64,000 nt of DNA from Erpobdella octoculata (taxonomy: Eukaryota > Annelida > Clitellata > Hirudinida > Erpobdellidae). This document shows, one piece after another, positions 1 through 64,000 of this stretch (its first letter is position 1; the number at the start of each line of letters is the position of its first letter). Location of the stretch: NCBI GenBank assembly GCA_963978895.1, contig OZ022242.1, positions 14,290,907 through 14,354,906 of the forward strand, written 5' to 3'. The notes below the pieces were generated by a model. That model was not told where the DNA came from and made no database searches. It saw only the letters and a list, made by a program, of their open reading frames with translations. The translations under genes were made by a program, and so were the position numbers.

Positions 1-1639
1 AGGAGGTTATTTACATTAAAGCCTTGATACCAGAAGCAAGTGGTAATTGTACCAAAGTTTTCATTTTTCATTAACTTTTGATAAATCAAGACAAGATGGG
101 CATCAAATTGCAATAAATATAAACAAAAACAGTGACTTGCTCCAAAGTTTGCATTCTTGCAGTGGTATTCTAAGCTGAAGCCAGCATTATTATATCAAAC
201 CAGGGTTGGACCGGCACAAGCAGCTGCCTTTTTTAAACATCTAGGATACATAATTATAAAATAATCAAATAACACCAGCGCTATCTTATTCCATGCAAAA
301 TATCAACTCTAAGCGATAAACAAAGTAATTTACGAGCTATCAACAACTCAGAAGACATTATATAAGAAGATGTGGATTACATAAGGATAACTCAGCGTTC
401 CATATATAAAAGTACTAATGAAATTTGAGCTTGTTCGAATTTATTAGGTTTTTTTAGTAAAACTGCAAAAAGTTTTGTTGACAATTGTATATCTAGTGTT
501 TTTTAACTTTCCTATTCAGATTACCTAGTGTATATACTAGAGTGTTTCCCAGATGAAAAAAATAATAGAACACTTAGTCACATTTAAAACACCATGAGCC
601 AGGCACAAAACCATATTTATCTCCTTTATTTTTAAATCGTTTATATTAACACATATCTTCTGTCTGTCTGATTGAACACAAACCTATTTCTCGTCAACCA
701 ATCGATCTAAAACTTGGTCCATAGGCTCGTTAGGAACAAAAATTAATTTTGAGATATTCTCGCTGAAAAAAATTAAAAATTAAAAAGTTAAATGAAATAA
801 AAATTAATTTTGAGATATTCACGCTCAAAAATAAATAAATAAAAAATTATAGAGGATTTTTTTAAAAGCGAAGTTTTTTACGGTTCACTTATTTATTTTC
901 TTGATTACAATTGCTTGTTTGAGAATCAGGTTCAGAAACTGCTAAGAGGTACCGTAACAAAACATCACCAAGTCTCCAAGGTGTAGAATTCTATTAACCT
1001 CAACACTCTAATCTATATTCTTTGATAGGTGAGATGCAATTCGGTAAAAGATGTACAATGGAAAAACTTACAATTATGCCAGTCCCTTTTGAGTTTCAAA
1101 TCCGCAATTTTTTTGTTTCAAAAAATGCAATTAAGGCTTTTGGTCGGCACCTCTTTATAATCTAACATGGTTTCTCTTGCCCTCTAAAACTGTAAAATTC
1201 CAGCAGAAGAAAGTAGTTTTCTAAAAGACTGATTGCTAGCAGTCACACTTAAAATGAATCTAGAGTCTCTTATTTCAAGATTTCTTACGGGATTCGACAA
1301 ACCAAAATTTTTACCATTCGAAAGCAATTTCAGATTTGGTTGAATAAGAATTATTATTTTATTTTTATATCATAGTTATTGAAAAAGAAATGAAAAACTG
1401 AAAAGATGATAGTTTTAAGTTTATATAAAACATTAATGGATAATCTACCAACAGAGAATGAAAAAAACGACTGTGTCGAACAAAAATTAGAACTAAATTC
1501 TATATTCTTGTAATCTACTAAAGCTGAAGAACATTATAAGAATGTGCTTTAAATTGCTCAACAGGATAGAAAACAACAACCATAAACAAACAAACAAAAT
1601 GCAGTATAACTGAACAATCTTTAAATGTATGGGTATTCC
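1..1639. other. AT-rich non-coding DNA, no gene seen
   Basis: No reading frame with protein-like composition is visible. The only structure is a pair of near-identical short copies of a segment containing TTTTGAGATATTC, about 61 bp apart near 738-820. Function unknown. Confidence 0.6.
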
Positions 1640-1865
1640 ATTTTTACAAATTTTCATTTAAGTTACAATCTCTGTTTGTGTGTGTGTGTCTTTTTCTGTA
1701 CGCAAATCTTACAAGTAAAATGTAACCAGTTTTTTGACTAGCTATGAAGCTGAAACTTTCAGCATAGCTTTACATTGGATGATAATACATGAGATTCATA
1801 TACATTTTAATTCAATTAAAAAAAAGGTTTGTGTTGACCAACTCGTTTTTTTCCTTCACTTGTTT
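1640..1865 (+). repeat. Dispersed ~230-bp repeat, family A, copy 1
   Basis: Starts near TTTTTACAAATTTTCATTTA and contains a short (TG)n tract, then CTGTACGCAAATCTTACAAG and AGCTGAAACTTTCAGCATAG, and ends near ACTCGTTTTTTTCC followed by CACTTGTT. The same layout recurs at 5244-5490, 36621-36880, 39879-40078 and, split, at 40082-40122 plus 42386-42560. No coding capacity or terminal inverted repeat is visible, so its class is unknown. Confidence 0.8.
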
Positions 1866-2230
1866 ATGTTTTTTTCTGATATAAAATTAATATAAAAGTT
1901 TAATAAATGAAATTCTCAAGCAGTTCAATAGAAGACAATATATTTATTTAAGTGTTTCAAAACTTTAGAATGCATCCCATATGTTAGAATACGTATACAA
2001 CAAACAGCAAAAAAAGTTAAAGAAATTGAACTTTAGAAATAATGTAAAATTAATTTCAAAAATGGAGTTTAGTAAGGGTTCATATTATTAGAGGTTCACA
2101 AGTGTTTAACGAAATACAAACTTCTATTACAGGTATTGCGGTTTATTTATTCTAGTTGAGTACTTATCGAATTTATCCTCAATAAATTACAAAACCATTT
2201 CAGAAGAACCGTATACAATTACCATTATCG

Positions 2231-2408
<178 letters not shown>

Positions 2409-3559
2409 CATAAGCAGAGGCACCAATCTATTCAAGCTGTGTGCTGTACGCCATTTTGTAAACAAACGTATTGATTTGCTGTTGTCCAGACGGTCGTACA
2501 AATAAAATTGAAAAGTGTAAGCACGTGACAACCAAATAAACGATAATAAGATCAAGATAAAATTCAGAAGCTTAAAAATTAGGCCATGACATGAGAAAAA
2601 GAAATGGACAACAAAACAAAAGTCTGTTGAGAGATCGAGAGAGAAATAAAAAAGAGAGATAAAGAGAGTGAGATAAACACCAAAAATAAAAACAAAATTT
2701 AATATGGTGGACTAAAAGGGATGATAAAATACCTAGCTGTTTTGCATATTAATGAGTCTCGTGCATATGCAAATGAATGCAAGTGTGCTGAAACTGGCGT
2801 TGTTAGATGATAGGTTCAAATGCATTCGTATTCATAAATCAATAATCAGAATAAGTTTATTTCTTACAGTTAAGGAGAAAAAAATTAAATTTGCGCTTCT
2901 GAGATTTAATAATCACTTAAATTAAAAAGAAACACAAATAAATCACTTAAAATATTTCGTCCCAGATTTGGCTATCTGAAGTTTAATATACGACGCAACG
3001 TATTATTTTCTTTCCTATGTCATTTGTTGATCTACTGATCCTGTGTAAAAATAAGACTCTCCATAGTTCATATTTTGACGACCCGATCAGACCCAACCAC
3101 CAAAAAAGTTGACCCGACCCATCGCATAACCTCTCTATTTCGTGACCCAACCCAACTCACTTTGGCATGACCCGACCAGGCGTTACCCACACCTTTCAAA
3201 TTGTAAATCTATATTTTACAATGTTTATTATTTTAACAAAAAAATCCTTGGTATCTCGCTGGTTTTTTATGGACGTTGTTGACATCTATCGCGCAAAATG
3301 ATAAATGTTTCGTGGGAGAGAGTCTTCGCTGTCAATCAAAATTGAACTCATTGTAGTTCTTCTTGTTCGTGGTATTCTCAGCATTCTTCCCATTGTTTTG
3401 GAGTTATCCAAGACAATTTTGTGATTTTTAAATTGCCTTAATCATAAAACAACAACAAAAATTTTAATCCTTTACACTTATCAAGTGTTTTAAAGCTTTA
3501 ATAACTGAATGTCGGAAATACCAAAGTATTTCGGAAATCATAATTTGATCTTTTTTACC
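2409..3559. other. Non-coding, with GACCCGACC-rich patch
   Basis: Mostly AT-rich with no convincing exon. At about 3078-3190 there is a cluster of CCCGACC/CCCAACC motifs that resembles, in reverse complement, the GGCCCGGCC-rich patch at 57340-57620 inside FBXO3. This is probably an old repeat fragment. Confidence 0.5.
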
Positions 3560-4215
3560 ACGCTTTTTTCAACTTGTTTACATCGTTTTACTTAACTCGC
3601 TTTTGTCTCTGTTTATCTGTCCAGATAAATCTTGCAATCGAATTTTCGACCACTTCGCGACTAACTGACACTTTTAATATAGCTTTGAACCCGATGACAA
3701 TGCAATATTCTACCAGGGGGTCACTTGTGAGGGCATGGCAGCTCCCCTCAAGGATTAAAAAAAGGTTTTTACGTAAAATAAATAAAGACGAAGTGTTAGA
3801 AAATTGCTGGTAAATGTGCCTCCGACTACCCATCTCTCATTCTGGTTATTGGAAACAGGGGGGCGGTTGTCCTCCAAGGATTTTGAAAAAATTGTTATAT
3901 AAAATAAAAGAAGACGAAGTTTTAGAAAATTGTTGGAAAATGTACCTCCGATTACCCCTCCCCCTCCCCCGATCATCAGCTTAGAAATTTTAACTTTTAG
4001 AAACTTTTTGGAAAATGTACCTCATACATTTATAAGAATTAGAAACTGTTATAAAGTATTTTATCAAAATGTAAACAATTTATTCAGAAATTCTGCCAGG
4101 CTCATAGGAAAGCCCCCCACCGGTCATCAGCTATTTTTGGAAGAAAAAGTAAATAAAGACAAAGTCTTTGAAAAATTTTAGAAAATGTACCTACCCCCTT
4201 CCCTACCGGGTCATC
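3560..4215. repeat. Diverged family B copy plus degenerate tandem repeats
   Basis: The first ~160 bp resemble family B (compare 37471-37800), sharing a CTTGCAATCGA block and a GATGACAATGCA block. Downstream, a unit containing AGACGAAGT, TTAGAAAATTG and AAAATGTACCTCCG recurs near 3786, 3911, 3990 and 4150, and CATCAGCT motifs recur near 3975, 4125 and 4212. Short open frames here are repeat translations, not genes. Confidence 0.55.
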
Positions 4216-4919
4216 AGCTATTTAAAATCTATAAATAGTTACAATACATTTAATATAAAAACTCAATAGATTACAGAACTTCACCGATCAAAAACTAAAA
4301 AGTAGAAAATAATTTTACATCATAAAAATACATTGTTTTTTTAAAACAACGTTTTCTTGTGCACTAAAAAGTATAAATTAGTTTTCCTATGAGCCTGGAA
4401 AAATTTCTGAATAATTTGTTTACATTTTGGTAAAAGACTGTATAACAGTGTCTAATTTTTATAAAACGAAAAAAGTTGGGCACATATATAAAAACATAAT
4501 ACCTAATGATTGCTTTGCACACATTAATGGGAGCGCCTAATCAAATGATTCTTTGATTTGATTTGATTTGATTAAACCTTCCCATTATAGCTGTTGAAAT
4601 ATAATACATGGGTTTTCAGCAATAATCTATAGTTATACCCACACATCCAAGAACACCTGCCTACATTTGGAATATTTGCTCCATCCACGGCATAAAGAAA
4701 TCCGGCAACATTTTCATTTTTGTTTCGACTTTCATTCATATAACAAATGATTAATGTTGTAAAAACTTGCTTGTAATCCCTTAGGACCTATTGTTAGGTG
4801 CTATGCAATGAAACAGTATTCTTTATGCTTTCCCCATTCTTAGACAACTCAACACACCACAAATCATAATTTAAAAAAAATTTATTAACATTACAGCACT
4901 ATTGGTCTTAATGGGTTAA
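4216..4919. other. Non-coding, nothing recognised
   Basis: AT-rich sequence with a short perfect run of TTTGA units near 4553-4572. No exon or structural RNA recognised. Confidence 0.5.
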
Positions 4920-5222
4920 ATGTCGAACCTATGTATAAAGAGTGTCATTTTCCACTTTATTTTGTTGGACCTGCCAGCGGAGGTCTAAATTCTTTTTGTG
5001 ATAATATTTAAAATATATTTTGTATTTGAAAAAGCCCGACATTTTTAAATATCTGCCAAATATCAGAACTATTGGTGGTCGAGAGGTGAATTTAGTAAAA
5101 AATAAAGCCTCCGATACTCACGATACAGACATACAGAATGGAGTTGCAAGCTAATTAAAAAACACTTTTTGAAATTTCCATGGGGTCCGGCTCCCCTGGG
5201 CCTTTTTCTTGATCCGCCGCAG
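4920..5222 (-). mobile_element. hAT-type element fragment (one end)
   Basis: Closely resembles the last ~280 bp of the hAT element at 40123-42385. Both share a GGACCTGCC block, CAGAACTATTG followed by TGGTCGAGAG, and a terminal block running CCCCTGGGC to GATCCGCCGC. The other end was not found, so this is a truncated copy. Strand is only nominal. Confidence 0.55.
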
Positions 5223-5243
5223 CAACCCTTTGATTATCACCTT

Positions 5244-5490
5244 TTTACAAACTTTTATTTAGGTTACAATCTCTGTTTGTGTGTGTGTGTGTCTTTCTCT
5301 GTACGCAAATCTTGCAAGTAAATTTAATCAGCATTTTGACTGGCTAGGAAGCTGAAACTTTTAGCATAGTTTTACATTGAATGACAACTCAATTAAAAAA
5401 ATTTAATATGAACATCTTTTGTATTTCTAGTAAATCGAGTGTATTTGAAATCAAAGTTTGTGTTGAAAAACTCGTTTTTCTTTACTTGTT
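5244..5490 (+). repeat. Dispersed repeat family A, copy 2
   Basis: Same order of blocks as the copy at 1640: TTTTTACAAACTTTTATTTA, (TG)n, CTGTACGCAAATCTTGCAAG, GGAAGCTGAAACTT and AAAACTCGTTTTTC. It lies about 230 bp upstream of the claudin-like start codon, so it could contribute promoter-proximal sequence. Confidence 0.8.
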
Positions 5491-5718
5491 ATTTTTGACC
5501 TTTTGTTTTTTGAGTTTTCTAGAGCAAACTGTCAAAATACGTTTTTTTATTTTTTTTAATTGTTTTATTATAATAATCATAAACTAAATTAGTTATAATG
5601 AAATTTAAAACGCATCCGCAGAAATAATAGGAAGCATATATTCACTTTTTTCGTGCTGCTATAATAACGTTCTGTTGTTTTCCGTTGAGCGCTTTCGTCA
5701 GTTATTAAGCTTGAAAAA

Positions 5719-7655
5719 ATGAGCGATAAGAAATCTCCCATTGGGTTGCCACGATCGAGATCGTCACTAGCTTCGAGGAACTATCCGAGATATGGCAGGA
5801 GGAGAATAGCACCCGGTATTCCCAGGGCGGCCAATTGGGGCTGGGGTCATCTTCCCCTGCCCGCAAAAATTATGATAGTTGGGGTTTTGTGTGGTATCAT
5901 CAGTCTAACTACACCTTATTGGGCTTATATCAAGGCCGAGGCCACAGGATTGTCTACATTTGGCCTTTGGCACTATTGCTCTGGAGATGTCTGCACCTCA
6001 ATACACGACAACCTCATCGAAGGCCGCAGTGTTGGAAGTTGGCGTTTGTTTTATTTATCAAAAGATAGTAGAAGTCACTTAATGTGATCACTGGCTATTG
6101 TGAGAATCATCTGCATTGTCAAATGAAAAAAACTGAATACAAAATAAGATGAACTCACAATACCCATTCTATTTATTTGATTTGCAACTCCTCATAACCA
6201 ATTTTAGTAATTTTTAATCATGGTATACTTAGTTATTTTCTTATTATACTTATACCAATGTTCCTCAATAACTAATTTGTGGTTGCCCAGGCTGCTATAC
6301 TAGATTACTAGATGATTACCCAATTTTCACTGAACAAATTTGAAGGTACCCAATAAGTGGCACCTAGGTGCCGAAATTATAGACTATAATTTTTTGTGAT
6401 ATTAGCTACTCGGAAAAAATCTGGTTTATGTTATAAGCTATAATTTATGGTTGATGGATATCAACCTACCTCCATGCCTAATTGTTTTGTACAATTCATC
6501 TGTGGTTTGATTATTGCAATCAAAAATACTATTTTTAATTGAAATTTTTTTAACCAGGATTTTTTCTAATATTTGTTAAATGCTTTTTTGATTTATAATC
6601 ATTTATATGAACATATGATTTATATTATTGCCCAGTGTGGTACCACTTAACCCAGGGAAACATGTGCATAGGAGTAGCCTGTAGCATAGTTGGCCTTGCC
6701 ATGCTCACTAATAGCATTGAGGGCAAGAATCTAAAGATGACCTCCACTGTTCATTTCTCAGTCTGCAGTGTTCTTGCAATATCTGGTAATTTTCTCAGTT
6801 TGTTCACAACTTTAATCGAGTTTAATGTTAATGGCAGATAGAATGTAGAAATTAAATTAAATGTTATTCGGCACATATTGTGTTTTGTTACATGTAAAAA
6901 GTTTATCAGTTAGTAACTTCTGAGCTGCTTTGAATTTGTTTTTTTTTATAGTTTTTTCTGTTTAACTGTTTTTTTAAATATTTGTTTTAATTATTTTTAA
7001 TTCACAGATAAGTTATGTTTGTACAATTATATATTTATTGAATTTGAAGGCTTCAAATGACTTAGATGGATATTGGAATTTTATTAAGAAGTTTCATTCT
7101 TTCAAAGGTTTCAGTTAGTTTTGAGTTATTTTATAGTGTTTTTCAATTTCTTTTTTTAATTTTTATGTAGTTTTTTTTTCATTTAAAGCTTTAATCATTT
7201 TGGTTTTTTTATTCAGTCTTGTAGATTTTATTATTTTTACCGAATAATAAATATATCTAACTGGCTGAAATTCCATGGTTGCCTTGCTGTTATAAAGAAT
7301 ATTACTGATGCTGAGTTTGGTCTGGGATTTTTTTTATTCTAAGTCATGTAAGAAACAGAAAAAGTAGAACAAAGAAACACTTAGTTATCAGGAGGCAACC
7401 GTAACTTCATTAGTTTATCTTCTCCATTTTTGCAGCAGACGATGCAGCCCATGGAAAATATCCGCGTTGCACGTAACTCTGTGTAGTCCCAAAGTGCTGT
7501 TTTGGAGTCTCTGAAGCTATGCTACTGACACTTCTAATTCACTAATATTATTACTTGAAACAATTTATATTTTGTGTATAAATTAACTTTAAAAACCACT
7601 CAATTTGTCCAACAATGTCACATGTGCCTGCAGGACATGCTATAAATTAAGTATG

Positions 7656-7730
<75 letters not shown>

Positions 7731-8421
7731 CTTTTTGCTGTGAATGAGGGCAAACTTAACATTAGTTATCTATTCTTTGTTAAGGAAAAGTTCCTGTGAC
7801 ACATGTGTTTCTTGTTTTATAGTATAGATTGAATAAAACCTTTGAATTAAATAATGCAATTAAAAAGGGTCATGGCAAAAAATAATTATTTTTTCTTCAT
7901 GTTTTTTAGCCTTCGAGCAGTTTGTGGCCCTCTCAGTGTTTGCCAACTATCTTGACCACACTGATTTCCTGTACTACAGGGATGGCTCAAATCGAATTGA
8001 CTTCTATGGCTCCTACTACAGCGGTATCGTCAGTCTTGCTGCTTCTTTATTAGCTGCTTTCGTTGTTTTCCTTGATGACAAAATCACAGTTAAGGAAAAA
8101 AAGCTAGAAGAGCAAAGTGATATGAAAATTTCCCAGGAGGAAATGATAAAATATCTCTCGGCCCGTTATCGCCAGGACAGCTTGTTTTATGGCTACCCGG
8201 GCTATCCAAACTATGGTACTTACCAAAGAGATGGATGGGATTACCAGGCTGGATACAATGGATATAAAGACACCAATGGCGGAAGAGTTTTGGGCAATAA
8301 TGTGTATGGTGATTCTTATGGTGATGAAGCTGGTGGGTTTGTTAATGCAGAAGATTTCTGTGATGAAAATAGTGAGCTACTTAATGGCTGGTATCAATCA
8401 CCTAATATGGTCAATAAATAA
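5719..8421 (+). CDS. Claudin/PMP22-type four-pass membrane protein
   Basis: Three exons: 5719 to about 6043-6067 (donor uncertain), 6636-6785, and 7910-8421. The exon 2/3 join is exact: donor G|GTAATT and an acceptor after TTTTTTAG restore an Ala codon. The protein is roughly 325 residues. Visible features are a basic N-terminus; TM1 (AKIMIVGVLCGIISLTTPYW); an extracellular loop with the claudin-type signature GLWHYC followed by a second Cys; TM2 (MCIGVACSIVGLAML); TM3 spanning the exon 2/3 joint (LAISAFEQFVALSVF); and TM4 (YYSGIVSLAASLLAAFVVFL). The cytoplasmic tail of about 115 residues is rich in Tyr and Gly. Family members act in cell junctions, myelin or channel regulation at the plasma membrane; which of these applies here cannot be told. 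The start codon has AAAA upstream and no earlier in-frame ATG. A (TA)n tract lies in intron 2. Confidence 0.85.
7658..7728. repeat. (TA)n microsatellite in intron 2 of the claudin-like gene
   Basis: About 70 bp of pure TA dinucleotide within the 6786-7909 intron. Confidence 0.95.
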
Positions 8422-8972
8422 GTGGTATCTGATATGATGGACAGATAATGTGTTTTTATTGTTGTTATAGAAGATGGATTTTAAAAAATGTTGATATAAT
8501 TGCATTGTTATTGATTTTAGCTAATTTGTTATCTATATCATTGAATTATTCTTTGTGAAGTGTCTTTGTTTCTCACTGAAATATATTTATAAAATTGAGA
8601 GAAATTATGTGTTGTGTAGTTGATTGGGTTTTCCGACATATTGATGCCACATATAGAATACTAAGTTTTCAAATTCAATTATGTACTTGTATTATATTGT
8701 GTCAGTAGACGATCGATCAGTCTGGGAGATACATATTTCTCTGAGACACCCTATTGAAGCATACAGATATCTCAATCACTGGCGTAGCGAGGGTATCTGG
8801 CTCCCGGGGGCTTGGTATAAAAAATGTGCCCCCATCTTCTATTTTCCTCCCAATTGGACAACCAAACCCGGGGGAACCGAAGGCGCCAAAGCAATATCCG
8901 GTGCATCAGCAACACTCATATCGTTTATTTCTATGAACTCATTTTGGATTCCCACAATGTGTACTTGACATT
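8422..8972. other. 3' flank of the claudin-like gene and transposon debris
   Basis: Probable 3' untranslated sequence to about 8600, then from 8782 a fragment starting GGCGTAGCGAGGG that resembles the ends of the hAT elements at 10077 and 47001. The second end was not found. Short frames over it are not protein-like. Confidence 0.45.
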
Positions 8973-9531
8973 GGCAGATCCAGGGGAACCAACGGGCCAT
9001 GGCCCCCTCCTTTTTCAAATTGCAAGAGGCCAATATAATTCAGCGAGTTGAGAGAAAACAATGTTAAAGAAGTTCGGAAGCTAAAAACTACGCTGTCACA
9101 TTAAGAAAATAAAAAAGAGTGTGTCAGAAAAGTCTGTATAACCCCCATGGAGCTTATAAGCAAGCTCAAGTGGATACTCTAATGTGCATTAAGATAACAT
9201 TTGAACCGTGACTGATAGCAAGTTTAATTTTGATTTTTTTCCGACTCAAATACAAAGCCCATTTACATTTTATTGCTGGCGAATCCAGGAAGAAGAGAAA
9301 AAGGTAATGGCCCCGCTTTGCCTTAATGATAACATTGCAAGGCGCTAATTTAACTAATTTAATCAAGCAGGATTAAAAAGAAAAAAAGAGTGATGAGAGA
9401 ATTTAAAATAGTTATGAGCTGTCTACGTAAAAAAGATAGATGTTAATAAATTTAAGGCAAAATAGGCTGTTCATGTGGAGAAAGAGAAGGTTGCTAAGGA
9501 TTAGGCTGTACACCTAGAGAGAAAAAAAATT
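8973..9531 (+). repeat. Dispersed ~550-bp repeat family C, copy 1
   Basis: Begins GGCAGATCCAGGGGA and can be followed collinearly against the reverse complement of 30906-31440. Shared blocks are AATTCAGCGAGTTG, ATAACCCCCATGGAGCTTAT, a CTCTAATGTGCATTA block, TTTTATTGCTGGCG and AGGCTGTACACCTAGA. The GATCCAGGGG end resembles hAT-type ends, so this may be a non-autonomous hAT family. No 8-bp duplication was established. Confidence 0.6.
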
Positions 9532-10076
9532 GAAAAGGCTAGCAAGAGAGACTGGCTACTTGGAGCTTAAGAGAACTTGTGTAAGAGCTCCACCGTGCAT
9601 TGACATAATTTCTAAGGCAGTGGTAAATTTTTATTTTAAACATTTGTATCCTGTAAACATAAGATGTGATCAATTTTTATAAATAGAGTTTTGCAACTTT
9701 TCATACACCATAGAGGTTAGCAATTCATTTTACATGGATTAAATTTAAATTAGTTGGCTTCTGCAAGCTTTAGTTTATTAGTTTGCTAAAGTTATCTGCT
9801 TTACTCTATGCCTTTTTGTCAATTTTTTTTTTACTTTTCCTCTACAGTTGAGCTTCTATTTCTATAACGTTTGATAGATTCACCGAGAAAAATTAGATGT
9901 TTTAAAGTATATTTCTTTATCTTGAATAATAGAAGAAAGATTTGCATCAATTTTAACCAAATAATCATTAAATTCTTCTGCAATCCACAAAGGATTATCA
10001 TATACGGTCAATACGGTGTCGCCACGGACATGACATGTATGTATGTATGTATGTTGTATGTATGTATGTATGTATG
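9532..10076. other. Non-coding ending in short (ATGT)n
   Basis: AT-rich, no exon recognised. The last ~45 bp (10033-10076) are ATGT tetranucleotides interrupted once, into which the next element inserted. Confidence 0.5.
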
Positions 10077-10403
10077 CAGAGGCGTAGCTAGGGTCTACTG
10101 CGCCCGGGGACAAAGCAAAAAATATGCGCCCCTACATAACCTTTTTTGCTTTTTGCTTTCAAAAAAAACCTGATGACCGGGTGGGGAGTTAGAAGGAGCA
10201 ACTTTGACAAATTTTCGAAACCCATCTTTTCATTTTTTCTTCCAAAACACCTGATGACCGGGGGTTAGTCGGGTCCATAGAAATCTCTAGATACATCAAA
10301 ATAGTAATAATAAAAAAAGCTTTTGCTCACTGAAAATACGCCCCCTCCAGCCCTGCACCCGGGGACAACTGTCCCCCGCTGCCCTCCCCTCGCTACGCCT
10401 TTG
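10077..10403. mobile_element. hAT-type non-autonomous element (MITE)
   Basis: Termini CAGAGGCGTAGC at the left and, in reverse complement, CAAAGGCGTAGC at the right. Flanked on both sides by TATGTATG, which would be an 8-bp target duplication but lies in a tetranucleotide repeat and so is weak on its own. The interior has two copies of a CTGATGACCGGG motif and no ORF. The ends match the clearer element at 47001-47770. Confidence 0.75.
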
Positions 10404-10619
10404 TATGTATGTAATAATAATAATAATAAATAATAATAATAGTCAATTTGTAAAGCGCCAGTAGCGGAGCGTCAGAGGCGCGCGGGATCTTGTCCGAATG
10501 CCTTCGAAAAAAGAAGAGTCTTTAAAACTTTAAATGTTTTTTAAACGACGTCAGACATGGTGATGATGTGATTGATGGCGGCAGTGAATTCCAGATGGCT
10601 GGGGAGCTGTAGCTGAATG
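10404..10619 (-). mobile_element. L2-type LINE, 3' end fragment
   Basis: Read on the minus strand it encodes a short C-terminal LINE motif (SPAIWNSLPPS, then SFKKHLK), followed by GGCGCTTTACAAATTGACTA and a (TTA)n tail. This is the usual C-terminus and 3' tail of L2/CR1-group elements. It is cut at its 5' side by the (ATGT)n tract at 10620. Confidence 0.7.
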
Positions 10620-10689
10620 TATGCTGTATGTATGTATGTATGTATGTATGTATGTATGTATGTATGTATGTATGTATGTATGTGTGTGT
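10617..10689. repeat. (ATGT)n microsatellite
   Basis: About 16 tetranucleotide units followed by a short (TG)n. It bounds the 3' end of the minus-strand R2-like LINE that follows. Confidence 0.95.
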
Positions 10690-13074
10690 GTTTTAACTCT
10701 TTGCGAGCTTTCGTCGCCGAAGGTCTTCAGAAGAAGAACCTCTCATTTTTAGCGTTTCGGCCCTTAAACTTCTTGACGCTTTTAAGAGAGAGGTGGGCCC
10801 ACGTCCGTTGGTCAGGCGGACGCCCTTCGGCGAGAAAAATTTCCAAATTCCTAACTTGAAACACGAAAATTCAAAGTTCAGCAGAAAACTGTTCGAAACA
10901 AAACTTGAAATCGCCGGAACGATTATCGCCCAATGTAAACAAGGCTAAACCATTTCGTGTGCGTCTTGGAGCGCTTTCTTTTTTCTATTAGCGAAAATCC
11001 AAAAAGATGCAGCTTCAGCTGTCTGGGAGATCTCTTTGATGGCTCGAGTTTTTTCTCGGTTTGAAAAACCAAGAGCTTTCAGCAGTTTTAACATTGAGCT
11101 GCTAACCAACCCTCGAACGCCAACCTCGACTGCAAAAATTTCAGTCCTGAACCCTTTGACATTCAAATCACATGCTAAATCCCTATATCTCTCCTCTTTG
11201 AAAATATTGCTAGATTCCATGTTACTTTCCCATGGCACAGAGAGTTCAATCAGGAACATTGTCTTGGCCAAGTCAGAATATACAATTATATCCGGCTTTA
11301 AGCCGCTAGATCTCACGGCTTCTGGAAATTTTCTTTCGCCATCCAAATCAGCCGAAACCGACCAATCGTCGGCAGCACCCATCACACATTCAAAGTCTCT
11401 TGTAGATCTGAACCTGTGGAACTTCAGATTGCCTTCTCTCAAAAAGTAGATTTTCCTTTTCTGCTGTATTCCTCTTGTCTTTGCTTTCTTACACGCTTCT
11501 TTGACGAAGTCAAGCAATTTTCGGAGTACTTGGTTATGACGCCAAGTGTACTTCCCGTGTGAAAGTGAAAACGAACAACAGGAAAGAACGTGAATGAGAG
11601 TCTCCGATTGCCCGCATAACATGCACGAATCATCGTCTTTCAACTTCCATCTTCGCAGATTGCTGGATGACGGCAGTTGATCATAAACAGATCTAATCAA
11701 AAAAGACAAACGTAGTGGTGTGTATTGCCAAATGTCTTTCCAAGAAAGTGAACGCTGAACAGTATTTTCCCATGTCGTCCAGTCTCCTTGTTGAGATAAC
11801 TGAACAAACTTAATCATTCTCTGGGACTCGATAGCTTTCTTTCTTTCCTGAATGACCAGACTTGTTCGTTCACTGGTGCTGGCTTTTGACCACCAAATTC
11901 GATGGGTTGACCCGAGACCCCGTTTATCCTGTTGAACTGCCCCAACTCTTTCTGTCCAACGTAAAGAGGCTTCAGCTTCTGCGATCTCCTTTCTGGCTAC
12001 CCATTTCTTTCCGGACTTTACAAGAGGTCCCATCTCCACAATTCTTTGATCCGAAGAGTTATCCAGCATTAGTTGCGTACGGATCTTGTTTATCTTAAAC
12101 TCCTCAACCAAAGACTTCAGTGGCAACCTCAGTTTGGCAGTCTTGCTGTACAAAGCTACCGAAGAAAATCCCGGAGGCAGACCCAACCATTTCCTTGTAA
12201 ATTTATTAATTCTCCTTTCTAGCTTTTCTACCAATGGTAAGCTCATCTCATACATTGATAGAGGCCAAAGCAATCTCGGTAATAGAACAAACTGAAGCAA
12301 CCACAATTTGAACCTGCTCTGGAGTGGGGCCGCATCAATTTTCTTCATATCTTCAAATGCCGATCGAAGAACCTCAGAACACCGTCCAGTGTCGTTAAGC
12401 GAATCGTCATACCACCTTCCCAGGCTCTTAACCGGTTCTTCTCTCAATGTTGGGATCCTGTTGCCAGCAACTGAAAACGTCACGTTGTCGTCGATCTTGC
12501 CTCGTCGCAGAGATAAGCTTCTTGACTTGGTTGCCTTGAAACTCATGCCGCACCATGATAGCAGCCCGCTGAATGCATCAAGAGCCCGTCGCATTGAGAT
12601 ACATCTGTTTAGAACCAAAGTTGTATCATCCATGAAGGCCTTCACCGATGGCATCAAGATACCTTTGCCAACGTAAGCTTCTTCCACGCGAGAACCCACT
12701 GCATTCAGAAGCAGCTGCATCGCTAATATGAAGAGAATGGGTGAAATTGAGCAGCCCATTGCTATACCAACCTCTAACTGGAACCATTCTGTTGAACAGG
12801 AGGACGTAGACAACCTCAATTTGAAATGTCCGAAAAACTGTTGCAACATTTCTATCACAAAATTTGGAACATGATGCGATCTGAGAGTTCTCCACAACAT
12901 TTGGTGACGAACGGCTCCATAAGCATTGGCAAAGTCTAACCAGACAATGTGCAAGCTGAGACGATTTTCTTTAGCTCTTTTCAATGCTTCCCAGATCACT
13001 GACGAATGTTCGATGCATCCTGGTACTTCTGAACAGACCTGTCGATGTAATTGTTTTGAATTACATATACGGTG
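10690..13074 (-). mobile_element. R2-like LINE (restriction-endonuclease type), 5' truncated
   Basis: A non-LTR retrotransposon whose reverse transcriptase is followed by a zinc-knuckle and a restriction-like nuclease. The coding region opens directly out of the (ATGT)n tract at 13075, so the N-terminal part is missing. The 3' untranslated region is about 250 bp and ends at another (ATGT)n tract at 10620-10689. Both ends therefore border the same tetranucleotide, which suggests insertion into that repeat. Confidence 0.8.
10945..13070 (-). CDS. Reverse transcriptase with C-terminal restriction-like endonuclease (truncated N-terminus)
   Basis: Open from the microsatellite edge for about 705 codons with no internal stop. 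An N-terminal PGCIEH segment and VWLDFANAYGAV are reverse-transcriptase palm motifs, GIAMGCSISPILFILAM is the template-grip region, and FMDD replaces the commoner FADD at the catalytic site (both aspartates kept). Near the C-terminus a CMLC...H...C knuckle with WRHNQVL is followed by KPDIIV, IELSVPWE and KEERYRDL, fitting the PD-(D/E)XK-like nuclease of R2/NeSL/Hero-group LINEs. Such proteins nick target DNA and prime cDNA synthesis at the nick. Intact catalytic residues but missing N-terminus: a dead-on-arrival copy, probably recent because the frame is undamaged. Exact clade not resolved. Confidence 0.85.
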
Positions 13075-13237
13075 ATGTATGTATGTATGTATGTTTGTAT
13101 GTATGTATGTATGTATGTATGTATGTATGTATGTATGTATGTATGTATGTATGTATGTATGTATGTATGTATGTATGTATGTATGTATGTATGTATGTAT
13201 GTATGTATGTATGTATGTATGTATGTATGTATGTATG
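13075..13237. repeat. (ATGT)n microsatellite
   Basis: About 40 tetranucleotide units with one TTTG interruption. It adjoins the truncated 5' end of the R2-like LINE; degenerate units continue to about 13292. Confidence 0.97.
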
Positions 13238-13392
13238 CACTCTTATGATTATGTATGTGTATGTATTTATGGATTAATGTATGTATGTTTGTAGAGGGAA
13301 CAGTAATGATGGTGATGAACAAAAAAATAATATTTCTATCGTTTGTTCCTAGCAATTCCGTATAGCTAGTGTAGTGAAAACTGGTATGTTAG

Positions 13393-13885
<493 letters not shown>

Positions 13886-15574
13886 CCGTAAAACGGGGTG
13901 ACTTTGCCCGTGCGGGTGACTTTGGCCCAAAATGGATTTTTTGTTTTAATTGCGTCGATCTCCTTTTAAAACTGGCGAACAACCTCCATTTTTTTATCAA
14001 AACAAACTGTGGTGTGTTAGCTAATACTTCGATCCTTCGATTGTTGTTTTCGCCGCCGTTTAATAATTTTATAGCTGTTTTTGCGAGAGTTGCGAAAGTG
14101 ACGATATTTTTTGGTGTGCAAACTTCTTCCTACACAGCAACAATTAACAAAGGCAAGTGACTCAAAATTTCCATAAATGATATTTTGTATATTACTGTTA
14201 ATGTAGCGTGACATTTATTGTGTTTGGTCAACGCTCCTTTAAGTTATTGACCGTTAAAAAAAGTGGGTTGACTTTGGCCGCTTTCTGGGGTGACTTTGGC
14301 CCATGGGAGGGTGACTTTGGCCCACGTTGAAAACTGCGTTTTGGAGCACTAAATAGCATAAATGTCAACATTTTTTGTTGTTTTATTTTACTATGATTAC
14401 GATTTGACAACAATTAACAATTTTTCAGATTTTATCATGCCTAGAACGTGTAAAAACAACGCTCGGTAGCAGAACTTATTGTTCTTACTCGTCGTCAAAC
14501 TTGCAAGCAGCTTTGCTGGGAATCAGTACTGGCAGAACAACACAAAGAGAAGCAGACAAATTATACAAAATTCCTAGATCAACACTAAGGAACAAACTCT
14601 AAGGTGCACATTCAAATAAATGTGGTGGGCAGACAATATTTTCTGATGAGGCGGAAGCCGCTTTCAAGTCTTATGTTGTGACGGCCTCAACATTTGGATT
14701 CCCCGTAGATAATTCAGATTTGCGGAATATTGTTAAAGGTTTTACGTAGGACAGGTTATAAAATTAAATGATTTGATACCTTTTAACTAGGTGTGACATT
14801 TAGAAAATTGTTGTTTTATTAGGTGAAAAAAGTTAGAAAAGCCGAGGCAGAAGTTCGTCTTATGAAGAGAAGCGGACGTAACTGGAAATGGCCGAAGCCT
14901 GAAGAGAGAGCTGTCTATCAAGAGGCTGAGATCTTCACACTCATATCAGCTCCAAAGCAAATTTCTAGGAGGGGACTTTACTCAATTCCTGAGCTGCAGC
15001 GCATTGATTATTTCTGACGAAATCAATTTATTGTGTTATTTCTTGCTCCGTTCTCTTGATTTATAAATGTGTTGCAACTCATTTTTCATGTTTAATATTT
15101 ACTAAAGATTAAAGAAAGAAAAATTAATGATAAACTTTGATCCAATGTTTTGGTAGAGCAGTTTATAATGTGAACTCAGGTGAAATATCAAATAAAATTT
15201 TGCTCGATATGTTTGGGGACTCTAAACGGTGCCAAAACAAGCTAAATTAATTCTGTAAAAAGTGTATTTCAACAAAACATACATAGTATATTGAAAAATA
15301 ATTGAAATGAAACTGTTTAGAGGTTAACATTTTTTTCTGGACAGGCTTAAAGTCGCTGGGCCAAAGTCACCCCTATCAGCGGGGTGACTTTGGCCCAGCC
15401 TTTAAACGCGTAAAAATATATTAAAAAAATTTTTTTTTAAACTTTCGCTAGGTCACGCCATACATCACTACTATGCACACCTTTTTAGCATAATAGCTCA
15501 TAGAAATATAATTTGTACTTTAAAATATAGATTGATTTATGTGTAAACTGGGCCAAAGCCACCCCGTTTTACGG
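13886..15574 (+). mobile_element. pogo-like (Tc1/mariner group) element, internally deleted
   Basis: Terminal inverted repeats CCGTAAAACGGGGTGACTTT at the left and the same with one change (GGCTTT) at the right, each flanked by TA (13884-13885 and 15575-15576), the target duplication of this superfamily. The motif GGGTGACTTTGGCCCA is repeated several times just inside both ends, a pattern seen as transposase binding sites. The length of 1.69 kb and the absence of a catalytic domain show an internally deleted, non-autonomous copy. Confidence 0.85.
14437..15017 (+). pseudogene. pogo transposase remnant (helix-turn-helix part)
   Basis: From the ATG at 14437 the frame is broken by TAG after ten codons. 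In another frame, from about 14498, the protein reads LQAALLGIS, READKLYKIPRSTLRNKL (then TAA) and, after the stop, FSDEAEAAF, TFGFPVDNSDLRNIVKGF. That order matches the psq-type helix-turn-helix and the start of the CENP-B-like domain of pogo transposases. A separate 64-codon frame at 14823-15017 is basic (KKVRKAEAEVRLMKR) and could be the transposase C-terminus. No DDE/D region is present. Confidence 0.75.
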
Positions 15575-15649
15575 TAGTGATAGCGATTTGCTTTTACGCC
15601 TTACGCACCTTGACACTGCCGATATTCTGCTATTTTCAAGATTTTTATT

Positions 15650-17762
15650 ATGTCATCCCAGGTTGTAGGTAAGAAACCGGTGAAATTGTTCTACGATGTC
15701 GTGTCTCCATACTCTTGGATAGCGTTCGAGGTTAGCGGTTAGCCGTTAGATAGACGTTGTCCGTGTTTTTCCCACGTCCTCGTTCGTGCGTGAATATTTT
15801 CATCTGAAATCTACGCAGAATGGTAAAACATCATATAAGTTATTCATAATCAAGCTGGAATCTACTTTAAAGAGCTAAGATTTAAAAAAATCTGCTGCTT
15901 AACTCTAACTTTAGAGAGAATTTTAAAGGTATTGTGCAGATACAGGCAGAAATGGAACATCGATTTGATTTTCAAGCCATTTCTCTTAGGGGGTATTATG
16001 AAGGAAGCAGGTAATTTTTTGCCGGAGTTATAAATATTTTGCAGTTCTTTGTTTTTGTATCAACATTGGTATTTCATTTTTTCAGTTTTGTTATAAATGT
16101 TATAAACCAATGACAGTCTTTTTCAAAATAATGAAATTCCTATACATAATAGGGAACAAACCACCGATGTTTGTGGCTCATAAAGGTGTGTACATGTCAA
16201 AAGACCTCAAACGACTGTCTCAGCTTTGTAAGATTCCAATCAACCAAAAAAAGGTGAATCTTACTATGACCAACAAATTATCATAATTAAAAATACTTAA
16301 CCATTTATATTTTTATATTTGAGTTATTTTCGGTCTAGTGAGTATAATCTTTTATTCATTACATATCGAATTAGTTGTCATAATCAATCAATCTTCTATT
16401 TAGTTTGCATCCCAGTAAAAAAATGTTCACCTTCAAACTTGTAGGATGTATTTGAAGCTTTGATCACAAAAGGTTCACTAAGTGCCCAGAGGCTGCTAAC
16501 CGCAATCCAGATGAGCAAGCCAGAGTTGTTAGAGGAAGCCTCCAGACAGCTGTGGCTCAGGATTTGGAGTAGAGTAAGTTTAGGAAGGGTTGGACAAAAA
16601 TTAAGTGGGATTGAGTTATAATTTGTATTTCAGAGTTTTCTTTTGCTTTCAGGATGAAGACATTGTAGAAGATACCAGCTTGAGAGAAGTATGTCTGTTG
16701 GATTAAATTTGTGTGATACATATGTATGGGAAAATATCATAGTTTCTGTCATACTTGATTTTGTACGCTTTATGATGTTTTCAATGTGCAAGAATGTATA
16801 ACCCATTGAATCATTTTGGTTTTTGTTCTAGGTCTTATTAAAGATTGGCTTGAATGACTCAGAAAGCAACGATCTCTTAGAAAAGTCCAGAGACAAAGTA
16901 GTGTCAAACCAACTCAAGCAGACAACACAAGAAGCCCTAGATGCAAAGGTTACCCAGTTTAACTAGCTAACCTGATACATTTTTCAACTGTTCGTTATTA
17001 GCTGTTAATATGAATCTACTTATATAATGTTTTCTGAGTTGTTAATATGAATCTACTTATATGTTTGCTGAGTTGTTAATATGAATCTACTTATATAATG
17101 TTTTCTGAGTTGTTATAATAATTTATATAATACTTATATAATGTTTTCTGAGTTCTTAAAAGCTTGTAAATTTTTTGTTTATTGCTTAGAGTTGAGTTAT
17201 ATTTTATGGAATAAGACAGCGTGGATGTTATTTGATTATCTTATAATTAATTATGTATCCTAGATGTTTAAAAAATCAGGAACTTGTGATGGTCCAAACC
17301 TAGTTTTTTAAAGTTTTTGAGTGTATATATTTATATATATACATTTTTGAATTTAAAATGAAATCATGCTGCTATTTGGAAACAAATTTGATTTAACTGC
17401 ATTACAATTTATTTTATTTTATGATTTAAAAAGTATTGAATCCTGGGTGAACCACTGGTTTCCAGTAAAATGTTACCTTCTTTAGTTTCATAAAGACAAC
17501 ATTTTAATAATTTATTACTGAGTTATGCACCATAATTTTTTATTTTCCAGGCTTTTGGAGCTCCTACCATCATCTTCACAGGAAAAAGTGGCAAGGAAGA
17601 ATTGATCTTTGGGTCAGACAGGATAGAACTGTTGGCCCATCTGATTGGTTAGTTTTAATGAAATTCAAATATAATTATGTCATGTCAACAAACTACTGGT
17701 AACTTTCTTGTTTCAAAGGAGAAAAGTATGAAGGACCACTAGCTGAACTTTCAAAGCTCTGA
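15650..17762 (+). CDS. GSTK1: Glutathione S-transferase kappa
   Basis: Eight exons: 15650-15730, 15929-16010, 16153-16253, 16445-16573, 16653-16688, 16832-16948, 17551-17647, 17719-17762; 228 residues, close to the usual ~226. All junctions are GT/AG and keep frame. It has the DsbA-like thioredoxin fold of kappa GSTs: LFYDVVSPYSW near residue 13 carries the catalytic serine (Ser19). LLGGIMKEAGNKPP follows, then the helical insert (GSLSAQRLLTAIQ, EEASRQLWLRIWSR). The cis-Pro region is AFGAPTIIF and the C-terminal block is FGSDRIELLAHL. The enzyme conjugates or reduces substrates with glutathione in mitochondria and peroxisomes. The last three residues are Ser-Lys-Leu, a canonical peroxisomal PTS1 signal. 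No N-terminal mitochondrial presequence is obvious. Confidence 0.95.
17005..17160. repeat. Short tandem repeat in GSTK1 intron 6
   Basis: About four imperfect copies of a 33-38 bp unit made of AATATGAATCTACTTATAT and GTTTTCTGAGTTGTT. Intronic and AT-rich; no function evident. Confidence 0.8.
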
Positions 17763-18042
17763 AAAGGTGTACTTATAGCTCGATGCCATACAAATGATTG
17801 TGATTGATTCTGAAAGTTATTTCTAAACATATTATTAATATTTTAAGTAAAGTGCCTTATTGTCCTGGAAGATCGAAAATGTGTACTTTCCATCCACCCA
17901 ATCACTTTCATTTAACTGGGCTGCTGAACAGCATGTTTCTGTTTTCTTACTTATCATATTAGATCACTGATTATCTGACTAATCATCCATTGGTGTTAGC
18001 CATCATGTACGATTTCTGATTGCACTATTCAATCGAAAAAGT

Positions 18043-18048
18043 AATAAA
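18043..18048 (+). promoter_or_regulatory. Candidate polyadenylation signal for GSTK1
   Basis: AATAAA about 280 bp after the GSTK1 stop. It faces a matching signal for CEP41 at 18478-18483, as expected for convergent genes. Confidence 0.4.
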
Positions 18049-18477
18049 AATAATGATCACTTGAATTGATTGATTTTAAGTAATTTGGTCTTAAAAGAGA
18101 AATTTGTGGTATTATTTCCAGGAGTTAGAATAAGAAATAGCATGATATATTGTGCTTTAAGTAAAAAATGTTCAAACGAGGAAAATGGATACTTATTTAA
18201 AACAAGACAAAAGATGGTATAACAAGCAACTTGAAAGTTTTCCCATTGTAAACATTCTTGCATTCCAGCATTGAGCTTCTTAATGACTGACTGCGACATT
18301 TCATATCAACGAGTTGACAAAACACAATTTTTGATGACACAACATAACTGTACGAAGTAAAATAAACTTACCTAATTATCATAAATAAATAATGGCTTAC
18401 ATACATACGTGTCACTTAGGAAGTTATGGTGCTTTGGAAGTTATTTTACATTACCCGCTTAAGCTTGTTAGTCAATA

Positions 18478-18483
18478 TTTATT
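18478..18483 (-). promoter_or_regulatory. Candidate polyadenylation signal for CEP41
   Basis: AATAAA on the minus strand, about 125 bp beyond the CEP41 stop codon. Confidence 0.4.
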
Positions 18484-18605
18484 TCAGGTGCATTTGCAGT
18501 TGTTTGTGCAGTAATGATCATTGTTGTAGAGTGGTCAGGTGTGTTATTGGAACAAGAAATGATAGAAATTTAACGAGTTCTGCCTCCTGCTGATTTGATT
18601 AAGAA

Positions 18606-21600
18606 TCAAGGTCGAAAAGTAGGTCGAGAACTGTTGAGTGTTGAAGATGAGCTTCTATTAGTAGAGCTGCCAGTGCCAATTCTACTGCTGCCTAAAACAG
18701 GGTTTCTTTGATTAGAAGAGGAGGACATTTTGCCTATAAAATTTAAAAAAAAACAAATATATTGAAATACTAGAAAAAAATATAAAAAATTAAGATGTTG
18801 TTTGTGCAGAAATGATAGATGATTTTAAAAAGAAATTGGATGAGGAGACATGTGTGATCGTGCAGCGGTTGATTGAAATTGAGAGGCAATAAGGCAATGT
18901 GCCTTACGCCTTATTCAATTAATAATAATAATAATAATAATAATAACAATAATAATAATAATATAAATTCACTGCCCAATAGAGTTTTAATTCAAAACCG
19001 AATAAATAAAAGACCGTCTTACTTGATCGGCTGCTACTGCTCATCCTACTACTGCTGCCCGAAAGAGATGATAGATGTAACGAATTGCTGAGGTAGATCT
19101 CCAATTTATCCACATCTTCCTTCTTCAATGTCCGCTGCCCCACTTCTGATGAACTGCCATTTAGTTTTCTTGTATCTCTACTGGAAGACTTATCCAGTAG
19201 ATAGGCTGGAATGGTGCCCACGATCAGACCTTCTGGAAACAGCTTGTAGGCTACTTTCAAACCTTAAAGTTAAAATTAAGCATTGAGTTTCTAATGAAAA
19301 TGTTTTTAACTGAATACAAAATTAATATCAAATTAACCAACAACTTGTTACTAACCTCCTGAGAGCATGAAAATGTTGTCATAACCCCTCTGGACTAGTG
19401 TCGTTGCAACGACGGAAGCCATTTTTTCGTCATCATCATAGAGAACTATGATCTTCCCTTCTTTATTTTTCTACAAATTGCAATTAAAAACAACACCTTA
19501 GAAACACTGGAAATACTACTTGTATTATTTAAAGAAAAGAGAACTCACAAACGCCAGCATTTCCTTTGATTCGTAGTTAACTGATCTTGAAAGAATGGCT
19601 TTTGGATAGCTCAAAGCTGTACAAGATAAATTTCAGAAATCATATCATATTTATTAGATTCATTAAAATAACAAAAGTTATCATTTTTTTGACTATATTT
19701 AGCCTATAATTACTATTAACAGTTTTATAGCTTCAAAATCGAACACAAGGCAAATAAATTTTGATCTGGTCTGGTCTAGATGATAAAAAGAAATAAGAAC
19801 CATTAAAATAATTTATTTTCGCAATAAAACTAAGATCTACCTGAAATAAGGACCATTTTTGTCAAAATCTCACCTGGTATTATGTGACAACTGTCATAGT
19901 CATCCTTCTCTCTGACATCCAATAGTAGGTAGGGACAAAGGTCACCACTATTTGAGTAGGCAGAACCCCCATTGATGATTAGCTGACTGTTGATGTTACT
20001 ATTATTGCTGTTGTTATTTCTATGGTTGTCAGTTTCGTGTCGATCTTTCAAGTCCATTTCCCCAATGCCCTGTGCAACGCTTTTACAAAACAAAAACATA
20101 AACAGTAAATAAAAACGGTATTGCTATTCACAAGATCCCTAAAAGGTCTAATACCGTTGTCTTCAGTTTCATAACATGAACAACTTCTTTCAGTCAACAA
20201 ACTCACTATCAAAATCATTTTTATAACAACTATTATATAATTGCACTGGTTACCAACCCCAGTAAAGTAGATCTACTTGTGTGTATAGAATCACCATCAT
20301 CTCTGTTGAAATCCCCCTCCGTGAAAGCAAATGATGGTGCTGGACTGATGCGTCCTTCAGGTCCCTCTGTCATCTGAGACCTGAAAGTGTCCATGTCACC
20401 TTGCCCATTCTCTATAGTAGTCAGAAGATGTATATTAGCTATACTGTCAATTTCATCACCATCATCATTATTCTATATATATTTCACTAAGGTAAATTGT
20501 ACATTTTGATAGCAAGAGAAAGAGAATTTCACTAAGGTACGTGCAATTTAATGGAACTGGTACAGACGCGAGAGAAAGTGAGCAGTCTGGATAAATATAT
20601 TTCTTGCCAGTTATCTGGACCACATTGGTTAATTTTTGTTCTAGACACGCAAATGATATGCACGGGTGCTGCTTGTAATATTGAACACATTATAAAATCT
20701 TATACATTAAAAGTAACCATTTAAAATAATTTGACTTCCTACCGGGCATTTCAAAATCATCGTTGGAAAGACGAAACACCTGAACAACCTGGAAGATAGT
20801 TTTCAACAATTAAATAACACAATAATAATTTAATTACAAAAGAAATTCTTATTCAATTATAAATATCTAAGCAAGGAATGCTATTAGGGTAGGCAGACCC
20901 ACAACTGAGGTGTGCAGGCTAAAAGTCTTACTTAATTATAAGATGAGTAAATATTAATTCATTACAACTGTACTGAGTATATTTTTTCGGCTTGTGAAAT
21001 GATGTCTTAGCTAGGATTCTGCGTCCCGTTATTTTTTTTGAAACGATACGATACAACTTCTGAAATTTGTCTCTAATAAAACGATACGATACGAGATGCC
21101 TCGACCAATAACGAGACAAATCAGATACGATACGATATATAGGGATCTCGACTGAAATGTCAATTGTGGAAATTTTGTCTCGAATAAAACGAGATAACAT
21201 AGAATGATAAACTATACGCGACAGACAATATTAATAACTACATTAAAGGAATTCATCGAAAAAAATATTTAAATATTAAAAAAAATTTTTAATTTATAAA
21301 AATTTACAAAATTTATTTTTTTTTAAACTTGAAATAAGTTTCATTTGTTTAGTTTTCGGTACATCTATTTGTCTAAATTTAGATTCTGAATGATGACAAA
21401 CGCGAGAAAGTACCTGTATGCAAGAATTAAGAAAGTGAAGAAAACCCAGTGGGCTTATTTATTATAGGCGATGGCGAATCCGGTTGGCAAGAAAGAAGCT
21501 GGGAATGTTTCGAATTCCAGCTGCAGATGACGTGCACAATACAGGTGACACACACATACTCACATACAACCAAGAATATAATCGAGATTATAAAGATATA

Positions 21601-21955
21601 TTTTAGATGAGCTACTATTACAGTCAATTAGGAATATCGAAACACTAAAATAATCATTCCAATTCTATATAACAAATTTGACAAAATAAGTTTATCAAAC
21701 AGACTAAACCAAAACATAAACATAGAATGATATTAATAATAGTCATTAATAATAATAGTCATCGATGTCAGCGAGTATGATTGCCTTGCCAACCGTTGAT
21801 GCCGGTTCCCATATTTCTAAATGGAAGTATGCAGAGGTCGACTAGCAGCCTAAGAGGGGCGTGGCTTAACCTCTGCTTTAGATATCTTTGATTACTATTC
21901 TTAATGTGGCACTAAAAAAAAGCTATAGAACAGAGACGAGCTGGTTTTATATATG

Positions 21956-21991
<36 letters not shown>

Positions 21992-24900
21992 CCGGTTCCC
22001 AGACTAAAAATAGTAAATAATGGGGCTACAGGCTGTTAGGAAAACCGAATTTAAAGTGGGGATAATAATAGTTAAATAGTTATAAACTCCTGTCAAGAGG
22101 TAGATTAATTAATCAATGTTGATGAATCAACTGCAAATATTCACAGTTGTGACAATCGTTAATTAAATATGTATGACTTTCATTATTTATTGAGAAATAT
22201 TTTTTTTAAATCTCGGAATTTTTTTCGAGACTTTATACGAGAACAAAATTTAAGTCCCGCTATTTTATTTCTATACGAGACTTCCCCCACAGGCTGTATG
22301 GTTTTAATAACGATACGGGAAATCCCGTATCGTTTTGAAATCCCGATTGATATCGGGATAATGATTACGGGACGCAGATGCTTAGTCTTAGGAGCACAGT
22401 ATACTCCGTAATGTTGTTGGCCCCCGTTTTGGAAGCATTATGGCTCTAGATGTATGACTAATACACTCGTTTTTTAAACCACTATATTTCTCGAAATATA
22501 GGTCATCTAATAATGTTTTTGTAAATTCTTTTTTCTTTTATTATAAAAACTAATATTACAAAAATAAATTCTTTTTTCAAATTTTATGTGACTTGGGTAG
22601 GCCACTAAGGAGCTAGAGCCCACAAGGGAATGAATTGCCCTCCCCTCCTCTCTGAAAAAATTTAGAGATTTCTGTTGGCAGTAAGTGATAATCTAAAATA
22701 ACCACCCCTAGATATGGTTAATCTCAGTTCCCTACCAAAGATTGATGTCTTCCATGAAGCTGAGCCTGGTATTATTACAGCATTAAATATATAAATCTCT
22801 AACTTACAATTATTACACTACATCAAACACACATGAAAATCAAAAAAAGAAATACTAGCAAGTTGAACAAATGTTGTGGCCTTCATTCTTTTAAATATTT
22901 CATCTTTCGAAAATTTATAATCTTAAAAAATATATTTATAAATGTTAATTGTTATAACGTCAAGTTTGAAAATTCATTTAATTAAAAATAGGTTTTTATT
23001 AAACAATGGAATTTAAATTCAAATAAAATAATTAAATGAATGTAAAATAATCACCAACTTTGCTTGAGTTCTTCAATTTTTTGTAGTTGCTTTGTTAAAC
23101 TTGCTCCTATTGTAGTATATTATAAATATTAATAAATTTATTATAATATAATTAAATAGAAAGTTAAAAAATCAAATTAATTAGAACAAAACAATAAAAC
23201 AGCTTTGGACAAAAAAGTTTTAGAAGCTTAATTGGTTTATATCTACCATACATAGGGTTTAAACTGCTAAATTGATTTATATCTATCATATACAGGTTGT
23301 AAACTGCTAAATTGATTTAAATCTAACAAACACAGAGTTTGTACTGCTAAATTGATGGATGTATATCACACACATGGAACGGTTAAGACTGCTAAATTGA
23401 TGGGTTTATCCATGCAGGCAGAGCAATGTGTTTATTCTCTAAAATCTGGACTGCAACACTGGCATATCATTCCAATCAATCAATCAATCAATCAATCAAT
23501 TATTTATATAGCGCTATTTCCGCAGTGTTCAATAGCGCTCAGTCGTGAACTTAGTAAACAGATATGTTTTAAGTCCACGAAGGAAAACTGTGAGAGAAGT
23601 AGAGTTAGTAAGAGAAGAAGGAAGAGAGTTCCAGAGATAGGGACCAGAGTAGGAGAAAGAGCGTTTAGCAAAAGAATGCTTAATAGTGAAGATGCGAGAG
23701 TGATTACGAGAAGAAGAACGAAGACCAGACTTAGGAGGGATATGTATTAAGTTAGTTAAGTAGAGAGGAGAAAGGCAATTTTTTATTTTGTACATTATTA
23801 AGCAGATTTTAAAAATCACCCTATATCTGAGAGGAAGCCAATGGAGAAGAAGAAGAGATGGAGAGATGTGAGAGGAGTAGGAGGTGCGAGAAACTAAGCG
23901 AGCAGCCGAGTTGAAGGCTTTAGAGAGAGGATAGAGGGTAGTGTCAGGAAGACCATAGTATAGAGAATTGCAGTAGTCAATTCGAGACAGGACAAGAGAA
24001 GAGACTAGAAGTTGCAGAGAAGGGTCATCCAGAAGTGGACGAAGCTGCTTAATACGGCAAAGATGAAAGTAGCAGGATTTAGTAACAGAAGTAATTTGAG
24101 GGGTTAGCGACAAGTTAGAGTCAAAGAGAAAACCTAAGCTACGAATCAAGGGAGAAGGAGAAATGGAAAGAGAAGATGGTGGTGGCAAAACCAAAGGAAG
24201 AGGATTTAGGGATTTAGAGGACTTGTTGAAATAGATTAGTTCAAACTTGTCAGGATTAAGTTTAAGACACATAGAAGAACTCCAGGATATAATAGATTGA
24301 AGGCAGGCAGCTATTTTATTAAGAACAGACTCAAGAGAAGAGTTAGAGAAAGTAGAATAGACATAAGAGTCATCAGCATACATTTGGCTATTGAGAGAGT
24401 GAGAAGATATAATATGAGGAAGTTCAGAAGTATAGAGAATAAACAGTAAAGGACCAAGAATAGACCCTTGGGGGACACCGTAGCTCAAAGTTACAGGAGT
24501 AGATTTAGAAGAATCAATAGAAACATAGGAATATCTACCAGATAGATAAGATTTAATCCACCGGAGAGCATCGTTAGTTATATTAAAAGATTTATCAAGT
24601 ACATCCCACAACAGTGAGTGATCAACTGTATCAAATGCAGATGAAAAATCAAGACAAAGAAGAAGGGTAGAGAGGCCAGAGTCAGAAGAAACAATAAGGT
24701 CATTATGAAGCTTAAGTAGAGCAGTTTCAGTAGTGGCCAGGTCTGAAGCCAGATTGAGACGAGGGAAGAAGTGAGAAAGCAGTTAGATAAGCACTTATTT
24801 GCTCATACGCAACTCTTTCCATAATTTTAGAGATAAAGGATAGGTTAGAGACAGGCCTATAGCTAGATAAAGAAGAAGGATCAAGAGAGGCATTTTTAAT

Positions 24901-27900
24901 AGTAGGGATAATAAAAGAGGACTTAAGAACAGAGGGAAACACAGATGTAGATAAAGAGAGATTAATTAAATCAAGTAAAATTGGATAAAGAACAGAAGAA
25001 AGCTCTTTAAAGATAGTAGTAGGAATGAGATCCAAAGAGCAAGTAGAAGAAGACATAGAGTTAATAAGTTTAGTAAGATAGTCAAGTGTAATAGGAGAGA
25101 AAAAAGTAAAAGTTTCAGTAGAGAATTTAGAAAAAATAGGGGTTTTACTATTGTTAGAAGATCTGATGCTTTCAATTTTCGTGGTAAGAAAATTATGATA
25201 GTCATCAGGAGAAAAAGAAGGAGGAGGAGATTTTTTATTAAGGAGTTTAGAAAGAGAAGACCACCTATTCCTCGAGCTAGAAGCAAGAACAATAGATTTT
25301 CTCAAAAAGGAAGAATGCTTAGTAAAGATGAGGTTATGGTATTGTTTGAGATGGTATTGCCACTCATACCAAGAACCCTTAGACAATTTAGAACGATAAG
25401 CTCGCTCGGCTTTACGTGCAGATTGCTTCAAGAGAACACAATCACGATCAAACCAAGGAGCTTTTTTAGAAAAGAGTCGAAACTTAAACGTCTCAAAAGG
25501 AACCAAAGTATCCAGTATGGATGAAATCGTCAGATTGAGATTGTCCATAAAGGAATCAACATCAGTGAAAGAAGAAGAAGAAAACCCAGAGGTGAGAAAT
25601 AAATTTGAGAATTGAATATTATCAAATCTAGACCAACACCTTTTAGTGACTGAAGTAAGATTAATTAAAGGTTGAGATAGAGGTAAGGTGAAAGAAATAA
25701 AGTAGTGATCAGTAAAGTGAAGATTAACAGGTGAAAGATTGCTTATATTAGAGAAAAGAGGAGAAATAATAAGATCCAATGTGTTACCCCGATTATGAGT
25801 CGGAAAGTCACAATGCTGAAAGAAGTTAAAAGTAGATAAGATTTCAAGATTCCAGGTAGTTAGATCAACAAAAACTTGTTTCATGTAAATCTGCAACTCT
25901 GATGACTGTGTTCCCACGACGTGCCAAGCATGGTTGCTCCATTCTTCTCTGATTCAATCATAAATTTATTAGTGATGTTGCATAGTCATGAGCCTCGTGC
26001 GAGATGTACAAGCAGATATGGTTATTCTTGATGAAATGGGAAGCCTGTGTAATTGACACATGGCAGGCATATTATAATCGCAATGAGTAATATTTTTGAC
26101 AATTCCTAAAGTGGTCAGCAGATGAAGAGTGACATAATAGTTAATTCTGAATGTGATTGCCCAACTTAAATAATGTTGAACTAATTACAACTTGAAGATA
26201 CTTTTTGAAAAATTTATAATATGGAAATGTCAATTTTTCAGGGAGTTTCTAAAATTCATAAAAAATTATAACTTTTGAGTTATCAGTGAAATGAATCATG
26301 CTGATTTATTATAGAAGTTAGAACATATTAGTCCAGGAGAATTAAAAAAAAGCTGGCATAATTGGAACAAAAGCAGTTTGATATTTTGTTTTGTAGGTAT
26401 ATGTGTTAGCAACAATTAGTTAAAAATCCACCCTTCCAACTCATCGTTTAAAAAAATTACAGACGATTTTCAAAATCGGCCTTAAAATCGGTAAATTAAT
26501 TGAATATGCCAGCTCTTTTAATCCAATTAGATGAAAATAACTAAAGTTTAAGCTGAATGCTTTATTGTTACTTATTGCATGATATACAAACATTAAAAAT
26601 TATCAAAAAAAAAAAAAAAAAAAAAACTACAAATGAACTGATTTATGGAGCCGTTTTTCCATAAAATATACAATATATCAGCTCTTAAAATCCATTTAAA
26701 TAAAAATAACTCAATCTATAGATGAAAACTACCTAATACAAAATATACATAAGTTAAAATTTGTCTCGCAACATTATATACGGATACAAATAAACTACTT
26801 TATTGTGCCGTTTTTGACTAAATGTGCAAAATAAATTAAGATTAATATGAAAATTGCTTGTTACATACTATTTAATATACACATATTAAAAAGCATACAT
26901 ATAAATCCATAAATAATTTCCAATTTCAACATACAATAAAAAGAACAAACAGAAAAACAACAAAAACACCTCAAAATAACAATTTCTTTATTTCCCGCCC
27001 TGTGTCCTTTGTCTGTGTGCCTATATCCCTTTTGTTTGGTTATATAAAGTTTGTATGGTAGGTCCAGTAGTACAATTTCTTTAAAATAATGAATAAGAAT
27101 TTCAGTTAGACCACTGTAAATAAAGCCTCACGTTAAATTTGCATCCCGATCGGAGACGCTCAGATCATCAATATCAGAAGTAGTCAAAAACTCCATTTTC
27201 AATATTGATTCCAAAAGCAAAGCAAACAAAGCTGACTCTACTAAAAAGTGGCCGCGTAGTGCTCTAGCCACTGCCTTCCCTGTCATCATGTGAGTTATGG
27301 CTATGGGTCCATAACAGCACTGCAGCGCCTCTGTCAAACCTGAGCCGGCCATGACATGACCAATGCTGCCCAAATAATTCATCAAGACATGAAACCCACC
27401 TAGACGACATACTATGTTCAGTTTGGATGAATGCACAATATCAACAGCCTTTAACCACAGCGGCTGATCGAAAGTCACACAAGCCGTTGGAATGTTGAGC
27501 TTTTCAGCCTGGCGTTCTATGAAAGTTAACGTGGAAAAAATACAAGACATGTCATTAGGATTCAAATCAATAATCGGAAGCATCCTTATGTCTGATGATG
27601 ATCTGAAATCTCCGTCTGGCTTACAAGCATGTTCCATAAAGCCAGACCAATTTGGCCTTTGCTGATCTTCATCTAAGCACAAGATACCGATTTTCCAGGC
27701 AAGTTCCAAGTTTAAAGAAGGAGGCAACACAGAAGGAAAATTTAATTGAGAGATGGGCTTGAAAGACATCAATGATAATGATGACTTGTCGGGGAATGTG
27801 TATCCCAATATAGGAATACCTCGGTTGTTCACAACACAACTGGATTTTAGGCGTGACAATCGGGGTACAGGTGATTCAGCAAAGTGTCCTGACCCTAATC

Positions 27901-29875
27901 GATTACACGGAGTAGACATTGATATGATGCCCATACCGTGAAAGGTACCACTTCCATCTAAAGTGATAACGTTGTGGTCAAGATTATCACCAGACCATTG
28001 CGTAAAACATTGAGGAAAAGACTGAGGAGTATCAGGGGAGTCATTCTGAACCACTGATTGTTTAAAAAGTTTAACTTCATCATATGAAATTGAAAATCCC
28101 AACCGTGACAGCAAATCAAGCAGCCATCTAGATCCAAAGGCGTGATCTAAACTAACTCCAACGCCAAACAAAATTGGAGAAATAAGAGATCTTTGTCTTG
28201 CCCCCTGCACAATAGAATGACATATGGAAACTTGTTTTATTTCATTACAAACAATATTTTCTATTAAGATTTTCAACAAACTAGGAATCCACCTTTTGGC
28301 ATTTTCAATATTTGAGAAATCATCAGTTCCTGGATATGTTTCATTTGAGGACATTTCCCTTATTTGAGCTCTTATCAATTTTGCTGCTGCCACTATGATA
28401 CGCTCACTCTCATCTTCTATGCTACTCTTTTTTTCATCATACCATTGCTTAGTTATAATGTGAGACGCCATGTTACGGAAGCAAATAACATTTTTCCGAC
28501 CACAAACTTCGGCAAAAAATATGTGCTCGGCGTAGCGTTCTTCCAGCTTTCGTTTTATATGTTTTAATGAATACACTTCACCATCTTCCGATAATTCTTG
28601 CATTTTAATTTGTAATTCAGCTATTGTATAAATTCCTTGATCTTCTTCTTATAACCAGTCACACAGTTTTTCAAAAGTAATTAACATGTCGTTATCTGGA
28701 TGTCGACCTGGCTGGTTTCGGCCAGCGGTATTATCTCCGACATGTGACGATCTACATTTTTGGAACACAGAAAGACACACTCTGTGGTAACGAGCTTCTT
28801 CAGCAGGTAAGTCATTGCATGTATTTAACCTACCAAGAACTTCTACACTCCATGCATCATTTCTTTTGTGGCAAGTTTTAATTATAGTTTCTCTGAATTT
28901 CAATGTCATCACAGTACTTGATTCTTCTTTTAAATATTTTCTACCGTCTCCAAGATCTATTTTTCCACACAAAAAACAATGTTGCTTCCAATTGAAAGTG
29001 TCGACAGACGATCGTAAAATTCTCTTGATCAACACCAACACCTTCTGCATGCTGCTCATTCTTTCGTTGCAATTGATCGAAACTTCTCTCCGGCAATGAT
29101 CATGAACATTAGCTACATTTGGTTTATTTAACAGATACTCTGTTAACTGTTCATCACCACGTAAAACGCTGAATTGACATAACGTTTCAATACCTTTAAC
29201 ACCTAGTGTAACCATCTTGACTGTATCACAGACGTTGTCGGAACGGAATTCAGTTCGACAAATTAAACATACCATTTCATTTAGTTCACCCATTTCGAAG
29301 AAAAACAATAAAAACTCCAAAAAATAGATGTTTTACAAAATACTAACTTAGAAATTCGATGTTTTACGACAATTTACGAAAATGCTAACTTATCGCTCAC
29401 TACGGTAAATCTCTTACAAAAAAGCGTCAAAAAACCAATTTCCTATTTGACGATTTCAACCGATTTTTGCAGGAAGATTCATAAACGTATTACAAACAAT
29501 ATATCCAAAAATCAGCTTGATGCGAATTTTGTCTAGGTACAACAAGGAAAAATTTTAATTCTCCTGGTCTATATCCCAGCTCTGTTTAATACTTTAGGCC
29601 CTAGCCTAATCAACTTGAACTACCTGACATCCGCAAAATAATTTAGCAATCTAAACTACATTTCACCGTTTAAGTAAAAAAAAGTCACCAGTATCGATGG
29701 TAGGTTTGACATCTTTATACTTTGGATTGATTGGCACCTTCTTCTGCATAGGCTAAATTTTAAAAAACATATATAACAATATATTAAACATTAAACATAA
29801 ATAAAAATATTCTGTTAATGAACACAGAAAATTGAAATGATTTACGTCAATTTTATGAGGCTTGCGACTCGTCAT
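18606..29875 (-). CDS. CEP41: Centrosomal/ciliary protein CEP41 (rhodanese domain)
   Basis: Minus-strand exons: 29875-29846, 29752-29689, 23106-23059, 22921-22860, 20788-20743, 20472-20258, 20079-19874, 19616-19549, 19470-19356, 19262-19023, 18733-18606; a little over 400 residues. The N-terminus runs MTSRKPHKID, VPINPKYKD, TIDTGASLTKQLQKIEELKQ, then KDEIFKRMKATTF. The rhodanese domain follows: PYLLLDVREKDDYDSCHI, ALSYPKAILSR, GKIIVLYDDDEKMAS, LVQRGYDNIFMLSGGLK, LFPEGLIVGTIPAY. The C-terminal tail is Ser-rich. CEP41 acts at the centrosome and cilium base and is needed for axonemal tubulin glutamylation. Two weak points: the fourth exon appears to end at a GC donor (CTT|GCTAGT), and the fifth and sixth exons do not join in phase, so a small exon between 20742 and 20473 is probably missed. 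Introns 2 and 4 are packed with transposons. Confidence 0.92.
18919..18962. repeat. (TAA)n microsatellite in a CEP41 intron
   Basis: About 14 TAA units with one CAA interruption, in the last intron of CEP41. Confidence 0.9.
21018..22378. mobile_element. Putative inverted-repeat element in CEP41 intron 4
   Basis: TCTGCGTCCCGTTAT at 21018 is matched in inverted orientation by ACGGGACGCAGA at 22367-22378. Both inner flanks are rich in ACGATACGA and CGGGA/TCCCG motifs, including the near-palindrome CGATACGGGA/TCCCGTATCG at 22311-22335. No target duplication is clear and no ORF is present, so the class is unknown. Another element is nested at 21811-21989. Confidence 0.5.
21811..21989 (+). mobile_element. 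Single end of a Mutator-like element, nested
   Basis: About 179 bp matching the left end and inner sequence of the 38853-39702 element (ATATTTCTAAATGG, GTCGACTAGCAGCCTAAGAG, AATGTGGCACTAAAAA, CTGGTTTTATATATGTTAT), ending in a (TA)n run. It is bracketed by perfect 11-bp direct repeats TGCCGGTTCCC (21800-21810 and 21990-22000). The opposite inverted end is absent, so it is a solo end or a rearranged copy. Confidence 0.65.
23473..25990 (-). mobile_element. L2-type LINE, 5' truncated, in CEP41 intron 2
   Basis: Minus strand, the same direction as CEP41. The 3' end carries AGCGCTATATAAATAATTGA followed by (TTGA)n, the expected short microsatellite tail of the L2 group. The 5' edge falls inside the endonuclease domain near 25920-25990. 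The next entry describes the coding part. Confidence 0.85.
23529..25917 (-). pseudogene. L2-type LINE ORF2 (endonuclease end plus reverse transcriptase), frameshifted
   Basis: The 24727-25917 part holds the end of the apurinic-type endonuclease (DFPTHNRGNTLDLIIS, FTDHYF) and the start of the reverse transcriptase (SYRPVSNLSFISKIMERV). The 23529-24726 part continues with LLCLDFSSAFDTVDH, YGVPQGSILGPLLFILY, MYADDSYVY and the C-terminal LLLLHWLPLRYRVIFKICL typical of this clade. The two parts are in different frames, with the break near 24736 just after SGFRPGH, so a small indel has killed the copy. Catalytic aspartates remain. Confidence 0.85.
26329..29571 (-). mobile_element. 3.2 kb inverted-repeat DNA transposon of unassigned class
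   Basis: Ends are TAGTCCAGGAGAATTAAAA (left) and, in reverse complement, TAGACCAGGAGAATTAAAA (right): 18 of 19 identical. The flanks are TAT on each side, compatible with a 3-bp duplication; alternatively the outer TA could itself be the duplicated target. The only sizeable coding content is the 730-codon minus-strand frame at 27128-29320. Left of it are a poly-A run (26607-26629) and two diverged copies of a segment containing CAGCTCTT and AAAATAACT (near 26510 and 26680). Academ-type transposons are described with 3-4 bp duplications and nuclease-like proteins, so that is one possible home, but I see no diagnostic domain. It sits in CEP41 intron 2. Confidence 0.7.
27128..29320 (-). pseudogene. 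Transposon-borne uncharacterised protein, one in-frame stop
   Basis: A single frame of 730 codons, broken only by TAA at 28649-28651. The 15 codons between this stop and the next ATG are open and in phase, so it is one gene with one nonsense change. The N-terminal part has paired cysteines (CLICRTEF, CFLCGK, then TCHKRNDAW and DLPAEEARYHRVC), suggesting zinc binding. The second part contains HIKRKLEERYAEHIFF, GRKNVICFRNMASHII, LDGSGTFHGMGIISMSTP, LPIIDLNPNDMSCI and GKAVARALRGHFLVESA. I recognise these as hallmarks of a widespread, multi-copy, uncharacterised animal family. Family members I recall run on beyond the GHFLVESA block, so this copy may also lack its C-terminal region. Enzymatic role unknown. 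Confidence 0.7.
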
Positions 29876-30078
29876 TTTCATCAACAAAGTTGTGGTGGTT
29901 GCCAACGAAAATACTTTTGAAAATATTACCACAGGTAGAAGATCATAGAAGATATTTTTACTTTTTCGAGTTGCTTATTTATTAAATTGAATTAAGAAAC
30001 TTTTCTTGTTAAAATAATTTTTTTCATAAAAAAATTTCAAACTCAAAAATGGCGGAATTCTTTAAATATCTTTGTAGC

Positions 30079-30109
30079 CATAGACTTATAATATAATTAT
30101 AAGTCTATG
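30079..30109. repeat. Perfect hairpin, 14-bp arms
   Basis: CATAGACTTATAAT, a 3-base spacer ATA, then the exact inverted copy ATTATAAGTCTATG. It lies about 200 bp upstream of the CEP41 start codon. Could be the relic of a small inverted-repeat element. Confidence 0.8.
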
Positions 30110-30119
30110 CTTGTAGCAG

Positions 30120-30898
<779 letters not shown>

Positions 30899-30905
30899 CC
30901 ATCTC

Positions 30906-31440
30906 TTTTTTTCTAGGTGGACAGCCTACTTCTTAAGAACTTTCTATTTCTTCATATGAGCAGCTTATTTTGCTAGACTCTTAACTTTATTGACATTTAT
31001 CTCTTTTACGTGGACAGCTTTAACACCTCATGTTTCTCTTTTCTCTCTCTTCAAACCTGCTTGATTAGATTGGCCAAATCACCTCCTTGCAATTTTGTTA
31101 TTTAAAGCAGTGAGCCATTATTTTTCATACCTACCCCATGACCCGCCAGCAATAAAATGTACGTATACAGGCTTCGTGATTGAGTTAAAATAAAACTTGC
31201 TACCCGTCACGGTTCAAAGGTGATGTTAATGCACATTAGAGCATTCACCTGAGCTCGCTTAAGCTCTATAGGCCATAGTGTTATGCAGTCTTCTCTGACA
31301 GCCCCCTCTCATTTTATTTCTTAATGTTACAGTATTTTTCTTTCAACTCGCTGAATTAGGTTGGCCGGATTGGCTCCCTCCAATTTGACAAAGGGGGTAT
31401 CGGGGCATGACCCGGTTGGCTCCCCTGGATCCACCAGTGC
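30906..31440 (-). repeat. Dispersed repeat family C, copy 2
   Basis: Inverted relative to the copy at 8973-9531, with the same blocks in order (CAACTCGCTGAATT, TAATGCACATTAGAG, CAGCAATAAAATGT, TCTAGGTGGACAGCCT). Its outer end is CTCCCCTGGATCCACCAGTG, a typical hAT-like terminus. The inner end abuts the (TA)n tract. Confidence 0.65.
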
Positions 31441-33260
31441 ATACAGACATAGGCATATAAGTACGTACATGCATATATACATAGGCGTAGGGGACGGGGG
31501 CAGAAAAAAAATGCTCCGTCCCAATTTTGTGGGTCCTGATTAAAAATTACATAAAACGGCTAGGGCGGTTTCAGTGGGAGAATTTTGGGGTCCGGACCGC
31601 CTTTCGTTGCAAAAAATTATCATTTAGCAATTTACAAACAGTACATAGTCCAATTCAGCGAGCCTGTCCAAATACGGGATAAAGGAGGAGAGGAAAGTAA
31701 AAAGAATCAAATTATGATTCGCGACAGAAAGTACCTACTTAAATGTTGGTATTTCCAACATAGCCTACTGCTTCATCAGTCCAAACGCATAGACCTAGCA
31801 ATTTGCCGAGGTAAAGAGTAACAGTTGTCACAACGTCCATTCATCTTGTACTTTTTGTTTTATATGTCTATGTTTTTTTAAACTCATCTCACTTAAAGTT
31901 TCTTTTAATTTTAAACAAAATTATTCTGTATTACTTAGAGGCGTCATTTCAGCAAAATCTTGGGGAGGGGGCAAACTTTTTTTTTAAACCCACAGATTCC
32001 AACATTTTATCTTCGTAGTGCTATACTTTATTGCCTCCCAAAATAGAAATTAGTTAATAGCCGGGAGAAGGGGAAGTCGTAGATACTTTTTCCAAAAAAT
32101 TCAGAACCTTATACACTTTCCCCGCAAAAAAAAAACGGATGACAGAAGAAGGAAGTAAGCTGTAGCCAGTGGCGGATTTATGGGGGACCAACGTCATGCG
32201 CCTTCATTTTGTCCTCTCAAAAAACTTTTTTGTATTGACTGATCATTGTTTTTCAAACTTTCTGATGCATATTAATAAAAACGTAACTGTTTATTTGTGA
32301 TATGAGTACCGGTGGTACCCGGCGTTGCCTGGGGTTTTAGAGGTTTTTCTTTCGTTTTTCTCTTTTGCTCTCGTCTCCTTCGCCGCTTGCTCTCCGGTTC
32401 CCGGTCGTTTTCCAGTTCCCGGTCGCTTTCCCGTTCCCGCTTGCTCTCCCGTTCCCGCTTGCTCTCCCGCTCCCACTTGCTTTCCCGCTTCTGGTTGCTC
32501 TCCCGCTCCTCCCGGTATTGACTGAACTCACTGATCTTATGCGCCATTTCTTAATTTATTAGACGGATTTTCTTTAGCAATAAGAATTATTGCTTTAACT
32601 TCTAGATAAATTATGCGATGAGTACCATTGATTAAATTTTTAAAAATTAAGATTTGTTTCACAAAATTGTAAGATAAATGATAAATTTAAATAAAATTCT
32701 TTTCAAATTAAAAAAAAACTGAAACTTGTATAAATTGATTTATTTCGATATGACCAATTAATAATTTGGTACTTTAAGGCAGTCACGTTTTTTCTATGCT
32801 ACGTGGGGAAACTAATTGACAGTAATTAAGCTAGTGGTTTAATTAAAATTCAAATATTTGATTAATTGTTAGATTAATGACGCAATATAATTTATTAAAT
32901 ATTGTTGATAGAATTCCATTAAATTAATGAAAAAATCCTAATTTTCTCGAGTTGAAATTAATTTTGTTTTTGTAATCGTTAATGTTTAATCAGTATAGCT
33001 GGAACAAATGAGTTTGTTAATGTTGAAACGTTGAAACATGTATGTTTGTCTGCTGTTTAAAACATGTACACAAAGAAACGTTCAGTTGTCGTGTCGCAGT
33101 TACAGCAAGCAGCACATTTCAAATGAATCAAACGGAATCATAAAATAATTTCCGCCGTTGAACATGCCAACAGAAAAGTTCTGTGTTAAAGAATACTTGT
33201 TTTATATTTTGTAAATCAAATAAATTAATAATTTGAAAGAATAGCATGCTACTCGCTACG
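31441..33260. other. Transposon debris and AT-rich non-coding DNA
   Basis: Holds fragments starting with GAGGCGTCATTTC (31939) and CAGTGGCGGATTTATGG (32166) that look like hAT ends without partners. 32306-32510 resembles 40525-40745: a GGTACCCGGCGTTGCC start followed by an 18-bp CT-rich minisatellite (CCCGGTCGCTTTCCCG). From 32560 to 33260 it is AT-rich with no exon seen. Confidence 0.5.
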
Positions 33261-33268
33261 GTAAATAC

Positions 33269-34376
33269 CAGAGGCGTCAATCCATCAACGCACAGTGGGC
33301 CCGGCCCCCCAAAACATAAGGTGGGGGGCCTGCCTATTAATCGGGCCCCCCAATAATTGGACAGTGCAGACTGTTTAACAAGACAACAAGCGATTTACGT
33401 AGTAGCAGCGCAATTACACTTCTTGGTTTGAAGGCCGCCATGAAGTTGTTTGGTCCACTAGAAGAACTCAACTGATTTCTGTAATCGTCGTCAGCGACAC
33501 TCAGCGGCATGCTGGAAGCACTGGACACGGTTAAAACTGCACTGATAAAACTTCGTACAGAGGATGTTTTTCACAACATTTTTGAGGAAGTTTGTTCACA
33601 ATGTGAAGCCCATAATTCTGTCCAGATTGCGTCAACCGCTACGCAGATTTACAGGAGCTGCTGCAGCGCACGTTCCTCAGTCAGCTGAAGATTATTACCG
33701 CGCAGCATTCTTTTTAGCTGTTGACACAGCTGTGTGCCAACTTACTGAGAGACTGGATATAAACTCGCCCAGCTCAGGGACCTACATGACATTGGAACAG
33801 ATGTTAGTTAGCGGACAAATAAATGTTTCTGTGTATCAAGCTTATCCTGAAATTGAACAAACGTCTCTCAATATTCAACTCCAGATGTTCAAAACAAATT
33901 CTATGATAAATCCTTGATCGAAGCTCAAACTATTTTTCAGAACATGGTACCAGAAGTCTGCGAACTCTTCAAAGCCGTGGAGCAGCTAATACGACTTTTA
34001 CTGATCTGCCCAGTAACATCATGTGCGGCAGAGAGATCTTTCAGTGCTTCAAGGCGTCTCAAGAACTGGCTGAGAAGCACTATGAGCCAGGGACGTCTGA
34101 ATGCTGTAACTGCTTGCCATGTCAATCAAAGCATTTTGGGTCATCTGGAGTTAAGACAACTTGCCCATAAATTTGCGCAAAGATCTGAAATAAGGAAATG
34201 ACTGTTTGGATCAGCACCATTCTGATTTTGAAACAATGTTTAGTAAAGTTACTTTTTCAAATAAATTGAAATAAACTAGCTTATATTTGATTAGACCTTA
34301 GAGGCGAGGAGGGAGGGAAGGGTGAAGAGTGGGAAGGAATGGGCCCCCCAATATTTGTGTCAGATTGACGCTTCTG
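33269..34376 (+). mobile_element. hAT element with transposase remnant
   Basis: Terminal inverted repeats CAGAGGCGTCAATC (left) and CAGAAGCGTCAATC (right, reverse complement), with GGGCCC-rich sequence just inside both. Perfect 8-bp target duplication GTAAATAC at 33261-33268 and 34377-34384. At 1.1 kb it is too short to be autonomous. Confidence 0.93.
33564..34201 (+). pseudogene. hAT transposase C-terminal remnant (dimerisation region)
   Basis: Two frames that meet near 33914: the first (33564-33917) ends in a stop, and the second (33914-34201) carries LFKAVEQLIRLLLICPVTSC, AERSFSASRRLKNWLRSTM and RLNAVTACHVNQ. That is the hydrophobic dimerisation motif of hAT transposases of the MYM-finger-linked type. 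The DDE core is missing and the frame is broken, so it is non-functional. Confidence 0.85.
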
Positions 34377-34384
34377 GTAAATAC

Positions 34385-35282
34385 TTTAAAAGGGCGTTAA
34401 ATTAACGCGTTAATCTCAAACGTTCATTTAGTTTAATTTGCAACCATAGAAATAATCTGCAATGATTGGCCATTCGGTAATAATTATTTAAATACAAATT
34501 ATGATATATGATGCAATAAAAAAACGGTTTTAAGATGAAAATTAAAAAAAATGGTTTTAAAAACTAGAATCCTAAAAATCAGTAAGAACATAGTCTTGCT
34601 GAATTGAAAGATAGCAGAGATTTGTTTTAGTAGAAGGTTTTTTGGCTTAATTCCACGCATATAAATGTTGCACTGCAATCCTAATGCTAGTAGTTTGTGA
34701 TTTTCATTTTTCGTATCCGCAGCCACAGATTTAAATCATAAAGAATAAAACTATTTCTAAAGTTTTTTTGTGCGTTTTCAATTAACGCATTAGCAAATAA
34801 GTCACGGCGTGACTATTAATCACAGGTCAATCATTAAAATATACAGTTTTATGAATTTAAAAAAAATTCCATTTAATTTCGACTTTTGAAATAATTATTT
34901 TTCTTTCCAATTGTTGAATCGTGTCGATTCATCCGGAATGGATATTTATATAACTATATAACTATATAGGCTATATAACTGAGACTGCTGTAAATAGTAA
35001 CAAATTTTCTAAATAGCATTTGTTAGGTTTACATATTGAAGTGCTTTTCTCGAAGACAACAAGTATTAAAAATTGAATTTAGTAAACCATGCTGAAAATT
35101 TATTTATCTATTTATGTTATTTTATTGACGAAATTAAATAATTCTCAGAGCTTTGGCAGATATTTTATCAAAAATTTTGAAATCTGTTTTGATTTATTTA
35201 AAAATTTATTTAAATTAAATAATAATCACTTATTTGCGTTTCAAAACTAATAGTTGAATTAAAAAGTTTGATTGTTTTAAGC
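34385..35282. other. AT-rich spacer upstream of the GPCR
   Basis: No recognisable element. The last few hundred bases should hold the GPCR promoter and 5' untranslated region, but no core promoter motif can be assigned. Confidence 0.4.
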
Positions 35283-36546
35283 ATGAATATCAGTTCTCTC
35301 TCTAACGCGACTTCACCTCATCCAAATGAAACAACTATAATTGCTGTATTTCAAACAAGGACGATGCCACTCATGAAAACACCTTACACAATTATTGGGA
35401 CTTACTCTGTCGTGGCCAACAGCTTAGTATTTTCTGTCATTTTGGCTTTCCAGAGCATGCTTTACAGGCAGAGTACTACAGCAAGTAGTACTTACCACAT
35501 CTGTTGGCAGGTTTCATTTATAATTTTAAATATTAAAATGTTTTTAGAACAATTTCAATATAAAAATTGTATCGTTAAGCTACTAAGTTCAAATATCATT
35601 CAAACAGGCTTTTGTTGATGCAGCAGTTGGATTTCTTCTGCTTACCAATACGTGGATTGAAGATGATGGCTCATCATGGCTGTCATCTGGAAACATTTGG
35701 CACGAATTTGTCTGTCGTATATGGTACAGCAAAGTCATTCTGTCTGCTGCTATGGACGTGTCTGTTCTTTCCGTACTCATGTTGAACTTTGAAAGATATC
35801 TGGCTATAGTCCATCCATTATTTCACAGAAAAAAGTTTGCGCAAAACAGAAACTTTTCCAAAATAATGATTGGTGTGACCGTCTTTATGATTCTCGGGTA
35901 CAGATTTCATTTCGGAATACTAACTTGTAGAATTCTAAGTGACGGTAGATGTGCAGCTTTCATAGAAAGCGTGAGTCACTCGTATCAAATGTTTATGGGA
36001 GTCATGACATTTTTTATCGATTACGTCGTTCCGTTTACGGTCACAGTTTTTTTCTACATCAACATGGCTTTCATGCTGCATAGTAAAATTTTGCCAGGAA
36101 AAAAGTTTGTGTTTGAAGAAAATTCTACCGCACATAATATTTCTCCAAGGAGTCAGTCGGACTTCATCAAAAACAATTCTAGCCAAACCGTGGCCACTGT
36201 AGATACAGTGAAAAAAGAAACCAATTTAAAACACAAATCAGAAACCAACACTACAATGATTCGAGCGAGAAATAATGTTTTAAAAACTTCTGCATTTCTG
36301 TCAGTATCTTTTGTGGTTTGTTGGTCGTGCAATCAGTTTTATCGTATTTTGTACTACTTCGGTGTTATACCACTGGGAGGATTAATCATCTTTTACTATT
36401 TCTCTGTTAACATGGTTTTTCTCAACAGCTGCATAAACCCTTCTATTTATTGTATTAAATATAAACCATTTCAAAAGTGTGTGAAAATAATCTTTGCAAA
36501 AATTAAGAAGTTCTATGGAGAAATTAAAGGAACTAGTCAGTTTTAG
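35283..36546 (+). CDS. Rhodopsin-type (class A) G-protein-coupled receptor
   Basis: Two exons, 35283-35510 and 35608-36546, joined in phase 0 across a 97-bp intron (CAG|GTTTCA ... AAACAG|GCT); 388 residues. The short extracellular N-terminus has three N-glycosylation sequons (Asn2, Asn8, Asn15). TM1 contains GTYSVVANSLVF. TM2 begins AFVDAAVGFLLL with the conserved Asp. TM3 starts after Cys112 and ends NFERYLAIVHP, with ERY in place of DRY. TM5 has the conserved Pro (DYVVPFTVTVFF). TM6 reads VVCWSCNQF, lacking the usual Pro of CWxP. TM7 has LNSCINPSIYCIKY (NPxxY). Intracellular loop 3 is about 70 residues, polar and basic. Ligand cannot be inferred; sequence features are generic for peptide/orphan receptors. 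Confidence 0.9.
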
Positions 36547-36620
36547 ATCATTGTTTAAATTTACGGCTTATATGTTGTTTAAGATAGACTGTTTTGACGC
36601 TTAGTCATAGATCTGTTTGC

Positions 36621-36880
36621 TTTTTACAAACTTTTATTTAGGTTACAATCTCTGTTTGTGTGTGTGTGTGTGGCTTTCTCTGTACACAAATCTTGCAAGT
36701 AAAATTTAACCAGCTTTTTGACTAGCTAGGAAGCTGAAACTTTCAGCATAGCTTTATATTGGATGACAATACATGATTCAATTAAAAAAATTTAATTTGA
36801 ACATCTTTCGTATTTATAAAACGAGTATATTTTAAATTGAAGTTTGTGTTAAAAAACTCGTTTTTTCCTTTACTAGTTGA
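36621..36880 (+). repeat. Dispersed repeat family A, copy 3
   Basis: Starts TTTTTACAAACTTTTATTTA, includes (TG)n and AGCTGAAACTTTCAGCATAG, and ends AAAAAACTCGTTTTTTCC. It lies about 75 bp after the GPCR stop, so it may form part of that transcript's 3' untranslated region. Confidence 0.85.
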
Positions 36881-37470
36881 TGTGTCACTGTGCTTTGATT
36901 TTATATTTTAGTTTTTGAGTTGTAAGTTGTAGTCATCCTGTGAACAATTTGATATGTGTGAAAACTTACGTTGCAAACATTTAAATTTTTATATTTTTGA
37001 AACAGATGTTTAACCTTTTAAATAAAATCTGCAAAAAAATTGGCTAAAATGACAAAAAACTAGAGTTCTTGGCACCTGGTGCATAGTCTATCGACTTTTC
37101 CTCCAAAAATAGCTGATGACCGAAGGGTGGGGGTAGTAGTAGGTAATTTTACCAAAATTTTTCAATAACCTTATACACCTGGGAGTGGGAGTGGTAGTCA
37201 TAGATACTCTCAAAATATTTTTCGAACAACACGGGCGTACACTTTTCACGGGCATAGACTTCCCATTTTGCCGAGGAGGGGGGCAAGAGGCAAGACTCAG
37301 AGCAACTTTTTTGTCAAATGAATCTATCAGAAATTGCTGTCAAATGACGTCCCTGGGTCCGGCCCTTGAAATACTCTACTATGCACAGTTTAGCGGAAAC
37401 ATTTGCTTTGGTAAGTGACGCACAGGAAAAACAAGTTGGCACTCCTACCTTTCAGTCATAAGCAAAATTT
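36881..37470. other. Non-coding with CTGATGACC-type repeat debris
   Basis: Contains AGCTGATGACCGAAGGGTGG and related motifs also seen near 4120-4210 and inside the hAT MITE at 10077-10403. No element boundary could be set. Confidence 0.4.
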
Positions 37471-37800
37471 TTCAATTTTTACACACTTTTACTTAACATG
37501 ACTTTTCTGTCTGTCGTCAAATTTTGCAATCGATTTTAAACTAACTTCCCGATGAGCTAGAGACTTAAAAATTTAAACATACCTCCGAACTGATTAACAA
37601 TGCATTCTATCAAATTTTCGGATCGATTGGACAAAATTTAATTAAATAATTATCTGTGATATCTTCGTCGAACTATTTATTGTCTATGCTAACATGCTCG
37701 TTGTTTATGTAACAGAAAGTGGCCTCCACAATCGATTACATAAAAGTGTGTTTATAAAAAAACTTTGTTTTTGCTTCACTTGTTGTTTATCAGTTTATGG
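37471..37800 (+). repeat. Dispersed repeat family B, copy 2
   Basis: TTTTTACACACTTTTACTTA start, then TTGCAATCGATTTTAAACTA, CTTCCCGATGAGCTAGAGAC, CAATGCATTCTATCAAATTT, and an AAAACTTTGTTTTTGCTTCA end. It aligns block for block with family A (GCAAATCTTGCAAG / CAAATTTTGCAATC; GCTAGGAAGCTGAAA / GCTAGAGACTTAAA), so A and B are subfamilies of one repeat. Another copy at 40281 is split by a later insertion. Confidence 0.75.
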
Positions 37801-38044
37801 AGGTTGTGGACGCCGCTATTCTTCTCTACCACAAGCAGAATTAAATTTTGTGAAAACACAGTCTTAAAACAAGACAAAATTATTTCCACTTTTGTTGTTT
37901 TTCTGACATGAGCGCCAGCTTTAGTATCTATTCTTTTCCTATAAACTATTTCCTTTCAGTTTTTTCCCAAAGGGCCGGTTTTTTTCAGACCAACCAGGGC
38001 TTCACTTTATAGACGCCTACCCACACCCCTTCTAGACGCTGGTG

Positions 38045-38115
38045 ACGTTGCCGGGATTCGAACCTCCGACTCTTTTATGTCCATAATTACTAGTGTTACC
38101 ACTCTGGTTCAGGCA
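38045..38115 (-). repeat. tRNA-derived SINE head
   Basis: On the minus strand, CCAGAGTGGTAACAC resembles an A box and GGTTCGAATCCC, about 45 bases later, is a perfect polymerase III B box. Cloverleaf stems are poor, so this is not an intact tRNA gene. The sequence beyond (AGGCGTCTATAAAGTGAAGC) would be the SINE body. Confidence 0.6.
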
Positions 38116-38439
38116 AAATCCCAAGATTTTTCCGAAAAAAATCCCAAGATTTCCCATGATATCTTAAAGTTGGGCAATAAAGTGAAAAAACATATTGCAA
38201 GTTACTAAGTAAGCATCAAAGTTGCTGGTTTTTGTGTTATATAACTTTTACTGAACGCTATCAGCTGTCCGTTTAAATAAAAAAATTAAATTTGACAGTT
38301 AATTAAATGGCCAACAGTCAAAAATTAGTAGGCCTGTTAATTGTAGCCCATTCAGCTTTTTAATTCAATAATTTTTTAATGAAGCGTTCAAGAGCGCTCA
38401 GGTGTGGAACACCCCCCCCCACTTTTCGATAAGTTGTCG

Positions 38440-38635
38440 GTAAAAAATATATTGTCGGTACGGCTTATATTGTCAGTTACAAATATATTGTTGGTATAAC
38501 TTATATTGTCATATACAAATATATTGTCGGTACAACCTATATTGTCAGTTAAAAATATATTGTCGGTACAACTTATATTGCCAGGTAAAAATATATTGTC
38601 GGTACAAATATAATGCCAGCTACGCTGTATGATGA
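38440..38635. repeat. 36-bp minisatellite
   Basis: ATATATTGTCGGTAC recurs at 38451, 38487, 38523, 38559 and 38595, exactly 36 bp apart, alternating with TTATATTGTCAGTTA. The repeat stays open in a minus-strand frame giving a 12-residue TDNIF-type unit, but no start context or flanking domain supports a gene. Confidence 0.9.
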
Positions 38636-38852
38636 GAGCGCACACCAGTACACACACACACGTAGGAAAGTGCTGACCATGCAACACAATAGACATCCTT
38701 ATATAATATTAAGAAGTCCTTGGCTACACTATGAAAGGAAAGCGCAAACCAGCACACGAGCACATTGAAAAAATTCTGATAGAGCTAGGTCTCGCGAGGA
38801 TAGCGGCCTAGCGGAGAAACCCGAAGCTAAGTGTAGCACGTATATACGGTCA

Positions 38853-39702
38853 GCATATTTCTAAATGGTAGTATGCGGCAATACAGAGAAGTCGACTAGC
38901 AGCCTAAGAGTGGCGTGGCTTATGTAGCTAGACGTAAAATGTGGCTTGACGTAAATCGCACTCAATTCCACATTTTCAATGTTATGTTGTTGATATTAAT
39001 AAAAAGTGTCGCAAATAACATGAGTTGTTGATTTAGTTAGTTCAAAGTTAGTTTGAGTAAATTAGAATAAAACTTACTTATAATTCGTAAAATGCCTTGA
39101 CTTCACATTCATGTTATTATTACTATTAACATTATTACCCACTAGTAAAAATGTTCTTTTAAAGCCCTTTTCATCCATTTAAAATAAAGAGAATTGTAAT
39201 CAAAAAAATTATTAGTTAGAAAATAGATAAATAATAAAACAATCAGGATTAACTATGGCCATTTTCAGCTATATAGAGCCATCTTCAGAACCCTATGTTA
39301 AAACATTAAATTAAATATTATAAAAATTGAAACAGTTGAGTTAAAAATCAGAAATAATTATAAGTTTTGTTTAGACAGAGACATTGAATAGGAGCTAAGC
39401 TGAATCGACTTTCACTTAACAAATTAATACGGCTATTGACGGATGAAACACATTGAAATTTAAGTTAAAACCACATAAAAAAAAGCGGCCATATTATATT
39501 TAGCTGATTTAATATAGCTGGTTTTATATATGTTATTTATAATAACATATATAAAACCAGGTCGTCTCTCTGTTCTATAGATTTTTAGTGCCACATTGAG
39601 AGTAGCAATCATAAATATCTAAAGCAGAACGTTCAGCCATGCCCCTCTTAGGCTGCTAGTCGACCTCTCTGTATTGCCGCATACTACCATTTAGAAATAT
39701 GC
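38853..39702. mobile_element. Mutator-like (MULE) element, non-autonomous
   Basis: Long terminal inverted repeats of at least 65 bp that start GCATATTTCTAAATGG and continue through TAGTATGCGGCAATACAGAG and GTCGACTAGCAGCCTAAGAG with only scattered mismatches. A perfect 9-bp target duplication ATACGGTCA lies at 38844-38852 and 39703-39711, the size expected for Mutator. The interior holds a near-perfect palindrome around 39517-39562 (CTGGTTTTATATATGTTAT) and no ORF. Confidence 0.9.
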
Positions 39703-39878
39703 ATACGGTCAATGAGGTAAGAGAATCATAACCAAAACTTTCTTCTTTGTGCTTTTGTCTCCTATTGTGTTGGTTGTTAGAAATTCTTGTTAGAGCTTCA
39801 TAGTAAATTATTTAATTTGTCGGAATTTTTAACAAATTTTGATTTGATTATGTTTTATATAGTTTATTTCACTTCATT

Positions 39879-40081
39879 TTTACAAACTCTTATTTAGGTT
39901 ACAATCTCTGTCTGTGTGTGTCTGTGGCTTTCTCTGTACGCAAATCTTGCAAGTAAAATTTAACCAGCTTTTTGACTAGCTAGGAAGCTGAAACTTCCAG
40001 CATAGCTTTATATTGGATGACAATACATGATTCAATTAAAAAAAGTTTATGTTTAAAAACTCGTTTTTTTTCCTTAATTGC
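39879..40081 (+). repeat. Dispersed repeat family A, copy 4
   Basis: Complete copy with a shortened middle. It runs straight into copy 5 (40082-40122, continued at 42386-42560), so two units lie head to tail. Confidence 0.8.
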
Positions 40082-40513
40082 TTACAAACTTTTATTCAAC
40101 TTACAATTTCTGTTTGTGTGTGCAGTGGCGGGTCTAGGAATTTCGTAAGGGGGCCCGAAATTTTTTTTCAGTTTTAACTTGAAACTTTTAATCTACTCGC
40201 ATTTCCCCCCTCTTTCTTTCTCATTCACTTTCTTTCTGTATTTTTTCTCTGGAGCAATATCAACACAAAACACCTCTTTTTTTACACACTTTTAGTTAAT
40301 TTGACTTCTCCGTCTGTCCGTCTTCAAATTTTGCAATCGATTTTAAACTAACTTCCCGATGAGCTAAAGACTCAAAAATGTAAACATACCTCCGAAATGA
40401 TTAACCATGCATTCTATCAAATTTTCGGATCGATTGGACAAAATTTAATGAAATAATTATTTGTGATATTTTCGTCGAACTATTTATTTTCTATGCTAAT
40501 ATGCTCGTTGTTT

Positions 40514-41455
40514 ATTTAACACTAGCGGGGGGCACCCGGCGTTGCCCGGGGTTTTAGAAGTTTTTCTAATTTTTGTCTCTCTCGCTCCTGTTTCCTTCTC
40601 CGCTTTCCCGTTTCCGTCGCGTTCCCGGTCGCTTTTCCACTCCCGGTCGCTTTCCCGCTCTCGGTCGTTTTCCAGCTCCCGGTCGCTTTCCCGCTCCCGG
40701 TCGCTTTCCCGCTCCCGGTTGCTTTCCCGTTCTCGGTCGCTATTCCTTTCCCGCTTTATCTTTCGCTCTCAGTTGGCTTCCCGTTCCCGTTTTCGCTCAT
40801 TTATGTATGTATATCTATATGTATGTGTATATATATATGTATTTAGTTCCCGCTCACTCACCCGCTCCGCTCCGCTCATTTTTTGACGGATTTCAAAATT
40901 TTTCTCTCTATATTTGATTCCCCTTGACTCTCAAGGTTGTGTGAAAATTTCATTACGATCGGATGAATGGTGTAGCAATGCCTAAAGAACATACATACAT
41001 ACATACATACATACATACATACATACATACATACATACATACATACATACATACATACATACATACATACATACATACATACATACATACATACATACAT
41101 ACATACATACATACATACATACATACATACATACATACATACATACATACATACATACATACATACATACATACATACATACATACATACATACATACAT
41201 ACATACATACATACATACATACATACATACATACATACATACATACATACATACATACATACATACATACATACATACATACATACATACATACATACAT
41301 ACATACATACATACATACATACATACATACATACATACATACATACATACATACATACATACATACATACATACATACATACATACATACATACATACAT
41401 ACATACATACATACATACATACATACATACAAACATTCATTTTTATATATATAGA
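40514..41455 (+). repeat. CACCCGGCGTTGCCC-type dispersed element with minisatellite and (ACAT)n
   Basis: Begins ACTAGCGGGGGGCACCCGGC, continues with an 18-bp CT-rich tandem (GCTCCCGGTCGCTTTCCC), then ATTACGATCGGATGAATGGT, a pure (ACAT)n array, and ends TTTATATATATAGATAT. Similar starts occur at 32306 and 54703, and a similar start/end pair at 57255-58677. It interrupts a family B repeat. Class not established (Helitron-like or SINE-like are possible). Confidence 0.6.
40989..41430. repeat. (ACAT)n microsatellite, about 110 units
   Basis: 442 bp of uninterrupted ACAT tetranucleotide. Because the unit length is not a multiple of three and no phase contains a stop, all six frames are open. The resulting MYVC/YIHT frames are artefacts. 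Confidence 0.99.
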
Positions 41456-42560
41456 TATATAATTTTTGGATCGATTGGACAACGTCAACGTCCAGAGGAT
41501 GTCAAAGGATCACTTGGATAGTGTAAAAATATAAAAGTGTGTTTTTAAAAAACTTTGTTTTTTGCTTCACTTGTTGCATCATGGAGTTAGGTCATCAGAC
41601 ACTTAAAAGCTAAAATTAAGTGAACCATGAAAAACTTTTGTAATTAGGCGGCTACTAATTGTTTGCAATTTGTAATGATAATAAGTCTATAAAATCGAAA
41701 AACCTTGACCACATTCTTCTAAATATTTGATATGTGAAATATGTGTAAATTGAAAGTATAAGAAATTTTCGAATCAATAAGAATAAAACTAAGTTTTTAT
41801 TAAAATTTTTTACTCTAAAAAATTAAATATCGCTTTCCTAAATAAACTAAAAACTGGTGGTTTATTTCTTTATAAAAAAATTTAAACATCTGAATCTTTG
41901 TTTTACATTTCTTAGGCCAATTTAGGGGTCTCATTTCTATTTCTTGGGGGCCCAAAACTACTTCAGGTGGCTTACTGAAAAGTCAGAAGGCGAATACCCT
42001 CTCTGCTCCCTCCAAATTGACGTTCCTGAACTTGCAGCTTGTATTCATATTACAAATGACAACTGTTTTAAAAACTTGTTGAGCCGTCTAAACTTATCTA
42101 GAAAAATGACGCCATCATTTTCAACTTTTTGCTGGACCTGCCCGTGAAAGTCTAAATGTTTTTTGAGGTATTATTTGAATTATATTTTGTATTGAATTGG
42201 TTTGAAAAAGACCAGAAATTCTTCAATATCTGCCAATTATCAGAACTATTGATGGTCGAGAGATGAATTTAGTAAAGATGAAGCCTCAGGATACAGAAAC
42301 AAAAACTTTAAGCTAAAAATTGAAATTTATCTTATTTCTTTGAAAACTCTAAGGGGGGCCCGGGCCGCCCCTAGATCCGCTACTGTGTGTGTGTTTTTCT
42401 CTGTACCTACGCAAATCTTACAAGTTAAATTTAACTAGCTTTTTGACTAGCTAGGAAGCTGAAACTTTCAGCATAGCTTTGTATTGGATGACAATATATG
42501 ATTCAAAAAAAAAACTTAATTTGAAAATCTTTCGTATTTATAATTCGATTGTATTTTCCT

Positions 42561-43470
42561 TTACTTCTTATATTTTATTTTGCGTCATACTCTTTCTGTC
42601 TATTCTATTTTAGGTACAAAATGACTTTTATATTGGTTTTAATCAATTTGATCCCAATAAAAATTGCATTTTGATCAATTATTTTTTATTCATTATTATA
42701 ATTAGTATTGAGAACTGGATGTATTCCGTTTTCTATCTAAAAATATGTTAAACATCAATAAAATTTTTAAAAAAGTTATTTTATTTGTAGTATTTATTGT
42801 TTTATGATTTAAAGTAATTTAAAAAGCGCTTTATTTATTTTCGCACACATAAAATATGTTTCACGAGCCGGCTCTGTTTACTAAAGGCATACACTTTAGT
42901 GATCATATCTCAAAATTGCTATTTTTACAATTTTAATACAAAGTATATGTAATTTAAGAAAAAATGAGTACAATTATCTTATTCTTTAGCCTGTTTTTTT
43001 AAATTCAGCAAAAACATTAGGTTTGCGGTAATTCCCAATTTTATGTGTTTTTAAATAAACAATATATAAAACCAACAATTTATTTTTCAAAAATAACTAA
43101 AAACTTTGTCGGTAAAATGGGACGGTTACACCCCCCCCCAGGATGGGCATGTTAGCTACGGCCCTAAGAGCGCTCGAATTGACCGAAAATGAAGGTTTTT
43201 AGTCCATCACGGAATGAAATGAGAGAGGAAAATGTAGTGAAAGTGGAAGACTTCCATAAAAAGGAACCGGAGTGATTATTGTTCACAGCACAGAAATCCA
43301 CAGTCTCCTCAAAATCATGCAAAGTTATGCTCTGGTTTTCAAGTTATATGACATCTTCCTTCGGCGACATCAGATTTTGACGGCCGCCATGAATAACCGT
43401 TAATGCTCTGCCTGTCTGGAAGCGTTTGCAAGCAAGCAATATGTCTGTCTGTCGTTACAAACAGTACATG
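42561..43470. other. AT-rich non-coding
   Basis: No exon recognised. A C-run followed by AGGATGGGCATGTTAGCTAC at 43132-43160 looks like the end of a transposon, and AGAGCGCTC at 43167-43175 repeats a motif at 38391-38399. Confidence 0.4.
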
Positions 43471-43478
43471 GATTCAAT

Positions 43479-44789
43479 CAGTGTTGACGTAAGTACTCAG
43501 AAAATGTACTTAAGTATAAGTACTAAGTACACCTGTGTTAAATGTACTTTAAGTACAAGTGCAAGTACATTATTTATCTTGTACTTAAGTACAAGTACAG
43601 TTTTTTAAATTGTACTTATAAGTACAAGTACTCAAGTACCTTGAAAATTTTTATTGATCAGCATAAAACCAAATATTTATTAAGAAACATCACCAAAAAT
43701 GTCATTTTGAGTTGAATCATTACTTTCTGAACATGGTTCATAAAACCCTTGGAAATCGCCAATTGATGCTGTCACAACCTCTGCTTCTGGAAAAGTATTT
43801 GTTTCATTCATACGATTGACTTCAACTACGAACAGTTTTTCAGCCATCTTACAATGTGTCAATGGCAGCCAGCGAACCTTAAAGTATGGGTGTGACACAG
43901 CGGGATATCTGTAGATGACTAGTCTCATATTCGATGTCCCAGGATCACTGTATTTGCTCTCTGATGGTTCCAACTCTAATATGTTTGATTCAGCATACTC
44001 TTTAAATGCTTTTACAAAATTTTTCCCATTATAAGTTACAACATGGTTTTCTGACATTTTGTCTAACCGTATGTGGTTGCTTATGAACTTGGGCTATTAA
44101 CATTTCCAGACGCCCTTCGTTTTACTTGCTTGCTTTGCACGTGCATTGAGTCAATGTGGTTTTTACCATGAGCTCTATGAAACCAAATAATACAAAATTT
44201 AAAGTTCTTAGACTACAAATTATCAAAATTCTCATTCTTAACGTACTTGAATATGCTTGGTGAAATTCGAAGGAGCTTTGTATTGACCGCGAATGGCATT
44301 CTTTTTAGGCTTGCAAAGACGGCAAAGAGCTTTTATATAATCTGAAATAATCTCCATCGTCAGAAACTATTTCACTGAAATAAGTCCTCACAACTAAAAG
44401 AAAAACTTGACGAACTTTGCAGTTATAGGTACGTTACAATATATCGACCATCTTGTAAGAAACACTAATGTAAAAACTAGAATGACAGAGCATAACCTCG
44501 ACAACAGAAAATGCTCGAGCATAGAATCTGTTACATAAACACTTATTTTTAGGTTTACAAATTATAAATAATTTAAATAATTAGTTTTAATAATAAAAAT
44601 GAAGCAATTTTTTTAAAAGTTCTTAGCTACTTTTGAAATGTACTTACTTAAGAAATACACTAAAAATGTATTTAAGTACAAGTACTAAGTACACATTCGC
44701 GAAAGGACTTAAATACAAGTACTCAAGTACACCTATTGTACTTAAGTATGTACTTAAGTACATATGTACTTAAGTACTCGTCATCACTG
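43479..44789 (-). mobile_element. hAT element with BED-finger transposase remnant
   Basis: Ends CAGTGTTGACG (left) and CAGTGATGACG (right, reverse complement) with a perfect 8-bp target duplication GATTCAAT (43471-43478, 44790-44797). Just inside both ends are many copies of AAGTACTTAAGTAC, a likely array of transposase binding sites. At 1.3 kb it is an internally deleted derivative. Confidence 0.93.
43680..44370 (-). pseudogene. hAT transposase fragments (BED zinc finger and a middle segment)
   Basis: Near 44360-44240 the minus strand encodes ALCRLCKPKKN ... SNFTKHIQ, and, after a donor-like GTACGT, HRAHGKNHIDSMH. The Cys-Cys-His-His order is that of a BED finger, which binds transposon ends. 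A 125-codon frame at 44057-43680 contains SHPYFKVRWLP and KMAEKLFVVEV, like a piece of the hAT transposase middle region. The catalytic and dimerisation parts are missing. Confidence 0.65.
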
Positions 44790-44797
44790 GATTCAAT

Positions 44798-45600
44798 GAA
44801 TTGAGTTTGTTTGTTCTCGTTGTTTAGACAATATTAACTTTAGAGAACACTTGCTCAATAAAAGCTGTTGATAGTGGCAACAAAACGGCTTCCAATCAGA
44901 AATGGACTAAGTTAAGTGGTGAGAGAGTTTAGGGTGTAAGAATGCACACACACATATTGGTGTATATGCTAATTGTTATATAATCATGTTGGTTTGAGAG
45001 GACAAAATTGAAATAAAATTAAAAGGTAAAAAATCAAAATTTTCAAAAAATTAAAAAAAGCCAAGATTTTCAGACAAAATAAACCAAGATCTCAAGACAC
45101 TGAAAATCCCAAGATCTTGGGAAAAATCCCAATGACATAACATAACATAACAGTTTTCTATAGTCCTTTGGTGGGGCTGTTTACCTTGGATATTCATACC
45201 TATTGTGCAATTTTTGATAAAAGCACCAAATTTTCCACAGAGGTAGTCCTATCTATTATGAAAAAATTTGAATATTGGGCCAAAGCGTAACTGCCCCTGG
45301 CGACCGTGGCAGCCATTTTCCAAAATGGCCGCCACGCCACGTGTTCCGATACTATTTTTCAGTTTATAACAAATCAGTAATAACTTTAAAACGGATCGAG
45401 ATAGAACAGTATGTCACTTTCAGTATATACAAACCCGATAAAAAGTGTGCATAAAGATGAAATAAGTAATGTGATTGTAATGAACGATAAATTACTTGTA
45501 CTAATTTTGATTTCAATTGTCAACTGTTACTCGGTTAGTGCGCTTGTAAATAAAAGAGGAAAAAGCGAATTCTTCTGAATTCTCTGAAGAACGATATCGG
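44798..45600. other. Non-coding, upstream of the decayed nuclease-like gene
   Basis: Contains AATCCCAAGATCTTGGGAAAAA near 45107 and three tandem CATAA units near 45137. 45320-45345 has AAAATGGCCGCC. No exon recognised. Confidence 0.4.
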
Positions 45601-45613
45601 CCTCTTCTCTCGG

Positions 45614-46782
45614 TTGTACATCGGATGCCAGAACAGATATGGGAATCTAGAGGAATTCTTCCAACACGAAAACCATGCCTGCCTTCCTGCTCTCTCAGAT
45701 GACGTTGGTATCCCGTTGGGGGTCAAGAGTGATCTTCTTGCCTGTCTTGAAGAGCTCAGTCAGTCCAAGATTGAGACTCCGCCCACGAGCTGCATTGTAC
45801 TCGACGGAGCAGTTATCGTCCAGATGCTGAAGCCAGCTACAGTCAAAAGCTTCAATGAGTATGCGCAGCAGATCTTCTTGCCCTACATACTGTCGATGTT
45901 TCAGCAAGCCACGCGACTCGATCTGGTGTCGGACCGGTACAATGCAGACTCTCTGAAAGGTACTGTAAGAGCCAAGAAAGGGAAAGTGGTCAGAAGACGG
46001 GTAGTGGAAACTGGTCCAGCTTCCTCAGAATCGACGACAATAAGACAAATCTGTTCAGTTTCCTGTCCGGTGCCCTCCACGACTTATTCCAGCGTACAGA
46101 GAAACAGCTGGTCATTACGGATGGGGATGCTGTCATGAGCAAGCCATTGCTCCTCGATACCGCAGGTCTACCCCATGCAATCAAGAAAAAGCGGACACCC
46201 ACATGATGCTGCATGCGGCTCACGCTGCTCCCGCTGGCCACAGCAAGATCACTATCCGCACTGTTGAAACAATTTCTCTGGCACACACCCTCAAAGAGAA
46301 CGATGAAGTGTGGGTATCTTTTGGGACGGGCAAGGCTTTTCTTTTCTTTGCAGCACATGAGATGGCGCTGGTTCTGGGCCCAGAGAAAGCACAAGCCCTG
46401 CCAATGTTTCATTCTTTGACAAGGTGTGACACGATCTCCTGCTTTGCCGGACATGGCAAGAGGACGGCATGGGCAGTGTGGACAACTTTTCCTGCGCTTA
46501 CACAGACCCTCGTTGACCTCTCCACTGCACCAATACACGTTGATGGAAATCACATGCACACCATTGAGAGGTTTGTCATCCTGCTCTATGACAGGACAAG
46601 TAACTCAACCGATGTCGACAAGGTACGCTGCTGTGTACCAGGGCGGGCATGTCTGGAGGCAGACTGTGGCTCCTTCACCAGAATTGCCCTCTCCAACTGA
46701 CTGGGGGTGGATCAAGATCAGCGACCATATGTACGAGCCCCACTGGACAACGCTTCCTGAAGCAACCTTGGATGTGACGTAA
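45614..46782 (+). pseudogene. Decayed multi-copy nuclease-like (PIN-type?) gene
   Basis: Protein similarity is carried across three frames: YGNLEEFFQHENHACLPALS, CIVLDGAVIVQMLKP and RLDLVSDRYNADSLKGT in one (to about 46020); a stretch near 46020-46140 in a second; and HAAHAAPAGHSKITIRTVET, VWVSFGTGKAFLFFAAHEMA, ALPMFHSLTRCDTISCFAGH and HTIERFVILLYDRTS in a third. The end (GHVWRQTV, GWIKISDHMYEPHWTTLPEA) is back in another frame. I recognise this order from a common uncharacterised animal family whose full members end in a Cys-rich tail. That tail is absent because a LINE fragment begins at about 46783. At least two frameshifts make it non-functional. The PIN-nuclease idea rests on pattern memory, not on a search. 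Confidence 0.65.
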
Positions 46783-48035
46783 ACAATATGATTTTTTAAT
46801 GAAAGATGTTCATCAAGTAACACCCCAAGAAATTTGCATGATGAAACACGCATAACAGGTTTATCGTCAACATAAAGTTGATAACTGGTACAAATTAACT
46901 TATTTTTATGGTGGAATAGGATATAATTAGTTTTACTTATATTTAATGAAAGTTTATAAGCACAGAACCATTTATAAACAGCAAGGAGTTCGCGATTAGT
47001 CAGAGGCGTAGCGAGGGTTTTTTGGCGCCCGGGGCGAAACTATAAATTTTGCGCCCCCCCGGGCTTTTGCCGTTCTCTTAAGAACTAAAAGTGTAGGCTT
47101 ACATGCGTGCGTTTTGACGCCATCTTTTCGCGATCAGTATTTGAAAAAAAATGCGGCAAGCAAAAATTTTATTTAAAATACCGTAAAGAACAGAAATAAT
47201 TTTTTTTTAAATCCACAAAACTCAGTGAGAATAAATGTAATAAATAAATGTCAATAAATGCACACACTGATAAAATTAAATATGGTCCTTAGGCTGTGTG
47301 TCATAAACTTGATGATATAAAGGAGGTGTGCTTCACAGGGCACAGACGTTCTAGATAGCAAGAGCAGCTTTCAAAACATTGCCTCTACGTCAACGATGTG
47401 AAATGACTGGTGGCTGGAGCATGAAGGGGTCACCAAGTTCCACCTTGCCTGGGCCGGAGATCTGTGCCTAGATTGTGGCTGGTGGGTTTGAAATGAAACT
47501 CATGAGTGACATGGCTCTCTCCCTTCCTAAGAACCTAACAAGTTTGATGCTGCAGAAAAACTAAATGAACTGAAGCAGCAGATATACAACTAGACTCTGG
47601 ACGACATCCTGATGCAAGATGCAAGGAAGGAAACTACTGTTTTTCTTGCATCTTACGCAAACTTTGAGAGAGAGTTAGTCTAGCATGAATATACTGTATC
47701 TTCCTCTTCGGCGCCCCCCCAAGATGGCGCCCGGGGCAGCTCGCCCCCCTCCCCCCTAGCTACGCCCCTGCGATTAGTGTCATCATATAAATCCTTTAAG
47801 TTTTCACCGGAAGCAAAAAGGTTAGTGTCATCAGCAAATAACACAAACTCAAGACGACGTGAAACCGATTCATCCATATGTTCCTCTCTGGGTCTCTGGA
47901 TACGCGCCTGATTAAGCAATGTTTTTTTAATAAATTGTAGCAATCAACGAAAATCTTAGAAAGATAACTAATAAAAGAATTGTGCACAAAATCTGCGTAG
48001 GTTATTGAGTTTTGTGTCAGCTCTGTGAACGAGCG
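46783..48035 (-). mobile_element. LINE fragment (reverse transcriptase), split by a hAT insertion
   Basis: Minus strand. The part above 47771 encodes NSITYADFVHNSFISYLSKI, then after an internal deletion LEFVLFADDTNLFASGENLK. Below 47000 it resumes with ISKTNYILFHHK, YVDDKPVMRVSSCKFLGVLL and DEHLSLKNHI. The FADD catalytic motif and the CKFLGV block identify a CR1/jockey-group reverse transcriptase. Both ends are cut: one by the pseudogene junction at 46783, the other by the intact CR1 element at 48036. Confidence 0.75.
47001..47770. mobile_element. hAT-type element inserted in a LINE
   Basis: Ends CAGAGGCGTAGCGAGGG (left) and CAGGGGCGTAGCTAGGG (right, reverse complement). Perfect 8-bp duplication CGATTAGT at 46993-47000 and 47771-47778. 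Taking it out, with one copy of the duplication, rejoins the LINE frame on either side. No transposase frame; same end type as 10077-10403. Confidence 0.95.
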
Positions 48036-48199
48036 GGATAAGATAAGATAAGATAAGATAACGTTTATTATAGTGGTTTAGAAGACTTTACGCCTATAGA
48101 CAACCACTTCGAATTAAAAATAATAATAAATAGAATAAAATAAAATAAATGATAATAATAGATAAATAAACTAATAAAAATAAATAATTGCATAAAAAA

Positions 48200-51154
48200 T
48201 CAGTATCCATGCCTGGATAGCGCTACTTTAAAAGATGTGGTAGTCTCAGATGCTACAGTGTCATCGTCCAAGTCATTCCATGTGTTTACCACTCTAGAAC
48301 TAAAAAAAGCCTTTTTTAAAGTCTTTTCTTGTTTTTTAAAAAGCTTGAATCTATGTCCCCTAGTGCTTTGAATCGGTGGTTGTTCGAAAAACATTGCTGG
48401 TGTTAAATCCTCTTTTCCTGTTATTATCTTGTAGGCTTCGATCAAGTCACCCCTACTTCTCCTTTTCTCTAGAGTTGTTAAGCCGCATTGTTTTAATCTT
48501 TCTTCGTAAGGTAACTGGCTTAAATGCTTAATCAACTTTGTAGCCCTCCTTTGTACCTTCTCCAACACTACGATGTCCTTTTTTAAAACAGGGCTCCAAG
48601 CTTGTACACAATATTCTAGATGTGGTCTTACCAAACATTTGTATAGTCTGATAATTATTTCCTGGTTTCGACTTATTATTGTTCTCTTGACCAATCCTAA
48701 GATCTTATTGGCTCGCTTTGCTGCTTCCGCACACTGTCTTGATGGTTTGCCGCTATTGTGTACTACAACTCCCAGATCTCTTTCCTCTTCAGATGTCTTC
48801 AACAATATTCCTCCCATCTCATACTGAAACTCTTGATTTCTCTTACCCATGTGCATCACTGAGCATTTATCTACGTTGAACATCATTTGCCAGTCTAGGG
48901 ACCATTGGTATATTTTTGCAAGATCTTTCCTTAAAATGTCGGCATCCAGCTCACACTCTACTTTCATGGATAACTTTGTGTCATCAGCAAATTTCGAGAC
49001 CTTTGAACAAGTCGCTAAATCAAGGTCGTTAATGAACAGAACAAATAGTAATGGTCCCAAAACGGATCCTTGCGGTACACCACTTTTTATGCTTTTCCAC
49101 TCCGAGTATTTCCCTTTAATTCCCACTTTTTGTCTTCTGTCAGCTAGCCATTCTTTGATCCATCCTCGAATATTACCTCCTATTCCAGCCGCTTCTATTT
49201 TTCTCATCAACCGTGTATGTGGTACTTTGTCGAAGGCTTTGGCAAAATCCAGATAGACTATGTCTACAGGGGATCCTTTATCTAAGTGGGTATAAATATT
49301 TTCAAAACAATCTAGCAAATTTGTTAGACATGATCGCCTTTGTACGAATCCATGTTGGCTGTTTATCAAAATGCTGTGGTGTCTAATGTGATTCATTAAT
49401 TCGAGCTGAATGATTTTTTCCATGACTTTGCAAATAATACACGTGAGACTTACTGGACGATAGTTACTTGCCTCAGATCTGCTACCTTTTTTAAAGAGTG
49501 GTACAATGATTGCATCTTTCCAATCACGAGGAATTTCTCCAGTTTTCAAGGACCTGTTCATTATTTCTGCTAACACATCGCTTATTTCGTGTCTTACTTC
49601 TCTTAAAAACATGGGATGTAATGCATCGATACCCGGACTTTTATCTGTTTTTAGGTCCTTTAAGTGTCTTTCAACGTTCTCTTTTGTGATAACCACATCA
49701 GTCATTTTCTCGTCTATTTTCCCCTTAAACATGTTCACAGGTTCCGGTATGTTTTCTATGTCTTCTTCAGTAAAAACCGTACAAAAATAATTATTTAACA
49801 TTTCAGCTACCTCTTCATCGTTTTCAACCACTTCGCCTAACTCATTTTTTAACGGCCCCACTAGGTCTTTTCGTTTTTGCTTACTTCGGACATACGCATA
49901 GAAACTTTTGCTGTCATTTTTTATATTATCCGTCAGCTTTTTCTCATAATCAATTATGGCTCTTTTAATGCTTTTTTTTGTCTCATTTCTTTTCTTGACA
50001 TATTTGTCGCGCAATTGTTGCAGTATTATTTCTTTGCCTGTCTCATTATTACTTGCAGCTGCAATTTCATTTCCATTTCGAAGTGTTTGGAACCTTTTCC
50101 ATGCTTTGATTTTTGCTCTTCTTATTTTTAAGACTTCCTTTGTTATCCATGGCTGTTTCCTGACAAATTTTTTCTTAATGGGTATGATTTCTTGAATGAC
50201 CTCCTCCATGCTCTTTTTGAATAACATCCAGCTGTCATTTACATCCACCGATTCAATTTTTCTCATTATATTCATGTCTCTTATTTTGCTTCTTACTTTG
50301 TTATAATTTGCTTTAAAAAAATTGTAGCTAATATGAGAATTTATTTTCATGTTACAATCCTGCAGTATTATTTCAAATCTTACAATTTGGTGGTCACTAG
50401 AATGAAAAGGCTCTCCTACAGAGATGTTCTCTATAATGTTCTCATCAGAAGTTATTACCAAATCTAATATATTTTTGTTTCTTGTTGGGTTCATGACATG
50501 TTGATGTAAAAATTCCCCATTAATACAATCCAAGAATTTATTATCTTGATGTCTTTCTCCTTCCATGTTTATCCAGTTTATATGATAATTGAAATCTCCC
50601 ATTATCAATACAGATTCCTGGCTAACCCTACCCAATAATTCACACAAACCATTATCCACACTTTCATCTACATTTGGGGGTCTGTAGCAAACACCTATTA
50701 GTAAACTGTTTTTAGCTCCATGCTGTATATCACACCAAAGACTTTCTTTAAACTTATCGCTTGATATATCTGTTCTTTCCACTGCCTTTATTTCATTTTT
50801 AACATATAAAATTATACCACCTGCACCATGCCCCTTATTATTTTGATTTTGCCTGTCTTTCCTAAACATAGTGTACCCATTAATTGCTAGTTCAATATCT
50901 AATATATCTTCCTTTGCCCATGATTCTGTTATACCAATGATGTCAGGTTTTTCTAATTCCACATAAACTTCCAATGCACATCTTTTTTCTTTGCTTACTA
51001 TACTTCTTACATTGGCATAGAAACATTTCAATATTGTTCTTTTTAGTTTAGTTACACTATTGAAACTCTGCCTATTTATTGCTTTTATTATTGCACCTTC
51101 TTGAGCTTTACTATTCTCATATTCCCTGGCACACCCTTCACCTTGTATATCCAT
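48200..51154 (-). CDS. CR1-type LINE ORF2: endonuclease and reverse transcriptase
   Basis: 984 uninterrupted codons. N-terminal apurinic-type endonuclease (about residues 40-280): FYANVRS, PDIIGITESWAKEDI, GGIILYVKN, GVCYRPPN, IMGDFNYHINW, NILDLVIT and SSDHQIVRFEI, with the expected Asn, Glu, Asp and His positions. Reverse transcriptase (about 500-780): PRDWKDAIIVPLFKKG, NYRPVSLT, VDIVYLDFAKAFDKVPH, SGVPQGSVLGPLLFVLFIND and the catalytic SKFADDTKLS. The C-terminal domain contains YCVQAWSP and STRGHRFKLFKKQ, typical of CR1. The first ATG overlaps ORF1 by 67 bp in another frame. All visible catalytic residues are intact, so the copy could be active. Confidence 0.92.
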   Translation of the reverse strand: MDIQGEGCAREYENSKAQEGAIIKAINRQSFNSVTKLKRTILKCFYANVRSIVSKEKRCALEVYVELEKPDIIGITESWAKEDILDIELAINGYTMFRKDRQNQNNKGHGAGGIILYVKNEIKAVERTDISSDKFKESLWCDIQHGAKNSLLIGVCYRPPNVDESVDNGLCELLGRVSQESVLIMGDFNYHINWINMEGERHQDNKFLDCINGEFLHQHVMNPTRNKNILDLVITSDENIIENISVGEPFHSSDHQIVRFEIILQDCNMKINSHISYNFFKANYNKVRSKIRDMNIMRKIESVDVNDSWMLFKKSMEEVIQEIIPIKKKFVRKQPWITKEVLKIRRAKIKAWKRFQTLRNGNEIAAASNNETGKEIILQQLRDKYVKKRNETKKSIKRAIIDYEKKLTDNIKNDSKSFYAYVRSKQKRKDLVGPLKNELGEVVENDEEVAEMLNNYFCTVFTEEDIENIPEPVNMFKGKIDEKMTDVVITKENVERHLKDLKTDKSPGIDALHPMFLREVRHEISDVLAEIMNRSLKTGEIPRDWKDAIIVPLFKKGSRSEASNYRPVSLTCIICKVMEKIIQLELMNHIRHHSILINSQHGFVQRRSCLTNLLDCFENIYTHLDKGSPVDIVYLDFAKAFDKVPHTRLMRKIEAAGIGGNIRGWIKEWLADRRQKVGIKGKYSEWKSIKSGVPQGSVLGPLLFVLFINDLDLATCSKVSKFADDTKLSMKVECELDADILRKDLAKIYQWSLDWQMMFNVDKCSVMHMGKRNQEFQYEMGGILLKTSEEERDLGVVVHNSGKPSRQCAEAAKRANKILGLVKRTIISRNQEIIIRLYKCLVRPHLEYCVQAWSPVLKKDIVVLEKVQRRATKLIKHLSQLPYEERLKQCGLTTLEKRRSRGDLIEAYKIITGKEDLTPAMFFEQPPIQSTRGHRFKLFKKQEKTLKKAFFSSRVVNTWNDLDDDTVASETTTSFKVALSRHGY

Positions 51155-51957
51155 TCCCCCGACTGATCATTGTTCTGTTTTTCTTTTGCTTCTATAACAA
51201 GTTTCTTGCATTGTTCTCTCTCTATTCTAGTCATATCGTGGGTCACAGAGACCCTTCTAAACTTTTCCTCTGCATTCTTGAGTTTAAAAAGTGACTCTAA
51301 TATCAAATTTTTCTTTGTTGCTTCCTTCAGTTCAACAAGTAGAGGTCTGTCTTTTTCAGATTCCCTGCCAAGTCTGATCACTTTTTTTATATCTAAACTT
51401 TCACAAGATACTTCAAGTACTTTAAATAGTGACAACACAGATTTTCTATCTTCGGTTCTTTTCTGATCTTCTTTATCTGCAGCACTCTCTGCCATCCTAT
51501 GAATTATAATGTTGTTCCTTCTAAGTTCATGCTGGTCTGTATTTTTTATCTTATTTTCCACTTTATTTACTTTTTCTTTTATAGCCTTTATTTCTTTTTT
51601 GGTCCATTCCTCTTCTTGGATTGAAACGTTAGTTTCCCTGGTCCCATTATTGTTGGCTGCTGATGATTTGGAAACAAGCAACTCAGCAAACTTTTCTTCA
51701 ATCTTTTGATATGCTTTCTTTTCACATACCTCCAGCTGTTTTTCAACGAGTTTTTTCCCTTCCTCTGCCTTTTCTGCAGATGTCTTTAATAGCAATTTCT
51801 CGACCTCTTTCTCCAACTTGTCAATTCTCAAACAATTGTTGCATACGGAATCTATGAAGTTTTCACCGCTTCCATACATACTACAGTTAATGCACTTAAC
51901 CATTTCCTTGCTTTTGAGAACCATATTTGTAAGATAAATGCAAAATAAAACTTCCAC
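51088..51957 (-). CDS. CR1-type LINE ORF1 (nucleic-acid-binding protein)
   Basis: 289 codons; the true start may be the second or third Met (MVLKSKE or MVKCINC). Near the N-terminus CINC ... VCNNC could bind zinc. It is followed by a Glu/Lys-rich coiled coil (KLEKEVEKLLLKTSAEKAEE, then KEIKAIKEKVNKVENKIK). The C-terminal half (RRNNIIIHRMAES, VIRLGRESEKDRPLLVELKE, VSVTHDMTRIEREQCKKL) has the layout of the RNA-binding domain of LINE ORF1 chaperones. It coats element RNA before reverse transcription. Its end overlaps ORF2 by 67 bp, implying re-initiation or frameshifting. Confidence 0.85.
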   Translation of the reverse strand: MEVLFCIYLTNMVLKSKEMVKCINCSMYGSGENFIDSVCNNCLRIDKLEKEVEKLLLKTSAEKAEEGKKLVEKQLEVCEKKAYQKIEEKFAELLVSKSSAANNNGTRETNVSIQEEEWTKKEIKAIKEKVNKVENKIKNTDQHELRRNNIIIHRMAESAADKEDQKRTEDRKSVLSLFKVLEVSCESLDIKKVIRLGRESEKDRPLLVELKEATKKNLILESLFKLKNAEEKFRRVSVTHDMTRIEREQCKKLVIEAKEKQNNDQSGEWIYKVKGVPGNMRIVKLKKVQ

Positions 51958-52316
51958 TACTCAAAATAAGATAAGAAAAAGTATATTGACTTATCTTTCC
52001 GAATAGAAAACCTCTGAGCGATAATATGTGAGAGACCGCACGCCGCTTGCCAACAACAAGATGTGTTGTTTTGCCAACTAAACATTTTAACAAATTTTGA
52101 TTTTTTTTAATTTTCAGCCAATTAAAAATTAAACTTTAAAAAAAAGTTCACTATTTATGAAAAACTACTTTTAGTTTTTGGCGGGGACAGCACTTTATTA
52201 CTCTGTTTTTATTTTCTTTTGCTATTTATTTGTAACTTATATAACATATAACAATACTAGGAAGAGACCAGATTTTGATACAATTTTTTGGTTTAGTTTA
52301 AACTTAGCTTATTCTT

Positions 52317-54493
52317 ATGGCGACGGTGAAAATAACATCATTTTTTGATTTGCCACAAGATGTGATGTTTCAGGTTTTTAGTTATCTCGATTATCAGGAT
52401 TTAGCAAGGTGGGATGATTTAGTTATTTTCGTTGTTATAATCATTATTGACATTATTATGATTATTTAAATAATGGTTGTAAATTGAAAGTTGATAAGTT
52501 TTAATTTTTAATAAGTCAAAAACACTTGATAACAACTGAAATTTAGGTCTATTTTATGATGCAGAACCACTCTTGTGTGCAAGACTTTCAGCGAATATTC
52601 TAACTATCAGCCATTCTGGAAAGCTCAATTTAAAAAGTATTGGGATGAAAATCGGTAATTTTAAGAACCATTTATTAAAATAATTGGCCGATTTAATTGA
52701 AATATGTGATGGAATGAACAATGGCATTGTTATTTTATTACACTATCATAATTATACTTATTATAGTTAATAAGTATAATTAATACTACTCGGATTGTGC
52801 GGCTTCCTGCCTTCAATACACGTTAAACTAACCTTTTTTGAATAAAGTCACAACAGCATAAAGAAACGGACAAGATTTTTACACTTGTTACACAGTTATT
52901 TTGAATTGTTTTGTTGTCAAATCATGAGTTAAAAGAAAAACTTTTAACTAGAAATATTTGCCAATTTGCAAAGTTTATTACTTTGCAAACATTTTTCCAG
53001 GTGTTGGAAGGAAGCTGATATATATTTTGCTTAAGTTTTCAAACATATTATTTTTTTTACTGGACGATTTGTTAATCATCTAAAGAGTCCCTGAGAAACA
53101 TACAACATGGCAAGAAATGTTTAAAGAAGAGTATGCAGACAAGGGGAAATACATCAAATTTTACAAGAAAGTTTCTGGTGCCTGGGCAACCATCAAGAGA
53201 GTCTTAGGAGAAATAAATAGGGACTATCTAAAAACCCTTGGAGGTAATAGAGTTTTTTGAATTAATAAATTTAATTAAATTGCTCAGGAGTAATCAGCTT
53301 GTAAGTAAAAAAAGATGGTTTAGTAAAAGACTTTTAGCGCGGCACCCTCAAGAGGAAAAGACACTTTGGTTCGGAACAGAATTTTTTAAATCGGTATCTG
53401 GGCTATAGTAACTTTTCCCGATCAACGGACAGACTCGATAAACAAACGCTTTTGCTCTTTCTTGAGGGTATCCGCTTTTCAGGATTTTATTGTATTTTAT
53501 TTAGCAACTAGGCTGTTCTTGGAGGCCCATGGCGCCCGTTTTTAGGCCGAAAAAATTTAGTAACGGTTTCAATAGTGCTAAAAATAACATGTTGTGATGC
53601 TAAGCACAAATTATAAGACTACTCTTATAATATAAAAGATTTAATCTAGTGTCAATGACCATATCTTTTCAAATCCTTTATTGCTTTTAGATAGCGTTTC
53701 AGAGAAACAACTTGCTGATCTCGAAACAATGTATGGGGTTGAGTTGCCCAGTGACTTGAGGTGTATCTATAGATTCCATGATGGTCAGGAAAGATATGAA
53801 GCAATTGACAGCATGTATCTTGGGTAACTTTAGTTAACTTCCAATTATTGATTAGAATACTAGTTAAATGATAATTATGTTCATACATTGTTAGCAGTGT
53901 ATGAATCATTGATCAACCAGTGCTGTTTTAATAAAAGTTGACTATCTGGCATTGCATTTGCATAAACTTTTTAAATTCCTTATATTAACTTCACTGCCAG
54001 TCTTGCTTGATTGCTTGAATGTTTGCAAACCTTGAAAGTGAAAATTAACTATCTATTATCTATCCCATCATCCAATAGAGGTGAAATTTGAAATATAGGC
54101 TTGGTCTACATGACAATGCATTTTATTAAAGTTTAAAACAATTTTGAAAGTTTTTTTTTTTATTAAAAATAATTATTATTTATGTTTTAAAACAAATAGT
54201 AGATTAACTATTGTGCACCTGCAGTCTACTGCTAAATAGGTATGTCATAAGTTGTAAGTGCTGAAAATCAGTTTCACATACTTTAATGAACTTAAATTTT
54301 TTGATTTTTTGTTTGTTTGCAGACTTTTTGGTACTATCAAATTCTATGATTATTACAGAGATGAAATTATGTTCCCACTTTCTCATATTTTTTCTCCCAG
54401 GGAATCGGTAAGGTTTTATTAATAACTATTATTAATATTATAAAACTAATAATTATAAAAGTTATGCAGTATTTCTAATTATGGATGTGCTAC

Positions 54494-54529
<36 letters not shown>

Positions 54530-57500
54530 CACTAGACTTCGACATTACGCTGATTTTCGGGTCCAATGCCAAATACGTGCTATATTCAATCCGCGTTATA
54601 TTGAATCACAAGACATAGTGTTCATTTTTTTGGATCCATCGTTCAATCTGCATTATAACCGAATCCTCGCTTTATCCACATGCACAATATCGAGGGTCCA
54701 GTGTACTAGCGGGGTTGCTTGGTGTTTTTCTATTGTTTTTCTTTCCGGCTTTTTCTCTTTATTGCTCACGTTTCCTTCCTTGCTTACTCTTCCGCTGTCA
54801 CTCACTCTTCTGCTTCCTCTCCATTTCCCGTTCGCTTTTCTGCTCCCGCTCTCTCTCCCATTCCCGTCCTGTCGTTCCCCCTCGCTCTTCCACTTGCTTT
54901 CCCAATCTCACTCGATCTTCTGCTCGTTCTCCTGCTGGTTTTCCTGCTCCCGCTCTTTTTCTTTCTTCCACTACCTCCTAACTTCTTTTGCCTATAAAAC
55001 GTAAAATAGATTTGGTAAAATTTGCTTGACATCGTCAAACTGTGTTACGTACAGTGACGCATCCAGAAATTTTTTCGGGGGGGGGGGGGAACTGATTAGT
55101 AAGGAGTTTTCTGAAAAATTTACCACCCACAAAAGTCAAGGCTTAACAACAGTTTCAGTAATAATTAGTAATAACAAATCATGAAACATTTAAATTGAAA
55201 CAGTAAATTACAATATCAAATTCAACAACGTTTTTTCCGTGAAAAATTGTGAAGGTCATGATTGATGGTCATCTGGGCAAGCCCATTCAGTCTTGTCTGG
55301 CCCATTGAGCTGCGTAGATAAGATTTGAGTCTGCGCTGAGTTGAGAAGGATCTCTCGGCTGTTGCGGAAAAAGGGCAACGTGATGAAAAGTTTTAGCAGA
55401 GTATTTATCTGCGGATATATGGAATCCTCACAATGTTGCCGAACATCCACTGCGGTATGTGGCCGCTCTGCCAATGGGACATTCAACCATTTGGCTTTCC
55501 AGCGCGACTTTATATATGACTAGCCTGAACTGGTTCAGCCAATAAGAAAGTGTGGCCCATAAACACAAAAGAAATTAGGTAATAATTGAGTTGTGCAGAG
55601 CACATAAAATATTAGAGAAATAATTAAGAATATACATCGAAGAAAAAATTGAAAAACAACCCAAATACACCGGCACCCTCGTCACTTCGAAATCAACTTT
55701 GGCAAGTTTTTTTTTTTGGGGGGGGGGGGGGCATTTCTCCTGTGCCCCCTGGCTGTGACACTGGTTACGTAAAGTAAATTTGAATTTTGTTACTCAATAA
55801 CCCTTGATGTTCGTAAATAGGCACTTTTGGCCTGGAAAGTTTTTCGGTCATAAAAATTTTTAAAAAATTAAAAAATACCCTATGACCTTGTACTCTTTGA
55901 GCTATGCCTTCATGACAAATTTCGTTAAAATTTGTCTAACGGTTTGGATTTCTATAGTTGTTCTTAGTTGCTCTTTCTGTGTTTTTTCATGGAAGCAAAC
56001 CACAATATTACCAATATGCGCCTGGGTGGTCTAGCTTTTATTAGAATTATCGGCGAAAAGGCCGATTCCAATTATTGGGGGAAAAAGAAATACCGATAAC
56101 AAGCTGATAATCAGTGCACCTGTAATCTACATACATAATTTCCTATGTATGTGTGTGTGTGTGTGTGTGTCTGTGTGTGTGTATATATATGTTAGCAATT
56201 TTGCATAACACGGCGGCCACGTTGGTCAGCAGTCAGCAGTTGCTAAAATTAGTGCGCGCAGGTGTGTAATAAAAGTTATTACTCAATTATACACTGTCAG
56301 TCCTAAAGAAAAAAAGGTGGTGCTGCAATTGCAAAATAATATAGAATGGTATTTTAAAAAGTCTGTCATTTTTGATGGGATATTTCTAGCATATATATAT
56401 ATATATATATATTTATAGTGTTATTGTAGAAAATTTAGACTACAGATACACCGGGCGGCTTGCTGCTAACAGACCCCTCTTATTTTTTTATATTATTAAA
56501 AATTATATATTAATTATTAGCATCAAAGGCTGGACCTCAGCTGGGGTGTAAAAGTCATTGGAAGTGATCAATTTTCAGTGTATTGCCTTTTACAAGATAA
56601 TGAAAAAGTGAGAGCAGGAACTCTGGTCACCAAGTGCCCTCCTAAAGTTAATTCATATCATATTTTAGGTTAATTTAATTTAATTTAATTTATTAATTAT
56701 TTTGTTTTTGAAATTAGTTTTAGTTTATGTTATGTTAACTAGTTTTTCTGACCTGGAAAATACATTTTGTTTTGTTAACTGTGAAATTCATTTATTTCTA
56801 ATTACTTCTTATTATCTCCTCATCCAGCAAACAGTTACCTGGAATACTTTCTCGATTATGCCGATAGACTGGAGCGGAACTACTTTCCTGTTGTAGAAGA
56901 CAGAATTTTTAGGTGGTTTAATTTTTTATGAAAGCTGTCAAAATTGGTATGTGGATGTGTATTTGGTTATTTCTGATTAAAAATTATTACTAACTATTTG
57001 TTCTCAAGACTTCAGTCTTGAACTTAAGTTTGTTCTTAAAGTCTTGGTCTTGATCTTGACCTTGAACATAAGATTTTGGTGTGTCACGCAAAAGTCATAA
57101 TGGTCTTAATTTTCAAACAAAAAACTAAATTTTCAAAATAATTTTAGCAAATAAATATATAGTTGATAAAACTTTTATTTGCCTCCTATGAAAAGTTGTC
57201 ATATCAATGATCTGAAAATTCAAAAAATTAACTGGAACAAAAATATCTTAAACTAGCAGTGCCCGTAGCGGCTTCGCTCGCATGAAATTAGAGAGTTTGA
57301 ACCGTGCATCCATAGTAGAGATCAATTTTTTAGGTCTCGGCTCGGCCCGTCGACAACTTAGCCCAGCCCGTTTTAAAAACCCAAACTCCTGGCCCGGCAC
57401 AGCCCGTCTGAATTAGGCCCGGCCCATTCTTACAGGCTTAGAAGTTCTATATACTTGATGAAAAACTTCGGCCCGTCCCACCTTGACTTCAGGTTTGGCC

Positions 57501-60020
57501 CGGCCCAACTGAACACCCTAAAATCACTAAAATATCTATATACTTGGTGAAAAACCTCGGCCCGTTCCACTTTGATTTAAGGTTTGGCCTGGCCCGTGTG
57601 AAGACTCTAAAATAACGGCTTGGCCCGACCGGGGATAAACTGAACTTAGCTACTTTTAACCGGCACAAAACTTCAAAATACTAATTTTTACATTTGTAGC
57701 ACTTACAGTTTTTGAGTAGCAGTTATTTTGAAATCAAATAACCCTTTTTTCCACCCCACATTTGATGTCCTGGAAACCAAATTTTTAAAAAAATGTTGAA
57801 ACACTTATATCATAATTTTTTGAGTAAATACTAAATACTAATTTTGACATCTGTAGCATTCACAGTTTTTGAGTAGCAGTTACTTTAAAAACCAAAGAAA
57901 ACCTTTTTCCACCCCACATTTGAGGTCCTGAAAACCAAAATTTCAAAAAATGGTGAAACACATATATCCTTATTTTTAGAGTAGAAACTAAATACTAATT
58001 TTTACTTTTGTAGCATTAACAGTTTTTGAGTAGAAGCTACTTAAAAAACCAAATAACCCAATTTTCCAACCCACATTTTTGGTCCGGGAAACCAAATTTG
58101 TAAAAAATGGTGAAACACGTATATCTTTATTTTTAGAAAAGAAACTAAATAATAATTTGTACATCTGTGGTATTTACTGTTTTTGAGTAGCAGTTACTAT
58201 AAAAGACAATTAGCCCTATTTTCCACCCCACATTTGAAGTCCTGGAAACCAAATTTTCAAAAAATGCTAAAACACGTATTTCATTATTTTTGGAATAGAA
58301 ACTAAATACTAATTTTTACTCCTGTAGCATTAACAGTTTTTGAGTAGAAGCTACTTTAAAAACCAAATAACCCAATTTTCCAACCCACATTTGAGGTCCG
58401 GGAAACCGAATTTTCAAAAAATGGTGAAACACGTATCTTTTTATTTTTCAAAAAGAATCTATATACCAAATTTCAAAAAAAAATTTTAGAAAAAATTTTT
58501 AGAAAAAAGTTTGTTTTCCAGTTTTTTCCCCTCAGGAGCAAAATTTTCAAAAATCCTTTCTTAGCGGATGTTTACGCTATAAAAGTAATATAAGTTCCAA
58601 ATTTCACGTTCCTAGGATGAGGCGTTTGAGCTCGGCGTTGATTATCAGTCAGGACATGTTCTTTTATATATATAGATAATTGTTACATAGCTAAATTGAT
58701 AGTGTATTGATCTTTTTATGTTTAAGTTTAATGTTATTTGGAAGATTTTTCATTTTTTGCAAGTAGCAATAGCTAACATGATTGAGTTTTTTTTTCAAAG
58801 ATTTTTCAAAGATCCTTCATCCATTGCAATCAGTCATGATGTGAAAGTTGAAGTGTCAGTTGCCTTCATACCTGAATATTCGAACCTACAATTCGTGCAT
58901 GCCTATCTTGTCCAGTAATTAATTTTTTCAATTTTTTATACAATTTTAAAAGTGAATTAAATTAAGAATTAAAGAAAAGGCATATATGCTAATAAATGGA
59001 AATTTATATATGTTTTATATTCTAGTAATTGAAAATTTTTCAAAGTTTTTTTTAGTGTTTTAGACAAAGTTATGTAGTTGTTTTATTTTCATTTTTGTTA
59101 GAATGTATTTTCTTTTTTCTTATTTAGATTTTCTATGGATGAAACAGTGCCTCATAGGATGTCGTGTCAACTTAAAGCAAGACATTGGGAAATATTAGAG
59201 AATGGAAAGAAGTCAGTTGTTGATGGTGAAGGAGTTATTGGTTAGTTAGTGCACCTTTTATGTCACCCATTATATTATTTATGCAAATAATTTAACTTGA
59301 ATAATATATTTAATTTAAGTTTTCTAATTTGATGCATCAGAATTTATAATTTGGTCATGCACATCTTCATTCTAAACATTGTTATTTGCTGTATTTTTAA
59401 AGAATTGAAATGAGTTTTGTTTTTTTAGATTACATGAAAAACTTTTCAATATCTGTTTACAGATTTTTTTCATTATAACTCACTCATTCTTTGATCTTTT
59501 TTTTATCAGGGAAGATATTCTGCAAAATATCTATATTTTGTTGTTAAAAAAAATATATTTTAGTTAATTTATTTTGTCTGTGTTCATATTTTCCAAAGTT
59601 TTAGTTGAAACCTATGAAGTTTTTGTTTAATTGGATTGACGGTCATTTTTCCGCTTGTCCTTACCAGCGAAACTATTCCTATCTGAACCTCCATGTAGTT
59701 TTCATTAAATTTGTGTTTTTATTTATTTCTGTTTAAACATTTCCACATTCTTTTAAAGGTCTCTTTCCGTTCTTCAAACCCGGCACAAAATTCTCATACA
59801 TCAGCGGTACCAACTTTAAAGCAACATCAGGATCGATGAAAGGACATTATATTGTTCGTAATCTCAAAACAGGTACTTAAGAATCCTTTTTTATTTCGAT
59901 TTAAATTACTAGGCTGGTTGTTGACTTTTTTATTTTTTTTCAGATGAAGAATATCAGGTCACAATCCCAGAGTTTCACATGGTTGTTGAAGATATTGTTG
60001 AGCTCGCTAATTTACCATGA
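52317..60020 (+). CDS. FBXO3: F-box only protein 3
   Basis: Eleven exons: 52317-52408, 52565-52654, 53086-53243, 53691-53823, 54323-54407, 56521-56668, 56828-56912, 58801-58914, 59128-59240, 59759-59872, 59944-60020. They total 1209 nt and keep phase at every GT/AG junction, giving 402 residues. The F-box is at about residues 8-55 (FFDLPQDVMFQVFSYLDYQD), the substrate-recognition adaptor for SCF ubiquitin ligase. A SUKH/SMI1-like middle domain follows (LADLETMYGVELPSDLRCIY, RFHDGQERYEA, YLEYFLDYADRLERNYFPVV). The C-terminal ApaG domain (about 265-400) includes VEVSVAFIPEY, CQLKARHWEI, VVDGEGVIGLFPFFKPGTKF, SYISGTNFKATSGSMKGHY and VTIPEFHMVVEDIVEL. The protein stops soon after the ApaG domain, with no long acidic tail of the vertebrate kind. 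Introns 5 and 7 carry transposons. AATAAA at 60574-60579 is a candidate poly(A) signal. Confidence 0.96.
54497..55051. other. FBXO3 intron 5: (TA)n and CT-rich repeat
   Basis: A short (TA)n at 54497-54524, then from 54703 ACTAGCGGGGTTGC starts a CT-rich low-complexity stretch to about 54975, like those at 32306 and 40514. Frames over it are repeat translations. Confidence 0.6.
55052..55763. mobile_element. hAT-type non-autonomous element in FBXO3 intron 5
   Basis: Starts CAGTGACGCATCCAG and ends, in reverse complement, CAGTGTCACAGCCAGGGG, both with long G runs inside (55077-55089 and 55718-55731). Perfect 8-bp target duplication GTTACGTA at 55044-55051 and 55764-55771. No transposase frame. 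Confidence 0.93.
57255..58677 (+). mobile_element. Putative dispersed element in FBXO3 intron 7
   Basis: Begins ACTAGCAGTGCCCGTAGCGG and ends TCTTTTATATATATAGATAA, the same kind of start and end as the element at 40514-41455. Inside are a GGCCCGGCC-rich patch (57340-57620) and a 157-bp tandem array. No coding capacity. Class uncertain (Helitron-like or SINE-like ends are possible). Confidence 0.5.
57665..58450. repeat. 157-bp tandem repeat, about five copies
   Basis: The marker TTTGAGTAG starts at 57711, 57868, 58025, 58182 and 58339: exactly 157 bp each time. Each unit also has TTCCACCCCACATTTGA (or TTCCAACCCACATT) and TGGTGAAACAC. Alternate units are more alike (AGTAGCAGTTAC versus AGTAGAAGCTAC), hinting at a two-unit higher order. 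Confidence 0.92.
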
Positions 60021-61240
60021 TTCAACTATCAGCAGCATTGATCAAATAGATTTGTTCAATTCTCTATTTCATGCACATTTGCTTTTTTTGTTTTTTTTTA
60101 TTTATCAGCTTACCTTGGTAAAAAATCTTTAATTGAAGATGCTTCACCTTATCTTAGCATTATGTCATCTTGTCAAGCAATGTCAAAAGAATCTTGCAGA
60201 TTTGTTTTTAAATTTTTATTTCTATTTTTTTTCGTTGTGTACAATTTAATCTCATTTTATTACAAAACTGCGAGTAGAAAGTTTTATCATTTCAGGAATG
60301 TCCATAATTTTTTTTAAATATGTTTCTGTTATATAGCACTATAATTTGAATGCATGCAGTTCTGATGGGATTTTATTTTTAATTTGTTAATTTCATGACA
60401 CTGGCTGGTAATATATTCAAGATCATATGTTTGAAAAGCTCTTTGTGTTTGCTCTTTAATATTTCTGTTTAACTTAAATGTAATTTTCTTCAGCTATCTA
60501 GTATGAGGTCTGACCAGGTTCATTACCTTAATATTCATATTGGTTAGGGTAGCGTGTTTCTGTTACAACACCTAATAAAACATTACATATTTTAACATGG
60601 TTTAAAATGGTTTAGAAGACCAAAACCTTGCATGAAGGCCACTAAAAAATAGAAGTTAAAAATTGAAATCCAATTCGTCCAAGCATTGTTTTGAAGGTGT
60701 TGATTGATTCCACAGAGCTGCTTCTTTACTCAGCTGGATCCAGGCATTCTGAAAAATATGTGCTTGAATGTTCCATCTAACTGTTTGAAGTAGTCTTACA
60801 CTATTTGTTTTCTGGAAGTTCCTTGAAGCTGATTTATTTTTTTAAGTAAAATGTTCGATTCTAACAGTTAGAACTTCAAAATTTGTATCCTGGATCAGGT
60901 CATGGAAACTGAACTTGTGTACAAAACTTGGGAAAGTTTAAATAATGGGAAGAGGTTGAAGTTGAATAAATATGTCTTGACGGTGACGGTACACACGTAG
61001 TGAGCTAAATAAAGCACTAAAAAACTTATTAAAACTGCGAAACTCGTTTGACGCTGCTTTTTCAAAACATCCAAAATCAGAACTGTCAACTATCGAAGAT
61101 GCATCAGGTGGTACAAGTTTATCTGAAATTGCAAGTTGCCTCGGTTACTCAAAATAACTTAGTTTCTTTTGAGATGTCATGTACAGCAATAAAATTGACT
61201 TTCTTATTCTGGTACGGTTTACTATGTTGATCGGCCTAGT
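60021..61240. other. FBXO3 3' untranslated region and downstream spacer
   Basis: AT/T-rich. AATAAA at 60574-60579 is the best poly(A) signal, with others at about 61009 and 61188. No further exon recognised. Confidence 0.45.
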
Positions 61241-61259
61241 CTGAATCACTTCGTATCAC

Positions 61260-61700
61260 ATTCACAGCTAGCACTTAACAAGAGCCATTTTGTGTATTTT
61301 ATATTTTATACCGTTCCAAAAACATATGTTTTGAATAATAAACGCCAACATAAAAAAATTTCGTCGGTCTGTATCTGTAAGACCTTTGATACGTGCATCT
61401 GCTTGCCTGGAAAATAAAGACATAAAATAGGGAGGAGGGGGAAATTTCTCTGCCACTCGTCTCCTACGCGTTTCAAGTTATCCAATTTGCTTGTAATTTT
61501 CCATAACAAAAACGAGTCGTCATCTGCTTCCTCGTCTGTTTTCATCTGAAGGGAGGTGCTAACTCCCGTACGTATGGTATCCTGCCTGTATTGGTGTTTT
61601 TGTAACTGCAACATGATGTTTTTGTATCCGTTGTCTTCGTTTGCTGATGAATCAAACCATGACACTGCTGCGGAAACTGAAACTTTGCTCTAAGGTGATT
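61260..61700 (-). pseudogene. Possible hAT transposase C-terminal remnant
   Basis: Minus strand: LLWKITSKLDNL ... NFPLLPILCLYF in one frame, then RQADARIKGLTDTDRRNFFM and LAFIIQNI in the next. The order, acidic-W-FPLL then a variable block then a final helix, recalls the hAT dimerisation domain, but the key ERxFS-type block is not clear. Low certainty. Confidence 0.3.
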
Positions 61701-61899
61701 GCGAGATGTTTTGGTCAGCTGAATCACCAGTGATGCTGACGAGCTTGACGTGATCGACAATACACGTTATTTATGCTGGTGCAAGCACCGGCGATGAGTC
61801 AGTTAGTGCTTTTCGTCATGGTCTTTTGCTAGTAGATTTTTAATTCGTTAACAAATACAGTTTTGGCAATTATAAATTTCTGTCTTTCGCTTTTGATCA

Positions 61900-62282
61900 G
61901 ATGTATTGAAGACAAACAGTCTGTGCATCCCGGTGTCTCAGCTTCCGGGACGATCTCATCTTCGTTCAGCCTCTTCCGGTGAGCTTCTTGTTCTATCATG
62001 CAGAACCACGACGTTCGGACCGAGGACATTTGTAGTCGCCTGCCCAGTTACGTGGAACAACCTGCCGGAGGTACTTACCGACCCTGTAAATGCATACAGC
62101 CTTTCTGTTTTTAAGAAGAAGCTCAAGACCTTTTTGTTCTCTCGAATGCTAAATAGAATTTGACTTTTTAAATTTTGACATTAGATTCATTTGTTTTTCA
62201 TTTTGGCGCTGTTTGCCCCGTGCTCTGAGAAAATTTATTTTTAGAGAACACGTTAATAGCATAATAATAAAATAATAATCTG
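61900..62282 (+). mobile_element. LINE 3' end fragment
   Basis: Plus strand C-terminus: LLVLSCRTTTFGPRTFVVAC, PVTWNNLPEVL and SLSVFKKKLKTFLF, then about 100 bp of 3' untranslated sequence and an (AATAATAA) tail. This is the usual end of CR1/L2-group ORF2. Everything upstream is missing. Confidence 0.75.
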
Positions 62283-62584
62283 AAATTATTTGGGTTTTTC
62301 ATATGAATAATTGGCAAAATTACTTTTTCAATAGTTGTTCATCAGAGAACAGATTGAATGGTTCAATCCTTTTGTGATTTTATAGATATTTCAAACCAAC
62401 ATTGGACTATGTTTCGGATAGAATGACTGAAAAACCAAAAATTCTGACATTTTCATTTAAAAATGGCTTATTTATTTATTTATTTATTTATTGGTACACG
62501 AACAGAGGGACCCAAAGGGCCACTAATACTGTTCGGACAGAACACAATAAAAACTAAAGAAAAACAAAACAAAATAAACCGTCT

Positions 62585-62940
62585 GATGTGAGGCGACGAG
62601 CCAGGCAAAAGTAGAACAGAAGAGTTGTGTTCAAAATATAAACTATATGACTATATATGAATATTAACTAATACATAATAGATGGATTAGTAACAACAAG
62701 GTAATCAGATAAATATTTGTATTTAGATCTAGGTACCAGATAGATACTAGTTTTTAAATGAGGATGTGAGGCGACGAGCCAGGCAAAAGTAGAACAGAAG
62801 AGTTGTGTTCAAAATATAAACTATATGACTATATATGAATATTAACTAATACATAATAGATGGATTAGTAACAACAAGGTAATCAGATAAATATTTGTAT
62901 TTAGATCTAGGTACCAGATAGATACTAGTTTTTAAATGAG
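62585..62940. repeat. Perfect tandem duplication, 2 x 178 bp
   Basis: The unit starting GATGTGAGGCGACGAGCC at 62585 recurs at 62763 with no differences that I can see, followed by GATGT of a third start. It lies in the LINE's 3' untranslated region. Confidence 0.93.
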
Positions 62941-62978
62941 GATGTCACAGAAGGAGTAATAATAGAGCAATCAAATAT

Positions 62979-63944
62979 CTATTTATATGTGAGAAAGTTT
63001 GATAGGTTGGCTTCCGCTACGAGACATTTAAACCTACTGAGAGTGGTTGAACTGACAATATCGCTAGGCAATTGGTTCCATATATTAATAATACGATTAG
63101 TATAGAAAAATTTGGTAACATCAACTCTATTAAAGACAGATTTTAGCTTGAACTGGTGACCCCTAGTGGAATGATACATGGAGAACTGAAAACTATGTTT
63201 TAAGTCGGAATCAATAAAACCGTTCAAAAAGCTGTAGCACAAACAAAGATCACTGATGAGTCTTCGGTGTTCAAGTGATGGGAGATTGAGAGTTTTGAGA
63301 CTCACCGCATACGGAAGGTTCTTGAGAGCCGGGATCGCCTTGGTAAATCTTTTTTGAATTCTTTCGATATCGTCAATAAGATATCGGTGATGAGGATTCC
63401 ACACCTGCAAGCAATACTCCAGAAGAGGTCGAACATATGTGCAAAAGGCTTGCTTAAGCAAATCTGGATCTTTAGATGTAAATGATTTAATGATGAGACG
63501 CGATCTCACAGACGCAACATGAACGATATTTGCCACGTGATATTTGAAACTCAGGCTAGCATCCACAATCACTCCTAGGTCTCTGATATGATCAACGTTC
63601 TTTAGTTGGTAAGAGTCAATGGTGTAGATGGGAGATTTAAGTTTTGCACCTGCGGGACCAAAAATAGAGAGAACAAGACATTTTTCCTGTGCCAAGTTCA
63701 ACTGCCAGTCTTTGCTCCATACCAGCAAGTGGTCAATTGCCTTCTGTAAGTTGTTGGCATTAGGCTGGACAGGTGCATACAGTTTGATGTCATCGGCAAA
63801 TGGTTTGACTGAGATCGATCCCAACTCCACACTATCTGTAACATCGTTAATATAGATCAGGAACAGAGTTGGACCGAGAACACTGCCTTGCGGAACCCCG
63901 CTTGTAACAGCTCTTGGCTCAGAGCTCTTGGCTTTGTCTAACTA
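62979..63944 (-). CDS. LINE reverse transcriptase, C-terminal part
   Basis: Open frame with TSGVPQGSVLGPTLFLIYIN, KPFADDIKLYAPVQ (catalytic Asp pair intact), QKCLVLSIFGP-like thumb region and RDLGVIVDASLSFKYH. The C-terminal domain contains YVRPLLEYCLQVWNPH and HSTRGHQFKLKS. This is the CR1/L2-group layout, related to but clearly different from the 48200-51154 protein. The endonuclease and the first half of the transcriptase are absent, so it cannot act alone. Confidence 0.85.
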
Positions 63945-64000
63945 GCACACAATTTTGTTTACTTTGTTAAAACTCTAAATTTTTGAATTTTAAGTAAAAC

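What the first reader, a model, noticed from the sequence alone, without database searches (positions are those of the whole stretch)
26329..29571. Inverted-repeat element whose only gene is an uncharacterised multi-copy animal protein
Seen: 19-bp ends (18 identical) TAGWCCAGGAGAATTAAAA, TAT on both flanks, and a 730-codon frame filling most of the interior. Known: the protein belongs to a family I recall as frequent and unnamed in invertebrate and fish gene sets. Inference: the family is transposon-encoded, and this element is a deleted member of a class that may be unnamed or only loosely linked to Academ-type transposons.
Basis: partly seen in the sequence, partly recalled or inferred. Interest (0 to 1): 0.75.

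Follow-up and report, generated by a model that had tools for sequence, protein, structure and literature searches.

The report
Truncated Academ-type transposon, many copies
This is a shortened jumping gene found in many copies in one animal genome; intact relatives in the same genome carry a DNA-cutting transposase fused to a DNA-repair-type nuclease, so it most likely belongs to a known but little-studied transposon class (Academ).

Summary
The 3,243-bp element at 26329-29571 has 19-bp inverted ends (18 of 19 matching) and TAT on both sides. It belongs to a recent family: 26 of 53 genome matches, its own included, span the whole element. Of 22 single copies with both ends, 20 have a 3-bp and one a 4-bp target duplication. 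It is an internal-deletion derivative; a fragment elsewhere carries the parent gene through its C-terminus. A related 5,594-bp family has five near-identical copies, all with 3-bp duplications, four with an unbroken 1,496-codon gene. The full protein has an RNase H-like DDE core with a helical insertion, an XPG/FEN1-type nuclease and a cysteine-rich tail. With 3-bp duplications this matches published marks of Academ (AcademX), where I file it; named Academ proteins could not be compared. The proteins are uncharacterised; the transposon class is not unnamed. The truncated frame shows no detectable selection. The intact, apparently recent relatives make this enzyme testable.

The parts
26326..26328 (.). 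left 3-bp target-site duplication TAT
   Evidence: sequence; 21 of 22 single copies have a flanking repeat of 3 bp (20) or 4 bp (1)
26329..26347 (+). left terminal inverted repeat, 19 bp
26348..26985 (.). non-coding 3' region of the element (the gene is on the minus strand); with the left end it is 97.0% identical to the 3' end of the longer derivative L016
   Evidence: window 26329-26985 to L016 element 3693-3047
26986..27158 (.). 173 bp at the deletion point that match neither L016 nor L014; origin not traced; supplies the last ten codons (SVSDRDANLT) and the stop
27128..28648 (-). 506-codon frame: rest of the transposase N-terminal half with the first two candidate catalytic aspartates (SGDNLDH, TFDQP); parent sequence ends at ...DIDDL (27159); lacks the catalytic Glu, the XPG-type nuclease and the Cys-rich tail
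28649..28651 (-). in-frame TAA that breaks the gene in this copy
28652..29293 (-). start of the gene from ATG (29291-29293), 214 codons: N-terminal Cys/His region, putatively zinc-binding; this copy is 30 nt shorter in the frame than intact copies
   Evidence: zinc binding inferred from the residue pattern
29553..29571 (-). right terminal inverted repeat, 19 bp
29572..29574 (.). right 3-bp target-site duplication TAT

Best explanation
The element is a recently spread, non-autonomous internal-deletion derivative of a cut-and-paste DNA transposon of the Academ superfamily, AcademX lineage. SHOWN: common ends TAGWCCAGG, 3-bp duplications, many near-identical copies, several different internal deletions of one parent, a parent-gene fragment, and an intact related family whose protein joins a predicted RNase H-like DDE core to a predicted XPG/FEN1-fold nuclease and a Cys-rich tail. 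INFERRED: a full-length transposase supplied by another copy binds the ends, excises the element and inserts it with a 3-bp stagger at varied targets. The XPG-type nuclease trims a flap, a hairpin or the second strand at the cut ends. The truncated protein keeps the first two catalytic aspartates but not the glutamate or the nuclease, so it cannot do this alone.
Confidence: 0.85

Rival explanations
1. The elements form a separate, unnamed superfamily that merely shares a DDE core and an XPG-type nuclease with Academ by convergence or distant kinship.
For: My Pfam scans of family members gave no family above its cut-off, and a profile of 18 members found no PDB sequence at E<=10. The only recurrent hit is DUF6589 (PF20231): below cut-off in my scans (P0019 8.1e-05, P0090 1.2e-05; 2 of 18 members), though the database's own precomputed column lists it for P0090.
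Against: DDE transposase, XPG-type nuclease, 3-bp duplication, about 5.6 kb and occurrence in Helobdella together match what papers report for Academ/AcademX. I recall no other eukaryotic superfamily with this combination.
Confidence: 0.1
2. The truncated frame is kept because its protein works, for example as a trans-acting repressor that binds ends without cutting.
For: 12 of 24 examined copies keep an ATG frame of 728 or more codons. The three kinds of ending in that set, and L016, all keep the N-terminal part of the gene.
Against: Changes look neutral: singletons 48 nonsynonymous, 19 synonymous, 2 stop (18.2 synonymous expected, p 0.79); shared variants 34:19:1 (14.2 expected, p 0.16); main subfamily 21:10:2 and 16:6:1. 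The frame diverges by about 0.3% in the main subfamily (with three duplicate rows still in), so intact frames can be explained by recency; the test has little power. A third family keeps the opposite half.
Confidence: 0.08
3. It is an ordinary host multi-copy gene that was captured inside a terminal-inverted-repeat element.
For: Where databases name relatives, they call them hypothetical or uncharacterized proteins, or Tesmin/TSO1-like CXC proteins.
Against: Three distinct families (A, B, C) with different ends in one genome carry whole or part of this gene inside TAGWCC ends with 3-bp duplications; family B has it at five places, unbroken at four. The protein has a predicted transposase core.
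Confidence: 0.02

Closest known systems
Academ superfamily, AcademX lineage (Kapitonov & Jurka 2010, recalled; Kojima 2020 Mob DNA 11:15, not held, seen only as cited in PMC10045372 and PMC10799480)
   Same: 3-bp target duplications, transposase joined to a nuclease, about 5.6 kb full length, reported in annelids and bivalves
   Different: The window copy is a 3.2-kb internal deletion. The full protein has a Cys-rich CXC-like tail (47 of 55 long relatives by my pattern); I could not check whether described Academ families have it.
AcademH lineage
   Same: Reported as the other lineage of the same superfamily. DUF6589 hits our family weakly; that fungal DUF6589 proteins are AcademH transposases is my guess, not shown.
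   Different: AcademH is reported with a helicase and 9-10 bp duplications (PMC10045372 passage); here an XPG-type nuclease and 3 bp
RAG1 / Transib / hAT (Hermes) / P element transposases
   Same: RNase H core with an all-helical insertion before the last acidic residue
   Different: No PDB sequence hit to the family profile; none carries an XPG-type domain (recalled); duplication lengths differ (recalled: hAT 8, P 8, Transib 5)
Ac/Ds-type deletion series
   Same: Several internal deletions of one parent that keep both ends; movement in trans is inferred here
   Different: Different superfamily and duplication length (recalled: hAT 8 bp)

Membership tests
Academ / AcademX | target-site duplication of 3 or 4 bp | tested here: met
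   22 single family-A copies: 20 with 3 bp, 1 with 4 bp, 1 with none; family B 5 of 5 with 3 bp; L017 and L018 3 bp (which required equal 3-bp flanks); criterion from a passage of PMC10045372
Academ / AcademX | transposase of the DDE/RNase H type | tested here: met
Academ / AcademX | XPG-type nuclease in the same protein | tested here: met
Academ / AcademX | full length of about 5.6 kb | tested here: met
   family B 5,594 bp in all five copies against mean 5,565 bp in bivalves (PMC10294476 passage)
Academ / AcademX | sequence match to named Academ transposases | not testable with these tools
   no Repbase or Dfam protein profiles; Kojima 2020 and Muszewska 2017 not held
AcademH | helicase and 9-10 bp duplications | tested here: not met
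   3-bp duplications; no helicase family in Pfam scans of 12 long relatives; neighbouring genes of those relatives were not examined
hAT / P element / RAG-Transib | RNase H core with all-helical insertion | tested here: met
   a fold similarity only
hAT / P element / RAG-Transib | duplication length of 8 bp (hAT, P) or 5 bp (Transib), recalled | tested here: not met
   3 bp

The most novel reading that the evidence does not exclude
The enzyme divides the double-strand break between two fused nucleases: the DDE core cuts the transferred strand at the tip, and the XPG-type nuclease cuts the other strand 2 nt inside, leaving self-complementary 3' TA overhangs, a eukaryotic counterpart of the TnsB/TnsA division in Tn7 (Tn7 recalled). 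The clue is two head-to-tail junctions CCTGGAC-TA-GTCCAGG in the genome, with one shared TA instead of two; one joins two complete copies with an outer ACT duplication, the other a complete and a partial copy. Microhomology end joining of blunt ends at the same TA would give the same junction.
Probability: 0.12. Interest if true: 0.75.

Novelty: new member of a known kind. Interest (0 to 1): 0.42.

Why it matters
Hundreds of uncharacterised proteins, from animals where the source is named, belong to this family (636 at E<=0.001 to one profile, best 120 listed) or to its sister clade (798, best 120 listed). Reading them as Academ transposases would take them off lists of unexplained expanded gene families. 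The genome also holds unbroken, near-identical full-length copies at different places, so what an XPG/FEN1-type nuclease does in a cut-and-paste transposase becomes testable.

Tried and rejected
Selection on the truncated frame: tested and not found (the earlier run, held three places twice, L051, L052 and L057, which I dropped; one search failed).

Split-transposase idea: family C (L017, L018) keeps the C-terminal half and the window family the N-terminal half, with break points about 20 residues apart in family-B numbering. Family C's half-frame has no evident start (a microsatellite-like stretch precedes it) and is about 50% identical to L016 where both exist. Its copy number was not obtained. 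I rate a working split system as unlikely.

Not obtained: genome-wide count of the 19-bp end, copy numbers of families B and C, the DUF6589 search of controls (tool busy); empty-site searches were not run; the host was not identified. Papers: passages only of PMC10799480, PMC10045372, PMC10294476, PMC8290104, PMC9587614, PMC5753468 and PMC3985635; otherwise search listings. only waited.

Full report
What is there. At 26329-29571 lies a 3,243-bp element with 19-bp inverted ends (18 of 19 matching) and TAT on each side. Its gene is on the minus strand and is broken in this copy: 214 codons from ATG 29293, an in-frame TAA at 28649-28651, then a 506-codon frame to 27128.

A family in one genome. 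The host assembly (386 Mb, 94 contigs, unnamed) holds 53 matches to the element. Of these, 26, the window included, span it end to end at 94-100% identity; 40 of 504 candidates were scored, so these are lower bounds. In the loci I held, 24 copies have both ends: 22 single elements and one tandem pair. Of the 22, 20 have a flanking repeat of exactly 3 bp, L036 of 4 bp, and L046 none. The triplets vary (TAT, TCC, TGG, TAA, GAA, GTA and others), so no target preference is evident.

Deletion series. The main short form ends its frame ...DIDDL|SVSDRDANLT; L025/L028 and L022 end differently. In the window, 27159-29571 and 26329-26985 match the two sides of the longer derivative L016, and 173 bp between them (26986-27158) match neither L016 nor L014. 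L016 is 3,693 bp with related ends (TSD TAG), and its protein reaches past the last catalytic residue. L014 is an end-less fragment of the parent gene: 99.3% identical over 603 bp to the short form, 98.0% over 1,207 bp to L016, running on to a natural stop. Its extra part includes the nuclease and the Cys-rich tail.

Intact relatives. Five copies of a related family (L009-L013) are all 5,594 bp, with ends TAGACCGATAG / TAGTCCGGCTG and 3-bp duplications TTA, AAG, TGA, CGA, TTA. L010, L011 and L012 are identical; L009 differs at 1 site, in a poly-T tract, and L013 at 2, one making a stop. The frame is 1,514 codons, 1,496 from its first ATG. Near-identity at different places suggests recent movement. 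A third family (L017, L018; TSDs CTT and ACA) keeps only the C-terminal half.

How it works. Shown: ends, duplications, predicted domains, copy history. Inferred: mobilisation in trans by a full-length transposase. The window family's protein stops before the catalytic Glu (an intact copy's match to family B ends at B residue 709; the Glu motif begins at 861), so it cannot catalyse alone. Changes in the short family's frame look neutral (singletons 48 N: 19 S: 2 stops; shared 34: 19: 1; expected S 18.2 and 14.2), with little power because the copies are so alike.

A mechanistic clue. Two places in the genome carry the junction CCTGGACTAGTCCAGG (control pattern 0), that is, two elements head to tail sharing one TA. 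In the complete pair (L054) both copies are identical and the outer flanks are a 3-bp ACT repeat; at the other, on C7, the second copy is partial. That fits joining of excised ends with 2-nt 3' TA overhangs, or microhomology joining; two cases cannot decide.

Classification. A paper gives AcademX 3-4 bp duplications and a nuclease, against a helicase and 9-10 bp for AcademH (PMC10045372, passage). Academ elements average 5,565 bp in bivalves, with a few ORFs in Helobdella (PMC10294476, passages); relative P0052 is from Helobdella, but P0077 is from a limpet although that paper finds Academ nearly only in bivalves among molluscs. The fit is good, but no named Academ sequence could be compared. 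I file it as a new family of a known superfamily at 0.85.

Noticed in passing
window 46044-46700 (+): Frame with RCDTISCFAGHGKRTAW: a relic of the nuclease tail of the sister clade of the same superfamily (best phmmer 1.3e-51 to P0269; hits 25 of 120 sister-clade and 16 of 212 own-clade proteins held).
   Followed up: partly
L054 (C5:634223-640790) and C7:14410846: Two head-to-tail junctions of the window family share a single TA; the pair on C5 is complete with an outer 3-bp duplication ACT, the second copy on C7 is partial.
   Followed up: partly
L017 939-4217 and L018 931-4203 (C7 and C10): Third family, 3.28 kb, keeps only the C-terminal half of the transposase; its break point lies within about 20 residues of the window family's, which keeps the other half.
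   Followed up: partly
window 48200-51960 (-): Non-LTR retrotransposon: 988-codon endonuclease/reverse transcriptase frame and a preceding 290-codon frame.
   Followed up: no
window 10945-13242, 23529-25953, 62979-63941 (-): Further reverse-transcriptase frames; the one at 10945 has a zf-RVT domain and opens with a long translated microsatellite.
   Followed up: no
window 35587-36546 (+): 319-codon frame of a rhodopsin-family 7-transmembrane receptor, probably a host gene (Pfam 7tm_1, 5.8e-18).
   Followed up: no
window 57676-58473 and 62585-62945: A 157-bp tandem repeat of five copies and an exact two-copy 178-bp tandem repeat.
   Followed up: no
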